A DNA stretch of 64,000 bases from Thraustochytrium sp. TN22 (taxonomy: Eukaryota > Sar > Bigyra > Thraustochytrida > Thraustochytriidae): positions 28,523-92,522 of the forward strand of contig JABLUY010000157.1 of assembly GCA_013306675.1 (NCBI GenBank), read 5' to 3'. Every line of letters starts with the position of its first letter. The stretch's first letter is position 1. The position numbers and the translations under genes are program-made. Of this stretch, positions 1 through 64,000 are shown in pieces. A model generated the notes under the pieces. That model saw nothing but the letters and a program-made list of their open reading frames with translations. It did not search any database and was not told the origin of the DNA.

Positions 1-818
1 GGCTGATCAGATCAGCTGCGAGCAGCTGACAGTTGATGCGATCAGTGACAGATGCGCGGTGCGAGTCGTCATCGCAGCGCGGGAGGGCGGGCTTCGAGCT
101 CACAGCTGGTTGAAGACGCTCAGGCTGGCCTCCGAGTCCTCCGAGCCGCTCCCGGACAGCGTCGAGACGACGGATCGAAGGCAGGAGCGCGGCGCGGGAC
201 GACGGATCAAAGGAAGGCCTGCGGCCCGGGAGATGTACAGTGGGAGGACGGGCGGGGTACAGCGTCGGATGAGAGAAGAGCGGCTCGAGATTGGCTGGAA
301 AGGCGAAGGGCCTGGCGAGAGCATAGAGGCGTCGGTCGTTCTCTGCGGCCTGTGCTGCCCCGGCGTAGAGAGCGGCAGACTCATTTGCCTTTTCTTCGGC
401 CTCTCCCATTCTCTGCGTGCTGTCCTCATGAAGGTCATCCTTCAAACGTACGGCTCTGTCTGTCGACTCCCATTCCACTCAAGAAGCGAGCCCAGCATCT
501 CGGCACATGCACAAGCCCCGCCTGCTCCTGCTCGTGACGTCGCGTTCGCCACCTCCATCCCAAGTCGCTGCAACACTCGACCTCGCCCGTCGCATCCGCC
601 ATCGGCATGCCCCTTCGGCCCACCTGCCCATGCTTCTTCCTGAGCCGCTCGACGCGCCCCAGGCAGCCCAGCCGACCCAAGTTGGTCGTACTAGTACTCG
701 TAGCTGGCGGCCCTGGCGGCGACGGCCACCACCACGGAGTCGGCGACCACGAGGTCCGCGCGCCACGGGCGGGTCGCGGTCGCGCGCGCCAGGGCGCGCA
801 GAGCCGCAAGCAGCCGCG
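1..818. other. 5' flank of the EXD2 gene, no supported gene
   Basis: Several overlapping open frames exist on both strands, but their translations are Arg/Ala/Pro-rich and resemble nothing I recognise, as expected by chance in GC-rich DNA. The frame of the exonuclease gene is open from an ATG at 507. That upstream 104-codon stretch is low complexity and carries no family feature, so I treat it as probable 5' leader. Confidence 0.5.
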
Positions 819-2822
819 ATGGAGGCGCGCGGGCGCGCGGGCGCGCGGGCCGGCGGGCGCGTGCGGCCGCGGCCCGCGGCGCGGCTGGCGGCGCGGCGCT
901 GGTGCTCGTGGCAGGCGGCGGTGGCGGCGCGCTCGAGCCTGGCGACGGCCGTCGCGACGGCGGCGGCCGCGGCCGCGGCCGCGCCGGCGCTGGCGTCGGC
1001 GGGCGAGCTGCTGCGCGGGAGGGAGGTGCTCGTGCTGTCGGACCCGCAGTCGTGCGACGCGGCGCTGCGCAGCGACGCGGCGCTGGCCAGGGCGCGATAC
1101 GTGGGGCTCGACAGCGAGTGGCGGCCACACGAGCTGCTCGCGGGCGGCGAGGTGGCGGCGGGCGGCGCCGAGCAGCAGCAGCAGCAGCAGCACAACCCGA
1201 CGTCCGTGGTGCAGATTGCGACACACGAGCGCGTGTACGTGGTGCAGGTGCTGGAATGCCTGAAGAGGGGCGCCTTTCCGGAGGCGCTGCGCGAGCTGCT
1301 GGCGTCCAGCCGCTGCATCAAGGTTGGCCTGGCGGTCAACAACGACGTGCGCAAACTCTGGAGCGACCATGGCGTGCGCGTGGCCTGCACGATCGATCTC
1401 AACGACCTCGTGCCGACGCGCCAGCCCATCTCACTCGCAAACCTCTCCGAGGTCGTGCTTGGCGTGCGACCCGAGAGCAGCGCCACCATGACGGACTGGG
1501 CCGCGCCCGTGCTCTCGGCGGCCCAGGTGCAGTACGCGGCGCTTGACGCCTGCCTCGTGCGCGACGTCTATGAACGCTTCGAGTGGGGCGGCCTGGCGCT
1601 TTCAGCGGCGGACGTTGAGCGCGCGCGGCGCGATGCGCGCGCGCGGCGCAGGGCGCAGCGCATCTTGGAAGACGCCATACAGGACTCCACGGCGCTGGAT
1701 GATTCCGGCGCTGCCGGCGGCTGGGACGCCGGCACACTCACAGTCGGCACGCTCAAGCGCGGCCTCTACGACGGCATCGAACTCCAGGCGCCCGACGGCG
1801 AGGTGCTGGCCCTCATCCCCGTGCAGAAGATGCGCTGGTACCTGGGCAAGAACCTCGCGACCGAGGCAGAGCCCACCGGCCGCGTCCCAGGCGCCGCGCG
1901 AGCCGTGCGACTCAAGTTCGAACCGGCCAGCCGCAGCACGCCCAACCGCCGCCTGCAGCTCCAGGTCAAGGAGAACCAGTGCGTCGTCTGCGGCGCCATG
2001 CGCGACCTCGCACGCTTCTACATTGTCCCGCAGGTCTTCCGCCGCCAGTTTCCGCACGCCTACAAGACGCACATCTCCCACGACATCGTGCTCATGTGCT
2101 CGCGCTGCCACGGCCATGCGCGCGCCGCGGCGCGCGCCTTCCGCATCCAGCTCTACGAGGAAACCTTTGGCGAGAACCTCGAGCACCTCGACAATCTCAC
2201 CGCCATACCGGTCGCCGAGCGCCGCGCAGCCTCGCTTGCGCACAAGGCCGCCTACGCCCTGCTCAACTACGAGGACTCCATGCCCGTGGAGAGACGCGAC
2301 CAGCTGCGCAACGAGATTCGCGTCCACTACCCCGGCGGCATCGAGTCCTTCGACCGTGCCACGCTTCGCCGCGTCGAGGAGGAGACACAGCTCAGCGGCT
2401 CGCGCGCCCAGGCTTGGACCATCTCCTCGCTTCCGGCATCCTACTTTGTCAAGCATATACTCGCGCCGCACAATGACGACCCCAAGGCCGAGTACGCCGC
2501 GCTACACGCCTTCATCCTGCGCTGGCGCCGTCTCTTCCTGGAAACCAGCCAGCCCTGCTTCCTCCCGCCCCACTGGACCTTGGACAATCCCATCACCAAC
2601 ACCCTGCCCGAAGACGCCCTCGCCGCGGCGCTCCTTCGCCGCCAGCCGCCAAACAGCCACGACGACGAAGACGACGTCTTTAGCGACGACCCAGACGACG
2701 AAGAAGAAGATGAAGATGAAGGAGAAAACCACGATGACATGCTCGCCTACCCGCAGCGAGTCGCCGCCGCTGGCACGGCGAAACAACAACGCAGCCTCAG
2801 CGACAGCGACCTGAGGCCGTGA
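819..2822 (+). CDS. EXD2: EXD2-like 3'-5' exonuclease (DEDDy)
   Basis: DnaQ-fold exonuclease related to EXD2, a mitochondria- and nucleus-linked nuclease acting on RNA and DNA. Counting from the upstream ATG at 507, acidic motif I is D202-S-E204, motif II contains D280 within AVNNDVRKL, and motif III is Y343-A-A-L-D347, the DEDDy signature. After the nuclease comes the second EXD2 region: a KMRWYLGKNL stretch, then a CxxC (492/495) and CxxCH (531-535) pair spaced like a zinc site, with the SHDIVLMC segment typical of EXD2. The start at 819 is preferred because it gives an Arg-rich then hydrophobic N-terminus (a plausible organelle or membrane signal); 507 would add 104 low-complexity residues. 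The C-terminus is a strongly acidic Asp/Glu tail and a short poly-Gln lies inside the nuclease domain. No intron is needed. The A1 gene converges on it 266 bp downstream. Confidence 0.85.
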   Translation: MEARGRAGARAGGRVRPRPAARLAARRWCSWQAAVAARSSLATAVATAAAAAAAAPALASAGELLRGREVLVLSDPQSCDAALRSDAALARARYVGLDSEWRPHELLAGGEVAAGGAEQQQQQQHNPTSVVQIATHERVYVVQVLECLKRGAFPEALRELLASSRCIKVGLAVNNDVRKLWSDHGVRVACTIDLNDLVPTRQPISLANLSEVVLGVRPESSATMTDWAAPVLSAAQVQYAALDACLVRDVYERFEWGGLALSAADVERARRDARARRRAQRILEDAIQDSTALDDSGAAGGWDAGTLTVGTLKRGLYDGIELQAPDGEVLALIPVQKMRWYLGKNLATEAEPTGRVPGAARAVRLKFEPASRSTPNRRLQLQVKENQCVVCGAMRDLARFYIVPQVFRRQFPHAYKTHISHDIVLMCSRCHGHARAAARAFRIQLYEETFGENLEHLDNLTAIPVAERRAASLAHKAAYALLNYEDSMPVERRDQLRNEIRVHYPGGIESFDRATLRRVEEETQLSGSRAQAWTISSLPASYFVKHILAPHNDDPKAEYAALHAFILRWRRLFLETSQPCFLPPHWTLDNPITNTLPEDALAAALLRRQPPNSHDDEDDVFSDDPDDEEEDEDEGENHDDMLAYPQRVAAAGTAKQQRSLSDSDLRP

Positions 2823-3088
2823 GTAATCTAAACAAATCTTTACAGCGCAGGATGATAGCGTCTGGCCACGAATGTGCACCCCCAAGGGGCTTTTACTCTC
2901 GGAAATAGTGTCGTGAGACAGTGTCTGAGAATTTGCCTTCAGGTAGCTCGAGACGGCCTTTTCCAGCTCCTAGCCTAGACTCAGCGCTTACAAGGGTACA
3001 AGTTGCACGGACGGTTGCCACATTCATTTTTATCTCCCCCGCCCTTCCCCCTGGGTACGCCAGTGCGCTCCGCCGCGCCAGAGTCACT
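2823..3088. other. Convergent intergenic region
   Basis: Shared 3' region of the convergent EXD2-like and A1 genes. It is less GC-rich than the coding DNA around it. I see no gene, RNA structure or repeat. Confidence 0.6.
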
Positions 3089-6000
3089 TCACGTCAGTGG
3101 ACGCAGTACGGAGCGAAGGCATTCTACAGCGAGGTCGAGGTCGACGTCCTTGGCCTTGATCTGCTTGGCAAGACGCCGTGAAAAACGTTTGATAATGGAC
3201 CGTTGCCACAGGTTCTTGTCGTCGCCCTCTTCCGAAACTGCCTCGCTAAACTCGTTCTCGTCCGGATCCGCATCCGTCGCACTCTCCGCATCCGTCGCAT
3301 ACGCCGCATCCGTCGCATTCTCCGGTTCAGTTGTGCCCACTAGACCTTCCCATTCCTTGTCGTTGATGGACTCCAGAAAGGTGAGCAGCTTGCTCACGAC
3401 CGAGTCGCCAGTGACGTGATAAAGGTCGTCGAGAAATGAGGTGAGAACTGGTGGCGACGAAAACCGACCCCGAGAAATCTCGGTCTCAAGACGATTGGCC
3501 ATGTTCTCCACATCTTCACGGCTCAGTTGCGAATCCTGCTTCCTGAGCCAGGTCCTGATCTGAGATAGAGGCACAGGCCATTCAGGTCTTGAGGGAGGTT
3601 CATCTGACTTCGAGATTTGTACGCGGGCCTCGTTGTCGTCCGGCTTCTTGCGCTCCGGAGAGAAAAGCGAATGAGGGTCCATCGTCTCTGCTTGGCCCGC
3701 CTTGTCTATCACCTCTCCTGCCACGAAAGTAACTCTCTTGCGCTTGCTCCGCTTCGCCCTGTTCTCTGCTCGAAGACGCTTTCCCCGGTCTGCAATGTCC
3801 ACCTGCCCACGCACTCGCCTAGGTTTACGGCGAGGAACATCTTCATCCTCGTCCGATTCGCGCTCTTCGCGCTCTTCGCGCTCTTCGCGCTCTTCGCGCT
3901 CTTCGATACTTCGACGAGGGCGCCTCCTAACACTCTTTGGGGAATCCACGGGAGTCCTCTCTTTGGCGGCCACAGTGCCGATAAAGAGTTGGTTCCACTT
4001 CTCGTCCGTCAGGTCATGCAGAACGACCAGAACGCGCTCCTCCGTGCACGTGGTGTCAATGCCGAGGTTAAAGGCGTCGAGCATGTCGTTGAGGGTGGGC
4101 GGGGGGGCGTCTCCTCCTCCACGATTTATCTCCGCCTCGAGACGCTTCGCCACATCAACCTTGTCTGGGAGGCTCAGCTGCACATTTTGTTGGTCGAGCC
4201 AGGCCTTGACCTGGCCAAGGGACACGTGGCCCGCCCTGTTCGACAGGCAGTCCCCTCGATCCCACTCTAATTGTACCTGCTTCGCGCGGGCCTCTCGCGC
4301 GAGCTCGACGAGCTTCTTTCTGTTGTTGGCTAGGTTTTGAGACTTGACAGCCTCTGAAGCAGCTTCGAGAAAGCCCGGGATGGCCTTGTCGCCAAGCTGG
4401 AGTGCCGCGCGTTGTACCTCGGGCGTCGCCAGGACGAACCTGGAGAGGGCGTCTGGCAGCGAGACGATCGGGCGCTGTTCCTTTGGGTCTGTCTTGCCCG
4501 GGAAGGCGCTCTTGTAGAAAGGCTTGTCGTTGAACTCGTGCTCGATGCGCCCCAGGCTCTGCAGAATACGCGTCTGGTCCAGTCGCGGCTCGGACTTGCG
4601 CAGGTACACCAGATTCGTGAGCTGGATGGTGCGGCACTTGGACTCCACGTCCGCCTGCTTGAGCAGCTGCTTTCCCACGATGGCCAGCTTCAGAGGAAGC
4701 GTCTCGTAGTTGCGGTTCTCCTTGAGCGCCCCATCCTCCTTCTTACCGAGTCGCACCTCGTGCAGGTGGCGCGCAAGGCTGAGTGTGGCTTTGATGTCCA
4801 TGAAACGTGGGATGCCAATCGCGAAGACCCCGCCGCCCACGACTTCAATCACGTTGCGGTCTTCGCCCTCGTCGTCGAGCGTGCTCGATCCTTGGCTTTT
4901 GACCTTGCGCTTGTCCCCCCCTTTTCCTTTGCGGCCCTTCTTGACCTTGGCGCTGAGGATGGCTCGGGCCTCCCGCTTGGCGCGAGTGAGAATCACATTG
5001 TGAAGCTCGAATCGATGTTCCGGCTTGAGGAGGCACTTTTCATTGGCCTCGCTGATGTTGAGCGTAACGAAGGTGTCGACGAACTTGTCCATGTTGTCGA
5101 TCTTGTTGAGCGCCTTGAGGACCTTGCTGTTGAAGTAGAGCTTCGGCCTCCTAAACTCGTCGGAGATTCGCGAGTGGTTGTAGATCGCGCAAGTGATGAC
5201 TGTTGCAGCAGATTCGTTCAGCGCAGCGCCGTACTGAGCCATCCACTTGGCGATCTTGCCGTGGCCCACGTTGATGCTTTTGCGCGAGTCCTCGCTCTCG
5301 CGGGCGGCGTAGTCGTTCAGGACGATCGTGAAGCTTGAGTGGGGTTGTTCCAGGATCATCTTGAGCTTGGTCACGTAGTTCTCGTGCAGGGCGGTCGGCG
5401 GTCTGTTGGTGACGACGGCGCGCACGACCGCTTCCCTGGAACCCATACCTTGCGCAGCGCCTGGGTCAGCTGCTGCTGCCAGCGAAAAGGCTCTTGGCGC
5501 TGCGAGAAGCCCAGACGGTAGTCTGCTTGCGCTGTCCGACTGCTCAGCAGCCTCTGCGGCTGCCGCGGCCTCCTGGTCACGCTTGAACTTCTCGAGCCTG
5601 GCTTGCGAGAGAGGGAAATCGCTGCGCGGGAACTCGACGATTTCTGGCTTCGTGTCGCTCTTGATCTCGTCCGTATTTTCATGTGCAACAACGAGAATGC
5701 GACCGTCCTTGTCGTCCTTCTCCCTTTCTTCACTGTACGGACCATAAAGGTAGTAGCCCTGCCGTGGGAGGATGTCCACCTCCTTGAAGGCGTCGCCCAT
5801 ATGATTGCTCAAGACGTATTGGGCGCTCGGCGTCGCTGTCACAAAGGTGACGTCCTCCCACTGCCGTACCTCAGCTCGCACGCCCTCGGCAAACTTGGTT
5901 CCGCCCATCCCTTCGCGGCTCTCATCCAGGACAAGATGCGTAGTCTCGGACTTGAACTCTTCTCCCAGCTTGCCCCGGAAGAGCTCGTCCAGGGAGCGCA

Positions 6001-7606
6001 GACCAGCAACACTCGCGAGGCGCACGTTGAAGTGCACGGAGTAGCCGCGGTCCTTGATGTCAGGAAGGTGGATCGTCTGGTTGAGCCTGCTGAAAATGAA
6101 GGCCTTCTCAGGGAGCCACTCGCCCGTGCTCAGGTTCATACGGAGAATCTTGGACACCTTCGAGTGGTACTCCTTGTTCATGTCGGTCAGCGCACTCTCC
6201 ATGTCGCGATACGACGCAATCTGTGAGTTCGCAAGCACTACAACATGCTTGCGATGCACGCCGCCGTGCATGAAGCCACGCAGGAAGATAGCGCGCCGCG
6301 TCTTGCCGCCCTGCATGATGGAGGAGACCACCGCGCGTCCGCGGCGCCAGAAGGTCTTGAACACTTCCGACGTTGGGTCAACGAGGTCTGCTGCCTCGAA
6401 GTCATCCGCCATCATGACGTAGCCGATGCGAATATGAATGATGGAGCGCAGCTTCTCCTCGTTGTTTGCGCGCGGCGCCTCCAGCAGGCGCCCAATCTCT
6501 TCTATCACAGGGACGCACTCCAGGTAGGCGATATCGCCCATCTTGAACGCCTTGCCGACCGACCTATCGTCGAAGCGCACGCCAGCGAAGTAGCCGCGTG
6601 CGAAAGCCCTATCCAAGTCCGACTCTGGCTGCTCCTCAGAGTCCGACCCACTCGAGTCGTCACTCAAGTCGTTGGCATCCTCGTACTGTAAGTCCGAGTC
6701 GTCGCTGATGTCCACATCAGACTGACTGTCCGAGGATTCAGATGACTCCTCGGCACCTAAACTCAAATCCTTGGCCTCGGCAACGGTCTCCTGCGCGCCG
6801 CCCTCATCACCAGGCACTACCACAACATCTCTCATGGGCTCACCGGTAAAGGCGACCTCAGAAGGGCCAATGGCAGGGGCAGAGCCGCTCTCGACGCTAT
6901 CGCGAGCAGCATCAGCAAGAGTCCGCTGCAGCGAGGCCAGCTTCGAGGCCGACAGAGCGCCCGCTCCGAGCCGCAGCTCCGTAAGCGCGCGCCCATCGTG
7001 GCGGCGTTTCAGGGCCGCCTCGACGAGCTTCCCCGTTGCGGACGCCCCAATGTTGTTATCGTCGCACAAGACGCTTTGCAGCGCGCTAGCTGGGTGCACG
7101 AGGGCCTTGCACAGCTCCTGGGCGTCGTCATCCTCGAGTCCGCAGCTGGCAACGTCAAGTGTTGTGAGCTTGATTGTCGCCGAGAAGAAGCGGTCCGCCG
7201 GCAGGCCGCAGAGGTCGTTGCGCGCCAGCCGAAGCTCGCGAAGGTGCACGTTCATGCCCTCCTTGAGAAGTTGCGCCACGAGTAGCGCGCCATCTGCAGA
7301 AATTTCGTTCACGCTCAGGTCCAGCACCTCAACACGCGAGCGGGCCAGACCCTTGATCAGGATCTGCAGAGCGCGGTCATCCACCTTGTTATCCGCCAGC
7401 TCCAACACACGAACTTTGCAGCCCTTCTGTACAAGGACACGCCGGAGCACGTCCAGGTCGAAGGCCGCCAGGCACAGCCCCGCGCCGCGGACGCGGTCCA
7501 GCTCGCCCAGGTGCCGGCACATGAGCCCCTCGTACCGCTCCGCGAGCCGCGCCAGCAGCAGCCGCACGGACACCGCCGGAATCGTCGCGTCGATGCCGTC
7601 AGCCAT
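3089..7606 (-). CDS. LRR - Z1-type SF2 helicase fusion, copy A1
   Basis: A 1505-residue protein. Residues ~10-300 are RNI-like leucine-rich repeats (LRELRLARNDLCGL type). An acidic Ser/Asp/Glu linker follows. Residues ~400-620 form a helicase N-lobe: Walker A in SIMQGGKTRRA (K435), Walker B VLDES (D561, E562) and motif III TATPSAQ (590-593), followed by LPRQGYYLYG. The second lobe has VVGGGVFAIGIP (~923-934) and a LQSLGRI arginine-finger-like motif (Q1016, R1020). The QxGKT, TATPxA, LP...GYxxG and GGxxxxxG series resembles Z1 helicases, which occur in bacterial MORC/restriction-type defence loci (family knowledge; assignment by eye). The tail holds two copies of one module (1129-1211 and 1348-1425) joined by an Arg/Glu-rich basic linker. 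The start at 7606 matches the A2 start; an open frame extends to 7717. It is divergent from B1. Its biological role is unknown. Confidence 0.8.
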   Translation of the reverse strand: MADGIDATIPAVSVRLLLARLAERYEGLMCRHLGELDRVRGAGLCLAAFDLDVLRRVLVQKGCKVRVLELADNKVDDRALQILIKGLARSRVEVLDLSVNEISADGALLVAQLLKEGMNVHLRELRLARNDLCGLPADRFFSATIKLTTLDVASCGLEDDDAQELCKALVHPASALQSVLCDDNNIGASATGKLVEAALKRRHDGRALTELRLGAGALSASKLASLQRTLADAARDSVESGSAPAIGPSEVAFTGEPMRDVVVVPGDEGGAQETVAEAKDLSLGAEESSESSDSQSDVDISDDSDLQYEDANDLSDDSSGSDSEEQPESDLDRAFARGYFAGVRFDDRSVGKAFKMGDIAYLECVPVIEEIGRLLEAPRANNEEKLRSIIHIRIGYVMMADDFEAADLVDPTSEVFKTFWRRGRAVVSSIMQGGKTRRAIFLRGFMHGGVHRKHVVVLANSQIASYRDMESALTDMNKEYHSKVSKILRMNLSTGEWLPEKAFIFSRLNQTIHLPDIKDRGYSVHFNVRLASVAGLRSLDELFRGKLGEEFKSETTHLVLDESREGMGGTKFAEGVRAEVRQWEDVTFVTATPSAQYVLSNHMGDAFKEVDILPRQGYYLYGPYSEEREKDDKDGRILVVAHENTDEIKSDTKPEIVEFPRSDFPLSQARLEKFKRDQEAAAAAEAAEQSDSASRLPSGLLAAPRAFSLAAAADPGAAQGMGSREAVVRAVVTNRPPTALHENYVTKLKMILEQPHSSFTIVLNDYAARESEDSRKSINVGHGKIAKWMAQYGAALNESAATVITCAIYNHSRISDEFRRPKLYFNSKVLKALNKIDNMDKFVDTFVTLNISEANEKCLLKPEHRFELHNVILTRAKREARAILSAKVKKGRKGKGGDKRKVKSQGSSTLDDEGEDRNVIEVVGGGVFAIGIPRFMDIKATLSLARHLHEVRLGKKEDGALKENRNYETLPLKLAIVGKQLLKQADVESKCRTIQLTNLVYLRKSEPRLDQTRILQSLGRIEHEFNDKPFYKSAFPGKTDPKEQRPIVSLPDALSRFVLATPEVQRAALQLGDKAIPGFLEAASEAVKSQNLANNRKKLVELAREARAKQVQLEWDRGDCLSNRAGHVSLGQVKAWLDQQNVQLSLPDKVDVAKRLEAEINRGGGDAPPPTLNDMLDAFNLGIDTTCTEERVLVVLHDLTDEKWNQLFIGTVAAKERTPVDSPKSVRRRPRRSIEEREEREEREEREERESDEDEDVPRRKPRRVRGQVDIADRGKRLRAENRAKRSKRKRVTFVAGEVIDKAGQAETMDPHSLFSPERKKPDDNEARVQISKSDEPPSRPEWPVPLSQIRTWLRKQDSQLSREDVENMANRLETEISRGRFSSPPVLTSFLDDLYHVTGDSVVSKLLTFLESINDKEWEGLVGTTEPENATDAAYATDAESATDADPDENEFSEAVSEEGDDKNLWQRSIIKRFSRRLAKQIKAKDVDLDLAVECLRSVLRPLT

Positions 7607-8014
7607 GGTGGTGGTTTTGCACAGCGCCCGCGCCTGCGTGGCACGCCGCGTGCTTGTGGGGCCTGAGCAACACAGCGAAGAGGCGGCCGCGCTGTCCTTG
7701 CCCGGTTGCTCGCCCAACTTCCGCGTGCCAGCCCTCGGTGTACTCGCTCGCGCAGGGCTGCTGCCGGGCCGCGGCCGCGCGGCGCCGCCTCCGGGCCGCA
7801 GCCGCGCGCGCCTTCGTCGGGTCGCCGCGGCCGCTGCCGGCGACGCGCGACTTCGAGGTTTATTTCAAAACATCCCCTGCCTCTCTCCAGTCGTCGTCAT
7901 CAGGTGAGGCAGAATGATTTGTTGACGCCACGTGGCACCACTGCCTGCCGACAAGGCGCGCGCCGAAGCCCCTTTCGCGCCAGCTTAGCAGTGCCCTTTC
8001 TGAGCTTGGCGCCG
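7607..8014. promoter_or_regulatory. Candidate bidirectional promoter of A1/B1
   Basis: 408 bp separate the chosen ATGs of the divergent A1 and B1 genes, so both promoters must lie here or overlap the genes. Both frames stay open for some distance into it, but the encoded extensions are Arg/Pro-rich and are not conserved between the copies. The equivalent A2/B2 region is 342 bp. I see no certain TATA box; an AT-richer TTTATTTC stretch lies near 7860. Confidence 0.5.
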
Positions 8015-9658
8015 ATGTTGCCGTCGCCGCAGCCGCCGCCGCCGCCGCCGTCGCCGACGCTGCCTCTGACGCCGCTGCAGCACCAGGGGCAGGACGGACA
8101 GGACCAGCGGGACCACCAGGACGAGCAACAGCGAGATGATGACCTGCCGCTGTCGCTGCGGCAGCCGACAACGCCGACGCTGCCTCTGACGCCGCTGCAG
8201 CACCAGGGGCAGGACCGAGAGGACCAGCGAGACCACCAGGACAATCTACAGCGAGATGATGACCTGGACAACACTAACCAGAGCGACCCTGACGACTACA
8301 ACAGACCAGCAGACCAGGGTCTACTTCTCGACGAATTGGGCCTTGACGAATTTGTCCTTTTGCCTCCCATTGTGGTGTCAGATCAATCGGGCGGTGTGAA
8401 CGAAGTGCAGGAGCAAGAGCAAGGATTGCAGCAGCACGAACAGGTGCATGAGCCGCTTCAGCAGCAGCAGGGACAGGGACAAGGACAGGGACAGGGCTGG
8501 GCGCACATGCTTCGGGATGATCACCAGCATCAGCTCCAGCGGGGGACAGACGAGCACCACCAGCAAGGAGTGAAGCGCCAGCGCCAGCGACAAGCTGAGG
8601 CGCCGCGAGGCCTGCATGAACAGGCGCCGGGCCACTTTAACTTCTTTACCATCGGCACGCTGGCGAAAGTTCACGGAGGCCGTCACGTGGAGTCGCTCGA
8701 GATCGCACGCACCATCTCGCACCGTGCTTTTGTGGCACTCGAGCGGGACCTCGGTATCGTTGAGCACGAAAGGGACTGTGAGTCTGTGGATCAGGTTGCC
8801 GCTGCGGTCGATCAACTTGGCCGCTATCTCAAGAGCGCTGGAGAAGGGATCTCACCAAGATTTCGCGAGGAGGTGGAGAACTCTCTGCAGTACAAACTTT
8901 ATGCTCGACTCAAGCCGCGTCTCGGCCTGAACCGTGTGCTGGCCGCCCTCGAGCATCGGATTTCAACAGTGCGGAAGCCGTCAGTTCGCTATGTGTACGC
9001 GCTGATGGCGCGCCGTTTGAGTGGCCGCCAAGACCCCGAAGAGTACTGGTCTCAGGTTGGCAATGACCGCTTGAGCATCAAAAATGCCTTGCGCGATTGT
9101 CTGCGATTTCCCTCCAACCGAATTCTCTTCCAGATCGCACTCATGATCCACACACAGCCGACGGCGGTCAAAAAAGCCTACGAACTAATCGGTGAGGGAG
9201 ATAGAGGGTCATTTACGATGGTAGAACCCGATTCATGCAGCGAGGGAGCCTTCAAGGCTGCCACTCGCATTGGGAAGAACGAAAAAGTGCTCATAGCCAT
9301 TTGCGAGCACATGTATCCGATTGGCCCAGCCTCGAAAACAACCACCTGCGAGCACTGCATTAACTGGTTCGTCGAGGCGCAGTATCATAAGTACTCAAGC
9401 CACTGCAAAGCCCGAGACGGTCGTCCGGAGCCCCTCAATCGAGTTCATCTGAATCTCTTCGACGAAATTCTCACACGCGCAGAGGATGCTTTGAGCGGCT
9501 GCAGCATCTTCACTCTTCGCGAGGTTCTTCGCCCGCTTAACTTCTCCTTTCACAACCTTCAAAGCGCCTCTGAGAACGCCTACAAGCGCGCCAACAAGCG
9601 CGCAAGTCAGCTCAACGATGCCGACGTTCCTCCTGCGAAGAAGCATAGAGGCCGTTGA
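8015..9658 (+). CDS. Orphan Cys/His-cluster protein, copy B1
   Basis: A 547-residue protein of unrecognised family. The N-terminal ~210 residues are low complexity (poly-Pro, Gln/Asp/His-rich) and include two copies of a 40-residue repeat starting TLPLTPLQHQGQD. The conserved part starts near FNFFTIGTLAKV and ARTISHRAFVAL, is largely helical in character, and aligns along its length with B2. Near the C-terminus is a conserved cluster C430-x-H432 ... C445-E-H447-C448 ... C464, with a YPIGP loop between, which could bind a metal (inference). The start at 8015 is the first ATG after the non-conserved upstream frame; an open frame extends back to 7706. It is divergent from A1 and convergent with A2 (42 bp between stops). 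Duplication together with A suggests the two products work together. Confidence 0.75.
   Translation: MLPSPQPPPPPPSPTLPLTPLQHQGQDGQDQRDHQDEQQRDDDLPLSLRQPTTPTLPLTPLQHQGQDREDQRDHQDNLQRDDDLDNTNQSDPDDYNRPADQGLLLDELGLDEFVLLPPIVVSDQSGGVNEVQEQEQGLQQHEQVHEPLQQQQGQGQGQGQGWAHMLRDDHQHQLQRGTDEHHQQGVKRQRQRQAEAPRGLHEQAPGHFNFFTIGTLAKVHGGRHVESLEIARTISHRAFVALERDLGIVEHERDCESVDQVAAAVDQLGRYLKSAGEGISPRFREEVENSLQYKLYARLKPRLGLNRVLAALEHRISTVRKPSVRYVYALMARRLSGRQDPEEYWSQVGNDRLSIKNALRDCLRFPSNRILFQIALMIHTQPTAVKKAYELIGEGDRGSFTMVEPDSCSEGAFKAATRIGKNEKVLIAICEHMYPIGPASKTTTCEHCINWFVEAQYHKYSSHCKARDGRPEPLNRVHLNLFDEILTRAEDALSGCSIFTLREVLRPLNFSFHNLQSASENAYKRANKRASQLNDADVPPAKKHRGR
8054..8273 (+). repeat. 120-bp in-frame tandem repeat in B1
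   Basis: Two adjacent copies of a 120-bp sequence begin at about 8054 and 8174, both starting cgacgctgcctctgacg. They encode a 40-residue Gln/Asp/His-rich unit repeated twice. B2 has no such unit, so the expansion arose after the cassette duplication or was lost from B2. Confidence 0.85.
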
Positions 9659-9700
9659 AGTAGCCAAGGTTTTGCGATCAAAAGAAACGTGAATTTCTCT

Positions 9701-12700
9701 TTATCGAAGTGGTATAAAGTGCGGCCCGGCATCGCCGAGGCGCTTGTTGGCCGCGCTGATCATCTTCTTGAGGCGCTTCTGGATCTCGTTGCGCATCTCC
9801 TCGTCCGTCATCTTCTCGGTAGTGGCCTTCTTCCCACACTTGCGGAGGGCCTCGACAAGCCCTGCGACATCGCCCCAGGCATCTAGAAAGCAGCTTCCAG
9901 GGAGCTTGCGTAAGTCTTCTGACGTGAGCGCAAGCCGGCTCTTGCCAGTCACCTTGCGTTTGCCGCCTGGGTTTTCAACCTTGAATCGCTCCAGCAGAAC
10001 CTTGTCGAAGTACTTGAGGAAGAACCTGTTGAGGGGGGGCTTGGTTCGGGACTTGCTTCGGCGCACTGGCTTATCTTCATCTTCCTCATCTTCATCTTCG
10101 CTCTCAGTCTCGACGACAGAGCGTCCGCGCTTCTTTGACTTGCCTGCGGTTGCGCTCGCGCCAGTGCCGACAAAGAGCTGGTTCCACTTCTCGTCCGTCA
10201 GGTCATCCAGAACGCCTAGGACGCGCTCCTCCGTGCGCGTGGCGTCGATGCCGAGGTTAAAGATGTCGAGCATATCGTTGAGGTTGGGCGGAGTGTCGTA
10301 TCCTCCCCGGTTGATCTCGGCCTCGAGACGCTTCGCCACATCTGCCTTGTCTGGGAGGCTCAGCTGCACGTCTTGTTGGTCGAGCCAGGCCTTGACCTGG
10401 CCAAGGGACACATGGCCCGCCCTGTCGGCGAGGCCGTCATCACCGTCCCGCTCAAACTGTGCCTGCTTCGCACGCGCCTCCCGCTCGAGCTCGACGAGCT
10501 TCTTGACGTTGGCTTGGATCGAGGCAGACTTGGCCGCCTCTGAAGCCGCCTCTAGAAAGCCCGGGATGGCCTTGTCGCCGAGCTGGAGTGCTGCGCGCTG
10601 TAACTGTGGCGTCGCCAGGATGAACTTGGAGAGAGCGTCTGGCAGCGAGACGACCGGGCGCTGTTCCTTTGGGTCTGTCCTGCCCGGGAAGGCGCTCTTG
10701 TAGAAGGGTTTGTCGTTGAACCCGTGATCGATGCGCCCCAGGCTCTGCAGAAGGCGCGTCTGATCTAGTCGCGACTCGAACTTGCGCAGGTACACCAGGT
10801 TGGTGAGCTGGATGGTGCGGCACTTGGACTCCACGTTGACCGCCTGCTTGAGCAGCTGCTTGCCCACAATGGCCAGCTTCAGAGGAAATGAATCGTAGTT
10901 GCGTCTCTCCGTGAGCGCCCCATCCTTCTTGCCGAGGCGCGCCTCGTGCAGGTGACGCGCGAGGCTAAGTGTGGCCTTGATGTCCATGAAACGTGGGATG
11001 CCAATCGCGAAGACCCCGCCGCCCACGACTTCAATCACGTTGCGGTCTTCGTCCTCGTCGTCGAGGGCGCTCAATCGTCGGTCCTTGCCCTTGCGCTTGG
11101 CCTTCTTGTCTTTGCGGCCCTTCTTGACCTTGAACTTGGCGCTGAGGATGGCTCGGGCCTCCCGCCTGGCGCGAGTGAGAATCACATTGTAAAGCTCGAA
11201 TCGATGTTCCGGCTTGAGGAGGCACTTTTGATTGGCCTCGCTGTTGTTGAGCGTGATGAAGGTGTCCACGAACTCCTCCATGTTGTCGATCTTCTTGAGC
11301 GCCTTGAGGACCTTGCTGTTGAAGTAGAGCTTCGGCTTCCTAAACTCGTCGGAGATTCGCGAGTGGTTGTAGATCGCGTACGTGATGACGGTCGCAGCAG
11401 TGTCTTCTTGCGCAGTGCCGTACTGAGCCATCCATTTGGCGATCTTGCCGTGGCCTACGTTGATGCTCATGTTCGACTCCTCGTCCTCGCGGGCACCGTA
11501 GTCGTTCAAGACGATGGTGAAGCTTGAGTGAGGCTGCTCTAGGATCATCTTGAGCTTGGTCACATAATTCTCGTCCATGGCAGTCGGCGGTCTGTTGGCG
11601 ATGACGGCACGCACAACCGCTTCCCCGGAGCCCGGCCCGTGCGCAGCGCCTGAGCCAGCTGCTGCTGCCAGCGAAAGAGCGCCAGGCGCTGCGAGAAGCC
11701 CCGTCGATGCTTTGCTTGCGCTGTCCGACTGTTCAGCAGCCTCTGCGGCTGCCGCGGCCTCCTCGTCACGCTTGAGCTTCTTGAGCCTGGCTTGCGAGAG
11801 AGGGAAATCGCTGCGCGGGAACTCCACGGTTTCTGGCTTCGTGTCGACCTTGATCTCGTCCGTATTTTCATGTGCAACAACGAGAATGCGACCGTCCTTG
11901 TCGTCCTTCTCCGGTTCTTCACTGTACGGACCATAAAGGTAGTAGCCCTGCCGTGGGAGGATGTCCACCTCCTTGAAGGCATCGCCCATGTGATTGTTCA
12001 AGACGTATTGGGCGCTCGGCGTCGCTGTCACAAAGGTGACGTCCTCCCACTGCCGTACCTCAGCTCGCACACCCTCGGCAAACTTGGTCCCGCCCATCGC
12101 TTCGTGGCTCTCATCCAGGATAAGATGCGTCGTCTCGGACTTGAACTCTTCTCCCAGTTTGCCCCGGAAAGGCTCGTCCAGGGAGCGCAGACCAGCAACA
12201 CTCGCGAGGCGCACGTTGAAGTGCACGGAAGAGTAGTCGCGGTCCTTGATGTCAGAAAGATGGATCGTCTGGTTGAGCCTGCTGAAAATGAAGGCCTTCT
12301 CCGGGAGCCACTCGCCCGTCCTCAGGCTCGTACGAAGCTTCTTGGACACCTTCGAGTGGTACTCCTTGTTCATGTCGGTCAGCGCACTCTCCATGTCGCG
12401 ATACGCCGCAACCTGTGAGTTCGCAAGCACTACAACATGCTTGCGATGCACGCCGCCGTGCATGAAGCCACGCAGGAAGATAGCGCGCCGCGTCTTGCCG
12501 CCCTGCATGATGCAAGAGACCACCGCGCGTCCGCGGCGCCAGAAGGTCTTGAACACTTCCGACGTTGGGTCAACGAGGTCTGCTGCCTCGAAGTCGTCCG
12601 CCATCATGACGTAGCCGATGCGAATGTGGATGATCGAGCGCAGCTTCTCCTCATTGTTTGCGCGCGGCGCCTCCAGCAGGCTCCCGATCTCTTCTATCAC

Positions 12701-13804
12701 AGGGACGCACTCCAGGTAGGCTTCATCGCCCATCTTGAACGCCTTGCCGACCGACTTATCGTCAAAGCGCACGCCAGCGAAGTAGCCGCGACCGAACGCC
12801 CTATCCAAGTCCGACTCCTGCTGCTCCTCGGAGTCAGACCCACTCGATTCGTCACTCGAGTCGTTGGCATCCTCGTACTGAGAGTCCGAGTCGTCGCTAA
12901 TGCTCCCAATGGACTGGCTGTCCGAGGAGTCATCGGACTCATCGGCACCCGGACTCGAGCCTTTGACATCGGGCACAGTATCTTGCGTGCTGCCCTCGCC
13001 ACCGGCCACTTCCACGACATCTTTCATGGGCTCGCCGGTGAAGGTGACCTCACAGGGGGGCGCGGCAGGGGCAGGGCCGATCGCGACGCGGCTGCGGCCG
13101 GCTACGTCAAGCGTCTGCTGCAAGGATTCTAGCTTTGAGTGCGACAGAGCGTCCGCGCCGAGCCGCAGCTCAGCAAGCGTACGCCCTTCGCTGCGCCGTG
13201 TCAGCGCCGCCTCGACGAGCTTTTCAGTTGCGGACGGCCCAATGTCGTTGTCGTCGCAAAAGACCCGTTGCAGCGCGCTAGCCGGGTGCACAAGCGCCTT
13301 GCAAAGCTCTTCTGCGGCGTCGTCCTCGAGTCCACAACCGGCAACGTCCAGCGTCGTGAGCTTGACGGCCGCTGCAAAAAAGTAGTCCGCCTGCAGGCCG
13401 CAGAGGTCGTTGCGCGCCAGACGGAGCTCGCGAAGACGCACGTTCGCGTTCTCCTTCAGAAGCTGCGCCACGAATCTCGCGCCTTCCGCAGAGACCTCGT
13501 TCGCGCTCAGGTCCAGCACCTCGACACGCGAGCCGGGCAGACCCTTGATTAAAATATCCAGCGCGCGATCGTCCACCTTATTGTTCGCCAGCTCCAGCAC
13601 GCGGACCTTGCAGCCCTCCTGCGCCAGCACGCCTCGCAGTACCTTGAGGTCGAAGGCGCCCAGGCACAGCCCCGCGCCGCGCACGTGCTCCAGCTCACCC
13701 AGGTGCCGGCACACGAGCCCTTCGTACCGCTCCGCGAGCCGCACGAGCAGCAGCCGCGCCGTTACCGCCGAGGCTTCTGCGCCGGCGCCGACGCCGCTGT
13801 CCAT
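9701..13804 (-). CDS. LRR - Z1-type SF2 helicase fusion, copy A2
   Basis: A 1367-residue paralogue of A1 with the same order: leucine-rich repeats, acidic Ser/Asp linker, helicase N-lobe with QGGKT (K437), the LILDES box and TATPSAQ, then a second lobe with VVGGGVFAIGIP and LQSLGRI. All helicase motifs are intact, so the protein is probably an active NTPase (inference). The first copy of the C-terminal module (from S1133) is present. Instead of the A1 second copy, the tail reads LNRFFLKYFDKVLLERFK and ends in a Lys-rich helix. The start at 13804 is the position equivalent to the A1 start. The frame is open to 14122, but that extension is poly-Ala/Arg and would overlap the shared promoter. It ends 42 bp from the B1 stop. 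Confidence 0.8.
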   Translation of the reverse strand: MDSGVGAGAEASAVTARLLLVRLAERYEGLVCRHLGELEHVRGAGLCLGAFDLKVLRGVLAQEGCKVRVLELANNKVDDRALDILIKGLPGSRVEVLDLSANEVSAEGARFVAQLLKENANVRLRELRLARNDLCGLQADYFFAAAVKLTTLDVAGCGLEDDAAEELCKALVHPASALQRVFCDDNDIGPSATEKLVEAALTRRSEGRTLAELRLGADALSHSKLESLQQTLDVAGRSRVAIGPAPAAPPCEVTFTGEPMKDVVEVAGGEGSTQDTVPDVKGSSPGADESDDSSDSQSIGSISDDSDSQYEDANDSSDESSGSDSEEQQESDLDRAFGRGYFAGVRFDDKSVGKAFKMGDEAYLECVPVIEEIGSLLEAPRANNEEKLRSIIHIRIGYVMMADDFEAADLVDPTSEVFKTFWRRGRAVVSCIMQGGKTRRAIFLRGFMHGGVHRKHVVVLANSQVAAYRDMESALTDMNKEYHSKVSKKLRTSLRTGEWLPEKAFIFSRLNQTIHLSDIKDRDYSSVHFNVRLASVAGLRSLDEPFRGKLGEEFKSETTHLILDESHEAMGGTKFAEGVRAEVRQWEDVTFVTATPSAQYVLNNHMGDAFKEVDILPRQGYYLYGPYSEEPEKDDKDGRILVVAHENTDEIKVDTKPETVEFPRSDFPLSQARLKKLKRDEEAAAAAEAAEQSDSASKASTGLLAAPGALSLAAAAGSGAAHGPGSGEAVVRAVIANRPPTAMDENYVTKLKMILEQPHSSFTIVLNDYGAREDEESNMSINVGHGKIAKWMAQYGTAQEDTAATVITYAIYNHSRISDEFRKPKLYFNSKVLKALKKIDNMEEFVDTFITLNNSEANQKCLLKPEHRFELYNVILTRARREARAILSAKFKVKKGRKDKKAKRKGKDRRLSALDDEDEDRNVIEVVGGGVFAIGIPRFMDIKATLSLARHLHEARLGKKDGALTERRNYDSFPLKLAIVGKQLLKQAVNVESKCRTIQLTNLVYLRKFESRLDQTRLLQSLGRIDHGFNDKPFYKSAFPGRTDPKEQRPVVSLPDALSKFILATPQLQRAALQLGDKAIPGFLEAASEAAKSASIQANVKKLVELEREARAKQAQFERDGDDGLADRAGHVSLGQVKAWLDQQDVQLSLPDKADVAKRLEAEINRGGYDTPPNLNDMLDIFNLGIDATRTEERVLGVLDDLTDEKWNQLFVGTGASATAGKSKKRGRSVVETESEDEDEEDEDKPVRRSKSRTKPPLNRFFLKYFDKVLLERFKVENPGGKRKVTGKSRLALTSEDLRKLPGSCFLDAWGDVAGLVEALRKCGKKATTEKMTDEEMRNEIQKRLKKMISAANKRLGDAGPHFIPLR

Positions 13805-13992
13805 GCACGCGAGCGGGCCTACTGCACCGGCCGCGTCAACAACCTTCGAGTCAACCTGAGCGGAGGTCGCGAAGCAGCGTCTGCACGCGCCGCGGCCCGG
13901 TCGTCCAGGGCGACCGCGCGGCCGCTGTCCTCGCTGCCGGGCCACCACTCTGCACGCGCTCAGCGCTCGCGCTCTCGGACGCCGCGGCGCGC

Positions 13993-14034
<42 letters not shown>

Positions 14035-14146
14035 GTCTGGGCAGCAAGCTTTGAGGTCTGCCCGACCGACGAACCTGCGGCGCTCCTCTTTCAGCTTTCA
14101 GCTCTTTCGCGCAAATATCCATCTGAGGTCGTCATCACCCTTGGCT
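13805..14146. promoter_or_regulatory. Candidate bidirectional promoter of A2/B2
   Basis: 342 bp lie between the divergent A2 and B2 start codons. The region contains a GCC-type triplet run at about 13990-14030, which is why both frames read through it as poly-Ala or poly-Arg. I see no clear core promoter element. Its counterpart is 7607-8014. Confidence 0.5.
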
Positions 14147-15394
14147 ATGGCATCGCCCGCGGGCCCGTCAGCTGCGCAGCCCGCCGGCGCGGCGGCGGAG
14201 CTGGCGCCGCCGCCCTGGCCTGAGTCGCCGCCGCCACCGCCGTCGGCGCCACCGGACACGAACGGCCTAGACTCGGACATGGGCGCCGGGCAGCGTGCTT
14301 ACCTTCACGAGGACTACGATACGCTCGACCTGCTCGGAATCCATAAGAAACAACAGCAAGAGGGAGAGCACGAGCAAAGGCAGGGCGCGGAGGACCGAAG
14401 CCTGATGGACTTCTTCATCCAGGAGGCGCAAAGATCTGACGATGGCGGGGAGGACCCTCTCGAGACGGCGCGCACGCTCTCGCACCGCGCGTTCGCGGCA
14501 CTCGGGCGGCACTTCGAGACCGCCAGCCGCGACGAGGCCTTTGAGGCCGTCGATCAGGTTGCCAATGCGGTCAAACAGCTCGCCATTTATCTCCATGGCG
14601 CGTCGGTGCGCACACCGGCCGAGGTCCGCCAGGACGTGGAGAATTCGCGGCAATATGTGGACTTTGCTCGCGTCGAGCCACGCATGAGGTTCAACCGGGT
14701 TCTGCGTCATCTGGAGCCTCGGGTACGAGGGGCTCCATGGCTCAAGATTACGTCGCACCACGTGTACGCGCTGCTGGCGCGCCGAATGGGAAGTGATCCT
14801 CAGGAATACTGGAAGGGCGCGGGCCGAGGGAAGGCCGGAATCAATCGGGCGATGCGCAATTGTCTCCAGAGTCCTGCGAACAGGACTCTGTTCCAGATTG
14901 CACTCATGATGCATGTACAGCCAGAGCCCGTCAGGAAGGCCTGGAATCAAGCCGGGCTGCCGGCGAATGAGTCCTACTTCATTGTGGAGCCTAGTGGCGC
15001 GTGCAGCGAAACCGCTTTTCAGGCCGCTACTCGTATCCCGGGGGACGACGCCCACGTGAGACAGAATGGCTGCCTCCTCGTGCCCATGTGCGAGCACCTG
15101 TATCTCATCGGCCCTGCTTTCAACGGCAATACTTGCGAGCACTGCGTGAATTGGTTCATCGACGAGCGGTACAAGAAGTACGGGCGGTGCTGCAGAGACG
15201 TGGCCGACGGCGGCGCCAAGGCTCCCGATGTCCTTTCCCTGGAAGTTCTCGACGATATCCTAGTCCACGCGGAGCAAGCGCTTTCCGGTTGCAGCGTCTT
15301 TACTCTCAGCAAGCTTCTTGGAGACCTTGCTTGCTCCATTCCCGGCCTGCAGAAAGCCACCGAGACCGCCTACAAGCGCCGAGATGCGCAGTAG
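14147..15394 (+). CDS. Orphan Cys/His-cluster protein, copy B2
   Basis: A 415-residue paralogue of B1. The Pro/Ala-rich N-terminus is shorter and lacks the 40-residue repeats. From ETARTLSHRAFAAL onward it aligns with B1: VDQVANAVKQL, VYALLARRM, NRTLFQIALMM, and the cluster C315-x-H317 ... C330-E-H332-C333 ... C348-C349. The spacing of the cysteines and histidines is the same as in B1, which argues for a structural or metal-binding role. The start at 14147 (MASPAG) is the first ATG after the non-conserved upstream frame that opens at 13685. No known domain is recognised. It is divergent from A2. Confidence 0.75.
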   Translation: MASPAGPSAAQPAGAAAELAPPPWPESPPPPPSAPPDTNGLDSDMGAGQRAYLHEDYDTLDLLGIHKKQQQEGEHEQRQGAEDRSLMDFFIQEAQRSDDGGEDPLETARTLSHRAFAALGRHFETASRDEAFEAVDQVANAVKQLAIYLHGASVRTPAEVRQDVENSRQYVDFARVEPRMRFNRVLRHLEPRVRGAPWLKITSHHVYALLARRMGSDPQEYWKGAGRGKAGINRAMRNCLQSPANRTLFQIALMMHVQPEPVRKAWNQAGLPANESYFIVEPSGACSETAFQAATRIPGDDAHVRQNGCLLVPMCEHLYLIGPAFNGNTCEHCVNWFIDERYKKYGRCCRDVADGGAKAPDVLSLEVLDDILVHAEQALSGCSVFTLSKLLGDLACSIPGLQKATETAYKRRDAQ

Positions 15395-16610
15395 ATTGTT
15401 CAAAACATTCGTAAATACGGGGCTCTTGTATTGGCTTGGCATGCGGGTTCCAGGTGCGATACCACTGTGGTACCCTATCCACAACTCTTTTTCAGGCATG
15501 TGGCAAACGAGAGTTTGAAAATAGCGTGACGCCTGCAGCCAGCGCTTCAAGCGCCGATCAAGGAACCTTTGCGTCGTGTCGGCACAATGCGCTTATTCTG
15601 CCTGGCCGGCGCTTCGTGACGACGTCAAAGCCTGCTCTTGCCTTGGAGCGGAGCAAACAAACCTCTGCCTCCAGAGCCGATCCCTCGCCACGTCCTCGCA
15701 AACTCTCTCTCCACCCTCCACCACGGCATGGCACGGCCAGCCAAGCGTCGACGCCCGGCGGCGTCCGCTGCGCCGTGGTCGCGACCGCCGGTGCCAGTGA
15801 GGTCTTTCCCTCTGGTCCCGACACCGGCGTCCCCGCCATGCGGCCACCCAGCCCCCTTCGCACACCCACACAGCGTCCATGCCCGTGCTCCTGATGGTGA
15901 CCATGACTGCCCGTGTCCTCCGAGTCCGGCGGCGGCCTCGCGCGAGGCGCGGCGCACCCGGTGGCCGCGGCCCCAGGCACGCGCGGGGCGGCGCCGCGGG
16001 CCCGCGGCGGCGCGCGCGGGCCCGGGCGCGGCGGCGCGCAGCGGGTCCTCTGGCACGCGCCCGCTGCGGTCACCTTCGTCATCAAGGTCCATGCCCGCCA
16101 GTGGCATGCATAACCTCATCGCCCAGTCCACTCGCGGCGGGCACGGCTCGCTGCGCGGCGGCGGCGGCGGGGGGCGCTGCGCTGCGCTGCGCTGCGCTGC
16201 GCTGCGCACGCGGCCGCTCGCTCGAGCCCGGCCGCGCCCGGCTCGCGGCGCGGCGGCGCCGGCATGGCGGGGGCACGGCGGCATGGCGGCATGACGGCCG
16301 CGCCCGCGGTGGAGTCGCGCGCGGCGGCGGCGGCGGCGGCGCGCGGCGCGCGCGGGCGCGAGCGCGGGAGCCCCCGCGCCGCGCCGCGCGGCGGCGCGCG
16401 CCGGCCAGGCCCAGGGCCCGCGCGCGCGGCGCGCGCGGCGCGGCGAAGCTCTGTGCGGCGCATCGCAGCAGGCCGCGGCGCAGCAGAGGCGCGCGAGCGG
16501 GCGGGCGCACGCCGGGCAGAGGCGCGCGCGCGGGGCGGCGGCGGCGCGCGCGGGGCGGCGGCGCGGCGGCGGGCCCGGGCCCGGGCGCCGCTGCGCGGCG
16601 CACGGCCGGC
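15395..16610. other. Intergenic region upstream of receptor gene 1
   Basis: About 1.2 kb without a supported gene. It becomes extremely GC-rich toward the receptor and holds a GCTGC-type pentanucleotide run near 16171-16206. The receptor frame is open from 15879, but that 244-codon extension is Arg/Ala/Gly low complexity and precedes a good signal peptide, so it is probably untranslated. Confidence 0.5.
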
Positions 16611-18440
16611 ATGCGGTCGCGGCGCGGCGGCGCGGTGGCCAGATCGGTTGCGGCGGCGGCGCGGGTGGCCGCGGCGGCGGTGCTGGTGCTGAGCGCGCAG
16701 GGCGAGGCGGCCGGGCAGACGGACACAGACACGTTCTCGGAGGGGCAGCAGAAGGCGATCGCGTGGACGCCCAGGTTCACCGGCGCGCTGTCGCTGGTTG
16801 GGTCGGTGTCGATCTTGGTGTCCATCGTGCGTAGGGTGCGGGGCGGCGAGGAGTCGCGGCAGTACCACCGGATCCTCTTCATGATGAGCATCTTCGACCT
16901 GCTGGGGTCGGCGTGGTTCTTCGCGTCGGCCTGGCCCATGCCGCGCGACACGGCCGACGTGTACGGCGCCATCGGGAACGTGACCACGTGCACGGTGCAG
17001 GGCTTCTTCCTGCAGTTCAACCTGGCGGTGCCTTTCTACTACACCTTTCTGTCCATCAACTACGTGCTGGCCATCCGCTACGAGTGGCGCGAGCATCGCC
17101 TGCGCCGTATTGAGCCCTACATGCACGCCTTGGCCATTCTCTTCCCGCTCGGGACGGCCTGCGCGGCTGCCGGGCTCACGCTCTTCAACGCGGCGGGCCA
17201 GTGGTGCTGGATCGCCAAGTACCCGCTGAGCTGCACCAGCTCGTCGGACGTGGACGAGGCCAACGCGAGTGTGGCCGAGTCCTGCTCGCGCGGCGACAAC
17301 GCGGCCATCTACCAGTGGGCCTTCTTCTACGCGCCGCTCTGGCTGCTCATGCTTGTTGCGCTCGTGTCCATGGTGCTCGTCTATCTGCACGTCTTCCAGC
17401 AGGAGAAGCGCGTGTCTCGCTTCGTGGCGCAGGACGTCACCAGCAGCCGCCGCTCTTTCCGCAAGTCGCAGCTCGTCGCGGTGCAGGGCGCGCTCTACGT
17501 GGCCTGTTTCTATCTGACCTGGATCTTTGGCACCATCAACCGCCTGTACCAGACCGCCACGATGCAGTCCAACTTTGCGCTCACATTTCTGCACTGCTTC
17601 TTCGTGCCGCTGCAGGGCTTTCTCAACTTCTTCGTCTACATCCGCCCGCGCTTTTACCACAGCGACTCCACCTATCGCGGCCTGCAGCACGTTTTGCACG
17701 TGCTCAGCTGCCCCTGCATGCCGGGCAACGCCTCGCCCAACAAGAGCTTCAATACGGGTCGCAGCGGCGAAAACGCGGCCCAGGGCCCCAACCCGGCCGC
17801 CAACGGGAACTCCGACGACGGCTCTGCCAAGCGCGCCAAGAATGGCGTGCGCTTTGCGTCGTTGCTCCGCAAGCATCAGACGGAAGCCAACGGCGACACG
17901 GGCGTGCACAGCAGCTCCAATAGCGTGCAAGAAATTCTGCGCTCTGCCGATGTCATCTCTCGCGCGCGCCCCGAGAACTCCACCCAGTCCTCAAGTCCCA
18001 ACAGCACGGCGCGCGCCGACCCGCTCCTCGAGGAGGACCTGGAGCAGGTCACAATACTGACCACCGCCGAGGCCGCCACCGGCGCTGATAGCGGCGAAGG
18101 CGGCGAGATTGAAAGGAGAGACAGCGAGGGGGGTGACGTTGTGCTGGACGCCGGCGAGGCCCTCAACAGCGAGGAGGCCGCCCTTGTGCGCGCGCTCGAC
18201 CGCGCTCAGGCCGCCGGGGAGGGGGCGGAAGAGGCCCCTTCGCCGCCCAGGCCGCCCGCGCCCATGCTGCGCACCGCGAGCGGCACCGACGACGAACAAC
18301 CAACCGACCTCGACGACGGCGAGGAAGAGGAGGAGGAGGTGGCGGAGGAGGCGGAGGCGGCGGAGGCGGCGGAGGAGGAGGGTATCGGGTCAGCCTCTGA
18401 CTACGCCAAGGCGTCCTCCACGACCATGCAACTGACCTGA
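16611..18440 (+). CDS. Seven-helix receptor, class E (cAMP-receptor)-like, copy 1
   Basis: A 609-residue protein. Starting at 16611 gives a clean signal peptide (Arg-rich start, then an Ala/Val core ending near GEAAGQ). Seven hydrophobic segments follow: TM1 around ALSLVGSVSILVSIV, then segments around ILFMMSIFDLLG, FLQFNLAVPFYYTFL, ALAILFPLGTACAAAG, WLLMLVALVSMVLVYL, VACFYLTWIFGTI and FVPLQGFLNFFVYI. The conserved CTVQGFFLQF before TM3 and a WCWI motif in the second outer loop are features of the Dictyostelium cAMP-receptor/GCR1-like group (family knowledge). The ~250-residue cytoplasmic tail is Ser/Asn-rich and ends in a Glu/Ala run. It is probably a G-protein-coupled plasma membrane receptor; the ligand is unknown. 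A paralogue lies at 19929-21321 on the same strand. Confidence 0.8.
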   Translation: MRSRRGGAVARSVAAAARVAAAAVLVLSAQGEAAGQTDTDTFSEGQQKAIAWTPRFTGALSLVGSVSILVSIVRRVRGGEESRQYHRILFMMSIFDLLGSAWFFASAWPMPRDTADVYGAIGNVTTCTVQGFFLQFNLAVPFYYTFLSINYVLAIRYEWREHRLRRIEPYMHALAILFPLGTACAAAGLTLFNAAGQWCWIAKYPLSCTSSSDVDEANASVAESCSRGDNAAIYQWAFFYAPLWLLMLVALVSMVLVYLHVFQQEKRVSRFVAQDVTSSRRSFRKSQLVAVQGALYVACFYLTWIFGTINRLYQTATMQSNFALTFLHCFFVPLQGFLNFFVYIRPRFYHSDSTYRGLQHVLHVLSCPCMPGNASPNKSFNTGRSGENAAQGPNPAANGNSDDGSAKRAKNGVRFASLLRKHQTEANGDTGVHSSSNSVQEILRSADVISRARPENSTQSSSPNSTARADPLLEEDLEQVTILTTAEAATGADSGEGGEIERRDSEGGDVVLDAGEALNSEEAALVRALDRAQAAGEGAEEAPSPPRPPAPMLRTASGTDDEQPTDLDDGEEEEEEVAEEAEAAEAAEEEGIGSASDYAKASSTTMQLT

Positions 18441-19928
18441 TGATTACCTCGCATCGCGTCCCCGGCACCGTCTTTCGTCCCCTTCGGGCTCCCTGTGACC
18501 TCACCCGCGACCGAATGCCTCCGCGCCGTATGCGCCGTACGCGCCTCGCTCGCCGCCGCACGCAGGCTCCCTCACCGCCTGCCGCCCCGGAGTAGCCACA
18601 GGCTCCCCGCTTTGACGCTGTACAGTACAATGATGTCCCGTGTTCGTGTTCTTGTGGACGGCCCTGGCCGGGGCCAAAGCCTGGCGACTGGGCCGAGACC
18701 CGGCAGGAGGGCCTGGTCAGCAGCCAGCTCTGGCGCGCGCTACGCTCTCTGTCGCTCCAGCTCCAGCTCCAGCTCCAGCCCATGACCAGGCTCAGCCTGG
18801 CGACTTGGTGCGCACCGGGGCCGCTGCGGCCGCCTCACACTGTCCTCTGCCTCACTGCCACTGCAGCCAGCCTGACTCAGCTGCCTGAGCACGGCGTGCC
18901 ACACTGCCACAGTGCCACGGTAAACATTGACGTCCCCGGCACAGCCTGCGCACTGGCGGGCATTTGCGAGTCTTGCGAGTCTTGCGAGTCCGTCTTGCCG
19001 CGCGCCGCGCGCCGCGGCCGCAGTGCGCCGCGTGCGCTCCACGACATGCCGCACGTCGCCGGCCGGCAGGCCCCAGCCGGCGCTGGCCTCCCTCGCGAGC
19101 GCGAGCGTCCGCGTACGGGGACTCGGTCGGGTGCCCGGCGAGAGCGAGCATGGAGCAGCGGAGCTGGAACTGATGGCCCAAGCGCCCCAGCTCTGAGCCT
19201 TGGGCGCAGCGCCCGGCCCGGGCGCGCCGCGACTGCCCCTCTGGCCCTGGGACTCCGCGAGGTCAGCCCGAGTCTAGAACCGGCACGCGGCGCGCGCCGA
19301 GCGCCGTCCCGAGCTCGCACGCGGCGCCGCGCCAGGGCCGGCGCGCGCCTTCCCTGCCGAGCCTTCTTCGGTGGTGCGGCGGCGACAGTGAAGCGGCGGC
19401 GTGTGCTCGCTTCTCCAGCAGGCAAGCAGGCAGGCAAGCAGGCAGGCAGGCAGCAGCAGCGGCAGTCGCAGAACCAGAGCGCGCCGGCGCCGGCGGTGCG
19501 GCGGCGGCAGCAGCGGCAGCCGCGCCCGCCCGCCCGTCGGCCGCAGCCGACGCGAGACGCGACGCGACGCGCCGCAGAGCGGCGGCATCGCTCGAGCGGC
19601 CTCGGCGCGGCCGCCGTCGCCACTGTCGCGCGGCAGCCAGCCAGCCAGCGCACCCAGCCAGCCAGCTAGCTCGTAGCCGACGGCAGCCGCGCGCGCGCGG
19701 GCACGCCTGCGCGGCCGCGCCGCCCGCGCGCACGCCTGCGCGCCCGCCCGCCGCCCGCCCGCGCCTCGCTGCGCCTCGCTGTGCGCTGGGTGCGGCACGC
19801 GCTCAACGCGGCGCGGCCCAGCGCGGCGCGTGCAGCGAGCAAGCGTGCCGCTAGCTAGCTAGCTCGCTAGGAGGAGCGACGCGCGTGGAGAGCGCGCGCG
19901 GCGCGGGGCTTGTGCGCAGCGCAGGAGC
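18441..19928. other. Intergenic region between the two receptor genes
   Basis: About 1.5 kb with no supported gene; the longest plus-strand frame is Arg/Ala/Ser low complexity. It contains a CAGG/CAAG tetranucleotide tract near 19419-19458, GCTAGC near 19661-19670 and a TAGCTAGCTAG run at 19850-19870, just upstream of receptor gene 2. Confidence 0.5.
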
Positions 19929-21256
19929 ATGGCGGTCGAGGCGCTCCTGCGCGACGACCAGCAGGCGCTAGCCAGGTAGGTGAGGCGGGCCGGCCCCTGG
20001 AGGGAGGAGAGAGCCTGTGACTGACTGCGACAGGGTTGACCGCGTACGTCGCCAGGACGCTGACGAGGGCAGGCGCGGCGCTCTCGCTGGCGGGTGACGC
20101 CGTCATCGTGTATGGCTGCGCCAAGAGAGGCGCGAGGAGGTGGTCGACGTAAGTGCAACGAGGCGGATCGCAGGATGATAAAGGGCGGCGGTGCTGATGG
20201 ATGGACGAATGAGCGGGATGGAACGGCGCAGGTACTTTCGCATCGTCTTTCTCATGACTTTGTGCGACGTGGTGGCGTCGACAGGGCACCTCATGGCGGA
20301 CAGCGTGATCCCGCCGCCAGACGGCGACGGCTCGCGAACGCTTTGCATCGTGCAGGGCTGCTTCCTGCAGGTGGGCCTTGCCACGGTGCTGCTGAACGCG
20401 GCGCTGGCGCTCAATTACTTCCTCGTTCTCCGCTGGGAGTGGTCGGAGGAGCGCATCGCGCGCCTCGAGCCCTTTGGTCTGGCCTTTGTGCTGGCCGTCA
20501 CCTCCGCATGCGTGGCCGCGCCCGTGCCGCTCGACCTCTACAACAACGCCGTCACTTGGTGCTGGATCGCGGAGCACCCGCAGGGCTGCTCTTCACAGGG
20601 TCTCGCCTGCGAACGCGGTGCCGACGCCTTTGCTTTCCAAATCTACCTCTTTTACTTGCCGCTCTGGCTCGCCATCCTCTGCTCCGCCTTTCTTATGGCC
20701 GCCGTGGTCTCCGTCGTGTATTCGCAGGACCGCGCTGTGCGCGATATGGTGGACTCCCGTCGCAAGACCTACGCAGCTACCCGCAATGTCATCGTGCAGG
20801 CCTTCATCTACCTCGGGGGCTTCATTCTCACCTACGTCTTCGTGTCGGTGATGCGCGTACACGTGTCGCTGCACAGCGCTGCAGATCCGACGCTCACCTA
20901 TCTCGCGGTGTTTTTTGTCCCCCTCCATGGCCTCTTTAACATGATGGGCTTCCTCTTCCCGCGCATTGTCATCGCCTACGCGCGCCTGCCCCACGTGCCC
21001 TTCCGTCTCAGGATTCTGTACGTCCTCTCGGTCCTTGATGCTACCTCCGTCAAGAATCGCATGCGACACGCCAAGCAGCACCGCCACGGCAGCCTCACGC
21101 ACAACCCAAGTCAAGACGAAGCCAACGCCGGCAGCGAGGACCACAGCCCCTCCGACATGCCGTCCGAGGACGAGGCGCCCCGCGCAACCTTGTCCCTTCG
21201 ACAACGCGGCGCGAGTCACGACTTCGATGGCGGCGGCGGCGGCGGTGGCGGCGTCA

Positions 21257-21299
<43 letters not shown>

Positions 21300-21321
21300 C
21301 TCCGACGATGGCCCGCATTAA
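19929..21321 (+). CDS. Seven-helix receptor, class E-like, copy 2 (two introns proposed)
   Basis: Proposed exons are 19929-19975, 20056-20148 and 20232-21321, giving 409 residues. The longest single frame (from 20191) lacks TM1. Splicing two GT-AG introns restores QQALARTLTRAGAALSLAG, which lines up without a gap against QQKAIAWTPRFTGALSLVG of copy 1, and joins TM1 to YFRIVFLMTLCD. Shared hallmarks are CIVQGCFLQ before TM3, TWCWI in the second outer loop and FFVPLHGLFN in TM7. No cleavable signal peptide is apparent, unlike copy 1. The cytoplasmic tail is shorter and ends in poly-Gly and a long poly-Asp run (about 21256-21297). It is probably a G-protein-coupled receptor of unknown ligand. 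The exon model is inference from sequence and paralogue alignment. Confidence 0.75.
19976..20055 (+). other. Proposed intron 1 of receptor copy 2
   Basis: 80 nt with donor CAG|GTAGGT and acceptor GCCAG. A possible branch sequence ctgac lies near 20021. An alternative acceptor at 20033 puts the next exon in the wrong frame. Using 20055 reproduces the paralogue alignment exactly. Confidence 0.7.
20149..20231 (+). other. Proposed intron 2 of receptor copy 2
   Basis: 83 nt with donor AC|GTAAGT and acceptor GCGCAG|GT, containing a ctgat branch-like sequence. Removing it joins ...RRWST to YFRIVF, equivalent to SRQYHRILF in copy 1. Confidence 0.7.
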
Positions 21322-21911
21322 GTGCCCGCATCCATCCCTCATTGATGCTAGCCGGCATGGGAGCTGGCAAGCGTCACTCTGTGTCATTTGTGTAGTATGT
21401 TTGTTCACCTTGCTTTCGTCCACCGACTCGGAGCGCACTCACTCACCAAATGATGTGAAGAGCCTTCGAGGCGATGTAAGAATACATTCCTTCGCTGTCA
21501 GCCACCCCCGATCTGGCGCAAGAGCTACGAACAATTAGATAGCTTCTAAGCTCACTTAGCCTAGCTAGGCCTAAGTAGCTAACTTACCTAGCCTAGGCCT
21601 AGAGGCGAATCCGAGGTCGACCCGGGCCGTACGACCTGTGCGACCTGTGCGAACGCACGACCGAAGAAAAGAGGCCTAATTCGAGTCGAGGCGGCCCAAC
21701 GGCTCGCAGGCCCCGCCGAGCACAGTTTTTCAAACGGGACGGGGCGGGCCAGGTGCGGCGCCGCACGGCCTGGGCGCGGCGCAGAGCGCCAGCGGCGAGC
21801 GCGCGGTCGCGGCGAGGGCCGCCGCTCCGCTCTGCTCTGCTCCGCTTCGCTCCGCTCCGCTCCGGGCGCGGTGGCCTGCGCCGAGGCGGCACCTTCGGTC
21901 GGCCTGCCACC
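21322..21911. promoter_or_regulatory. HERC upstream region with CTAG-rich palindrome
   Basis: 590 bp between receptor copy 2 and the HERC-like start codon. At 21537-21606 is a stretch built of CTAG, CCTAG and TAGCTA units. Within it, 21555-21575 is an almost perfect palindrome centred on CTAGCTAG. This AT-richer block differs from the surrounding GC-rich DNA and is a candidate protein-binding or promoter element (inference). Confidence 0.45.
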
Positions 21912-24900
21912 ATGGGCAACGCAGAGTCCGGGCTGCGCGGCGGTGTCGGCGGCGGCGGTGGCGGCGGCGGCGGAGGCGGCGGCGGCGCCGGGATTGGCGG
22001 CGCGGGCGACGACGGCATGATGCCGTCCGCGGATCTAGACGCGCACTACCTGAGGGCGTGCATGGACGAGATGTTTGACAAGGACCTGATTCGGAAGAAT
22101 TATGTGAGCACGAGCCTGAACGCGGCGGCGAACGCGGCGGGAGGGGCCGAAGACCGCGACGGCGCGCCGGCATCGCCCACAAGTGCGTCCGTCGAGGAGG
22201 CGGAGGCCATCGCGGACGCCGTCGCCTGCCTCGCGTACCCGTACGACGCCGCGGCACGCAGCATCACCGTGCAGCGCCTCACGCACGGGCTCACCGAAAA
22301 GTGCCGTGAGGAGGACCCCTTCACCACGACAGTCGAGCAGCGTGTGCACTTTCTGCGCTGCATGCACGCTGCCATGATGCGGGCCTGGCCGCGGCGCGCA
22401 GCGCGCAAGGTGGGCCTCACGGCCGGTGCCGCCGTCGACCGCAAGACCGAGCTCCTGCGCAGCGTGCTTCTCGACTCGGATGCCGATTTCGAGGGCCAAG
22501 CTGCCTCGGAGAGCGAGGCGGACGACGGCTTCGATGACGACGACGAATACGACGAATACGGCTACGGTTATGATAGTCGCATGAAGCAGGAGGAGGTGGG
22601 CAGCGCACACGCCACCACCACCACCACCACCACCACCACCACCACCACCACCATCGAGGAGGGCAAGGGTGAGGACAGCAAGGTGGCGGACGAGGGCAAG
22701 GACGGCGAGGACGCCCGTCAGCGGCAGCTGCTCCGCCGTCGCCGTCGCCGCCGCCGTCACCGCTCGCGTCGACAAGGCCCTGCGTCGAGCGCCACTGGCG
22801 CGCCCTCGGCGCTCGTCAGTCTGCGCGACGCCTCGCCTGCGTCCCTGCGCCTTTCGCACCCGGTGCGTCTCGGCCTGAGCCTGTTCTTCACGTTGCTGGA
22901 TTGCATCCAGCAAGACGAGGCGTGCTCTGCCGATCGCTACGTGCAGCTCGTCCGCCAAGTGCTGCCCATTGCGCAGACACTCGGCCCTCAGCTCCTCAAT
23001 GACCTTGCTGCCGCGGCATGGGCCACGGCGCGCGACGCGGCGTCCGTGGGTGCCGAGGGCACCACCGCCACTGCCTCGCGAGCCGCCGCGGCTACTGCCA
23101 AGGTGGGTCAGCCCCAGCAGCAGACCCTCACGGGCGCCGGCGCTGAGGGCCCGTCTGCCTCCATGCAGGCGCTCCCGCCGGTCGGCGTCTTCAATGAGAT
23201 CAGCGATCTGCTGTACCGCGCGGCGGCAGCTCGGAAGCGTTCCGCTGCGCCCGGCCGCCGTGCTCTATTGGACGACGAGTTTCTCATGGGTAGCGCCCGT
23301 TCAGGCACTCTTGGGTCTGCGCGCTCTGCGAGCGCCAGGAGCCTGGGCAAGGTTAGTGCTGCGGAACTCGAGACTGCTCTCAGCAGTACTAGCAACGCGA
23401 GCAACAGCAGCAGCAGCAACAACAACAACAACAGCAACAACAACAACAACAACAACAACAACGTCTTCGAGACGTCAACAGCGGAGAGCAATCGCGGCAA
23501 GGCGCGCTCGGCGCAGCCGCAACACCATGAGGCGCTTGCACTTTCCGGGGAGGAGCGCGCACAGGCCGTTGAAGCGCTCTTCGCGCTTGCGCTCGGCCGC
23601 GCCAAGCTCGTCGACTTTCTGCTCTGCATCAAAGTACTTCTCGAGGAGGTTGCCTCCAACGGGCCGGCTGACCAGCAACGCGCAGGGTCGTACCTCAGTG
23701 TGGAAACGGCGCGCGGCGGCCATTCTGCCGTCGCGGTTGGCGCTCCAGCACGTGAGGCCATGACACCGTCCACCTCGCCCTCGGAAGGCGCCGCCCTCTT
23801 CTTCGCAGCGCCAGCCAACGCGGACCAAGGTGAGCGGTCTCCGGATCCGGCGCCACCTGCCGACCGCATGCTGAAGCGCGGGTGGCGCACCGTGGAGGAC
23901 ATCATGCTCGCGGCCAGCGAGCCGACTGACGCTATTAGCCCGGGCGGCTCTGCGTCCATGAACGACTTCGCTGCCGCCGGTGGCGCAGCCGTGGCCGCTG
24001 GCGGCGTCTCGCCCATCACCGCCGTGTCCATGGCCCTGGAGGCCAAGTCGGCCGGCCTGGTCGACGAGGAGGATGTCGATGCGGCAGCTCGCACCTTGGA
24101 TGGATCGGCCAAGACGCGCAGCCGCCCCAAACTACCGAGCGAAGAGGTGTTGGCTGCCTCCGCGATTAAAGGCAATCCGTTCAGCGGCTCCAACAGCGGC
24201 AGCAGCAGCAGCGGCAACAACAACAACAACAACAACAACAACGAAACCGAGGAGCTGCGGTCGCCGCGCGAGCGACGCATCCGCGAGCAGGCACAACGGC
24301 TCAAAGCAGGCCAGAAGCAGCAGCAAGCCGGGGCGCGACCCAACGCCCTGCGGTCGCTGCACCTCTGGGATGCGCTCATGCAGCTGAACCAGGTCGACTA
24401 CCGGGAACTCTTTCAGGCGCACATGCTCGGAGCCAAGGCGGAGGAGGTCGAAGTGTGGAGCTTCGGTCAAAACTCCTACGGCGAGCTGGCGCACGGCGAC
24501 ACCGTCACGCGCAAGGCGCCCAAGCAAGCCGCCGTGCTCAATGGCAAGGACGTCATCCAAGTTGCAGCCGGTAACGAGCACACCGTCGTGCTCACGCGAA
24601 GCGGCAAGGTCTACGCGGTCGGCTACAACGACAATGGCCAGTGCGGCCAGGGAAACACGGGCCGCGTTGCGCACCTGTCCAACATTGAGGCGCTCAACAA
24701 CAAGAACGTTGTGCAGGTGCACGCCTACAACGGCTGTGAGCACACCCTCTGCGTGACGCAGGAGGGTGCGCTCTACTCGTTCGGCTACAACTACCGCGGC
24801 CAGCTCGGCCACGGCAACACAACGTCCATCTCCGTACCGCAGCTCGTCCCTGGGTTTGGCATCCCGGGCCGACGCGTGCGTCATGTCTCCTGCAGTTACT

Positions 24901-27900
24901 ACCACAGCGTCGTGGCAACCGATAGCGGCGAGGTCTACTCGTTCGGCCGCAATGACTTTGGCCAGCTCGGCCACGGCGACACGCTTGACCGCAAGGAGCC
25001 CACGCGCGTCGATGCGCTCTCCTCCGGCGAGCACGTTGTCTCCGTGGCCTGCGGCCAGTATCACTCCATCGTGGCACTCGCCTCCGGCTCCGTCTATGCT
25101 TGCGGCAAGAACGACTATGGCCAGCTTGGCCTCAAGCTGCCCGAGCCGCACCGCCGTATGACCATCGTGCGCGCCTTTGGGAGCAAGGCCATCGATCGCG
25201 AGAGCGACGACTGCATCAAGGAGCTGCGCTGCGGCTACTACCACACCATCGCCCTCTCCACCACCGGCAAGCTCTGGGCTTTTGGCCGGAACGACTACGG
25301 CCAGCTCGGCATTGGCTCCACTGCACAAAAGGTTTTCGGTCCGCGCGAGGTCGAGGACCTCGACGGCGTCACCACGCGCGTCGTGCGCATCGCCGCCGGC
25401 TGCTATCACTCCGTGGCCGTCGACCAGAACAACGTGCTCTACGTCTTTGGACGCAACAACCATGGCCAGTTGGGCTGCGGCGAGTCGCCCGAGCGGCCCT
25501 CGCCACTGCCCCTCAAGTCCTTCGCCGGCGCGCGCATCGCCGACGTCGCCGCCGGCTTCTACCACAGCATCGTGCTCATCGGCGGCCAGGACGCCGACGA
25601 CAAGGACCCTGCCGACGTGGACGAAAGCCTGCTCTTCACGCCAGACCAGGCTGCCCTGCGCGACTTTGTCACGCAGGAGCGCGAGACCGTCATGCAGCGC
25701 CGTGCGCCGCTCTCCGCGCTTCACGCCGCCTTCCACACGATCTACAACCTCGACCGGATGGGCTGCTACCACGCGCGCCGCCAGGAGCACGCGCAGCGCT
25801 GGCGCGGCGAGAGGCCGTACCCGGCGCTCGACCCGCTCGCCTCCGCCGACCCAGCACAGCACGCTGCCTCGGCACGCCGTGCCGCGGCCGGCGCCAAGGA
25901 CGCCGCAGCCGCCGCCGCCGCCGCCGCCGCCAACGCGGCAAGCAGCAGCAACAACATCAGCGGCGGCGGGGCGGCGGGCCCGGCTTCCGGGTACGGCCCG
26001 CTGCCGCCGGCCGACCTGCCCTTTTGCATCGACAGCGACCCGCGCGCGCTCGTCCTCCTTGTCTACATTGCTCGTCTCTGTACAGCGCAACTCGCCAATG
26101 CCCCTGCAGGCCCCGCCGCCGACCGCTGGACCTACATGGTGCTTGCGCTGATGCGCCTGGCCAAGAACAACCTCGCGCAGCTGCTCTGGAGTGGGCAGGG
26201 CCCGCGTCTGCAGCGCGACATGCGCGACCTCGAGTCTGAGCCGTCCGCGATCGTGCGCGCGCTCGACGAGGTGCACCGCTTTGCGCTTGACACCATCGAG
26301 AGCCCGCCGCCGCTGCACACGCGCCAGGACACAGAGCTCGCACAGTCACTCGCGTCCGAAATCCTCATGACCGGCCTCGAGCTCTTCTACCCGACGCAAG
26401 AGCTCCAGGTACAGCTCCTTGCCTCTCTCATGGCTGAGACGGACGAGGTCGACGATCGCGAGGAGGAGACCAAGGGCAGCGACTCAGCTGCCCCCTCCAC
26501 GCCGGACCTCCGAAAGCAGCTCGCCGCCAAGAGCCACGCTGCGTCGGGGTCCTCCTTCGGCGTTGCCGCCGCGGAACAGCTCGCGGCTTTCCAAGCACGC
26601 ATCTCGCCGCGAAGCCCGCTCTTCAAGTTTCAGCGCAGCTCCTCACCGACGGTCTTCTCCAAGGGTCTCAAGCGCTACCTGCTTGAGCCCCTGCTCCGCC
26701 GCTTGGCCGACGACGAGCTCGTCTCGGCCATGGTCCCGTACCAGGCCAGCTTGCCGCTGCCAGACGCATCCGGCCTGCTTCGTATTGCCAGTAGCGGCAG
26801 CGGCGGCGGCAGCACCGGCGGCGCAAAGGCGGCGGGTCTGCAAGACGAGGACGCCGAGGCCTCCATTGCGCTGCTGTCCAGCCTGCTGTCCAGCCTCGTG
26901 CGCCAGATTGGTGTCGAGACCGGCCGTGCCATCTTGGCCGGCGTCAGGAACGCGGCCAACACTAATGGCTTCTTGCAGCTCCTCTTGGCGTTGCAAAAGC
27001 ACCTGCTCAGCTGGGCAGCCAACTCTTCGCATCCGACCGAAGACTTTATCGACGGCCTCGACCGTGCCGACGAGTACCTCGACCACCTCCTCGGGGCAGG
27101 ATCCACCGCCTTTGCTGGCCGCGGTAGCAGCGCCCACATTGCCAGCACGAGCAGCATTTTGAGTGCAGGCTCCGTGGTGAGCACCACAAGTAGCGTGCAA
27201 ACCACGGCGAGCGCTGCGGCAGGGGGCAACGCCGCCGCCGCCGCCACCGCTGGCACAGCTGCCAGCGACGCGTTTGCCGACGATGGCGCCTTCGCCTGGA
27301 CGCTCGAGACCTCCAACTCGACGGCCTGGGACTGCTTGCTGCGATACGCCGAGCTCGTGCTCAAGCAGTCAAACGAGGAGATCGCCGCGATCCGCAGCCC
27401 AAAGGACCTCGACGCGCTTGCACAAAAGTCAGTTGTGGCACGCGTGCTGCCGTCGCTCGTCATGGGTCTCTCTCTCTTCGCTGACCGCACCTACTTCGCG
27501 CGACGACTGCTGCCGCGAGTCCTTGACACCCTGGCCGCCGTGGACCAGGCGGCACAGAGCGCGCCGCGCCTCATCGCCGCGGACCACGACTACCGCATCG
27601 CCTCCGAGCGCTTCGGCGGCTCCCGGGTGCGCTCCAAGAAGAAGCGCATCGAGGAGGCACTGGCGCTCGCCAGCCTGCCCTGGCTTCTGCAGCTTGAAAA
27701 GGCGCTCGCCAGCCTCGGTGGTAAGCTCGCCTCCACGCTCGTGCAGGGCCAGGTCGAGGGCGAGGCGCCACTGCTCGAACGCATCCCGGGTCCGGATGAT
27801 ATCCGAGAGTCCTACGTTGTCTGGCGCGACTCCGCGCTTTTTCGCGGCGGCCTCGAGTCACGCGTCATCGCGCGCACCAGCACAAGAAATGGCCTGTCTG

Positions 27901-28988
27901 CCATGCTGCTCGCCGCCGATCGCGCGACGTCCACACCAGCCACGATGCCCAACCAGGACCACGGCGAGCTGCACGTGATCTCGCGCGACGTCATGGACTC
28001 GGACTCCTTCCGCATCTTCTCCAACACGGAGCAAGCGCGCTTCTTGCAGCGCGTGCAGCGCGGTGAGGAGCCCATGGTGGATGCGGTCCGCGCTGCGCAT
28101 GCCAAACGTAACTTCGCCTACAACGTCACGCTCATTCAAGGCCGCGGCAACGGCGGCGCAGATGCCTCAGCGCTGGAGCGTGTCGAAACCAGCATCTTCG
28201 CGGCGGTGCTCAAGCACACTGGAGCCCTGCTGGACGCGCTTCTGTATGCGCGGAACAACCTGGCCGCCACTGAAGGGGAATCCGCCCAGGACCCGCCGCC
28301 GCGCGTGTGGGACTGCTGGCGTGCCGCCGCTGACGTGCGCATGCATCTCGTGCGGCTTCGCGCGCAATTCATGGCCAACGCGAGTGACGACAGCGAGGAC
28401 GGCACGCTATTCCAGGCGTTCTGCGCCGGCTACGAGAAGCGTGCACAGTTCCTGCTGCTCTTTAGCAGCGCCAGTGCCGTCCGTACAGGCCGCGCCGCCA
28501 CCACCAAGACGGATAACCCGCATTGGCGCCTTTTGCGCGCTGCCGTCTGGACCGCCATTCGCTGGAAGCGTTCCACGAAGGAGGGCCTGCAGTGCAAGGA
28601 GGCGCTCACCAGCACCACCTCGGACAATGGCATGGTGCACCTGGTCATTCGCTTCGTCAAGTGCCCCACGGACATGACGGTGTCCGTGGATCCCAACGCG
28701 CCGCCCACGTCGCCCACCAAGAAGCCACAGTCGCCCTCGAAGCGCCGCAAGCAGCTGCTTCAGCAGCAGTTTTTCAGCCTCAACGCGCTTTTCTGGATGG
28801 TGGTCAACAACTGCCGTCGCGCGTACCTGCGCACCTGCGGCCTCGATGCCTTTCGCCGCCTGCTCGCCACGCCGCGCCTTGTCTCCCCTCGAACCGACAT
28901 TTTGCGCCACCTGGCCCCGTCTCTGCGGCTTCCGTGTGATCCCGCCGCCAAGCTCGCGACGAGCAAGGCACAGCAGCAGCTGCAACAA

Positions 28989-29024
<36 letters not shown>

Positions 29025-32000
29025 CAACAACAGGACCAACAGCAAAAGGATGGCGCTGGTAGCAAGGAAGACGGTGGGGCTGCGAAGAGAGCGGCGTCCT
29101 CGGAGACCGTGAGCAACTACGCTTCGGGGCTCAGCGCGGCCGGGCCGGCAGCCATGAGCGCGGTGCACGGCGCGTTTTTGCAGCTCTACACAGACCTCGC
29201 GCATGCCCTAGGCAGCGCTCTGAGCACCGAGGGCAAAGCATGTGCGCCGGAGCGCCTCCTGCTGCTGGACGCGTGGGCCACACCGCTCGGCCCCGTCGAC
29301 GCGGACCTGCTCTGCAGCACGGGCCTGCTCAAGACGTTGCAGTCCGCGCTGCAGATGGACCGCGAGATGGACTCTGTGCAGCGTGAAGACAGCTCGGCCA
29401 AACACAGCTTCCCGCACCGCGCCATCTCCAAGGAACTGCAAGAGGCGGAACAGCGCCGCAAGAAGCAGATCGGCCGTGCCGCCTGGATGCTCTTCCGCCT
29501 TCTGCTTGCGCAGATCGGTGACGAAGGCGACAGCGGCGGCCGTCTCGCATCGCTTCTCGACGTGCTCTTCGCAGAGATGCAGGAGAGCTTGCGCCGGATG
29601 CTCCCGCAGCAGGACACGGGCGACCCGGACGCCAAGCAGTCGGCTGGAAGCAACAAGCACTCCTACGAGCTTGTCAAGGCGCCCACACGTGTCAACAGCG
29701 TGGGTGGCGGACTTTTTCTCGTCCCACCTAGCGACGCGAGCGACGCTCAGCATCGCACGGAGGAGGTGGATGACTCAGCTGCCGCCTTTGGGGGGGACCA
29801 GGGCGAGGAGTTCTCCATCTCCTTCTGGGTCCTCCCGGAGCGCCAGGCCTCCGGTCTGGACCGCGTCCTGCTCACGCGTGGCAACGCGAGCCAACAGCTT
29901 CCCATCGTCGCAATCCGCGACATTGACGGCCGTCTTGAGGTGTGGAGCTCGGACCGCGACGAGGAGACCGAGCGCATTATCTCCAAGGAGGCGATCCCGC
30001 TCAACGCGTGGTCCCACGTGGCCGTCGTCTACGAGCACGGCAAGCTACGCCTCTTCGTGAACGGCGACCTGGACGGCCAGCAGCAGATGGCGGCGCCAGC
30101 TGGCTTTGGGGCTCGTGACCAGGACCCGTCCGGCGAGCTGCCGATCTGTGTGGGCCGGCCGAATCTGGACCGCATGCTCAGCGGTTTCGAGGGCTACGTG
30201 GCGCAGCTCAAGTTCCGCACACGCGCGCTCTCGCCCATTCACGTGCATGTCATGTTCGATCAGGGCCCGCCCAAGCACTTTCGCGTGTTGGATCGCCACT
30301 GCTACCAGCTCGTGGTGCTGCAGCAGACGCTTACCGAGAGCGCCATTGGGCGCAAGAGCCTCGTCATGCCCCGCTGGCTGCAGCTGCATGCGCGCCTCGT
30401 CATGTATGGCACGCCTCGCGTGCAGCAGGCCGTGCTTCGGCTCTGGCGTGTTCTCTTTCCCATGGTGTCCCCTAACGAGGTCGCCCCGTATGTGCTGGAC
30501 ACACTGGTCCGGACCAAGAGCGAGGGCGTCTCGTACTCTGGGGAAGATCTGGCCGACTATCTTCTCGCGCAGATTGGCGTGGGCGTGTGGCACTCCAAGG
30601 AGACGCCGACACCGCCCCTGAGCGCGCGCTCCGACGAGCGCTCGCCCGGCGATGGCAAGGAGGACGACGAGGAGGGATGGAGCAAGAGTGGAGGCTCGCA
30701 CAGCGCGCATGAGGACACGGCCGCACGCCAGCAGCACCATCACCAGCATCAGAATCAACAGGGCCGCGAGCCGAGCGACCGCGAAGAAAAGGACCAGCAG
30801 GAGCATAAAGTCAACGTCAAAGACCGCGACGCAGACGAGCGGCGCACGCCGCTGGCCGCGCCCGCCGCGCACAAGCACAAGAAGCTGCAACTGGTCTGCG
30901 ACACGAGCGTCACGCGGTGGCGGCGGCGCGATGTGGAGGTCAAGACGTCGGCCATCAACGGGAGCAGCTCGTATCACAGCTTTGCACTCTCCTCGGAGCT
31001 CATCATGCTCGTGCGTCTGCTCTCGGCCAATCCGATGTGGTCCTCGGTTCTCGCATCGCGCATGCAGGACGCCATGACCGACATGAGCACGCACCTGTTC
31101 AGTCCGCGGCATAAGAACGCTGCCGCCGACTTTATCGACCGCAGTAGCAGTAGTGTGCACGCCCTGCGCAGTGTTGGTACGCTCGCCGTGCTGGGCGGCC
31201 ACAATGAGAGCCTTCGCGTCGGCGGGCGCGTCGCCATGACACATGCGGACATCACAGCGACTGTGGTGGGCCTGGACGAGTCGGCGTCGAACTCAGCGCT
31301 TGTGGTCATGACGCCCAAGCGCGTGGCATTCGAGCAGCTCCTGGAAGAGGAGGACGCACACGAGCCGACCGAGGACCCGAAGGAAGCGCAGTTCCAGCAA
31401 CAGCAGCTGCATGCGCAGCAGCAGCTGATGCAGCACGCTGACGGGGCTCCAAGCGCGGAGGAGCGCGTCATGAAGGCGGTCCGCATGAACTCCGAGGAAC
31501 TTGTCCCGATTCCCGAGTTTGGCTCGCCGTTTGCGAATCTGTCGCCTCGCCGCCGCAAGAAGGCTGCCCCGGCGCCGCCGCAGGCGGCCGAGCCGACGCT
31601 GGAGGACTCCTTCTACCGCCTTCTGCGCCACCTCTTCGTGGTCCCGCTCGATGCGCCCTCGCAGTCCAAGACCGTCTTGCTTGCGCAATGCCGCGCGCGA
31701 ACGCTGCGCGTGCTGCATGAGCTGCTGCAGACCCTCGACTGCAACTTCGAGGCGATCTTTGAACGCGCGCATGGCCTCGAGGAGAACATCGCCACGGCGC
31801 TGCTCAAACTCGCTGTGCGCAGCCTGCGCGAGAAGCGATTTGTTACGCTCGAGGGCATGGAGATTCGTGCCGAAGAACTGCGCAAGCGCCTGCACACCCT
31901 TCGCAATGTGGTGCAACACGCCTCTGCCGGCCCCGGCACCGAGAACACTGCGCCTGCCAGCAGCCCTTCACGGCGGCCAGAGGCGGAGGCGGACGAGCGC

Positions 32001-35000
32001 GATGAGCGGTCCGCGACCTGGACGCCGGTCCTGGATCGCGTGCCGCGTGTCGAGCGCAGCGGCGCCAACGAGGAGGGTAACGACGACGAGGACGACGAGG
32101 GCGTCGCGGTCCTCATGTACAGCGATGATGAGGACGATGATGCCGACGAGGCCGACGAGGATGAGGCCTCGGCTGGCACGGCGACCGAGGCGTTTGGTGG
32201 TACAAATCGCGCTTTGGCATCAACCGACAGCCTCGGTCTCGGCGCCATGCACGCGGAGCACCAGGACGAAATGGGCCTCACCTCCTCCGAGGATGAAGAC
32301 GAGGATGAAGAAGAGGACGAGGAGGATGACGCCGAAGATGACGAGGACGCGGAGGGCGCGCACGCGAGCGAGGGCGAAGGCGAGGGCGAGGGCGCAGGCC
32401 AGACACGCCGCAGCGCCAACGCGGGCACGAGCGAGCCCAACACAGGCGCGCAGTCCGAGGGTAACGACCCGCCGGCCTACCTCGTGGACGAGCTTGTGGC
32501 CATGGGCTTCCCGGAGGAGTGGTGCGTGGTGGCGCTGCGCATTCAGGGATACGACCTGATCGCCGCTTCGACTTGGATCGTGGACAACCTCGACATGCTC
32601 AGCTCGACGCCGCTGCACGAGCTCTTGCCGCCGTCCATGATGGAGTCGAAGGTCTTCGACGACGAGGATGAGATGGCGGGCGGCGCTCAGGCCGGCGCCC
32701 AGGGCGGCAACGCGTCGTCGGGCAACCTCAACACGCAGTCGCAAACCTCGCTGGGCGAAATGCAGGCCGTGGAGCCCATGGAGGAGGGTGCAGTGGAGGC
32801 GGCCGCGCAGGCACAGGCTGCTGCAGCCCAGACGCCCAAAGGCGATGACGAGCGGCGCCGGCGCCGGCGCCGTTTGCAGCGCGCCAAGGCAAGCCTGCGT
32901 CGCCTGGACGAGCCTTTTCAGCAGCTCGAGGCGAGCTTCGGCGAGAGCGTTTTTGATGACGACGCATTCCGCGCGGACGCCTGCGCGAGCTACGGATACG
33001 GCTACAAGTGCGGTGCGTTGGGTCTCTACAACGGTCTGCATGCCGAAGGTACGAAACAGGACGCGGCGCGCGACGCCTTTCGGTCTGAGATTGCGCTGCT
33101 GAGCTTCTCCGACCTGGAGCAGCTCTGTGCCGACCTGGAGGAAGAGCTGTCCATCCTCTATGCTCGGTCCTGTCTGGTGCTGCTCCTCCAGCGCTGGCGG
33201 GAGTGGCCGGTCAAGCAGGCACGCTTCGAGCGGGTTTTTCTGGCGGAGACGAATCGCTTCGCGCAGTTCCTACGCCTGGTGCTCTTCCGTGGGCCGCAGC
33301 TCATGCCAGGTCTGCTGGAGACGTTGCCGGACGGCGAGCTGCCTGGCCTGGTCCCAGTGGCACCTCCACGGGCCGGTTCCCTTGCGGACCTCGAGCTGCA
33401 CTACCCGCGCATGGGCACGGAGCGCGATGATCTGCTGCCCACACAGGCCGGCAGTATCAATCCCCTGAACGCGAGCAATTCGGGTCAGCGCGGAGAGAAC
33501 AAGTCGCGCAAGACCACAAACAGCGCGTCGGCCGCGGCGGGCAGCGTGCTGCGGCTCATGCTCGACTCGCTTCGTCCCTGCCTGCAGCAGTTCCTTCGCA
33601 ATGATACGGAGGGCAAGCTCGGTGCGGCGCTTACCAACTACGCGCTGGGCGACCTAGAGAGCGCCGCGCGGAGCGAGGAGCACGTGGAGCACCTGTGGGG
33701 TCTGCGCGAGCTGGCCTCCAGCGACCTTCAGGTCGCGCGCGAGCCCTGCGTGGAGTTCGACGCCTGGATCCTGGGTATCGTGCAGACGGAGGGCGTGGGG
33801 CGCGCCCTTGGTGCCGACGCCTTTTCGCGGCTCGCGGCGCTCCTCGGGGCGCCCAACATGCCGCTCAAGGGTGTGGGCCTGAGCGGCCTTGTGCACGTGG
33901 TGCGGCATGAGCCGGCGCTTGCGCGCAAGCTGCCCTATCGGCGGCTGCTGGCCATGAGCCAGCGGCGCGCCAGCCTGGAGGCGCAAGGCCAGCGCGTCTT
34001 CTTTTCCGGCTTTCTCTCGGCGTGTGTGGAGCTGCTGAGCCTGGCCCGCGAGGCGCTTCCGGCGCAGGCGCTGCACAACGCCGATGTGGAGGACTTCGAG
34101 CTCGCGGAGCGCGGCCTGCGCGGACCACTCGCGGACCACGTCTGCGCCGGCACTGCTTCGCTGGACAGCACGCAGTGCTTCTCGTGTCTGGAGACTCGCT
34201 GCGTGGCGCGCTGCGCCGACTGCGAGTCGATCTTGTGCAAGACGTGCGCGGACCGGCACGACGTGGCGCACGAGCTGATCTTGGCTCCGTGCTGTGCCAG
34301 TGTGAGCGCCGAGGGCCGGCCGAGCCAGGAGAACGACCGGCCGGACGCAGATGCCGCGGGCGTGCGTGGCTTCGTGGCCACGGCGATCGACTGCGAGAGC
34401 ATCGAGGTGGCCTGGCACGTCGAGGACAACTTCGAAGGCGACGTGATTCTGCAGGCGAACGAGAAGGTCTACCGGATTACGAAGATGAACGGGTCGGCCT
34501 TTCGATTCGTAAACCTACGGGCCGGCACCACGTACCATCTGAGCCTCTACGCGCGCGACCGCGCGTCGGGCGAGCGCACCAAGGTGGCTACGCTCAAGGC
34601 CCGCACCAAGGAGCGTCTCGCTTTCGAGTTTGACCCGCACAACTGCGGGCCGAACATTCGCGTGACGGACCGCGGCCTGTGTGCGCGCTTCACGGCGAAC
34701 GAGGCGTGGAGCACGATTCTCGGCACGCGTGGCTACTCGAGCGGCGTGCACTCGTGGCAGGTTCGCGTGGAGGAGTCCGACTCGCCGTACCTTTTCGTGG
34801 GCGTCGCGTCGCGCAAGGCGTGCCTGCAGACCTTTTTGGGTGGCGATGAGCATGGATGGGGCTACATTGGCGACCGCGCGCTCTACCACAAGCGCAACCG
34901 CGTGAGCATTTATGGCGACCGCTTCGGGCAGGGTGACGTGCTCACCGTCACGCTGGACATGGACCAGGGTAGCTTGGCGTTCGCGCGCAACGGCAAGGAC

Positions 35001-37544
35001 TTGGGCGTGGCCATGGAGGGCCTCACGGGCGAGCTGTACCCGGCGTTTGCCTTCTACTCTGGCTCGCAGGTCATCAGCCTGGTCAAGAAGAGTCTTCTGC
35101 GCAAGGACGCCATCGAGGACCCGGCGCTACCCGCCACTGTGCTGACGAGCGAGACGCTGAATGCAATCGCGATGGTGGACCACTTTGCCAGCACGCGGCA
35201 CAGCGTGGACGCGAACCTGGAGAAGGCGGCCTTTGCTGTGCACAAGGACTGGCTCGAGCAGCGCTGGGTCCGCGTGTGGACGCGACTGGGCCACGACAAG
35301 CGTCTGCGGCGGCCTCAGACCGTGCAGCGCGTGCAGACACACCTTGGCCTCGGCGTTGTGGTTGGCCTTGGGGGTGTGCACGGGCACGGCGCGGACGTGG
35401 AGGAGGAGCTCTGGGTGCTCTACGATGAGATGCCGGGCGCAGGCGCTTGGCCCATCTTGGAGCGGGACAGCCGCCTGAGGATCGTGAGCGAAGAGAGGCG
35501 CGAGGAAATGCACACCGAGATTGGTCTCCTGGACGTAGAGGAATTCTCCAAGCAGCTGCATGCCCTGGATCCTGCAGCGGCGCGCCAGGTCGATGTGGAC
35601 CTGGTCGCGGAGCTGGGCGCCTTTTGCGAGCGCAAGGGCTGCAGCCCGTTTGAGGTGGACCCGGACACGCTTGCAGACGAGGTGCTGCCCAGCCTGCAGC
35701 TCCGGTGCCGTAGCCACGTGAACCTGCAGCTGGTTGCCGCGCGGCTCGCGATGCTCAAGGTCTTGAACGAGCGCTTTGAGGCGGTGCTGCCGTGGTTTGG
35801 CAGCCAGATGGAGACCAACTACCAGACGCGCGTTGTTCTGGACGGCGAGCTCATGGCGGGCGCCAGCGCTGCTCCGGGTGATGCAGCGCAAGACAGAGCG
35901 CCCTGGACCATGGTGCGTATGGCGCAGAAGCTGAGCGAGATGCGCGGGCTCATCTTCTGGCACATCAAGAAGCAGCTGCTGGAGCGCGCGCTTGACCGGT
36001 CGGCGACCGTCCCGAAGCGCGCCGAGGACGACTACGAGTACCCGGAGGAGCTTCCGCAGCTCATGCTGAACCGTCCAAAGGCGGCCTTCTCGCGCACTTT
36101 GCCGGACGCAGAGTCACGCCTTAGCTTTTCGCTCTTCGGGCAGGCCTTTGACGAGCTGCACTTTTTGGAGCCGCGCATCTTGCGCATTGCGTACTCGCAC
36201 CCAATGGACGAGGGCCAGGCGCGCGCCTTCAAGGTCAAGTTCGAGGGCGAGGGCGTGGACGACTACGGCGGGCCGTACCGCGAGGTGTTCTCGCAGTGGT
36301 CCGGCGAGCTCACGGCCACGACGCTCTCGCCGGACGGCGCCGCAGAGGAGGGCCAGCCGGACCAGGACCTGGGCGCCGACGCAATGGGAGGTGGCGGTAG
36401 CGGCGCGGACGGTGCCGGCGCGGAGGGCAAGGAGCCCGCCGCGGATGATGACGGCGAGGACAAGAAGGACAACCAGCAGATGCAGTGCGTGCTGCCGCTG
36501 CTGCACCCGTGCCCGAACCGGCAGCACGGCGTGGGCGCGAATCGCGAGAAGTACGTGATGCGGCCCGACCCGGGCCAGGCGTGGGACCCGAGCCTGCGCA
36601 GTCGCGGCATGAAGGACAGCGGGGCGCACCTGCTGCTGGAGATGCTCAACTTCTGCGGTCAGCTCTTTGGCGTGGCGATGCGAACGAAGACGGTGCTCAA
36701 CGTGGATCTCGCCACGCTTGTGTGGAAGCCGCTCGTGGGCGAGTCGGTGCAGGTGGAGGACCTGCGCGACGTGGACCACAGCACCGTGGCGCTCGTGGAG
36801 CAGCTGCGCGCCGCGGATCCGGCGTACCTGGAGGCCATGTGCGAGGAGCTGCGCTGGAACACTTCGTTGAGCGACGGGACGCGCGTGGAGCTCGTGCCGG
36901 GCGGCCATCACCTGCGAGTCATGCCGGAGCACTGCGACAAGTATGTGCGCGCGCTCTTGCGCGCGCGTCTGCGCGAGGCGCAGCACGCCACGGCGGCGCT
37001 GCGCGACGGCCTGGCGTCGGTCATTCCGCGGCCGCTGCTGAGTCTGTTGACGCCAGAGGAGCTGGAGCGTAAGGTGTGCGGCGCGCCTGAACTCGATGTG
37101 GACTTGCTCAAGTCCTGCACGGAATATGATGAGGACCTGTCCGAGTCGGACCCGCACATCCAGTCGTTCTGGCGCGTGCTGCACAAGTTCCCCAACAAGC
37201 AGCGCCAGATGTTCCTTCGCTTCGTGTGGGCTCGCTCTCGCCTGCCGGCAACCAAGCAGGACTTCCCGCAACACCTCAAAATCCAGGCCCCTGTCGCGGA
37301 GGGCCCGCGTGAGAACCCGGACATGTGGCTGCCCAAGGCACACACGTGTTTCTTCGCCCTTTCGCTGCCCAAGTACTCCTCCGACGAGGTCATGGAGGAG
37401 AAGTTGCGCTACGCCATCACCAACACGACCGAGATGGATGCGGACTTCAACATCAATCAGTCCGAGAACCAGCACTGGCAGGCGCCCACGGCTTCCGAGG
37501 CAGCCGGTCGCGCCTCGCCCGTGCTGCGCATCCAGACCGAATGA
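21912..37544 (+). CDS. Giant HERC-like HECT E3 ubiquitin ligase
   Basis: An intronless 5210-residue protein. The ATG at 21912 has an ideal context (GCCACCATGG), and the start MGNAES fits the N-myristoylation pattern G2...S6; the frame opens earlier at 21753 without support. Domains in order: poly-Gly, poly-Thr and poly-Asn stretches; RCC1 propeller with seven GxNxxGQLGxG-type repeats (~846-1223); LamG/concanavalin-like (~2629-2776); UBA (~3521-3563, LVAMGFPEEW); B-box zinc finger (~4087-4123); FN3-like (~4149-4233); SPRY (~4236-4390); HECT (~4753-5206). The catalytic Cys is C5146 in HTCFFALSLPKYSS, 64 residues from the end, as in active HECT ligases, so it should form a ubiquitin thioester. 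The HECT N-lobe has a Gly/Asp/Glu-rich insertion after FSQWSGEL. A single RCC1 propeller plus SPRY recalls HERC1, but the architecture does not match human HERC1 or HERC2. Confidence 0.9.
22610..22653 (+). repeat. (ACC)n coding microsatellite, poly-Thr
   Basis: Uninterrupted ACC triplets in the HERC-like gene encode a poly-Thr run between acidic segments. Similar expansions in the same gene encode poly-Asn at 23401-23462 and 24203-24242, and poly-Gln at 28970-29045. Confidence 0.85.
28970..29045 (+). repeat. (CAG/CAA)n coding repeat, poly-Gln
   Basis: CAG and CAA codons in the HERC-like gene encode a run of about twenty glutamines within a predicted disordered linker. The mixture of CAG and CAA suggests the peptide rather than a pure triplet repeat is maintained. 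Confidence 0.85.
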
Positions 37545-37622
37545 AGAAGTCAGATTGCTTCATGTTGTCACACACATTTTCATTTTGTTACTCTTGATTA
37601 CGATGGTACATCTGGTCGTTGG

Positions 37623-37740
37623 TCACGTCACGTCACATCACGTCACGTCACGTCACGTCACGTCACGTCACGTCACGTCACGTCACGTCACGTCACGTCA
37701 CGTCACGTCACGTCACGTCACGTCACGTCACGTCACGTCA
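37623..37740. repeat. (TCACG)n pentanucleotide array
   Basis: 118 bp made almost entirely of TCACG units (about 23), with one variant ACATC near 37636 and a degenerate copy after 37741. Each unit junction contains ACGTCA, the half-site of CREB/ATF bZIP factors. It sits between the 3' ends of the convergent HERC-like and JmjC genes. Whether it is a regulatory array or a simple slippage product cannot be told from sequence. Confidence 0.95.
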
Positions 37741-37775
37741 GGTTACGTCACGGTGGTGGTTACTCTGCACCATGT

Positions 37776-39284
37776 TCATAAATTACCCTTAAAGTTCGCA
37801 AAGGACACAGAAGACCCTGCTCCGTGCGGCCGATGCAGGGCAGGGTCGCCGCCCCCCGCGATAGCATGCTGCAGGTGGCCAAGCACCGGAAGCATTTGCA
37901 TGTGTGTCGAGTGCGGCGAGGCGGCCGCCTGGTCCGCGATGCAAGCCATGAAGCGCTCCGCGTCGGGCCAGAGCACCATGTTCATGGCCACCGCCACGGT
38001 GACGCCCTCGTTGCGCACCTCGTGTGGCGCCCCGCCCGGGATGAAGATGACGTCACCAGGCCCGACGACCCCGTCGAAAATGTCCACCGCGGGCGGGGTC
38101 TCCCCAAAGAGACTGCCGCCAAAGGTGCCTGGGCTGGCCGGGTCCTCCTCCAAGCGGTCGCGCATGGCGAATGGGACGATGCGCCAGTGTTTGCGCCCAA
38201 AGGTGACGCCCATCCACGCTGACGTCTGGCACCAGTCCGCGTGCAGGCCAGACCCGGTGTGAGCGCCGCCCACAAATACGCTTGGCCAGTAGTCACGGAA
38301 GGTGGCCCAGTACGGCGAGACCTGCGAGGGCACTTGCTGCATGAGGTCGTCCGCGAAGTAGACAGGGACGTCGAAGCCCTCCAGCAGCCGCGGGCAGGCG
38401 CGCGCGAGCGGCTGGTCATGTAGGTACAGGTCGGAGGCCTCCGGGCGGTCCAAGAATGCCGCCGGGTCGGCCTCGTCGATGCGCTCGAGGCCCGCCCAGG
38501 TGGCCGAGGCGCCGGCCCGGCGCTTGAGGCGCAGCTCTCCCAGCTCGCAGCTCGCGCGGACGCGCTCCGGCGAGGAGAAGTTCTCAAACGCCGGCAGCCC
38601 GCGCACGATGACCGGCAGGCCACGCTCCGCAAAGTCGCGTCTAAAGTCCGCGACGGAGAAGCTATCGGCCCAGCGCACTTCCATGGGCACGATGCGTGGC
38701 GCCGTGTTCTCCTCGCGGCGCGCAAGGGCCGCGCGCAGCTGCGTGTTTGCCGCCAGCGAGCGGCGCAAGCGGTCTCGCGCGTGGTCCAGCTGGGCGAGCG
38801 CGGCGGCGTGCTGCGTCAGCACGTCAGCAGCAAAGGCGTCCTGCTGCTGCGTCGCCTGCGCCGCCTGCAGCCCAAGCCGCACGGACTTGTCTCGGACCAC
38901 CTCGAGCAGCTTGTCGCACTGGTCGCCATCCACGCGTAGCTCCGTGCACAGCTCCACCGTGGCCCAGGCGTCCGCGCCGGGCGTGCCGCGGATCGGGATG
39001 CGCCGCTTCGAGCCGTCCTGCAGCGCGACCTTCTGCCAGTCGAGCAGTGGCGTCTCTAGCGCGTCGCAGGCGGCGGCGGCGGCGGCCTCCTCGTCGCCCT
39101 GCGCGAGCGGGGTCGCCTTCGCGACGGCCACCACCGTCGCCAGCGCGGCCAGCGCTAGCGCCAGCGCCACGACGGCGCGGGGGCGGCACCGCGGCCTGCG
39201 GCGGCCGCCGTCGCGCGCCCGGCCCGGCATGGCCCCGCGCGCGGCAGCCGCTCGGCGTTGAGGGTCTGCGCCATCCCCGTCCAT
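37776..39284 (-). CDS. Membrane-anchored JmjC/cupin_8 dioxygenase-like protein
   Basis: A 502-residue protein. After an Arg-rich start comes a hydrophobic segment (AVVALALALAALATVVAVA), probably a signal anchor placing the rest in the secretory lumen. A coiled-coil-like Gln/Ala region follows, then a JmjC/cupin domain. The iron-binding triad is visible: H348-x-D350 in LHADWCQ and H421 in GGAPHEV, with FGRKHWRIVPF between, as in Fe(II)/2-oxoglutarate hydroxylases. Predicted reaction: hydroxylation of a protein substrate (family inference; substrate unknown). The start at 39284 lies 42 bp from the PRMT7-like ATG; an alternative start at 39230 removes 18 residues and keeps the anchor. The frame is open upstream to 39920, but that would run antisense through the neighbouring gene and is rejected. 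Confidence 0.8.
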   Translation of the reverse strand: MDGDGADPQRRAAAARGAMPGRARDGGRRRPRCRPRAVVALALALAALATVVAVAKATPLAQGDEEAAAAAACDALETPLLDWQKVALQDGSKRRIPIRGTPGADAWATVELCTELRVDGDQCDKLLEVVRDKSVRLGLQAAQATQQQDAFAADVLTQHAAALAQLDHARDRLRRSLAANTQLRAALARREENTAPRIVPMEVRWADSFSVADFRRDFAERGLPVIVRGLPAFENFSSPERVRASCELGELRLKRRAGASATWAGLERIDEADPAAFLDRPEASDLYLHDQPLARACPRLLEGFDVPVYFADDLMQQVPSQVSPYWATFRDYWPSVFVGGAHTGSGLHADWCQTSAWMGVTFGRKHWRIVPFAMRDRLEEDPASPGTFGGSLFGETPPAVDIFDGVVGPGDVIFIPGGAPHEVRNEGVTVAVAMNMVLWPDAERFMACIADQAAASPHSTHMQMLPVLGHLQHAIAGGGDPALHRPHGAGSSVSFANFKGNL

Positions 39285-39326
39285 GAGCGCGACGCGACGC
39301 CGCAGACCCCGCTCGCCGCCGCCACG
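39285..39326. promoter_or_regulatory. Very short bidirectional start region JmjC/PRMT7
   Basis: Only 42 bp lie between the two divergent ATGs, so the core promoters must overlap each other or the opposite coding sequence. The PRMT7-like ATG has a good context (gccacgATGg). No TATA box is visible. Confidence 0.5.
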
Positions 39327-41516
39327 ATGGACGCGCGCTGGGGCGACGCGGCGCTGCTGGAGGCGGAGGCGGCCGCGCAGGACGCCGGCCCGGCCGCCGC
39401 CGCCGTCAGTGGCGGCGGCGGCGGCGCTGCCGGCGCGGCGGCCGAGCCCGTGGTGGTGGGCGCCGCCAGGTACGTGCTGGCCACGGACGGCGGCGGCGGC
39501 GGCGCGCTGGGGCTGGGCGCAGCGGCGGAGGGCGCGGCAGCGGCCGCCGTGGTGCTGGAGACCAAGTCGCGCATGATGCTGCCGATGGTGAACGACGCGC
39601 TGCGCAACGAGCAGTACGAGCGCGCCGTGGTGGCGCGCGTGGAGGCCTTTCGCGCGAGCCATGGCGGCCGCGGCCCGCGCGTGCTGGACATCGGCGCAGG
39701 CACGGGCCTGCTCTCGCTCATGGCCGCACGCGCCGGCGCGCGCGAGGTCGTGGGCTGCGAGATGAACCCGGTGCTGGCCGGCGTGGCGCGAGAGGTGGTG
39801 CGGGCCAACGGCATGGACGATGGTCGCGTGCGCATCGTCGCGCGCCGGTCCACGGACTATGAGCTGGCGGAGGGTGAGGAGCCCTTTGACATGATCGTGA
39901 CCGAGACGCTCGACTCGCATCTGCTGCGCGAGGGCATCTTGCCGTCACTGCAGGACGCGCTCTCACGCCTGGCGCGGCCCGACGCCGACGTGGTTCCTTC
40001 GCGGGGGCGCGTCTTCGCGCAGCTGTGCACGACGCCCCTGGGCGAGACGGGACCGCGCGAGATCTGGGTGCGCGGCGGCCGCCTGGTGCGCGCCCCGCAC
40101 CGCACGAGCCCTCTGCCGTGCCCGGCAGACCGCGAGGGCGTCACGGACGTGCGGTTTTCCGGCCGCGACCCGCTGCACTCGCTGACTCTGCTTGGCGAAA
40201 GCGCACAGCTGGTGTTGGAGGTGGATTTCGAGCGCGCTGCGTCGCTGGAAGACTTTGAGCGTGCCGACCCGGTGCACCTGGCCACGGGCGGGTCCCCTGC
40301 CAACGCCGTCGCGCTCTGGTGGGACCTGGACGTTGCACGGCCCGAGGCGGGGACAATTGCCTCACAGCAGCAGCAGCAGCAGCAGGAGCAGCAGCAGCAG
40401 TGCCTGTCCACGGCACCCTGCCTTGGGGAGGCGAGCCCGCAGTGGCAAGACCATTGGTTCGCAGTGGTGCACCCGCTGGTGCAGGCCAGCAATAAGGTCG
40501 AGCTCGCAGTGGCCCGGTCCGAGACAGAGGTGCTCGTGGAGCAGGTCGAGTGGAAAGCGCATATGGTGGACGGCGCCTCGGTCGAGCGTGCTGAGCTAGG
40601 CGCCTACATGGACGCGCTGCGCTTGCTGCAAGTGACGGACGCGGCGCGGCAGGACGCCTTGGCGGCGGCCCTGGAGGCCGCGGTGCGCGAGGCCTCCGCG
40701 CAGGTAGGCCACGTCACCGTGTGGGACGTCGCGAGCGGTAGCATGGCGGGCTTTCTGGCGGCCTCCTTGGACGCTGTGGAGCGCGTGTCCAGCTTGGAGG
40801 CGCAAGGCGTGACATCACTGCTGTGGCAGCGGCTGTGCGGCGAAGGCAGCAAGCTGGAGCACGTTGAGACGCTGGAAAACGCGGCGGCGCCTGGAGCAGA
40901 AGGCGCCCTCTTGGTGTGTTCGGATCTGCACTACGAGCACTTGGGCCCGCGGCGCGAGCTGGTGAGCGCGCTGCAGTTCTGCATGCAGGCGCTGGCAGTA
41001 CGGGGTGTGCTGGCCTCAAGGGCGGTGCAGCCCGCTCTCACACGCTTCTTCCCGTCTCGTGTCACTCTGGAGGCGCGTATTGTGCAGCTCGGGGCCCGCT
41101 TGCACGACGCACTCCGGCAGCCCAGCACGATCCACGACCTGGCGCACCCGGTGTCTTGGGCGTCGCTCATGGAGTTGGACTTGGATGGCTACGAGCACGA
41201 GGAGGTTTCTGCGCCCCAGGCGATTATGCAGGTGGAGGTGGGTGAGCCGAGCGACCGTGACAAGGCCGGCACGATTAGTTTCACGTTGCCGGAGAACGCG
41301 AGGTCTTCGGCGGCGCTGGCCGTGGCGTTCTCCATCAAGGCAGGCGCTCTACAGCAGGCTGGGACCGCGCAGTTGGAGCCTGTACTCTTGATCCCATCGG
41401 CGGACCCGCAGGCGCACGTGTCGGCGGAGCTCCCAGGGCTGGCTCACATGGACGTCTTTGTGCAAGGTTCTGTGGCGCGGGTGTCGATGAAGCTCCTGCA
41501 TTTCGTAGAGCAATAA
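39327..41516 (+). CDS. PRMT7: PRMT7-like protein arginine methyltransferase
   Basis: A 729-residue protein, close to the usual PRMT7 length. The catalytic Rossmann fold has motif I VLDIGAGTGLL (from V119), post-I GCEMNP, and a double-E loop TETLDSHLLREG with E193 and E202. As in PRMT7, a second degenerate methyltransferase-like half follows (HVTVWDVASGSM ... LLVCSDLHYEHLG) that lacks the GxGxG motif. A poly-Gln run encoded near 40366-40400 lies between the halves. The enzyme should transfer methyl groups from S-adenosylmethionine to protein arginines, probably monomethylation as for PRMT7 (family knowledge). The start at 39327 has a good context; an in-frame ATG at 39258 overlaps the JmjC start. 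The gene is divergent from the JmjC gene. Confidence 0.85.
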   Translation: MDARWGDAALLEAEAAAQDAGPAAAAVSGGGGGAAGAAAEPVVVGAARYVLATDGGGGGALGLGAAAEGAAAAAVVLETKSRMMLPMVNDALRNEQYERAVVARVEAFRASHGGRGPRVLDIGAGTGLLSLMAARAGAREVVGCEMNPVLAGVAREVVRANGMDDGRVRIVARRSTDYELAEGEEPFDMIVTETLDSHLLREGILPSLQDALSRLARPDADVVPSRGRVFAQLCTTPLGETGPREIWVRGGRLVRAPHRTSPLPCPADREGVTDVRFSGRDPLHSLTLLGESAQLVLEVDFERAASLEDFERADPVHLATGGSPANAVALWWDLDVARPEAGTIASQQQQQQQEQQQQCLSTAPCLGEASPQWQDHWFAVVHPLVQASNKVELAVARSETEVLVEQVEWKAHMVDGASVERAELGAYMDALRLLQVTDAARQDALAAALEAAVREASAQVGHVTVWDVASGSMAGFLAASLDAVERVSSLEAQGVTSLLWQRLCGEGSKLEHVETLENAAAPGAEGALLVCSDLHYEHLGPRRELVSALQFCMQALAVRGVLASRAVQPALTRFFPSRVTLEARIVQLGARLHDALRQPSTIHDLAHPVSWASLMELDLDGYEHEEVSAPQAIMQVEVGEPSDRDKAGTISFTLPENARSSAALAVAFSIKAGALQQAGTAQLEPVLLIPSADPQAHVSAELPGLAHMDVFVQGSVARVSMKLLHFVEQ

Positions 41517-41528
41517 CCCTACCACCTG

Positions 41529-41608
41529 AATTTCGGTGCCATTTTGGCATCCGGCGAATGGCATGAATTAGTTTCGCCGATGTCATGAATGGCACCGCCG
41601 ACGAAATT
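41529..41608. mobile_element. Foldback/MITE-like inverted repeat, copy 1
   Basis: The ends AATTTC...GGTGCCATT and AATGGCACC...GAAATT are inverted, and inner CGGCGAA/TTCGCCG arms continue the pairing, leaving a short loop near 41560-41570. The whole 80-bp block can fold into one imperfect hairpin and is AT-richer than its surroundings. A related block lies at 47409-47503. It carries no gene and is a candidate non-autonomous element. Confidence 0.6.
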
Positions 41609-42330
41609 GCCGGATAATCAAATCAAAGTGCAGAACTTCCCATCGGAGGATTCATAATTGTTCAAACCTTGTGCAGGCAACCCCCGGACTCTTCCGGAGC
41701 TGCCTGGTTCTTGGCGTGGGTTTTGCCGACACATGCAGCGCGTGGTAAGGCTGATGGACCGGTGGTGGTTAGACTGCGGCCTGGTCGAGCAGCAGAACGC
41801 TGTCAAGAAACGCCTAGTGCATATTAGGATGCAGGCATGCAGGGCAGCACGCTGCCGCGCGCTGTGCCCGCCGTCGCCCGGCCTCACGCTCTGCTTCTTG
41901 CCAGCGCGCCGGAGGCCGAGCGAGCGAGCGCGTCAGCCGCGAGCATCGATGACCTCGACCTGGAGACCAAGACAAACCTGAAGGACCTCGGCCTCTTCGC
42001 TGTGCAGAAGGCAAAGCCCAAGTCGGTCTCGGAGGATGAAGACCATACCATCTGGCGCTTGTGCCCCGTGTCGAGTTTCACGTCAATGAGGAAGGCCTGG
42101 ATCGCTCTGACCAAGTTGGCGAGACTATCTCCGCCAGCCCGGCTTCTGGGCACGCTGTTCTGGCAAGAAGGCGACGATGATCGCGCAATTCCAGCTTGTG
42201 GATCCACAGGCGCCCCTCTCTCTCAGGCAGCCGGGACAACATCCTAGCTCGTCTTATTACCGCCGCGGAGCTCAAGCTCCAGTCTGCAGAGCGCACTGGC
42301 GTCGACGTCCAGCCCGCCGAAGCTGCCGTC
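41609..42330. other. Region with an uncertain 136-aa ORF (41837-42247, +)
   Basis: A plus-strand frame at 41837-42247 has a more protein-like central part (IDDLDLETKTNLKDLGLF ... WRLCPVSSF) than the random frames around it. Overlapping frames in other phases then take over without a clear splice site. It could be a decayed gene or part of a spliced gene I cannot resolve. No family is recognised. Confidence 0.25.
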
Positions 42331-42687
42331 ATGTCTGGACGGAAGCGTGCCCGGAAGGAGGACACAGCAGGAGGGACGGTGAAGCGGAGCATGCAGGGCA
42401 GCGATGTGTTGTCAGTAGCCAGCGACGTGGCGGCGAGCGAGACTGCGGAGAGCAGGCCGGTGGGCCGTCCCTTCGCTCGCAGCCAGCGAGCAGCACCTCG
42501 TTTGGAGGCCGATGTTGCCGTCCCCAACGACCCGTACAGTGACGATGAGGTCGCCGCTGCTGCCGCCGCCGCCGACGGCGACGACGAGGACGACGCCTAC
42601 GACGCCGACGATGACAACGACGCTGACGACGACGCCGACGACGACAACAATGACGACGTCGCCCTTCGACGCCACGCCCGCGCTTGA
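42331..42687 (+). CDS. Possible small acidic-tailed protein
   Basis: A 118-codon frame from an ATG at 42331 (MSGRKRARKED), with a basic nuclear-signal-like start, a Ser/Ala middle and a long Asp-rich tail. Such a composition is compatible with a nuclear acidic protein, but (GAC)n-type repeats can create the same pattern by chance. The frame is open upstream to 42196. There is no recognised homologue. Confidence 0.25.
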   Translation: MSGRKRARKEDTAGGTVKRSMQGSDVLSVASDVAASETAESRPVGRPFARSQRAAPRLEADVAVPNDPYSDDEVAAAAAAADGDDEDDAYDADDDNDADDDADDDNNDDVALRRHARA

Positions 42688-42901
42688 ACGCCTCGTTCGC
42701 TGCCACCTGCTGCGTCGCAACGTCGCTGCGGCGCTGCTCCCCTTTGCCGCGTCCATTCAAGGCCAGCTCAGGAAGCTGCCATACGATCAATCGCTGATCT
42801 CGTGGGGTCGCGGTCTCTTGTGTGCCAGGGCCTGCCTGCCTGTCCTGCAGCTCCGCAGACAAGAAAAGGAGGCTACCATCTCAAATGCCATTACACCCAT
42901 A

Positions 42902-44965
42902 TTACTCAAACGTGCAGCCGGTATCGCCGGCGAAGCTTGCTGCGTCGCCACCCTCCTTGATGAACTTCTTCTTTTTGTAGAGCTTGCAGGAGTCAACGTC
43001 CCAGTACCAGAGCTTGCACTTATAGTTGTCCGCGCACTCGTCCGCGCACTCCTCCTTGGTGGCGGCACTCGACGAGATGGGCCGCTGGCCCTTGGCCTTG
43101 GCAGCGCTCGTGTAGCAGTCCCCCTCGCAGTCAAGCAGACCGGAGACGTAGACGAAGTTCTTGCCGGTTGTGTGGACCGAGCTGTAGCCTTCGGCGAAGA
43201 TCCAGCACGAGCTCCTGGCCGAGTTGCGGAGGTTGGTCTTGTGCGACCAGCTAGCGCAGCCCTCCGTCACGAAACACATGTTCGCGCACTCGAGCGGCGT
43301 CTCAAGCTTGGCAGTGTCCAGCTTCGCCTTTCCGTACAGGCGCAGGTCCTGCTGGGCGCAAAGGTCCTCGTCCACGAGACGGTCCGCGGTCGGCGCGGCA
43401 GTGGTCGGCGCGTCCGTCGGGCTCGGCGTGGGCTCCCACGTCGGCTCGCGAGTGGGATATGCGGTGGGCTGCATGGTGGGCTCGGCTGTGGTCGGCGCGG
43501 CCGTGCACCACTTGGGGCCCATGGTGTAGTACTGAACGGCCCAGGTGTCAACCTCAGTCGGCTCGATCCACTTCTTGAAGAGGTTGCAGGTCCACGAGGA
43601 AGCATAGGGCTTGACGACGAAGTCCCAGAAGGCACACTTCGTCTTTTCCTGGCACTTTTTCATGCAGGCCAAGGGAGAGGCGATGTCCTCGCTGGACAGA
43701 TAGGCCTCCAGGTGCGCCTTGTGGCTCGGGCTGACGTCGATGTAGGCGCCCTCGACGGCACACTCCGGGATGGGCTCTTCCTCCTCCACGTCTTCCACCG
43801 CGCAGTCCACACGGCCGCTGACGTAGTTGGCCACATCCTCCTCAGAGTCGTACACGGTCGCAAAGAGCGTACAGGTGTACCAGGATCCGCTCTTGAAGCT
43901 CCAGTAATCGCAGTCCTTGGCATCGATGCACTGCAGGTGGCACTTGGCCGCCGTGTCGACCGTGACATCGCTGTTGCGCGAGAACGTGCTCAGGATCAGG
44001 CCGCTGAATTGGACGCCGTCCTCATAGCAGCTGTCGTCCGGGTTGGTGGGCGCGGGAGTCGGAAGGCGCGTGGGGTAGTCCGTCGGGGCTTCGGTGGGAG
44101 TCTCAGTCGGGAACGCGGTGGGCAACTCGGTGGGAGTCTCAGTTGGTTGCCTGGTGGGTACGTCCGTGGGCCGCTGAGTGGGCGAGTCGGTCGGGTACGC
44201 CGTGGTGGGCGCGGGAGTCGGAAAGCGCGTGGGGTAGTCCGTCGGGGCCTCTGTCGGGAGCGCGGTGGGAGTCTCAGTCGGGAGCGCGGTGGGCGACTCG
44301 GTGGGAGTCTCAGTTGGTTGCCTGGTGGGTACGTCCGTGGGCCGCTGAGTGGGCGAGTCGGTCGGGTACGCCGTGGGGAACTCCGTGGGGGCGGACGTCT
44401 CAAGACAGCTCTTGAGACCAGAGACAAAGTACTTCGAGGATTGAGCCGTGGCGATGAACTCGAGGTTCTCGCCGGAGACGAGATAGCAATAGTAGCTCGC
44501 GACGAACGAACCGAACTTCCAGCCCGTGCAGACACTGTCGGCCTGGCACTTGGATTGGCAGGCAGACGGGTCATTCACCGTGGGGTCGTTAGAGAAGGTC
44601 TTGATGTACTTGGCGTCGCCGTGGACAATAGCGCCGATCTGTTGGCACTCGTCAGGAGGGACGAAGCTAATGGGCGAGTCGCAGGAAAGCGGACGACTCT
44701 TGTATTTGTTGTTCCCCTCCTCAACCTTTCCCCAAATGTTGTCAGAGTAGGTTGTGCAGATACGCCCCGCATAGCTGGTGATGGCGGCACAGCCCTCGGT
44801 GTTGGCGCACTTTTCCAGGCAGTACTCGAGTGTCGCATCGCTCTCGTATTCGATGATCGTGCCCATGTAGTAATAGCCCTCCTCCAGACAGTCATCGGCG
44901 GCCCTGACATTGGCGACAGCGACAGATGCGGCCACAAGGCCGACCATGAACTTCATCTTGGTCAT
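42902..44965 (-). CDS. Secreted protein with six PAN/Apple-like domains and PT-rich linkers
   Basis: A 687-residue protein. The start at 44965 (MTKMKFMVG) gives a classic signal peptide ending near ANVRA. Six Cys-rich PAN/Apple-like modules follow, each with the C...CxxxC...C pattern (for example EYCLEKCANTEGCAAI, SACQSKCQADSVCTGW, AKCHLQCIDAKDCDYW, LACMKKCQEKTKCAFW, LECANMCFVTEGCASW, EECADECADNYKCKLW). Modules 2 and 3 are separated by a long PT-repeat linker (~188-308), and modules 4 and 5 by a shorter one; both are likely O-glycosylated. PAN modules bind proteins or sugars, so a cell-surface or cell-wall adhesive role is plausible. There is no C-terminal membrane segment or obvious GPI signal, so it is probably secreted. 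The larger open frame on the opposite strand is its shadow. Confidence 0.85.
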   Translation of the reverse strand: MTKMKFMVGLVAASVAVANVRAADDCLEEGYYYMGTIIEYESDATLEYCLEKCANTEGCAAITSYAGRICTTYSDNIWGKVEEGNNKYKSRPLSCDSPISFVPPDECQQIGAIVHGDAKYIKTFSNDPTVNDPSACQSKCQADSVCTGWKFGSFVASYYCYLVSGENLEFIATAQSSKYFVSGLKSCLETSAPTEFPTAYPTDSPTQRPTDVPTRQPTETPTESPTALPTETPTALPTEAPTDYPTRFPTPAPTTAYPTDSPTQRPTDVPTRQPTETPTELPTAFPTETPTEAPTDYPTRLPTPAPTNPDDSCYEDGVQFSGLILSTFSRNSDVTVDTAAKCHLQCIDAKDCDYWSFKSGSWYTCTLFATVYDSEEDVANYVSGRVDCAVEDVEEEEPIPECAVEGAYIDVSPSHKAHLEAYLSSEDIASPLACMKKCQEKTKCAFWDFVVKPYASSWTCNLFKKWIEPTEVDTWAVQYYTMGPKWCTAAPTTAEPTMQPTAYPTREPTWEPTPSPTDAPTTAAPTADRLVDEDLCAQQDLRLYGKAKLDTAKLETPLECANMCFVTEGCASWSHKTNLRNSARSSCWIFAEGYSSVHTTGKNFVYVSGLLDCEGDCYTSAAKAKGQRPISSSAATKEECADECADNYKCKLWYWDVDSCKLYKKKKFIKEGGDAASFAGDTGCTFE
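44050..44392 (-). repeat. Internally duplicated PT-linker repeat
   Basis: The Pro-Thr linker of the PAN protein is encoded by two near-identical blocks of roughly 150-170 bp (about 44050-44207 and 44210-44390). Both contain gcgcgtggggtagtccgtcg and the run encoding PTDSPTQRPTDVPTRQPTE. One copy has an extra PTALPTE unit. The array is prone to length variation. Confidence 0.85.
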
Positions 44966-45670
44966 CGTGCTCGACTGGGCTCTGGACGCGAGCTGTTGTT
45001 TGAGGTTTGCTCGCTGCCGTCGGGGGGAAGGAGGACAGACTTGCTGGAAGGAGCGGGCGTCGAGAGAGAGAGAGAGAGAGCAACAGCCGTCGATGGTGAG
45101 GCCCATTCAAGTCGCGGCCGTCGAGAGGGCGGTGAGGCCCAGTAGCGCCGTCGGGTGAGCGGCCGCCATTGGACGCCGCGTGTCTAGGCTGTCCAAGGCC
45201 GCGCCGCCGCGCGCCACGTGGTGGGTGGACAGCGTTTTTTCTCCGAGCGCAGCCTCACGGCGCGCGCCATGGCGCGCGCTTACCGACTCGAGGTGTCCAA
45301 GACTTCAACTTGTCCAACTCGGCGGACGCACGGCGGCTTACCATCCTCCGAGCTATCTCTTCCTACACCCACAATTGTTATGGTACCAGCGGCATCCCGA
45401 ATTGGCGTTGCCTGCTTATAGCCAAATTTCCCCAGGCCCAAATGGAGTGCCCTGCTAAGCGAGCCAAGCAGACAGATCGCTTTGGCTGCGCGCGCGACGG
45501 CGTCTGGCCGCGCGCGCGAGCGCGCGCGAGCGCTATCGCTTGGCGCGGCGCTCGAGGACTGTGAGCACAAGGATGTGGGTGGGTTGCTGTGTAAAATTTC
45601 CGACTTCCGGCCGCCACGTGATTGTTTGTTGGTGCTGCAGAGCACCAAGAACAAGGAGGCCCGTCACGCC
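44966..45670. other. Upstream region of the PAN gene
   Basis: Holds a GA-dinucleotide run at about 45063-45080 just upstream of the PAN start (its 5' leader) and no supported gene. The frame of the PAN gene extends upstream to 45106 but lacks the signal peptide at that start. Confidence 0.45.
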
Positions 45671-46800
45671 ATGGTCGAGGAGACGGCCAAGATGTACGTG
45701 GATTCCGATACAAAGCACATCAAGGGAAAGCGTGTGATCGGTACGAAAGGAGAAGCACTTATATTGAACATGTACAAGGCTTTCTTGGCGCCAAAGGAGA
45801 AGGTGAAGTATCTCTAGGTTTTTGTGGACAGGAGGAAAGGATGCACTGTGACCTCCAGGGTAAGCGAGAGCGCTCCTTGAGGCTAGTGGAGAGGGATGAG
45901 CTCTCGTTGGACGTGGCTCAGCACACCTTAGGGTCTATCGACTACCAGATCCGCTCATCGGAGGAGCAGACAAGAAGGCCAAACTGGAGCAAGCCATTGA
46001 AGATGCAGCCTGTGACTCTCTAACACAGTCCGATGCCTGAGACTACTTCAAGAAGGTGACCGGGATCTCCGTGAGCCAACAGGTGCTCAGCAGGTGGGTG
46101 CGCAAGCGGCGTGGACTTAGGTCCCGTGGTCGCAGTCGAGCTATCGACGATGCTGGGGAGAGTGCGCTCCTCGATGCAGTCCTCTTCGCCCAGTCGCCCA
46201 GGCCATGAACCAGCACCCTGACAAGGTCTGGGCGTGCGAACCAGCACCCAGACGAGGGCCGGGTGCGTGAGCACGCAAAGCTCTACGTCAGCGGGACTGC
46301 GAAGGTCTCAGCGCCCAAGCGTTGGTACATGGGCTGGCTCGTCCGGCGCAGAAGAACGTGCTCAACCTCGTCAAGGCTAAGCCGCGGCCGTCAGACCGGC
46401 GCCTACAGAGCTGGCTCAACAGCGAAAACATCAAGTGGTGGTTTGACACGGTCAGCAGGCTGCCGAGCCCAGCGAGATCGAGCGCCATCGACATGGACCT
46501 GATGCTAGCTCTATGCAAAGACATGCAGAAGAGGGCAGCTGGCGTGGAAGCCAAGACAAGGCGACTCAACGAGAACTCTCTCAAGCCCGCCAGCGTGATG
46601 TCGGCTGCGAACACACCGCTCGTAACCAGTGATGCGATACAGGAGACGCTTGAGTCGAGAAGAGCCGCCGGAGAGGCGAAAGGCCCAACTGATTCCAGGG
46701 CCTCCAAGCGTCGCCGCAAGCACAAACCCAGTCATTGCCTGTCCGGAGCGTCAAGATGCGCTACGAAAACGCAATACGCGAGGCATCAGAATTTGTAAAA
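45671..46800 (+). pseudogene. Decayed transposase-like gene
   Basis: Protein-like fragments follow one another on the plus strand but are broken by stops and frame changes. An N-terminal piece (KGEALILNMYKAFLAPKEK) from 45671 ends in a stop at 45815-45817. Another piece runs IGGADKKAKLEQAIEDA, crosses an in-frame TGA at 46038-46040, and continues DYFKKVTGISVSQQVLSRWV, a helix-turn-helix-like segment followed by a basic patch, to a stop at 46207. A further piece (HAKLYVSGTAKVSAPKRW) shifts frame near 46330-46350 into a 158-codon frame ending at 46798 with a basic SKRRRKHKPS motif. The helix-turn-helix and layout suggest a DNA transposon (Tc1/mariner-like is possible), but no DDE catalytic core is recognised. 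It is nonfunctional as it stands. Confidence 0.4.
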
Positions 46801-47408
46801 GAGCCCAGGCCACTGGTGCCGCTCTTGCGCAGAGTGAATTTCCTATCCTCTCCATCCCTGGCAGTCTACCATGGGACTCCATCTGACCTCTGCCTGATCA
46901 TGCCTCGGCCTTTCCAGTGCGCGCCAGTCCAATTGGGCGTCCGCTACTTACCGGTGGCGCCGGCTGATCCCGCCAGCAGTGGCGGCACCGGGCCCATCGG
47001 CCCGGACACTGCCCCGCATCCTACGCTATTTGAGCGTAGTAGGTCTGATAAGGCGGCCTAATTGCTAATGAGGCAACATCATTTTGGGTCCCCCCTGGTA
47101 GCTTTGCACTGCGGTAACCGCCAGCTCAGGAGGGCCTGCACGCACAGGTTCGTCTCTCGGCGGCTGCCTGACCACACAACGTCGCAAGCCTGCCTCACCC
47201 CAGGTCCCCAGGATTCGAGACTTTGGGACAATTTCGCGGCTGCGTGCCTCGTCACGGTCGACTCGCGTGGCTGGTCCTCGACGCCGCCTCGGCCGGGTCG
47301 GCCCTCGGGACCTCAGGCTCCGAGTCGACTCGAGCGCTTTCAGGAAGCGCACTTCCACTCGGATGATTCGGCGCATGTCGTCCAAGGGATGAGTAGCTCC
47401 CTAACAGT
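46801..47408. other. Intergenic region
   Basis: No gene is supported. Base composition is more balanced than in the neighbouring coding DNA. It lies between the transposase-like remains and the second foldback block, so it may be part of the same decayed element. Confidence 0.4.
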
Positions 47409-47503
47409 AAATTTGGGTGGCACCGTGGCACCGAAGTTGAGGACCTCGGCGAAACAAAATCATCCAATTCGCCGGTGCTAAATCAATGGCACCGCAATTT
47501 AGC
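47409..47503. mobile_element. Foldback/MITE-like inverted repeat, copy 2
   Basis: Contains CGGCGAA...TTCGCCG arms and a right end CAATGGCACCGCAATTT closely matching the right arm of the block at 41529-41608. The left arm (GGGTGGCACCGTGGCACCG) is less well preserved. The two blocks flank the interval with the PAN gene and the transposase-like pseudogene. Confidence 0.5.
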
Positions 47504-47678
47504 AGGACGTCAAGAACGTCACGAAGAAGACGTGGAAAAGAAAAAGAAGAAGGAAGACAGAAAGAAATAGAACAAAAGGAATACCAGGAAGTGTCGGGCC
47601 TGAGCTCTTGATTTGGTTGATGGAGGTATTGAGAAATGGATGGCAGTGGAAGGCATGTACGTTTTTATTTTTATTTCG

Positions 47679-49577
47679 TCAGTCGGCAGAGGTGAAGACA
47701 ACGCCGCTGGATTGGTCGAGCACGACGTTGACAAGGTCGTGGGAGCCAACGAGCTGGCGGATGAAGCCGCTGGTGACGGCCTCCTTGGTCTCGGGCGAGG
47801 CCTGCTCGATGTCGCAGTTCGGAGAGACGGTGAGGAGCTCGGGCAGCTGCGAGGCTGCATCGACGACAAAGTCGAGGCAGAGGTGCTGCACGAAGTAGAG
47901 GTCGGCGGCGTCCTCGTCCTCGGCCGGGCGCGAGGCGCCGAGGCGCAGGGCCGTGTAGGCCGCAGCGCGCTTGAGAGCGCCCTCGAACCCGTTCGAGAGT
48001 GCGTCAAGATGACCGGCGAGCGGGAATCGCTCCGCGTCGTCGGCGAGCGCCGGCACGCGCATGGAGGTGGTGACGGCCGCCGCTTCCTTGCCCGCGAAGG
48101 GAGTGTAGTCGACGGCGGACTTGTAGACGTCGCCGAGCTCGAGTGTGGCCAGCAGGTTGGGCGCACCGCGGTGCAGGAGCAGCCAGGAGCGCACCATGAA
48201 TGTCCTGGCTTCCCCCGGCCAGAGCATTTGGTCCGCCACGAACGGCGCGCCGACGATCTGGATGGACTCCGCCGTGTACTGCTCCTTGCCGAGGAGCGCA
48301 GGCAGGCTGGCGGAGCGCACGAGCTGCGGCTTGCCGGCGCCGGACGCCTGGAAGACGATGACCGAGGACACCGAGGCGGCCCGGTCGGCGAGCGCGGCGC
48401 GAGAAGCCTCTTGCCAGAACGGAAAGAACTCGAGCACCTCGGACCTGTCGAGCAGGTCATCCGCGGAGGCAGCGCGCAGGATGGCGCGGCTTGCGTCGGA
48501 GACGCCGGCGAGGTCAGTCCACACAAAGCGGTCGGCGTGCGCACCGGTGTAGGCGGCGCAGAGCAGCGCGTGCGGCTTGCGCGGCGCCGACTCCTTGGAG
48601 GTGATGGACCTGGCGGCCGGACAGGCGCGGCCGTACGCGATGATCCAGAGGGGCAGACCGCCGCCTGCGTGCTTTGAGAAGCCTTCGCCCTGGAGCGCCG
48701 CCTCGAGAGCCAGCACGGAGGCAGACTTGGGCTTCTTGGACGGGTCTGCCAGCACGGCAAAGGACCCGCTCAGGGGCAGCGTCCCTGATGAGGGTTCCGA
48801 GGGCGAGTCCACCGCCGTGCTGTCGGCCTCAGGGCCCTCCGCGTCGGCGTGCTCCGCGTGAGTTTCGACACTGTCCACCTCAGGGGGCACGGCTGACTCG
48901 GCGCCGTGGCTCAGCTCCGGGACGGCGTTGTCGTCCTTGGAGGAGCCGAAGACCGAGCCGATGACGGAAGAGAGCATGTTGCCGACGCTGCGCTTCCTAC
49001 TGGCGAGCTCGTCGAGGTCGCTGGCCGTGGGCGGCACGGTGAGGTCCGGGTCGCCGAGGGGCGACTTGTAGGCGTAATCGCGTACGCGCAGGCTGGTCGG
49101 GTAGCGCATGATCTTCTCGATGCGGTCCTCAAGGAAGGCCTGGCGCTTGGTGAGCACGTCGATGGCGGCCTCCGCCTCCTCGTCGACCGGGAGCTCCGGT
49201 TCTGGCAGCGTGTCGGAGTGCTGGTACAGGTAATAGATGATGCTATCCTCGAGCTGGTTGTGCAGCTCCTGCAGCTCCTCCTTCTTGCGCACCTGGCTGT
49301 TCGCCGGCACGAGCGGACGCGCGAACGGGTTCTCCCACGGGTGCGTGGAGTCGCCCTGATAGATGGAGATGGACTTGTCCAGCTTGATGGCCGCCTCCGT
49401 CGCGATGCGCGCCTCCTCATCCCGCTGCAGCTTCTCATTAATCTTCTTAATCTTCTCGTACTCCCTGATGAGCCCCGTGCCGTCGTCCTCCTTCACGTTC
49501 AGCAGGTCCAGGATGAACACGAAGAAGTACACGCTCATGACGAGCAGCACGGCGCCCACCGGCGGCCGGAGCCCCAT
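47679..49577 (-). CDS. Type II membrane protein, possible TTL-like C-terminal region
   Basis: A 632-residue protein. A hydrophobic segment at residues ~6-25 (VGAVLLVMSVYFFVFILDLL) right at the N-terminus is probably a signal anchor. A charged coiled-coil-like region follows (REYEKIKKINEKLQRDEEAR), then an acidic Ser/Glu linker, then a folded C-terminal half. Within it, FMVRSWLLLHRGAPNLLA and, near the end, LCLDFVVDAASQLPELLTVSPN loosely recall the ATP-grasp tail of tubulin-tyrosine-ligase-like proteins (RxYxLxxx; FDFxxD...PWLLEVNxxP). Key catalytic residues are not certain, so this is a weak suggestion only. It is probably a lumen-facing protein of the secretory pathway. The start at 49577 is the first codon of the open frame. 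Confidence 0.7.
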   Translation of the reverse strand: MGLRPPVGAVLLVMSVYFFVFILDLLNVKEDDGTGLIREYEKIKKINEKLQRDEEARIATEAAIKLDKSISIYQGDSTHPWENPFARPLVPANSQVRKKEELQELHNQLEDSIIYYLYQHSDTLPEPELPVDEEAEAAIDVLTKRQAFLEDRIEKIMRYPTSLRVRDYAYKSPLGDPDLTVPPTASDLDELASRKRSVGNMLSSVIGSVFGSSKDDNAVPELSHGAESAVPPEVDSVETHAEHADAEGPEADSTAVDSPSEPSSGTLPLSGSFAVLADPSKKPKSASVLALEAALQGEGFSKHAGGGLPLWIIAYGRACPAARSITSKESAPRKPHALLCAAYTGAHADRFVWTDLAGVSDASRAILRAASADDLLDRSEVLEFFPFWQEASRAALADRAASVSSVIVFQASGAGKPQLVRSASLPALLGKEQYTAESIQIVGAPFVADQMLWPGEARTFMVRSWLLLHRGAPNLLATLELGDVYKSAVDYTPFAGKEAAAVTTSMRVPALADDAERFPLAGHLDALSNGFEGALKRAAAYTALRLGASRPAEDEDAADLYFVQHLCLDFVVDAASQLPELLTVSPNCDIEQASPETKEAVTSGFIRQLVGSHDLVNVVLDQSSGVVFTSAD

Positions 49578-49734
49578 CTCGCCGCCGCCTCAGCCGCCCG
49601 CCGCCGCCTCTCGGCCGGCCCGCGCCGCCAGCCCGCGCCAGCCCGCGCCCGGCTCCGCCGCGCCGCCCGCCCGCCGCCGTGCCGCCGCGCGCGGAGCCGC
49701 GATCGGAGTCCGCGCCGGCGCCGTCGAGCGTGGA

Positions 49735-50610
49735 GTCGACGCCGCCCAAGAGGCCCAAGGCGTCCCGCCCGATGTGGCCCAACGCGCCAAGGCTAACTTG
49801 AATTGAAGGCTAAGGCTTCAAGGCCTGTGCTGCGCGCGCGGGCTCGGCGAGGACCTGCGCGGGCCGACAGAGGAGGAGGAGGAGGAGGAGGAGGAGAGGG
49901 AGGAGGTCTCCTCATTGCGGCGTGCGTTGTTCTATGTCGCGTTGTGTCGCGCATGGCCGTCGGGGTCCAGGCGCCCGCGCAGGGGGGCTAGGACGACGAC
50001 AAGACGAGCGGCAAGAAACTTGAGGGCGCGGAGCGGTGATCAGTCGACGCCACGCAAGAGACCCACGGCGTCCCGCCCGATGTGGCCAAACGCGCCGCGG
50101 CTAAGGCTTCAAGGCCTGTGCTGCGCGCGCGGGCTCGGCGAGGAACTGCGCGGGCCGACAGAGGAGGAGGAGGAGAGTCTCCTCATTGCGGCGTGCGTTG
50201 TTCTATGTCGCGTTGTGTCGCGCATGGCCGTCGGGGTCCAGGCGCCCGCGCAGGGGGGGCAGGACGACGACAAGACGAGCGGCAAGAAACTTGAGGGCGC
50301 GGAGCGGAGATCAGTCGACGCCACGCAAGAAACCCAAGGCGTCCCGCCCGATGTGGCCCAACGCGCCAAGGCTAACTTGAAGGCTAAGGCTTCAAGGCCT
50401 GTGCTGCGCGCGCGGGCTCGGCGAGGACCTGCGCGGGCCGACAGAGGAGGAGGAGGAGGAGGAGGAGGAGAGGGAGGAGGTCTCCTCATTGCGGCGTGCG
50501 TTGTTCTATGTCGCGTTGTGTCGTGCATGGCCGTCGGGGTCCAGGCGCCCGCGCAGGGGGGGCAGGACGACGACGCGACGAGCGGCAAGAACCTTGAGGG
50601 CGCAGAGCAG
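49735..50610. repeat. Three tandem ~270-310-bp repeats
   Basis: Three imperfect copies are anchored by gcgtcccgcccgatgtggcc at 49760, 50068 and 50339. Each continues through aggcttcaaggcctgtgctg, a GGA-rich run of variable length, and tcattgcggcgtgcgttgttctatg. Spacing differs (308 and 271 bp) through GGA-run length and a small deletion. Open frames cross the array but change phase between copies, so I do not call a protein. It lies just upstream of the signal-anchored protein gene at 47679-49577. Confidence 0.9.
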
Positions 50611-52844
50611 AGATCCTCGGCCGTCGGGGACCCTGGGTACGAGGTGAACTTGGTCTCTTGGGGCAGAGGGGCTGGGGCGGAGAAGGTGGCGTTGGGGACC
50701 ACGGAGGTCGTGGCGTGAGACGGACGAGGGCGGGCGAGGATCGACGTCGACCGCGGAGAGGGAATCGCGGCACGAGCTTCGCTGCGTCGCGGGCTGCGGG
50801 TGCGTGCGTGGGTTCAGAATGCAGGAACGGGTCGGGTCGATCGGGGTCCAGCAGGAGGCGCCCAGACGGGAGGACCAGGAAAAGGACAGGGAGAGTGCTG
50901 AAAGGGGCGGATTCTCGTGCCGGTATTGGACGCGTGGCGATGCGAGTCGGGTTAGCTCGAGGGAGGGAAGAGTTCAGTGCTTCGCTCTTGTCGTCACGGT
51001 CTTGGCTTCACCTGAGGTAACTTACTTCTCTCTTGCCTTGCCTTCACTCTTCTCCAAAGTGCTGAGGAGCGCGTGGAGGGGCTGCGAGAAGCGTAGCTAG
51101 CTAACTCGAAGTGGGACTTTTCCTGAGGGGGGGATGAAGCTGCCGATCTGGAGGAAAGCCGAGGCTCGAAATTTTGCGTAGAAATCAGGGGGCTCGACTG
51201 CGCGCCCGCGGACCATGTGGAACGACGTTTCTGCTGTCAAGGGAGGGGCAGCCGCTCGCTGTCCAGCAAGCCCAGGCTGAGCCAGACGGACGTCACCGAG
51301 TCAGCAAGGTCTCCCATAGCTGCAAGGCCGCTCACCCGCCCGATTCGCTTCGCTTCGAGTGTTCTTCCCGCGCACTACGTGGCCGCCGTACCGCGCCACG
51401 CCGCGTCGCGCCGCGCCCGGACCGCGCCAGAGCGGGGCCGCGCCTCTGGCTGCATCCGGCTTGGCCAACGGCTCTTGGCACTTCGACCCGGCAGCAGCAA
51501 AAGCAAGCAAGCACGAAGGGAGGGTGGGACTTGCCGCGATGATGGATGTTTTGAGCGGAGTCGGCGTCAAGCAACCTCGCGTCAGGCGGGCGACTGTCCG
51601 ACTTTGACTTGCGTTGCTTGCAATTGACAGTGAGTTCCGGTGCGCAAACTTCTCTCGACCCGGCCCTGGCACGGTGTGGCGGCGTGCGGCCGCGAGATGG
51701 CGCCACCTTGCCGCGGTCTGACGTTTATTATGCGTGCGTGGCTGGAGCGTGGTAGCGTTTGGTGTGCGGTGGGAGCTTGCAGCGCCCCGTGATTCGATCC
51801 GACAAGGCTGGACGGTGTGTCCACCCGGCCAGCACTGTCTTAGTTAAAGAGATAGTTAGGGAGAGCAGCTCTTCAAGTTGCCGGCAGTGGTTGGTCGTTT
51901 TTCTTCGTGTCCTTTTGCAACGCAAAGACGCGTGACATGCCTGCTTCCGTGAGCGCCACATGGGGGTCCAGTCATTGGTGCTGGTTGGCTAGTTACTGCG
52001 CTCTGGTTGCCTGCCGCCGCGCTGACGAGTCTGGGCTGCGCGCCGGCGGCGCGCATTGTCCGCCATAGCCGCCCAAAGCCGCTTCGCTCGCTGCGCTGCG
52101 GCTGCGCTGCGGCTGCGCTGCGCTGCGCTGCGCTGCGCTGCCGCTGCGAGGGCAGGGCGCTGCCGTTGCGCGGGCAGGACGCAAGCACGGACGAGCACTG
52201 TAGGCCTGGCAGGCCAAGGGGCAGCAAACCTGGACTGGGCCCAACTTCCTTCCATCCTCGGTTCCCTCGGGAGGCCGGCGAACATCCGCGACAGTACGAG
52301 AGAGAAGTTGCCATCACACAGAGCGCCAATCCGGCGCGGAGGTGGATCGGCCTGGCCGGCCCCGGCCCCGTGGCGGCTCGCCGGGCATAAAGGAGGCAGG
52401 CACGCGGTAAAGCAGCAGCAGGCCACGAGATTGATTGCCTCGCTCTCGCGCGCTGTTCGTGTGTCTGCGTCCAGGCGGCTAGCTAGCTAGCTACAGTCTC
52501 GCTCTCTTCATTCCCTCTACGGTACGGGGCCCCGCAGCGTGCACTGTAGCAGAGCAGGCTGGCGATTGGAGTGCGTCCTTGGACTCGGACTCGGGCTCCT
52601 CGCACGCGACCGCGCGCGAGCGAGGGCGTCGGGCGAGGGCGAGCGAGGGAAAGGCGGATCGAGCGCACGGGCAGCCGAGGCGCGGGCGCCGCGGTCGGCA
52701 TTAAGCTTTCGCTCGGGGAGCCGCCGCTGCGGCGCCGCAGCGGGCCGCCGCAGGTGAGGCAAGGGGCACGGCAAGCAGGTCGGCGCCTGCGGCAGGGGGC
52801 ACGAGCAGGCGGGCAAGACGCCTCCGCTCGGCCCCGCGGAGAAG
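50611..52844. other. Gene-poor region upstream of the 7TM-RGS gene
   Basis: About 2.2 kb with no convincing gene on either strand; small frames are Arg/Ser low complexity. It contains GTAGCTAGCTAA near 51093-51104, GCTGC-type runs near 52085-52145 and a GCTAGCTAGCTAGCTA run at 52478-52493. Confidence 0.5.
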
Positions 52845-54752
52845 ATGTCAGACTCGCTGCTGGCGTGGGGCGCCACGTTGGCCATTCTCTGGTCGTTCAA
52901 CGTGGGCGTGATCTACTTTCGCAAGCACCGCGAGATCCGCGTGCGCGGCTTCCGGGAGACGCTGGAGGTGTCTATCTTCGTGGCCGGCCTGGCGGCCTTT
53001 GGCATCCTTAACGCCTTCGATGATCCCTTCTTGCCGTGCTACGGCTACATGCTGGTGGGCCTGGTGCCCATGGTCTTCGTGTGGCCGGCGTTTTACCTGT
53101 ACATCTCGCGCTACGCGCGGCTGTACCATATGAATCGCATGCGCACCAAGAGCATGGAATCGGCGCGTACCGATGAGCCGGGCGAGCAACAGGCGGCCGG
53201 GGCCGAGGTCTCGGCGGACGTGTCCGGGTCGTCGCCCGCGCGTGCCTCGAGGTTTTCCCAGTTCAAGGACAACGCCATCAGCTTCTCCACGAGCGTTACG
53301 GGCCGAAGACGGTTGCGCACGCGCGTACGCGCCTGGCTGCTGTGTTTCGTCATCCTGGCCAGCTGCCTGCTCGCCATGTACTCGTCGAACTTCGACGCCC
53401 ACAAGCTCCCTGCGAGCTGGGAGGAATGCCGGCACGACCAGCCGCTCTGGTACCTGTGCTTCTCGGTCATGCTGATGGAAGGCGGCTTCTTCCTGACGCT
53501 ACTCTTCGGCACCATCTTGGACATTGGCCGCGAGGCCTCACTGCGGGGCGACTCGATCGGCATCCGCACGATGCTGCAGCGCATGGGACTGGACGCGCTG
53601 CTCAGCATGATCACCTTCAACGCGCTCATCGTGCTGCACTTCCTCGACCTCATCGAGGGCCGGTGGATCTTTATTTCGTTCTTTCCGTTCATCGTGAGCT
53701 TTTACGTGGACCTGACGCTAATTCCGTCGGTGCGCGCCGCCCTGGACATGTCGAAGCGGCGGCGCCTCGTCAAGGAGAATGGCCTTCTGGACGGCGACGA
53801 CCTACACAAGCTGATGCGCGTCGAGGACGCCAAGAGCCCCGCGGAGCTTGCGCGCCTGCAGAACCTCATGCGGCTGCAGGCTTTCGTCATGACGCAAGAG
53901 GGCCACAAGACCATGCACGAGCACCTCGCCATGGAGTTTGGGCTCGAGTCGCTGCTCTTTATCACCGAGGCCGCCAATTACGCGGCGGATTTCGCGCACT
54001 TGGACGAGCACGCGGAGAGAATGACGCCGGTCTCGGGGGTGGCAAGTGATGCCGAGTCAGTGCAGAGCGAGGCCACGCCGCGCAACGGAACCCAGCGCGG
54101 CGACAAGCCCGCTACCATCATGGAACAGGAGGTCATGCACGCGGAGTCGACTCACAGTCAGTCTGAGTCGAGGGACACGGACGACAAGTCGCCGCGGTCT
54201 GGTTCGCGCTTGCCCAAGCGCAAGCGCCACAAGAACGCAACCACAATGCCGGCGGAACTCATTCCCAAGGTGTCCGTGACGAGCAAGAATCTCCAGGCCA
54301 AGCTCCGCTTGCCCTTTATCAACTTGCGCCGCGACACCACGGACCGCACCAAGCTTTCGGCGGAGCACATGACTGCCCGTTGCGTCAAGATCTACTACAA
54401 GTTCGTGCACCCGAACTCGCCGTACCAGATCAACATCCCTGCTTGGATGCTCTCCCGGTTCCGCGGCATCACGCGCGCCTCCAGGGCCCTCCTTGTCAAT
54501 CACGCCAGCCTGCGCGATATCGAGACGGGCTCCTCCACCAGCTCCCAGACGCTCGATTTTGAGGCCACGCCCGGTATTTTCAACGACCTCGCCATGGAGG
54601 TGCTCAGCATGGTCTATCGCGACTCCTTCCAGCGCTACCTCTCGCGCCCCTCCAACCGCAAGCTCTGGGATCGCTTCGACGCCGCTGAGAACCAGGCCGA
54701 GGTGCTCTCCGAGATGTCTCACTATGGCTCCACCAGCAGTCAGGGCGCCTAA
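52845..54752 (+). CDS. Seven-transmembrane RGS protein (AtRGS1-like layout)
   Basis: A 635-residue protein. Seven hydrophobic segments are visible at about residues 6-26, 39-58, 65-87, 164-184, 199-225, 252-272 and 274-296. A cytoplasmic RGS domain follows: EFGLESLLFITEAANY (~364-380), then, after an insertion of about 115 polar residues, MTARCVKIYYKFVHPNSPYQ (~508-527) and FNDLAMEVLSMVYRDSFQRY (~580-600), matching the FxxE...A..IY..F...DSYxRF pattern of RGS helices. RGS domains accelerate GTP hydrolysis by G-alpha subunits. The 7TM-RGS fusion is known from plants (AtRGS1) and some protists. It probably acts at the plasma membrane on the same G protein pathway as the two receptors in this window (inference). 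The start at 52845 (MSDSLLAW) immediately precedes TM1. No intron is needed. Confidence 0.85.
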   Translation: MSDSLLAWGATLAILWSFNVGVIYFRKHREIRVRGFRETLEVSIFVAGLAAFGILNAFDDPFLPCYGYMLVGLVPMVFVWPAFYLYISRYARLYHMNRMRTKSMESARTDEPGEQQAAGAEVSADVSGSSPARASRFSQFKDNAISFSTSVTGRRRLRTRVRAWLLCFVILASCLLAMYSSNFDAHKLPASWEECRHDQPLWYLCFSVMLMEGGFFLTLLFGTILDIGREASLRGDSIGIRTMLQRMGLDALLSMITFNALIVLHFLDLIEGRWIFISFFPFIVSFYVDLTLIPSVRAALDMSKRRRLVKENGLLDGDDLHKLMRVEDAKSPAELARLQNLMRLQAFVMTQEGHKTMHEHLAMEFGLESLLFITEAANYAADFAHLDEHAERMTPVSGVASDAESVQSEATPRNGTQRGDKPATIMEQEVMHAESTHSQSESRDTDDKSPRSGSRLPKRKRHKNATTMPAELIPKVSVTSKNLQAKLRLPFINLRRDTTDRTKLSAEHMTARCVKIYYKFVHPNSPYQINIPAWMLSRFRGITRASRALLVNHASLRDIETGSSTSSQTLDFEATPGIFNDLAMEVLSMVYRDSFQRYLSRPSNRKLWDRFDAAENQAEVLSEMSHYGSTSSQGA

Positions 54753-55091
54753 GTGGGTGTGCGAGCGCATGACTTTTTAGCCAGAAGTGGGACTCTGCTT
54801 TCCTTCTCGCGCTACAGTGCGGCGCTTCGCCTTGGCTCCGCCTCGTGTCTTCCGCTCTCCTGCCCAGCCTGACCAACTACACTGCATCATAAGAAGAAAA
54901 CAAAACTCTGTACTCCCGCAACAAGTTGAACAACTACAAGTTGAACAACTACAGCAGCACTCCCGTTTTGCCAGCAGCGCTCCCGTCAACCAAGGCGACA
55001 ACAGCATTCCCGTCAAGAACAGCACTCCCGTCACCATCTTGTTATCCTTTTTCTGTCATGCTCTCCTTCAGCAGGGACCGGCCGCTTTGCA
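54753..55091. other. 3' region of the 7TM-RGS gene
   Basis: No gene is supported. It includes a short repeated caacaagttgaacaactac motif near 54920-54952 and several cagcactcccgt(c/t) repeats near 54953-55035. Confidence 0.45.
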
Positions 55092-55277
55092 TCAGTCCGT
55101 GTGCGGGCACCCCTTGAGCGTGTCCGGGTTCGTCTGCCTGCGCCGCAGTTTATCCTCCGGCTGCGCCGACGTGAGCCCCGCCAGCGCCATCACGCCCACG
55201 CCGCCCACGATCACCATGGCCAGCGGCGCCATGCTCGGCCGCCTCGCCATCATCGTCGTGGCGGTCCTCGTCGGCAT
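55092..55277 (-). CDS. Possible 61-aa single-pass membrane protein
   Basis: A short frame from the ATG at 55277 encodes MPTRTATTMMARRPS, then a hydrophobic stretch PLAMVIVGGVGVMALAGLTS, then a hydrophilic tail ending RRRQTNPDTLKGCPHTD. The composition is protein-like and unlike the surrounding Arg/Pro frames. The basic start plus one membrane span is typical of small mitochondrial or organellar subunits, but I recognise no family. The frame stays open upstream to 55703 through a CAGG microsatellite, giving only low-complexity sequence. An upstream spliced exon cannot be excluded. Confidence 0.35.
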   Translation of the reverse strand: MPTRTATTMMARRPSMAPLAMVIVGGVGVMALAGLTSAQPEDKLRRRQTNPDTLKGCPHTD

Positions 55278-55316
55278 GTCCGCGCTCCGCGTCCTCCGCG
55301 CCGTCGTCGCGCCTCG

Positions 55317-55350
<34 letters not shown>

Positions 55351-57205
55351 TTTCCTCCCCGTCGCACTGGCCGCCGGCCGGCCGCAAGCTTCGCAGCCAG
55401 CCTCTGCTCTTTGATTGCTTCTTCGCAGTTCCGGGTCTGCTGCCAGCTGCCAGTGCCGCCTCCAGCGCCCGCGCGTCCTGCGGCGGGTGCAGCTCCTCGT
55501 GCGGGTCCATATCCGCGCCGCCCCGCGTGCTCCGCGCCCGCCGCCGCTCCGCCGCCTCGCTTCGAGTTCCGTCCTGCGCTCAGGCCCGGCCTTTGAAACC
55601 TTCGCCTTCTGATTCTTCTAAAACTAGCCAGACTTCCAACGCAAACAAACCATGGCAGCCGAGGGCCTGCCTGCGCGTTCTCCACGGGCGCCGCGTTCTC
55701 CACGCCGCTGCCGAGGTCCCTCTCGCGCGCCGTCTCGCCGCCGCCGGCCCGCCGCCGCCGCCGCCGCTGCCGCGCGCGCCGCGCCGCCGCCCAGCTCCGC
55801 GCCGGGCTGCCCGCGCCGCCGCCGCCCCAGCCAGACCTCGCCCAGCCTCTCCGCGGCCATCTGTCGCGCTGGGACGCTCGCGCCGCGTCCCAAAGATATT
55901 TCCTCGCGGCGCTGCGGGCGTCTGCGGGGCGCCCCGTCCCCGCCGCCCCCCTCGCCCGCGGCGCGCTGCGGGCGCAGCCTCCGGCCTTGCGGGGAGGGGT
56001 CGGCGCCCGCAGCGGGGCCCGGGCCGCGCGCCCTCCCCCCGGCTGCGGGAGGCTCGCGCCCCGCGGCCGCCCGCAGCCGCCTCAGCGCCGCCGCCGCCCC
56101 CACAGCGCAGTCAAAACGGACTCAGCCTTGCCGAGCCCGGCCCGTGGCGCTCCCGCTGCGCGCCCTCGCCAGAGCCCTCGCTCGCTCGCGGCGCCGCCGC
56201 TCGCGCTCGCGGCGTCGCGCGCCGCGCCGCGCCGCGCCTGCCGCGCGCGCGCCGGGCCGCGGCGCCCCGCCCCCTCCGGCTCCCGCCGCCTCCGCTGTCC
56301 CGCTCGACCCGGCCGCGGTCTGGCCGGCGCCCGGATCCCTCCCTCCCCCCCGCGCCGCCGCGCTCCCGCGCTGCGCGCTCCGCGCGCGTGGGCCGGCGCG
56401 CTCCGGCCGGCGCGGCGCGGGCCGCGCCGCGCCCGCCCGCCCCCGCGCGAGGCGAGGCGAGGCGCGGCGAAGCGCGGCGGGAGCGCGGCGGAGCCGCGCG
56501 CGCGCGCCTCGAAATTCAAACAGGCGGCGTCCTGGCAGACGCTAGCTAAAAGTCAGGTTGGCTGGCGGCTGCTCTACTAGTAGGGAAGAGCGAGACTAGT
56601 AGGGAAGAGCGCGAGACTGGAGGGAGAGGGAGAGAGAGGGGAGGAGAGGAGCGACTTCTGATCGCAGAGCCCGAACTCGCGCGCCGCCGCCGCCGCGCCG
56701 CGCCGCGCGCCGCGGGCGAGGAGGGCGGAGGCGGGAGGCCGCGCCGCGCGCCGCGCCGCGCGCGCCGCACCGCGCAGCGCCGCGCAGCGCCGTGCAGCGC
56801 CGCGCAGCGCCGCGCCGGCCGGCCGGGGCATCGATCGGCCGGGCATCGGGGCTCGCGCGGCGGCCGGCGCGATCGGCGGGCGGGACCGCGCGCGGAGCTG
56901 GCGCGGGAGCGGAGCGCGCGGGCGACGGCGGCGAGGGCGCGGCGGAGCGCGGGCTCGCGAGACACCCCCGCCCACGGCATTCCCCCCTCCTTCGCGCTTC
57001 CCCCCCCCCACTTTCTCGCTCGCGCGCGAGGCTCCTTCTCTCGCGCGGCCAGGGCAGTGTCCGGAGGCCGCGCGACAGAGTTGTTTGTTCTCCGGCGAGC
57101 TCCGCGGAGAGCGACGCGGCCACGGCGTCGTCGAGGAGGAAGCTTGAAGCTAGCAGCCAGCTGGAGCTAGCGCGAGGCGGGAGCGCGCAGAGAGGCAGAG
57201 GCGAA
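55278..57205. other. Very GC-rich intergenic region
   Basis: About 1.9 kb with extreme GC content. Long open frames occur in every phase, as expected when AT-rich stop codons are rare, and all are Arg/Pro/Ala low complexity. It holds a (CCTG)n tract at 55318-55350, GCTAGC at 56541-56547 and 57149-57154, and a duplicated ACTAGTAGGGAAGAGCG at 56575-56611. I call no gene. Confidence 0.55.
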
Positions 57206-59677
57206 ATGCAGGTGGCGCAGGCCGGCCGCGGCGGCCACCTGCGCGAGCTCGCGGCGCCCGCTGCGATGGAGTGGCCCGCGCCGTCGCCGTTCACCAGCAA
57301 GAGGCGGCGCGACATGATGATGGAGCCGCTGGACCTCGAGAGGGAAGGCGGACCGGGCCGGGCTGGCGATGAAGACGAAGTCGTCGGGGACGAGTGCGCG
57401 GACCTGTCGCCGCGCTTCGATGAGCTGGGGGAGATTCTGGGCAAGGCAACTCCTGGGCCCGACGTTGAGGCATTCGAGTCGAAGCGAGAGAGAAAGCGGG
57501 CCAAGCTTGTGCCCGGCCCTTTGCTCGCCTCGACGGCCTCAGCGCCATCGTCGTTGTCATCGTCGTTGTCATCGTCATCGTCATCGTCATCTTCGTCGTC
57601 GTCATCGTCATCCTCTGCGTCTGCGTCAGCGTCAGCGTCATCGTCTTGTTCATCCTCCGAGAGGTGTCCCGACAGTCCCGAGGTCGTGGCCGTCGTCTCC
57701 ACGAGCGACGACAAGGATAACACCGAGGTAGGGGCTGAGGTCACGACCGTCGTGACCTCGGCCGCGGACGATGCCGAGGTAGTGGCTATGTCCCCGGGCG
57801 CGAACGAGGTCGAGGTAGTGACAGTCCCGGAGAAGGCGTCCGTTTCCGAGGCGGCGAACGTCTTGGACTCGGGCGCAGCCGAGGTCGTGGACGATGACGA
57901 TGACGAGGTGGTGATCGTCGAGGAGGTGGTCAAGTCGGCGGGGGAGCCCCAGGCGGCTTGCCTGGTGGACCTCACGCAGAGCGGCAAGCGCCGCATGAGA
58001 CAATCCTGCCCTGTGGAGGCGTGGCTGATGCGCGACCCGAACAGTTTCGAGCTGCTCGTGCACCTTTTCTCTTTGGCACTCATTCACGACAGCGAACTGA
58101 CGGAGATCCACCTGCCGTATGATATCATCGCCCAAGGCGATCCGGACTTGTTCGACTTGTTCGACAAGCAGCAGACGCTCTGCACGGCGCTGGGAGTCTT
58201 GCCCCACGTGACGGTCCTGCGGGCCATTGTGCAAGATGAGCGGCGGGATCTGCGCAACGAGCTCGCCAAGATCGACGGCCGCCTATACCCGCTGTTTTCG
58301 TACCTGGCGCAGGGTACGGCGATGGAGTGCCGGACCCGTGTGGACGTGGTCGCCGGCATGCCTCGGCTGCAGTACTGGGTGCGGCAAAAGGCGGCGGACG
58401 AGAAATCGGCGGCCTTTGAGGAGGCGCGCGCCAAGTTCGGCTCGTGCTTCGCGCTGCACGGCAGCCCGGCCGCGAACCTGTGGTCGATCCTGCAAGGCGG
58501 CCTCCGCGTGCTGTCCCACACCAAGCACCAGGCGCATGGCGCCGCGCGCGGGAGCGGCATCTACGCGGCCACCAGCATGGGGACGCCCGCCGACTTCGCG
58601 ATGCGTGCCTGGAAGCGTAGCGAGCTCGCCGACACCGATCCGATGCCGGCGCCGTCCGCGGGCCGGTACCCGTACCTGCACTCTGGCGCCTCGGCAATGA
58701 CGACGTCGACGCCGTCGCCGTGGAAGCAGTCCTCGCTGCAGCACGCACGGATCGTGACCCTCATTGAGGTGGTCAACAACCCAGAGGAGGTCAACTTTCA
58801 GGGCGGGACTCTCGTGATTGCTAACGAGAAACTCGTCAGGGTTCGCGGCCTCTTTGTCTTTGAAAACAAGCCGCCCGGCAGTCGGTCCTTGGAACGCTGC
58901 CTGCCACCGGACCTGCGCGACTTCCAGAAGGGCCTTCGCGAGAACTCTACCCGGCGCTTCCGGTATCACGGAAGCGTCCGTGGTTGGCCAAAAGCGAGGC
59001 CCAAGAGCGTCAAACTCTTTATGCCGCTGGACGAGGCCACCTTCAAGGTGCTGGAGGACTGTAGAAAGGACAAGTCCCGCTTCGTGATGGAGAAGGCCGA
59101 CGTGTCGAATTTTGGCGCGGAGGTCATGGTGCGAGAGAACGTGCCTGGCGCCCCGGTCTGCCTCGTCATCATCGGGCAATACACATGCTGCTCCTGCATG
59201 GGCAAGGCGGCGAGCACGGACGTTTGCATACACCAAGCCCATGTCCTCATGCATGAGCTGAAATTCATGCCGCCCTCGGGCAAGCATTTGGACGTGCTGT
59301 GGCAGAAGGAGCTCAACAAGCACCAATACGAAGAGGTCTGCGATCGAATCCAGAAGTACTTGCGCTGTCCCACCAGGCCGCACCAGGAGCTGCCGAAGCC
59401 GGGGCTCTTTGACGCCACCCGGTCCACGAACAAGAGCGGGGCCGTCAGACGCCCCAGGCGACACCTAAATGGGCCTTCGCAGTACCAGGACCACGTGAAT
59501 CGCATCGAGGAGGAGGAGGAAGCCAAAGAGCATGCCAAAAGGCAGTTGGGCCAAACGTTCACCCGGTTCGAGGACACGAAAACTGCTCAAGCCATCTGGT
59601 CTACGACGCAACGCGACCACGGCGCATACTTTCGCCACTTTACCTTTTGCGCCCCCTACGCGGCTGGAGTGCAATGA
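57206..59677 (+). CDS. PARP6/8-type ADP-ribosyltransferase with SWIM-like zinc finger
   Basis: An 823-residue protein. The N-terminal ~220 residues are disordered and Ser/Glu-rich, with a long poly-Ser run and a nuclear-signal-like SKRRRD. The ADP-ribosyltransferase fold has FALHGSPAANLWSILQGGL with H418 and HGAARGSGIYAAT with Y453, closely matching the PARP6/PARP8 style (HGS...N...GAAxGxGIY). PARP6/8-type enzymes transfer mono-ADP-ribose from NAD. Near the C-terminus, CCSCMG (C662, C664) and VCIH (C674, H676) form a CxC...CxH pattern like a SWIM zinc finger, a combination I do not know from animal PARPs. Starts at 57206 or 57266 are possible; the frame opens earlier at 56792 in low complexity. 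An AATAAA lies 57 bp past the stop. Confidence 0.85.
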   Translation: MQVAQAGRGGHLRELAAPAAMEWPAPSPFTSKRRRDMMMEPLDLEREGGPGRAGDEDEVVGDECADLSPRFDELGEILGKATPGPDVEAFESKRERKRAKLVPGPLLASTASAPSSLSSSLSSSSSSSSSSSSSSSSASASASASSSCSSSERCPDSPEVVAVVSTSDDKDNTEVGAEVTTVVTSAADDAEVVAMSPGANEVEVVTVPEKASVSEAANVLDSGAAEVVDDDDDEVVIVEEVVKSAGEPQAACLVDLTQSGKRRMRQSCPVEAWLMRDPNSFELLVHLFSLALIHDSELTEIHLPYDIIAQGDPDLFDLFDKQQTLCTALGVLPHVTVLRAIVQDERRDLRNELAKIDGRLYPLFSYLAQGTAMECRTRVDVVAGMPRLQYWVRQKAADEKSAAFEEARAKFGSCFALHGSPAANLWSILQGGLRVLSHTKHQAHGAARGSGIYAATSMGTPADFAMRAWKRSELADTDPMPAPSAGRYPYLHSGASAMTTSTPSPWKQSSLQHARIVTLIEVVNNPEEVNFQGGTLVIANEKLVRVRGLFVFENKPPGSRSLERCLPPDLRDFQKGLRENSTRRFRYHGSVRGWPKARPKSVKLFMPLDEATFKVLEDCRKDKSRFVMEKADVSNFGAEVMVRENVPGAPVCLVIIGQYTCCSCMGKAASTDVCIHQAHVLMHELKFMPPSGKHLDVLWQKELNKHQYEEVCDRIQKYLRCPTRPHQELPKPGLFDATRSTNKSGAVRRPRRHLNGPSQYQDHVNRIEEEEEAKEHAKRQLGQTFTRFEDTKTAQAIWSTTQRDHGAYFRHFTFCAPYAAGVQ

Positions 59678-59982
59678 ACAGACACAAAAAAGCACGAAAA
59701 GCGAGAAGGAAAGAGAAAAGGCGAGAAAAAAAAAATAAAAAAGATGCCTCATCTTCTTTGATCTCATGCAAGTGTCGCGCGTGCGCTCGCGCGCGGTGAC
59801 GGATAGATAATAGAGGGGGAAGGGGGAGAAAAGTCAAACGCAGCGAAGCGAATGTGCAGTGGAGGGAAAGAAAAGGCAAAAGGCAGAGTAGCGAGCGTGC
59901 AGTGGCCGAACAGCAAAGGCCCAACAACCTTACGCCACCCTCATCAGCGCTCTCCTCTCGTCCATGTCACAGACAGTCGCAG
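59678..59982. terminator. Convergent 3' region with poly(A) signal
   Basis: An A-rich run at about 59726-59742 contains AATAAA (59734-59739), 57 bp after the PARP stop codon, and is a likely polyadenylation signal. The region is otherwise A/G-rich and without a gene. The FYVE gene converges from the other side. Confidence 0.5.
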
Positions 59983-60696
59983 TCAAGGACGAAAGCAGTG
60001 GTCACACACGCGGACAGGACCCTGGTAGCCCCACTGCGGCACCGGGGCCTGGTTCTCGGAGCACCTGCCGCATACCACGCTGCCGCACGCGCGGCAATGG
60101 TGGCGGCGGAAGAAGAAGCTAAAGGCCGAGTCGCAGCACGCGCATGCCGCGGCCTCGGCGTCCGGCGTCCAGGGCGCAGCGGAGGACCGCTGGCGCTCCG
60201 CCTCCTGCAGCGCGTGGAGCTCGGCGTGCGCCGCCGCGGCGCGCGCCTCGGCCGCCGCCACGGCCGCCGCCGCCTTGGCCTCGAGCTCGCGCACCGCGCC
60301 GCCAATGTCCGCGGCGAGCGCCTGCCAGGCCGGCTTCTGCGCGTCGTCCGTGCAGGTCCACCACACCAGGTTCTCCAGGTCCTGCAGCAGGCGCTGCACG
60401 TCCGCCCTGGCCTGCGCCACCTCCGCCGCGCCGGCGCGCGCGCCGGCGTCCTCGTCTGCGCCCAGCGCCCTGGCCTCCACGGTCTTGGCCGCGCGCGGCG
60501 CCTCCCGCGGCGACGCCATCCACGCTACCGGCACGTTCTCGCCCGACCGCGGCGACGTCGCCTCCGCCGTGCGCGGCGACCTCCCGTCCGCCGCCGCCGC
60601 CGCCTCGGCCTCCTCGCCGCGCGCCGCCGCGCCGGCCAGCGCCGCCACCTTGGCCACGCTCATCCCGCCGCGCGCGCCGCCGCGCAGGGCCTCCAT
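59983..60696 (-). CDS. FYVE zinc-finger protein
   Basis: A 237-residue protein. The C-terminal FYVE domain (~185-236) has the CACC pair, the FRRHHCRACGSVVC core that binds phosphatidylinositol 3-phosphate and holds zinc, GRCS, and the closing VRVCDHC. A short FSFFFRRHH replaces the WxxD start, as in many protist FYVE variants. The middle is an Ala/Glu-rich coiled coil (~150-175) that may dimerise the protein, preceded by an Ala/Ser/Arg-rich N-terminus. It probably sits on endosomes. The start at 60696 is the first ATG of the frame; an internal Met at residue 12 is an alternative. Confidence 0.8.
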   Translation of the reverse strand: MEALRGGARGGMSVAKVAALAGAAARGEEAEAAAAADGRSPRTAEATSPRSGENVPVAWMASPREAPRAAKTVEARALGADEDAGARAGAAEVAQARADVQRLLQDLENLVWWTCTDDAQKPAWQALAADIGGAVRELEAKAAAAVAAAEARAAAAHAELHALQEAERQRSSAAPWTPDAEAAACACCDSAFSFFFRRHHCRACGSVVCGRCSENQAPVPQWGYQGPVRVCDHCFRP

Positions 60697-61113
60697 GCTC
60701 GCGTCGCGCCTCGCGTCGCCCGGCCGCCCGGCCGCCCGCGCCGCCTCGCCGCGCCGCCTCGCCGCGCCGCGCCGCGCCGCGCCGCCGCCGTTCGGGTTCT
60801 GCTGCGCCGTGGAGAGCAGCTCGAGCGCGACTCGGCGTCAGAGCGCGGGCACGAGCAGGGCGGCGCGTGCGCCGGGTACGGGTACCAAGAGGCGACGAAA
60901 CCGTCCCGCGCTCGGCGGCGGGCGGGCGGCCCGGCCGACGGTCGACGCCGCGCTGCTGTCGTTTGGCTCGGCCACGCGCTGCAGCGAGCGAGCGAGGACC
61001 GAGCTCGCCGGCTGGCCTGCCTCCGTCCTGGTCGTGGAGCGTGCAGGACGGCTGCAACACGGCGGCGACGCTGAGGAGCACGGGCTCGGCGAGGCTCTAC
61101 CTGCCGGGATTGT

Positions 61114-61166
<53 letters not shown>

Positions 61167-61318
61167 AAGGCAGGCAGGAAAGGCAGCGGGAGAGCCGCGC
61201 CGGCGGGCGCGTGCGCAGGGCGGGCTTTGCATGTTGCTCTTAGCTACTTAGACAGCACGGAGGGGAAGGGGTAAGCTTGATCTCTAAAGCTCAGCTGCTA
61301 GCTAGAGCAGCGACCAGG
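60697..61318. repeat. Intergenic region with (CAGG)n tract
   Basis: Between the FYVE and PX-START genes. It contains a tetranucleotide CAGG/GCAG array at 61114-61188 with a few interruptions, and GCTAGC near 61299-61304. Open frames on both strands are low complexity and are not called. Confidence 0.8.
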
Positions 61319-63844
61319 CTAGGCCTTGTGGGCATGGGGCGTGGGGAGCGGGTCCGGCTTGACGCGTAGCTTCTTGAGGCCGGCGTCGACGCGAGCAGAC
61401 ATGCCGGCGCGCTCCGGGGCGACGACCTTGATGACCCAGCCGGGGATGGAGCCGTTTGGGTCGAGCATCTGGACGTTGCTCATGAGGCTGGCGCCCTCGA
61501 GCGTAGGGTGCGGCTCGAGCTTGATGCCGGCGAGGAAGACCTTGGCGCGGACGTACTTGGAGGTGGGCGGGCAGAGCGAGTCCGGCGCCGAAGCCATCAC
61601 GACGGTGATGGTGCCGTCGGCCTCAATCTTGCGGCTGGTGACCAGCACGGAGTCGCGCGCTGCAATGGCCATGGGGAAGGGCGACTTGTACTCGACGTGG
61701 CTGACGTCGCAGACGTCGAGGTCATCGCCGAGGTGGCGGCGCGCCTCGGCCAGGTCAATGGTACGCAGGAGCGTGTGGCCCTTGTACAGGTCGTCGTACT
61801 CGGAGCGGTACTCGGGCGCCGTCATGAAGGCGGCGGCCACGAGCGGCGGCGCGTGCACCGTGCCGACGCCCTTGGTGTGCGTGAACTCGCCTTCGGTCTT
61901 GAGGTAGCATTGCACGCCATTGTAGTTCTTTAAAAAGGTCCAGCCGTCGTCCTCGCCTACGCTGAGCGCCTTGCTAAAGGTAGCGTACGCCTCCTTGAGC
62001 GTTTGCATGAAGTCCTCCGTCTCCCGCGGGGACGCCTGCATGGCGCTGGAGGCAGCCGCGGCCTCGGCGGCTGCGGCATCCAGCTCGGCCGGCGGGCGGC
62101 CGCGGCCCTGGCCCACGCCCAGAAACTTGCGCGTTTCTGCGATCTTGAAGACCTGCTTGCGCAGCGAGGGCTCCAGCAGCGCCTGCAAGAAGGCGTCCAG
62201 CTCGCGCGAGCGGTCCCTCAAGAAGTCGTCTTCCAGGCTGCCGAACCAGGTCTTCGCCGGCAGCTGCGGCAGCACGCCGTGGCCAAACATGCGGCGCAGC
62301 TCGTGCCGCAGCGTGTCGAATTGCGAGAACCGCCGCCAGACGAACCACGCCAGCCCCTCGTGCTCCACGCGCACCTTGTACTGCGCGTACATGTGGTCCA
62401 CGACGCGGCTGCCCACGACCGACACCTTGAGCGTGAGCCCCTCGCGGTCGCGGGGCCGGTGCCGGTGCCGGTGCTTGGAGCCGGGCCGCCGCGGGTCGTG
62501 CGGGTCGCGTGCCGCGTAGCCCACATGACGCCGGTACCAGAACGTGGAGGCCGCCAGGCAGGCGCCGCCGGCCAGGCCCACCGTGGCCGGATGCAGCTCG
62601 CCCAGCGCGACGCCGGCGGCCACCGCGCCGACTAGCGCCGCGCCAGCCACGCCGAGCACCTCGCGATCGCCCACCTTTGCGAGCGTCTTGGCCACGGGGG
62701 ACCCGCCGCCCTCCGCGTCATCCGCCGCCGGCAGGCCGGCGTGTGTGCGGGTGAGGGCCAAAGCCACCACCGCCGCGCCCACCGCGCCGGCACGCAGCCC
62801 GCGCAGCTCCAGGCTGCTGCCGTCCGCTGCACCGGCCGCCCCCTCCTCAGCGAGAACCACCTTGTACAGCACGAGCGTGCAAAAGGAGGTGGCCAGCACG
62901 ACGGCTGCCCAGCGCGCCCGCGGGCTGTCGAGCACGAAGTCGCGACCGGCCGGCGATGCGGCGAGCCAGCGCAGCGCCGCCAAGACCAGCACTGGCGGCG
63001 TGGCGGCGTGCACGAGCGCGCGCGCCTCGAAGCGGTCGGCGCCTGCGAAGACCACTGTGGACAGCGCCGCCACAGCCAGCACAGCGGCCGCCCAGAGCTC
63101 GCGGCCCGGCTCCACCGGGGTTGCCGCCGTGGCGCCCGGCGCCACGGCAGCCTCGGCCTTGTTCTGAGCCACCCGGGCGGTCTCGCCGTGGTGCGCCCGC
63201 TTACGGCGGGCGCTCGAGGCGGGCGCCTCGGCCGAGAGCTTCTTGGCGCCCGTGGCCGCCGGCAGGCCGCCCTTGCGCGGCCGCACGGGCTCCGAGTGGA
63301 AGCTGCCGGTGCGGGTGCGATGCAACTTTTGCTCGCGTTCCCGTGCCTTGCGCGCCTGCACGTGCCGCAGCAGCTGGTCGTCATCGGCGCGCACGAAGAC
63401 GCGTTTCATGAGGATGTCCGGCTTGTCCTCGCCGGGCGGGTACCTGTACGTCAGGTGCTGAATGAACGAGTTCCCGCCCGGGTTCATCTTGCGCAGGTCT
63501 TCCGTGCTTCCCTTGCCGTGGGGCAGCACCGCGAGGATGCGCAGCGGGAACTCGCGTCCCGGGTCGAAGCTGCAGTCGTCCAGCACCTCGTCCCCGCGCC
63601 TCGTGCGCACCACCTGCTCGCCCGCGTTGATGAGGTGCGTCGAGCTGTCCTCCCCATTCTCGCTGATGTTGCGCACCACGAAGCTCTCGTCGCGCACCTC
63701 GATCTGGTGCAGCACCTTGAGCATCGTCACGATCTTGCGGATCTTCCACCCCACGCCCATGGCCTTGAGCATCGGCTCAATCGAGTCCGACGCCTCCGCG
63801 TCCACGCGCCACACGCCCGCGAAGTCCGACGCCGCCGGCGCCAT
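61319..63844 (-). CDS. Multi-domain lipid-binding protein: FABP-like, membrane, PX, START
   Basis: An 841-residue protein. Residues ~7-150 resemble the fatty-acid-binding/lipocalin fold (FAGVWRVDAEASDSIEPMLK, AMGVGWKIRKI). Several hydrophobic segments follow (~245-300, ~310-335, ~350-365, ~395-440), probably anchoring it in a membrane. A PX domain lies at ~468-576, with WRRFSQFDTLRHELR and RSRELDAFLQALL; it should bind phosphoinositides. A START lipid-transfer domain lies at ~631-832 (WTFLKNYNGVQCYLK, VCDVSHVEYKSPFPMA, RDSVLVTSRKI, VQMLDPNGSIPGWVIK). A protein holding two lipid-cavity domains, a membrane anchor and a phosphoinositide reader fits a lipid transporter at membrane contact sites (inference). 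The start at 63844 (MAPAASDFAG) directly precedes the first domain. Confidence 0.85.
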   Translation of the reverse strand: MAPAASDFAGVWRVDAEASDSIEPMLKAMGVGWKIRKIVTMLKVLHQIEVRDESFVVRNISENGEDSSTHLINAGEQVVRTRRGDEVLDDCSFDPGREFPLRILAVLPHGKGSTEDLRKMNPGGNSFIQHLTYRYPPGEDKPDILMKRVFVRADDDQLLRHVQARKAREREQKLHRTRTGSFHSEPVRPRKGGLPAATGAKKLSAEAPASSARRKRAHHGETARVAQNKAEAAVAPGATAATPVEPGRELWAAAVLAVAALSTVVFAGADRFEARALVHAATPPVLVLAALRWLAASPAGRDFVLDSPRARWAAVVLATSFCTLVLYKVVLAEEGAAGAADGSSLELRGLRAGAVGAAVVALALTRTHAGLPAADDAEGGGSPVAKTLAKVGDREVLGVAGAALVGAVAAGVALGELHPATVGLAGGACLAASTFWYRRHVGYAARDPHDPRRPGSKHRHRHRPRDREGLTLKVSVVGSRVVDHMYAQYKVRVEHEGLAWFVWRRFSQFDTLRHELRRMFGHGVLPQLPAKTWFGSLEDDFLRDRSRELDAFLQALLEPSLRKQVFKIAETRKFLGVGQGRGRPPAELDAAAAEAAAASSAMQASPRETEDFMQTLKEAYATFSKALSVGEDDGWTFLKNYNGVQCYLKTEGEFTHTKGVGTVHAPPLVAAAFMTAPEYRSEYDDLYKGHTLLRTIDLAEARRHLGDDLDVCDVSHVEYKSPFPMAIAARDSVLVTSRKIEADGTITVVMASAPDSLCPPTSKYVRAKVFLAGIKLEPHPTLEGASLMSNVQMLDPNGSIPGWVIKVVAPERAGMSARVDAGLKKLRVKPDPLPTPHAHKA

Positions 63845-64000
63845 GTCGCCGCGCGCCGCGCCGCGCCGCGCCGCTCCGCTCTCCGTGCCGGCCTCGGGCG
63901 TCGTAGTGGCCTCGAGCCCCGCGTACCTCTCGCCCGCCGCCCGCCGCCGCGCGCCGCGCCGCGCCGCGGGCCGCCGCGCGGCCGGCCGGATGAGCGGCCG
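63845..64000. other. Window edge, 5' flank of the PX-START gene
   Basis: GC-rich sequence upstream of the minus-strand start codon. Nothing else is recognised. Confidence 0.5.

Follow-up and report, generated by a model that had tools for sequence, protein, structure and literature searches.

The 64,000-nucleotide window, the whole stretch of DNA analysed here (C63:28523-92522), carries two head-to-head gene pairs, A1/B1 and A2/B2, arranged in tandem. In each pair a minus-strand gene, A, encodes a leucine-rich repeat (LRR) followed by a helicase-like core, and a plus-strand gene, B, encodes an orphan protein. A third such pair lies on another contig, and the presence of the same gene pair at two separate places suggests that the products work together. 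Judged from sequence comparisons, it is the LRR end of A that B goes with, and not the motor. The most likely reading, which we hold tentatively, is that the A and B products would act as one unit.

Stop-to-stop open frames in this part of the window run over 3089-7864 (minus strand), 7667-9658 (plus), 9701-14131 (minus) and 13553-15394 (plus), and the gene limits below were set by the likely ATG starts.

3089..7606, minus strand: A1, with LRR, helicase-like core and C-terminal region, 1505 aa
7607..8014, no strand: A1-B1 intergenic stretch, start to start, 408 bp
8015..9658, plus strand: B1, orphan protein, 547 aa
9701..13804, minus strand: A2, with LRR and helicase-like core, 1367 aa
13805..14146, no strand: A2-B2 intergenic stretch, start to start, 342 bp
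14147..15394, plus strand: B2, orphan protein, 415 aa

The sequence-only reading had described A and B as occurring twice in the same order and orientation, which the open frames, the repeat blocks and the related intergenic stretches discussed below bear out. Its view that both proteins of each unit are still open also holds, as each of the four translations contains one stop, at its end. From the N-terminus, A is composed of a ribonuclease-inhibitor-type LRR, an acidic linker, a core with SF2 helicase motifs and a C-terminal region. The window reads as eukaryotic DNA with long intron-free frames, perhaps from a thraustochytrid-like protist, and a neighbour of the cassette runs uninterrupted for 5313 codons.

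The LRR was located by profile matches in both copies of A.

6926..7435, minus strand: A1 LRR, ribonuclease-inhibitor type, approximate limits; LRR_6 match above the cut-off, 78% to the A2 LRR
13118..13633, minus strand: A2 LRR, approximate limits; LRR_6 match above the cut-off

Residues ~150-330 of the translated A2 frame match several LRR proteins, namely 4r5d and 4r6g as well as ribonuclease inhibitor and NLRP14, with E values between 1e-12 and 2e-7. Unlike in the NLRP receptors, the LRR of A is N-terminal and is followed by the helicase-like core, and no NACHT was found in A.

The core itself was characterized through the following motifs.

6299..6319, minus strand: A1 motif I, IMQGGKT
5912..5929, minus strand: A1 motif II, LDESRE (DESH in A2, C102 and C341)
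4634..4660, minus strand: A1 KQADVESKC, one residue short and with N to D relative to KQAVNVESKC
4538..4564, minus strand: A1 motif VI, LQSLGRIEH
12491..12511, minus strand: A2 motif I, IMQGGKT
12101..12118, minus strand: A2 motif II, LDESHE
12014..12028, minus strand: A2 motif III, TATPS
10724..10750, minus strand: A2 motif VI, LQSLGRIDH

A2 resembles the SF2 helicases (ResIII/DEAD-like) in that a Walker A GKT, a DExH box, TATP and QxxGR follow one another in SF2 order. Its motif VI, QSLGRIDHG, keeps QxxGR but is missing the second arginine of QxxGRxxR, and the VNVESKC and SAFP..RP stretches are, as far as seen here, peculiar to the family of A. A1 departs from family-conserved residues in having DESR for DESH, a shortened KQAVNVESKC with N to D, and EHE for DHG. 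The earlier claim that the key motifs are intact is therefore not entirely correct: A2 seems capable of motor function, but A1 is altered.

No scanned core exceeded a Pfam or NCBIfam helicase cut-off. The best Pfam match was that of family member C425b to ResIII (E 0.0017), with a further match to DEAD (E 0.03), both sub-threshold. With the core as query, a PADLOC search gave zero rows, PDB profile searches gave no helicase among their rows, and NCBIfam and PHROGs gave chance-level rows only. A match of the A2 core to PF00336 DNA_pol_viral_C (E 0.0095) fell under the cut-off and was set aside, and rows from NCBIfam (MSCRAMM and others, best 0.045), PHROGs (phrog_36566, 0.013) and the PDB (PARP-1, 0.69) were discarded as chance. 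Because no significant helicase profile or solved-structure match was obtained, the motor of A is called 'helicase-like' only.

Searches of the whole assembly (37.9 Mb, 453 contigs) with the cores of A2, C425b and C422a recovered at least eight genes of this family, namely A1, A2, C102, C341, C425a, C425b, C422a and C422b; the count is a lower bound because only the best candidates were scored. C422b was found with the C422a core and C422a by all three queries, while the other six were found by the A2 or C425b queries. At the DNA level, 48 of the 51 rows were matches elsewhere in the assembly shorter than 110 bases, most of them at query bases 4920-5005, and were regarded as low complexity. 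The exception among these short matches was a set of two on C102, which led to the gene of that name.

A tree groups A1 with A2, C102 with C341 (74% support), C425a with C425b (91%) and C422a with C422b (100%), and the long C422a/C422b branch joins C102/C341 with weak support (71%). The family includes three tandem pairs, each with one motif-bearing member (A2, C425b and C422a, respectively) and one deviant (A1, C425a and C422b). C425a is without GKT, DE and the GR of motif VI, and C422b has PAQDTS in place of IMQGGK and has thus lost Walker A (motif I); the deviation of A1 is milder than either. In C422a, whose third-position GC is 0.87, TATD stands in place of TATP and motif VI is weak. Since dN/dS is 0.38 for C422b/C422a and 0.64 for C425a/C425b, and the frames are open, the altered family copies look kept and not like plain pseudogenes. 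Whether A1 is decaying faster than A2 was not established: where C102 and C341 agree, A1 has 8 changes and A2 has 2 (binomial p 0.11), and the counts become 4 vs 1 with C425b added, 15 vs 7 with C102 alone and 10 vs 10 with C341 alone. An LRR was seen in only three of the eight family genes, A1, A2 and C422b. The LRR_6 score of C422b is barely below the cut-off (22.7 vs 23.4 bits), and its C-terminus contains ARM repeats.

It is C422b that forms the third pair. Its start, at position 104887 of the contig, is separated by a 409 bp gap from a head-to-head gene, B3, which shares a short region with B2.

9302..9406, plus strand: B1 Cys/His stretch, CEH..CEHC..HC
15089..15193, plus strand: B2 Cys/His stretch
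14702..14899, plus strand: B2 residues 186-251, recurring in B3
C422:105297-106562, head-to-head with C422b: B3, 422-aa frame

When the assembly was searched at the protein level, B1 as query returned 2 places. The same search with B2 (E up to 1) returned five rows, of which three are B genes, namely B2, B1 and C422:106110 (E 9.1e-6). The other two, C71 (E 0.0047) and C159 (E 0.014), match only B2 residues 5-110 and 3-57 and were not counted as B, as the match lies in a proline/alanine-rich low-complexity end and each contains one internal TGA. With B3 as query, the search returned B3 itself and B2 (E 1.5e-5). The B3 match spans 69-90 residues, including B2 residues 186-251. The C-terminal part of B3 scores 110 against B2, a score that 0/2000 shuffles reach (maximum 58), and the likeness of B3 to B1 is weak, with 7/2000 shuffles reaching the score. 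B had been described as a Cys/His protein, and such a stretch is indeed common to B1 and B2; in B3 it was not recognisable, the alignment being uncertain in that part. Searches of Pfam, PHROGs and the PDB with B1, B2 and B3 gave chance-level rows only (best 0.11 in Pfam and PHROGs), and a candidate assignment of B as a metallo-beta-lactamase from the PDB was rejected as chance (best E 0.17).

Each of the three B genes found lies head-to-head with an LRR-helicase across a gap of 342-409 bp, so that B adjoins 3/3 of the LRR-helicases found and 0/5 of the family members found without an LRR. In protein searches of the assembly, neither an LRR-helicase lacking B nor a B lacking an LRR-helicase came to light. 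If the eight genes are treated as independent, so complete an association of B with the LRR would arise with a probability of 1 in 56; A1 and A2, however, are duplicates of each other, which leaves two independent loci. C102 and C341 also have divergent neighbours, X102 and X341, which were considered as B-like partners and proved unlike B (X341 was compared in part, as 464/505 residues). The sequence-only reading would have been refuted by homologues of A and B lying mostly apart. In this genome that is not so for B, whose three copies, one of them unlinked, all stand beside an LRR-helicase, and it is partly true for A, as five of the eight family genes have neither LRR nor B. Because B is always with an LRR-helicase and the five LRR-less helicases are without B, the co-inherited unit appears to be B plus the LRR end of A, and the proposed unit of A and B is supported in part, in that form and not as B plus a helicase.

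The two parts of C422b differ greatly in their resemblance to A2. When the genome is ranked by likeness to the A2 LRR, the N-terminus of C422b comes third (E 2.2e-31), behind only A2 itself and A1, and the row that follows it reaches no more than 1.9e-6. The five weaker LRR rows (C77, C445, C439, C364 and C188; E 1.9e-6 to 7.5e-4) are on contigs without a helicase-family match and were set aside. Identity between A2 and C422b is 41-43% in the LRR and 18-19% in the core. We tie B to the LRR end because the motor of C422b is only ~19% identical and has no Walker A, whereas its LRR is ~41% identical; a segment running from B through the intergenic region to the LRR end seems to have become attached to another motor. 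Between A2 and C422b the distance amounts to 1.35 for the LRR and 2.94 for the core, even though between A1 and A2 it is the LRR that has diverged more (0.28 > 0.10, partly through conversion); the LRR was therefore probably joined to one motor body after the bodies of A2 and C422b had split. Such late joining could be mimicked by a very fast C422 branch if C422a had lost its LRR.

Within the window, the history of the cassette can be followed more closely. Parts of A1 and A2 are DNA repeats of 84-95% identity in blocks spaced ~6.19 kb, and over 404 aligned codons B1 and B2 share 43% of their residues. Relatedness extends to the two intergenic stretches, with an observed alignment score that 0/200 dinucleotide shuffles reach, although both are GC-rich and their reverse-strand alignment is unusual too (4/200). 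On the strength of these repeat blocks, the B1/B2 identity and the related intergenic stretches, the entire A/B cassette is duplicated and chance is excluded. A and B could instead have been duplicated separately, at the cost of more steps; the related intergenic stretches favour one joint duplication. The C-terminal regions of A1 and A2 align poorly with each other.

Silent divergence (dS) is 1.59 for B1/B2, which is near saturation, 0.55 for the A1/A2 LRR and 0.16 for the A1/A2 core, and it falls to 0.08-0.09 in the middle of A1/A2 (three overlapping 150-codon windows). This range, from mid-A through the LRR to B, rules out a simultaneous duplication without later exchange. A permutation test covering 968 same-residue codons ahead of the C-terminal part delimited the young tract.

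5567..6403, minus strand: gene-conversion-like tract of A1, with very few silent differences from A2

In A1 codons 402-680 there are 0.044 silent differences per same-residue codon vs 0.189 elsewhere, and 0/1000 permutations were so cold. By this measure the motor core of A1/A2 is homogenised after the duplication, as gene conversion would do, and an old cassette duplication followed by gene conversion in A would explain the old ends and the young middle. Both gene pairs have dN/dS below 1, at 0.26 for the LRR, 0.39 for the core and 0.32 for B, the last value being rough with dS near saturation. With a dN of 0.51 vs 0.14, B evolves much faster than the LRR.

These rates bear on the chief rival explanation, co-inheritance without dependence, in which B and the LRR end are simply physically close and their products need not cooperate. 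A tandem duplication at C63, followed by a single recombination event within the linker behind the LRR that placed the segment on the C422 helicase, would then suffice. Within A, it is the LRR that adjoins B, and a single crossover would account for the C422 chimera; the faster evolution of B gives no sign of matched constraint; and divergent neighbours are common, making up 4/13 of the adjacent gene pairs in the window (large frames), of which A1/B1 and A2/B2 are two, and occurring also at C341 and C102. On the other hand, B is open in 3/3 copies found, with a B1/B2 dN/dS well below 1, and neither partner was found alone despite a B1/B2 divergence of more than one silent change per site. We consider co-inheritance possible, but rather doubtful. 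Joint action of the two products is favoured by the three occurrences of the pair, spread over two unlinked loci, always identically oriented and with two very different motor bodies, and by open frames with dN < dS in A1/A2 and B1/B2. Against it are the small number of independent loci, the short B3 match and the weak one between B3 and B1, the unrecognisable Cys/His stretch in B3, the frequency of divergent neighbours, and the third intergenic region, which has no detectable likeness to the A1/B1 or A2/B2 stretches.

An origin of the cassette from a virus or mobile element, with the helicase as the element's gene and B as an accessory, seems very improbable. Long intron-free frames and several scattered copies of the helicase family would fit such an origin, but the lack of introns is uninformative because the 5313-codon neighbour is also uninterrupted. 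Furthermore, bases 1-20000 of the window are free of inverted repeats at least 60 bases long. No relatives were found in viral contigs (helicases and B2; short exact peptides were sought, which detect close relatives only), in phage records (A2 core and B2), in plasmids (C425b core only) or in bacterial and archaeal genomes (helicase alignment). These collections contain no eukaryotic genomes, and the negatives do not make the genes unique.

The layout also recalls plant paired NLR genes such as RGA4/RGA5 and RRS1/RPS4, which, as described in PMC9528088, lie generally head-to-head across a short intergenic region with shared promoter sequences, one partner having an LRR and added domains. The cassettes resemble them in orientation, in the short gap (408, 342 and 409 bp) and in having an LRR in one partner. 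Here, however, a helicase-like motor replaces NB-ARC, partner B is unrelated and no immune role is known; the likeness is one of layout alone. By analogy, A and B could form a paired intracellular sensor of viruses or parasites, with the LRR-helicase as the binder of foreign nucleic acid or protein and B as a fast-evolving helper or decoy. The tandem duplication, the gene-conversion-like tract, the fast B, the differing C-termini and the motors with lost catalytic residues agree with this idea. Yet domain scans of A1, A2, B1, B2, B3 and C422b turned up neither NB-ARC/NACHT nor CARD, TIR or any further known signalling domain, the measured regions all have dN/dS below 1, and likeness of logic is all that links the systems; we regard such a sensor as quite unlikely. 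An antiviral role is thinkable, no more, since mirusviruses are described in the thraustochytrid Aurantiochytrium limacinum (PMC12911909).

Under our preferred reading, that of joint action, the inherited unit would comprise B, the short gap between the genes and the part of the divergent helicase-like gene, at its 5' end, that encodes the LRR. A bidirectional control region in the gap may lead to both proteins being made together, the LRR may bind B or something that B presents, and the LRR-B complex may place or gate the motor on nucleic acid. Because Walker A is lost, C422b probably makes no usual use of ATP and may instead be a scaffold or regulator. More broadly, B plus the LRR could be a transferable two-protein sensor module plugged into helicase-like motors, some active and some dead, and hence an unrecognised paired surveillance or nucleic-acid control system in protists, a proposal that we think unlikely as it stands.

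If the LRR and B are partners, they would constitute a two-gene unit in a protist, laid out like paired immune receptors, in which a helicase-like motor replaces the usual switch domain and in which B is a protein unnamed by any library searched here. Searches of the open-licence PubMed Central literature brought up no paper on this gene pair, as judged by title and the start of the abstract. Its three copies, one with an apparently intact motor and two with altered ones, offer a ready comparison of the need for the motor, and provide defined genes for studying the sensing or control of nucleic acids in such protists. Finally, B1 ends in a basic stretch, AKKHRGR, that would fit a nuclear protein.

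The helicase-like family includes three genes duplicated in tandem, one such pair being the minus-strand leucine-rich-repeat genes A1 and A2, and every pair consists of one copy with altered motor residues (A1, C425a and C422b; C names refer to the contig) and one with the family motifs (A2, C425b and C422a). Both single-copy members, C102 and C341, keep the family motifs as well. L numbers are coordinates within stretches of the same assembly outside the window.

Tandem-pair members: L026:6434-9346, L027:2000-4801, L028:1903-5901, L059:893-9769 and window 3089-13804
C422b repeat array: L059:936-5464 (C422:96435-100963)
C422a Cys/His-rich C-terminus: L028:1906-3144
Divergent neighbour of C341: L024:478-1992
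Divergent neighbour of C102: L022:6785-7861

The C-terminal end of C422b comprises approximately 34 near-identical repeats of 132 bp (264 bp as a double unit), which encode, in frame, an Armadillo-like array. The C-terminus of C422a is abundant in cysteine and histidine, and a Pfam search of this region returned no match at E 0.1.

Divergent neighbour genes are also present at C341 and C102, and both are unlike B, the orphan head-to-head partner in the window. Pfam gave weak leucine-zipper-like rows for the neighbour of C341 and no row for that of C102. Within the N-terminal part of B1, a 120-bp unit occurs twice in tandem (window 8026-8265; 88%), and the B1/B2 alignment has a gap in B2 at this site.

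Elsewhere in the window, a 3'-5' exonuclease domain gene (507-2822; domain match E 4.3e-14) is convergent with A1. The protein encoded at 57200-59674 has a PARP catalytic-domain match below the curated cut-off (E 5e-5; 23.3 versus 26.7 bits), and that at 42905-45106 is a PAN-domain protein with PT-type disordered repeats.
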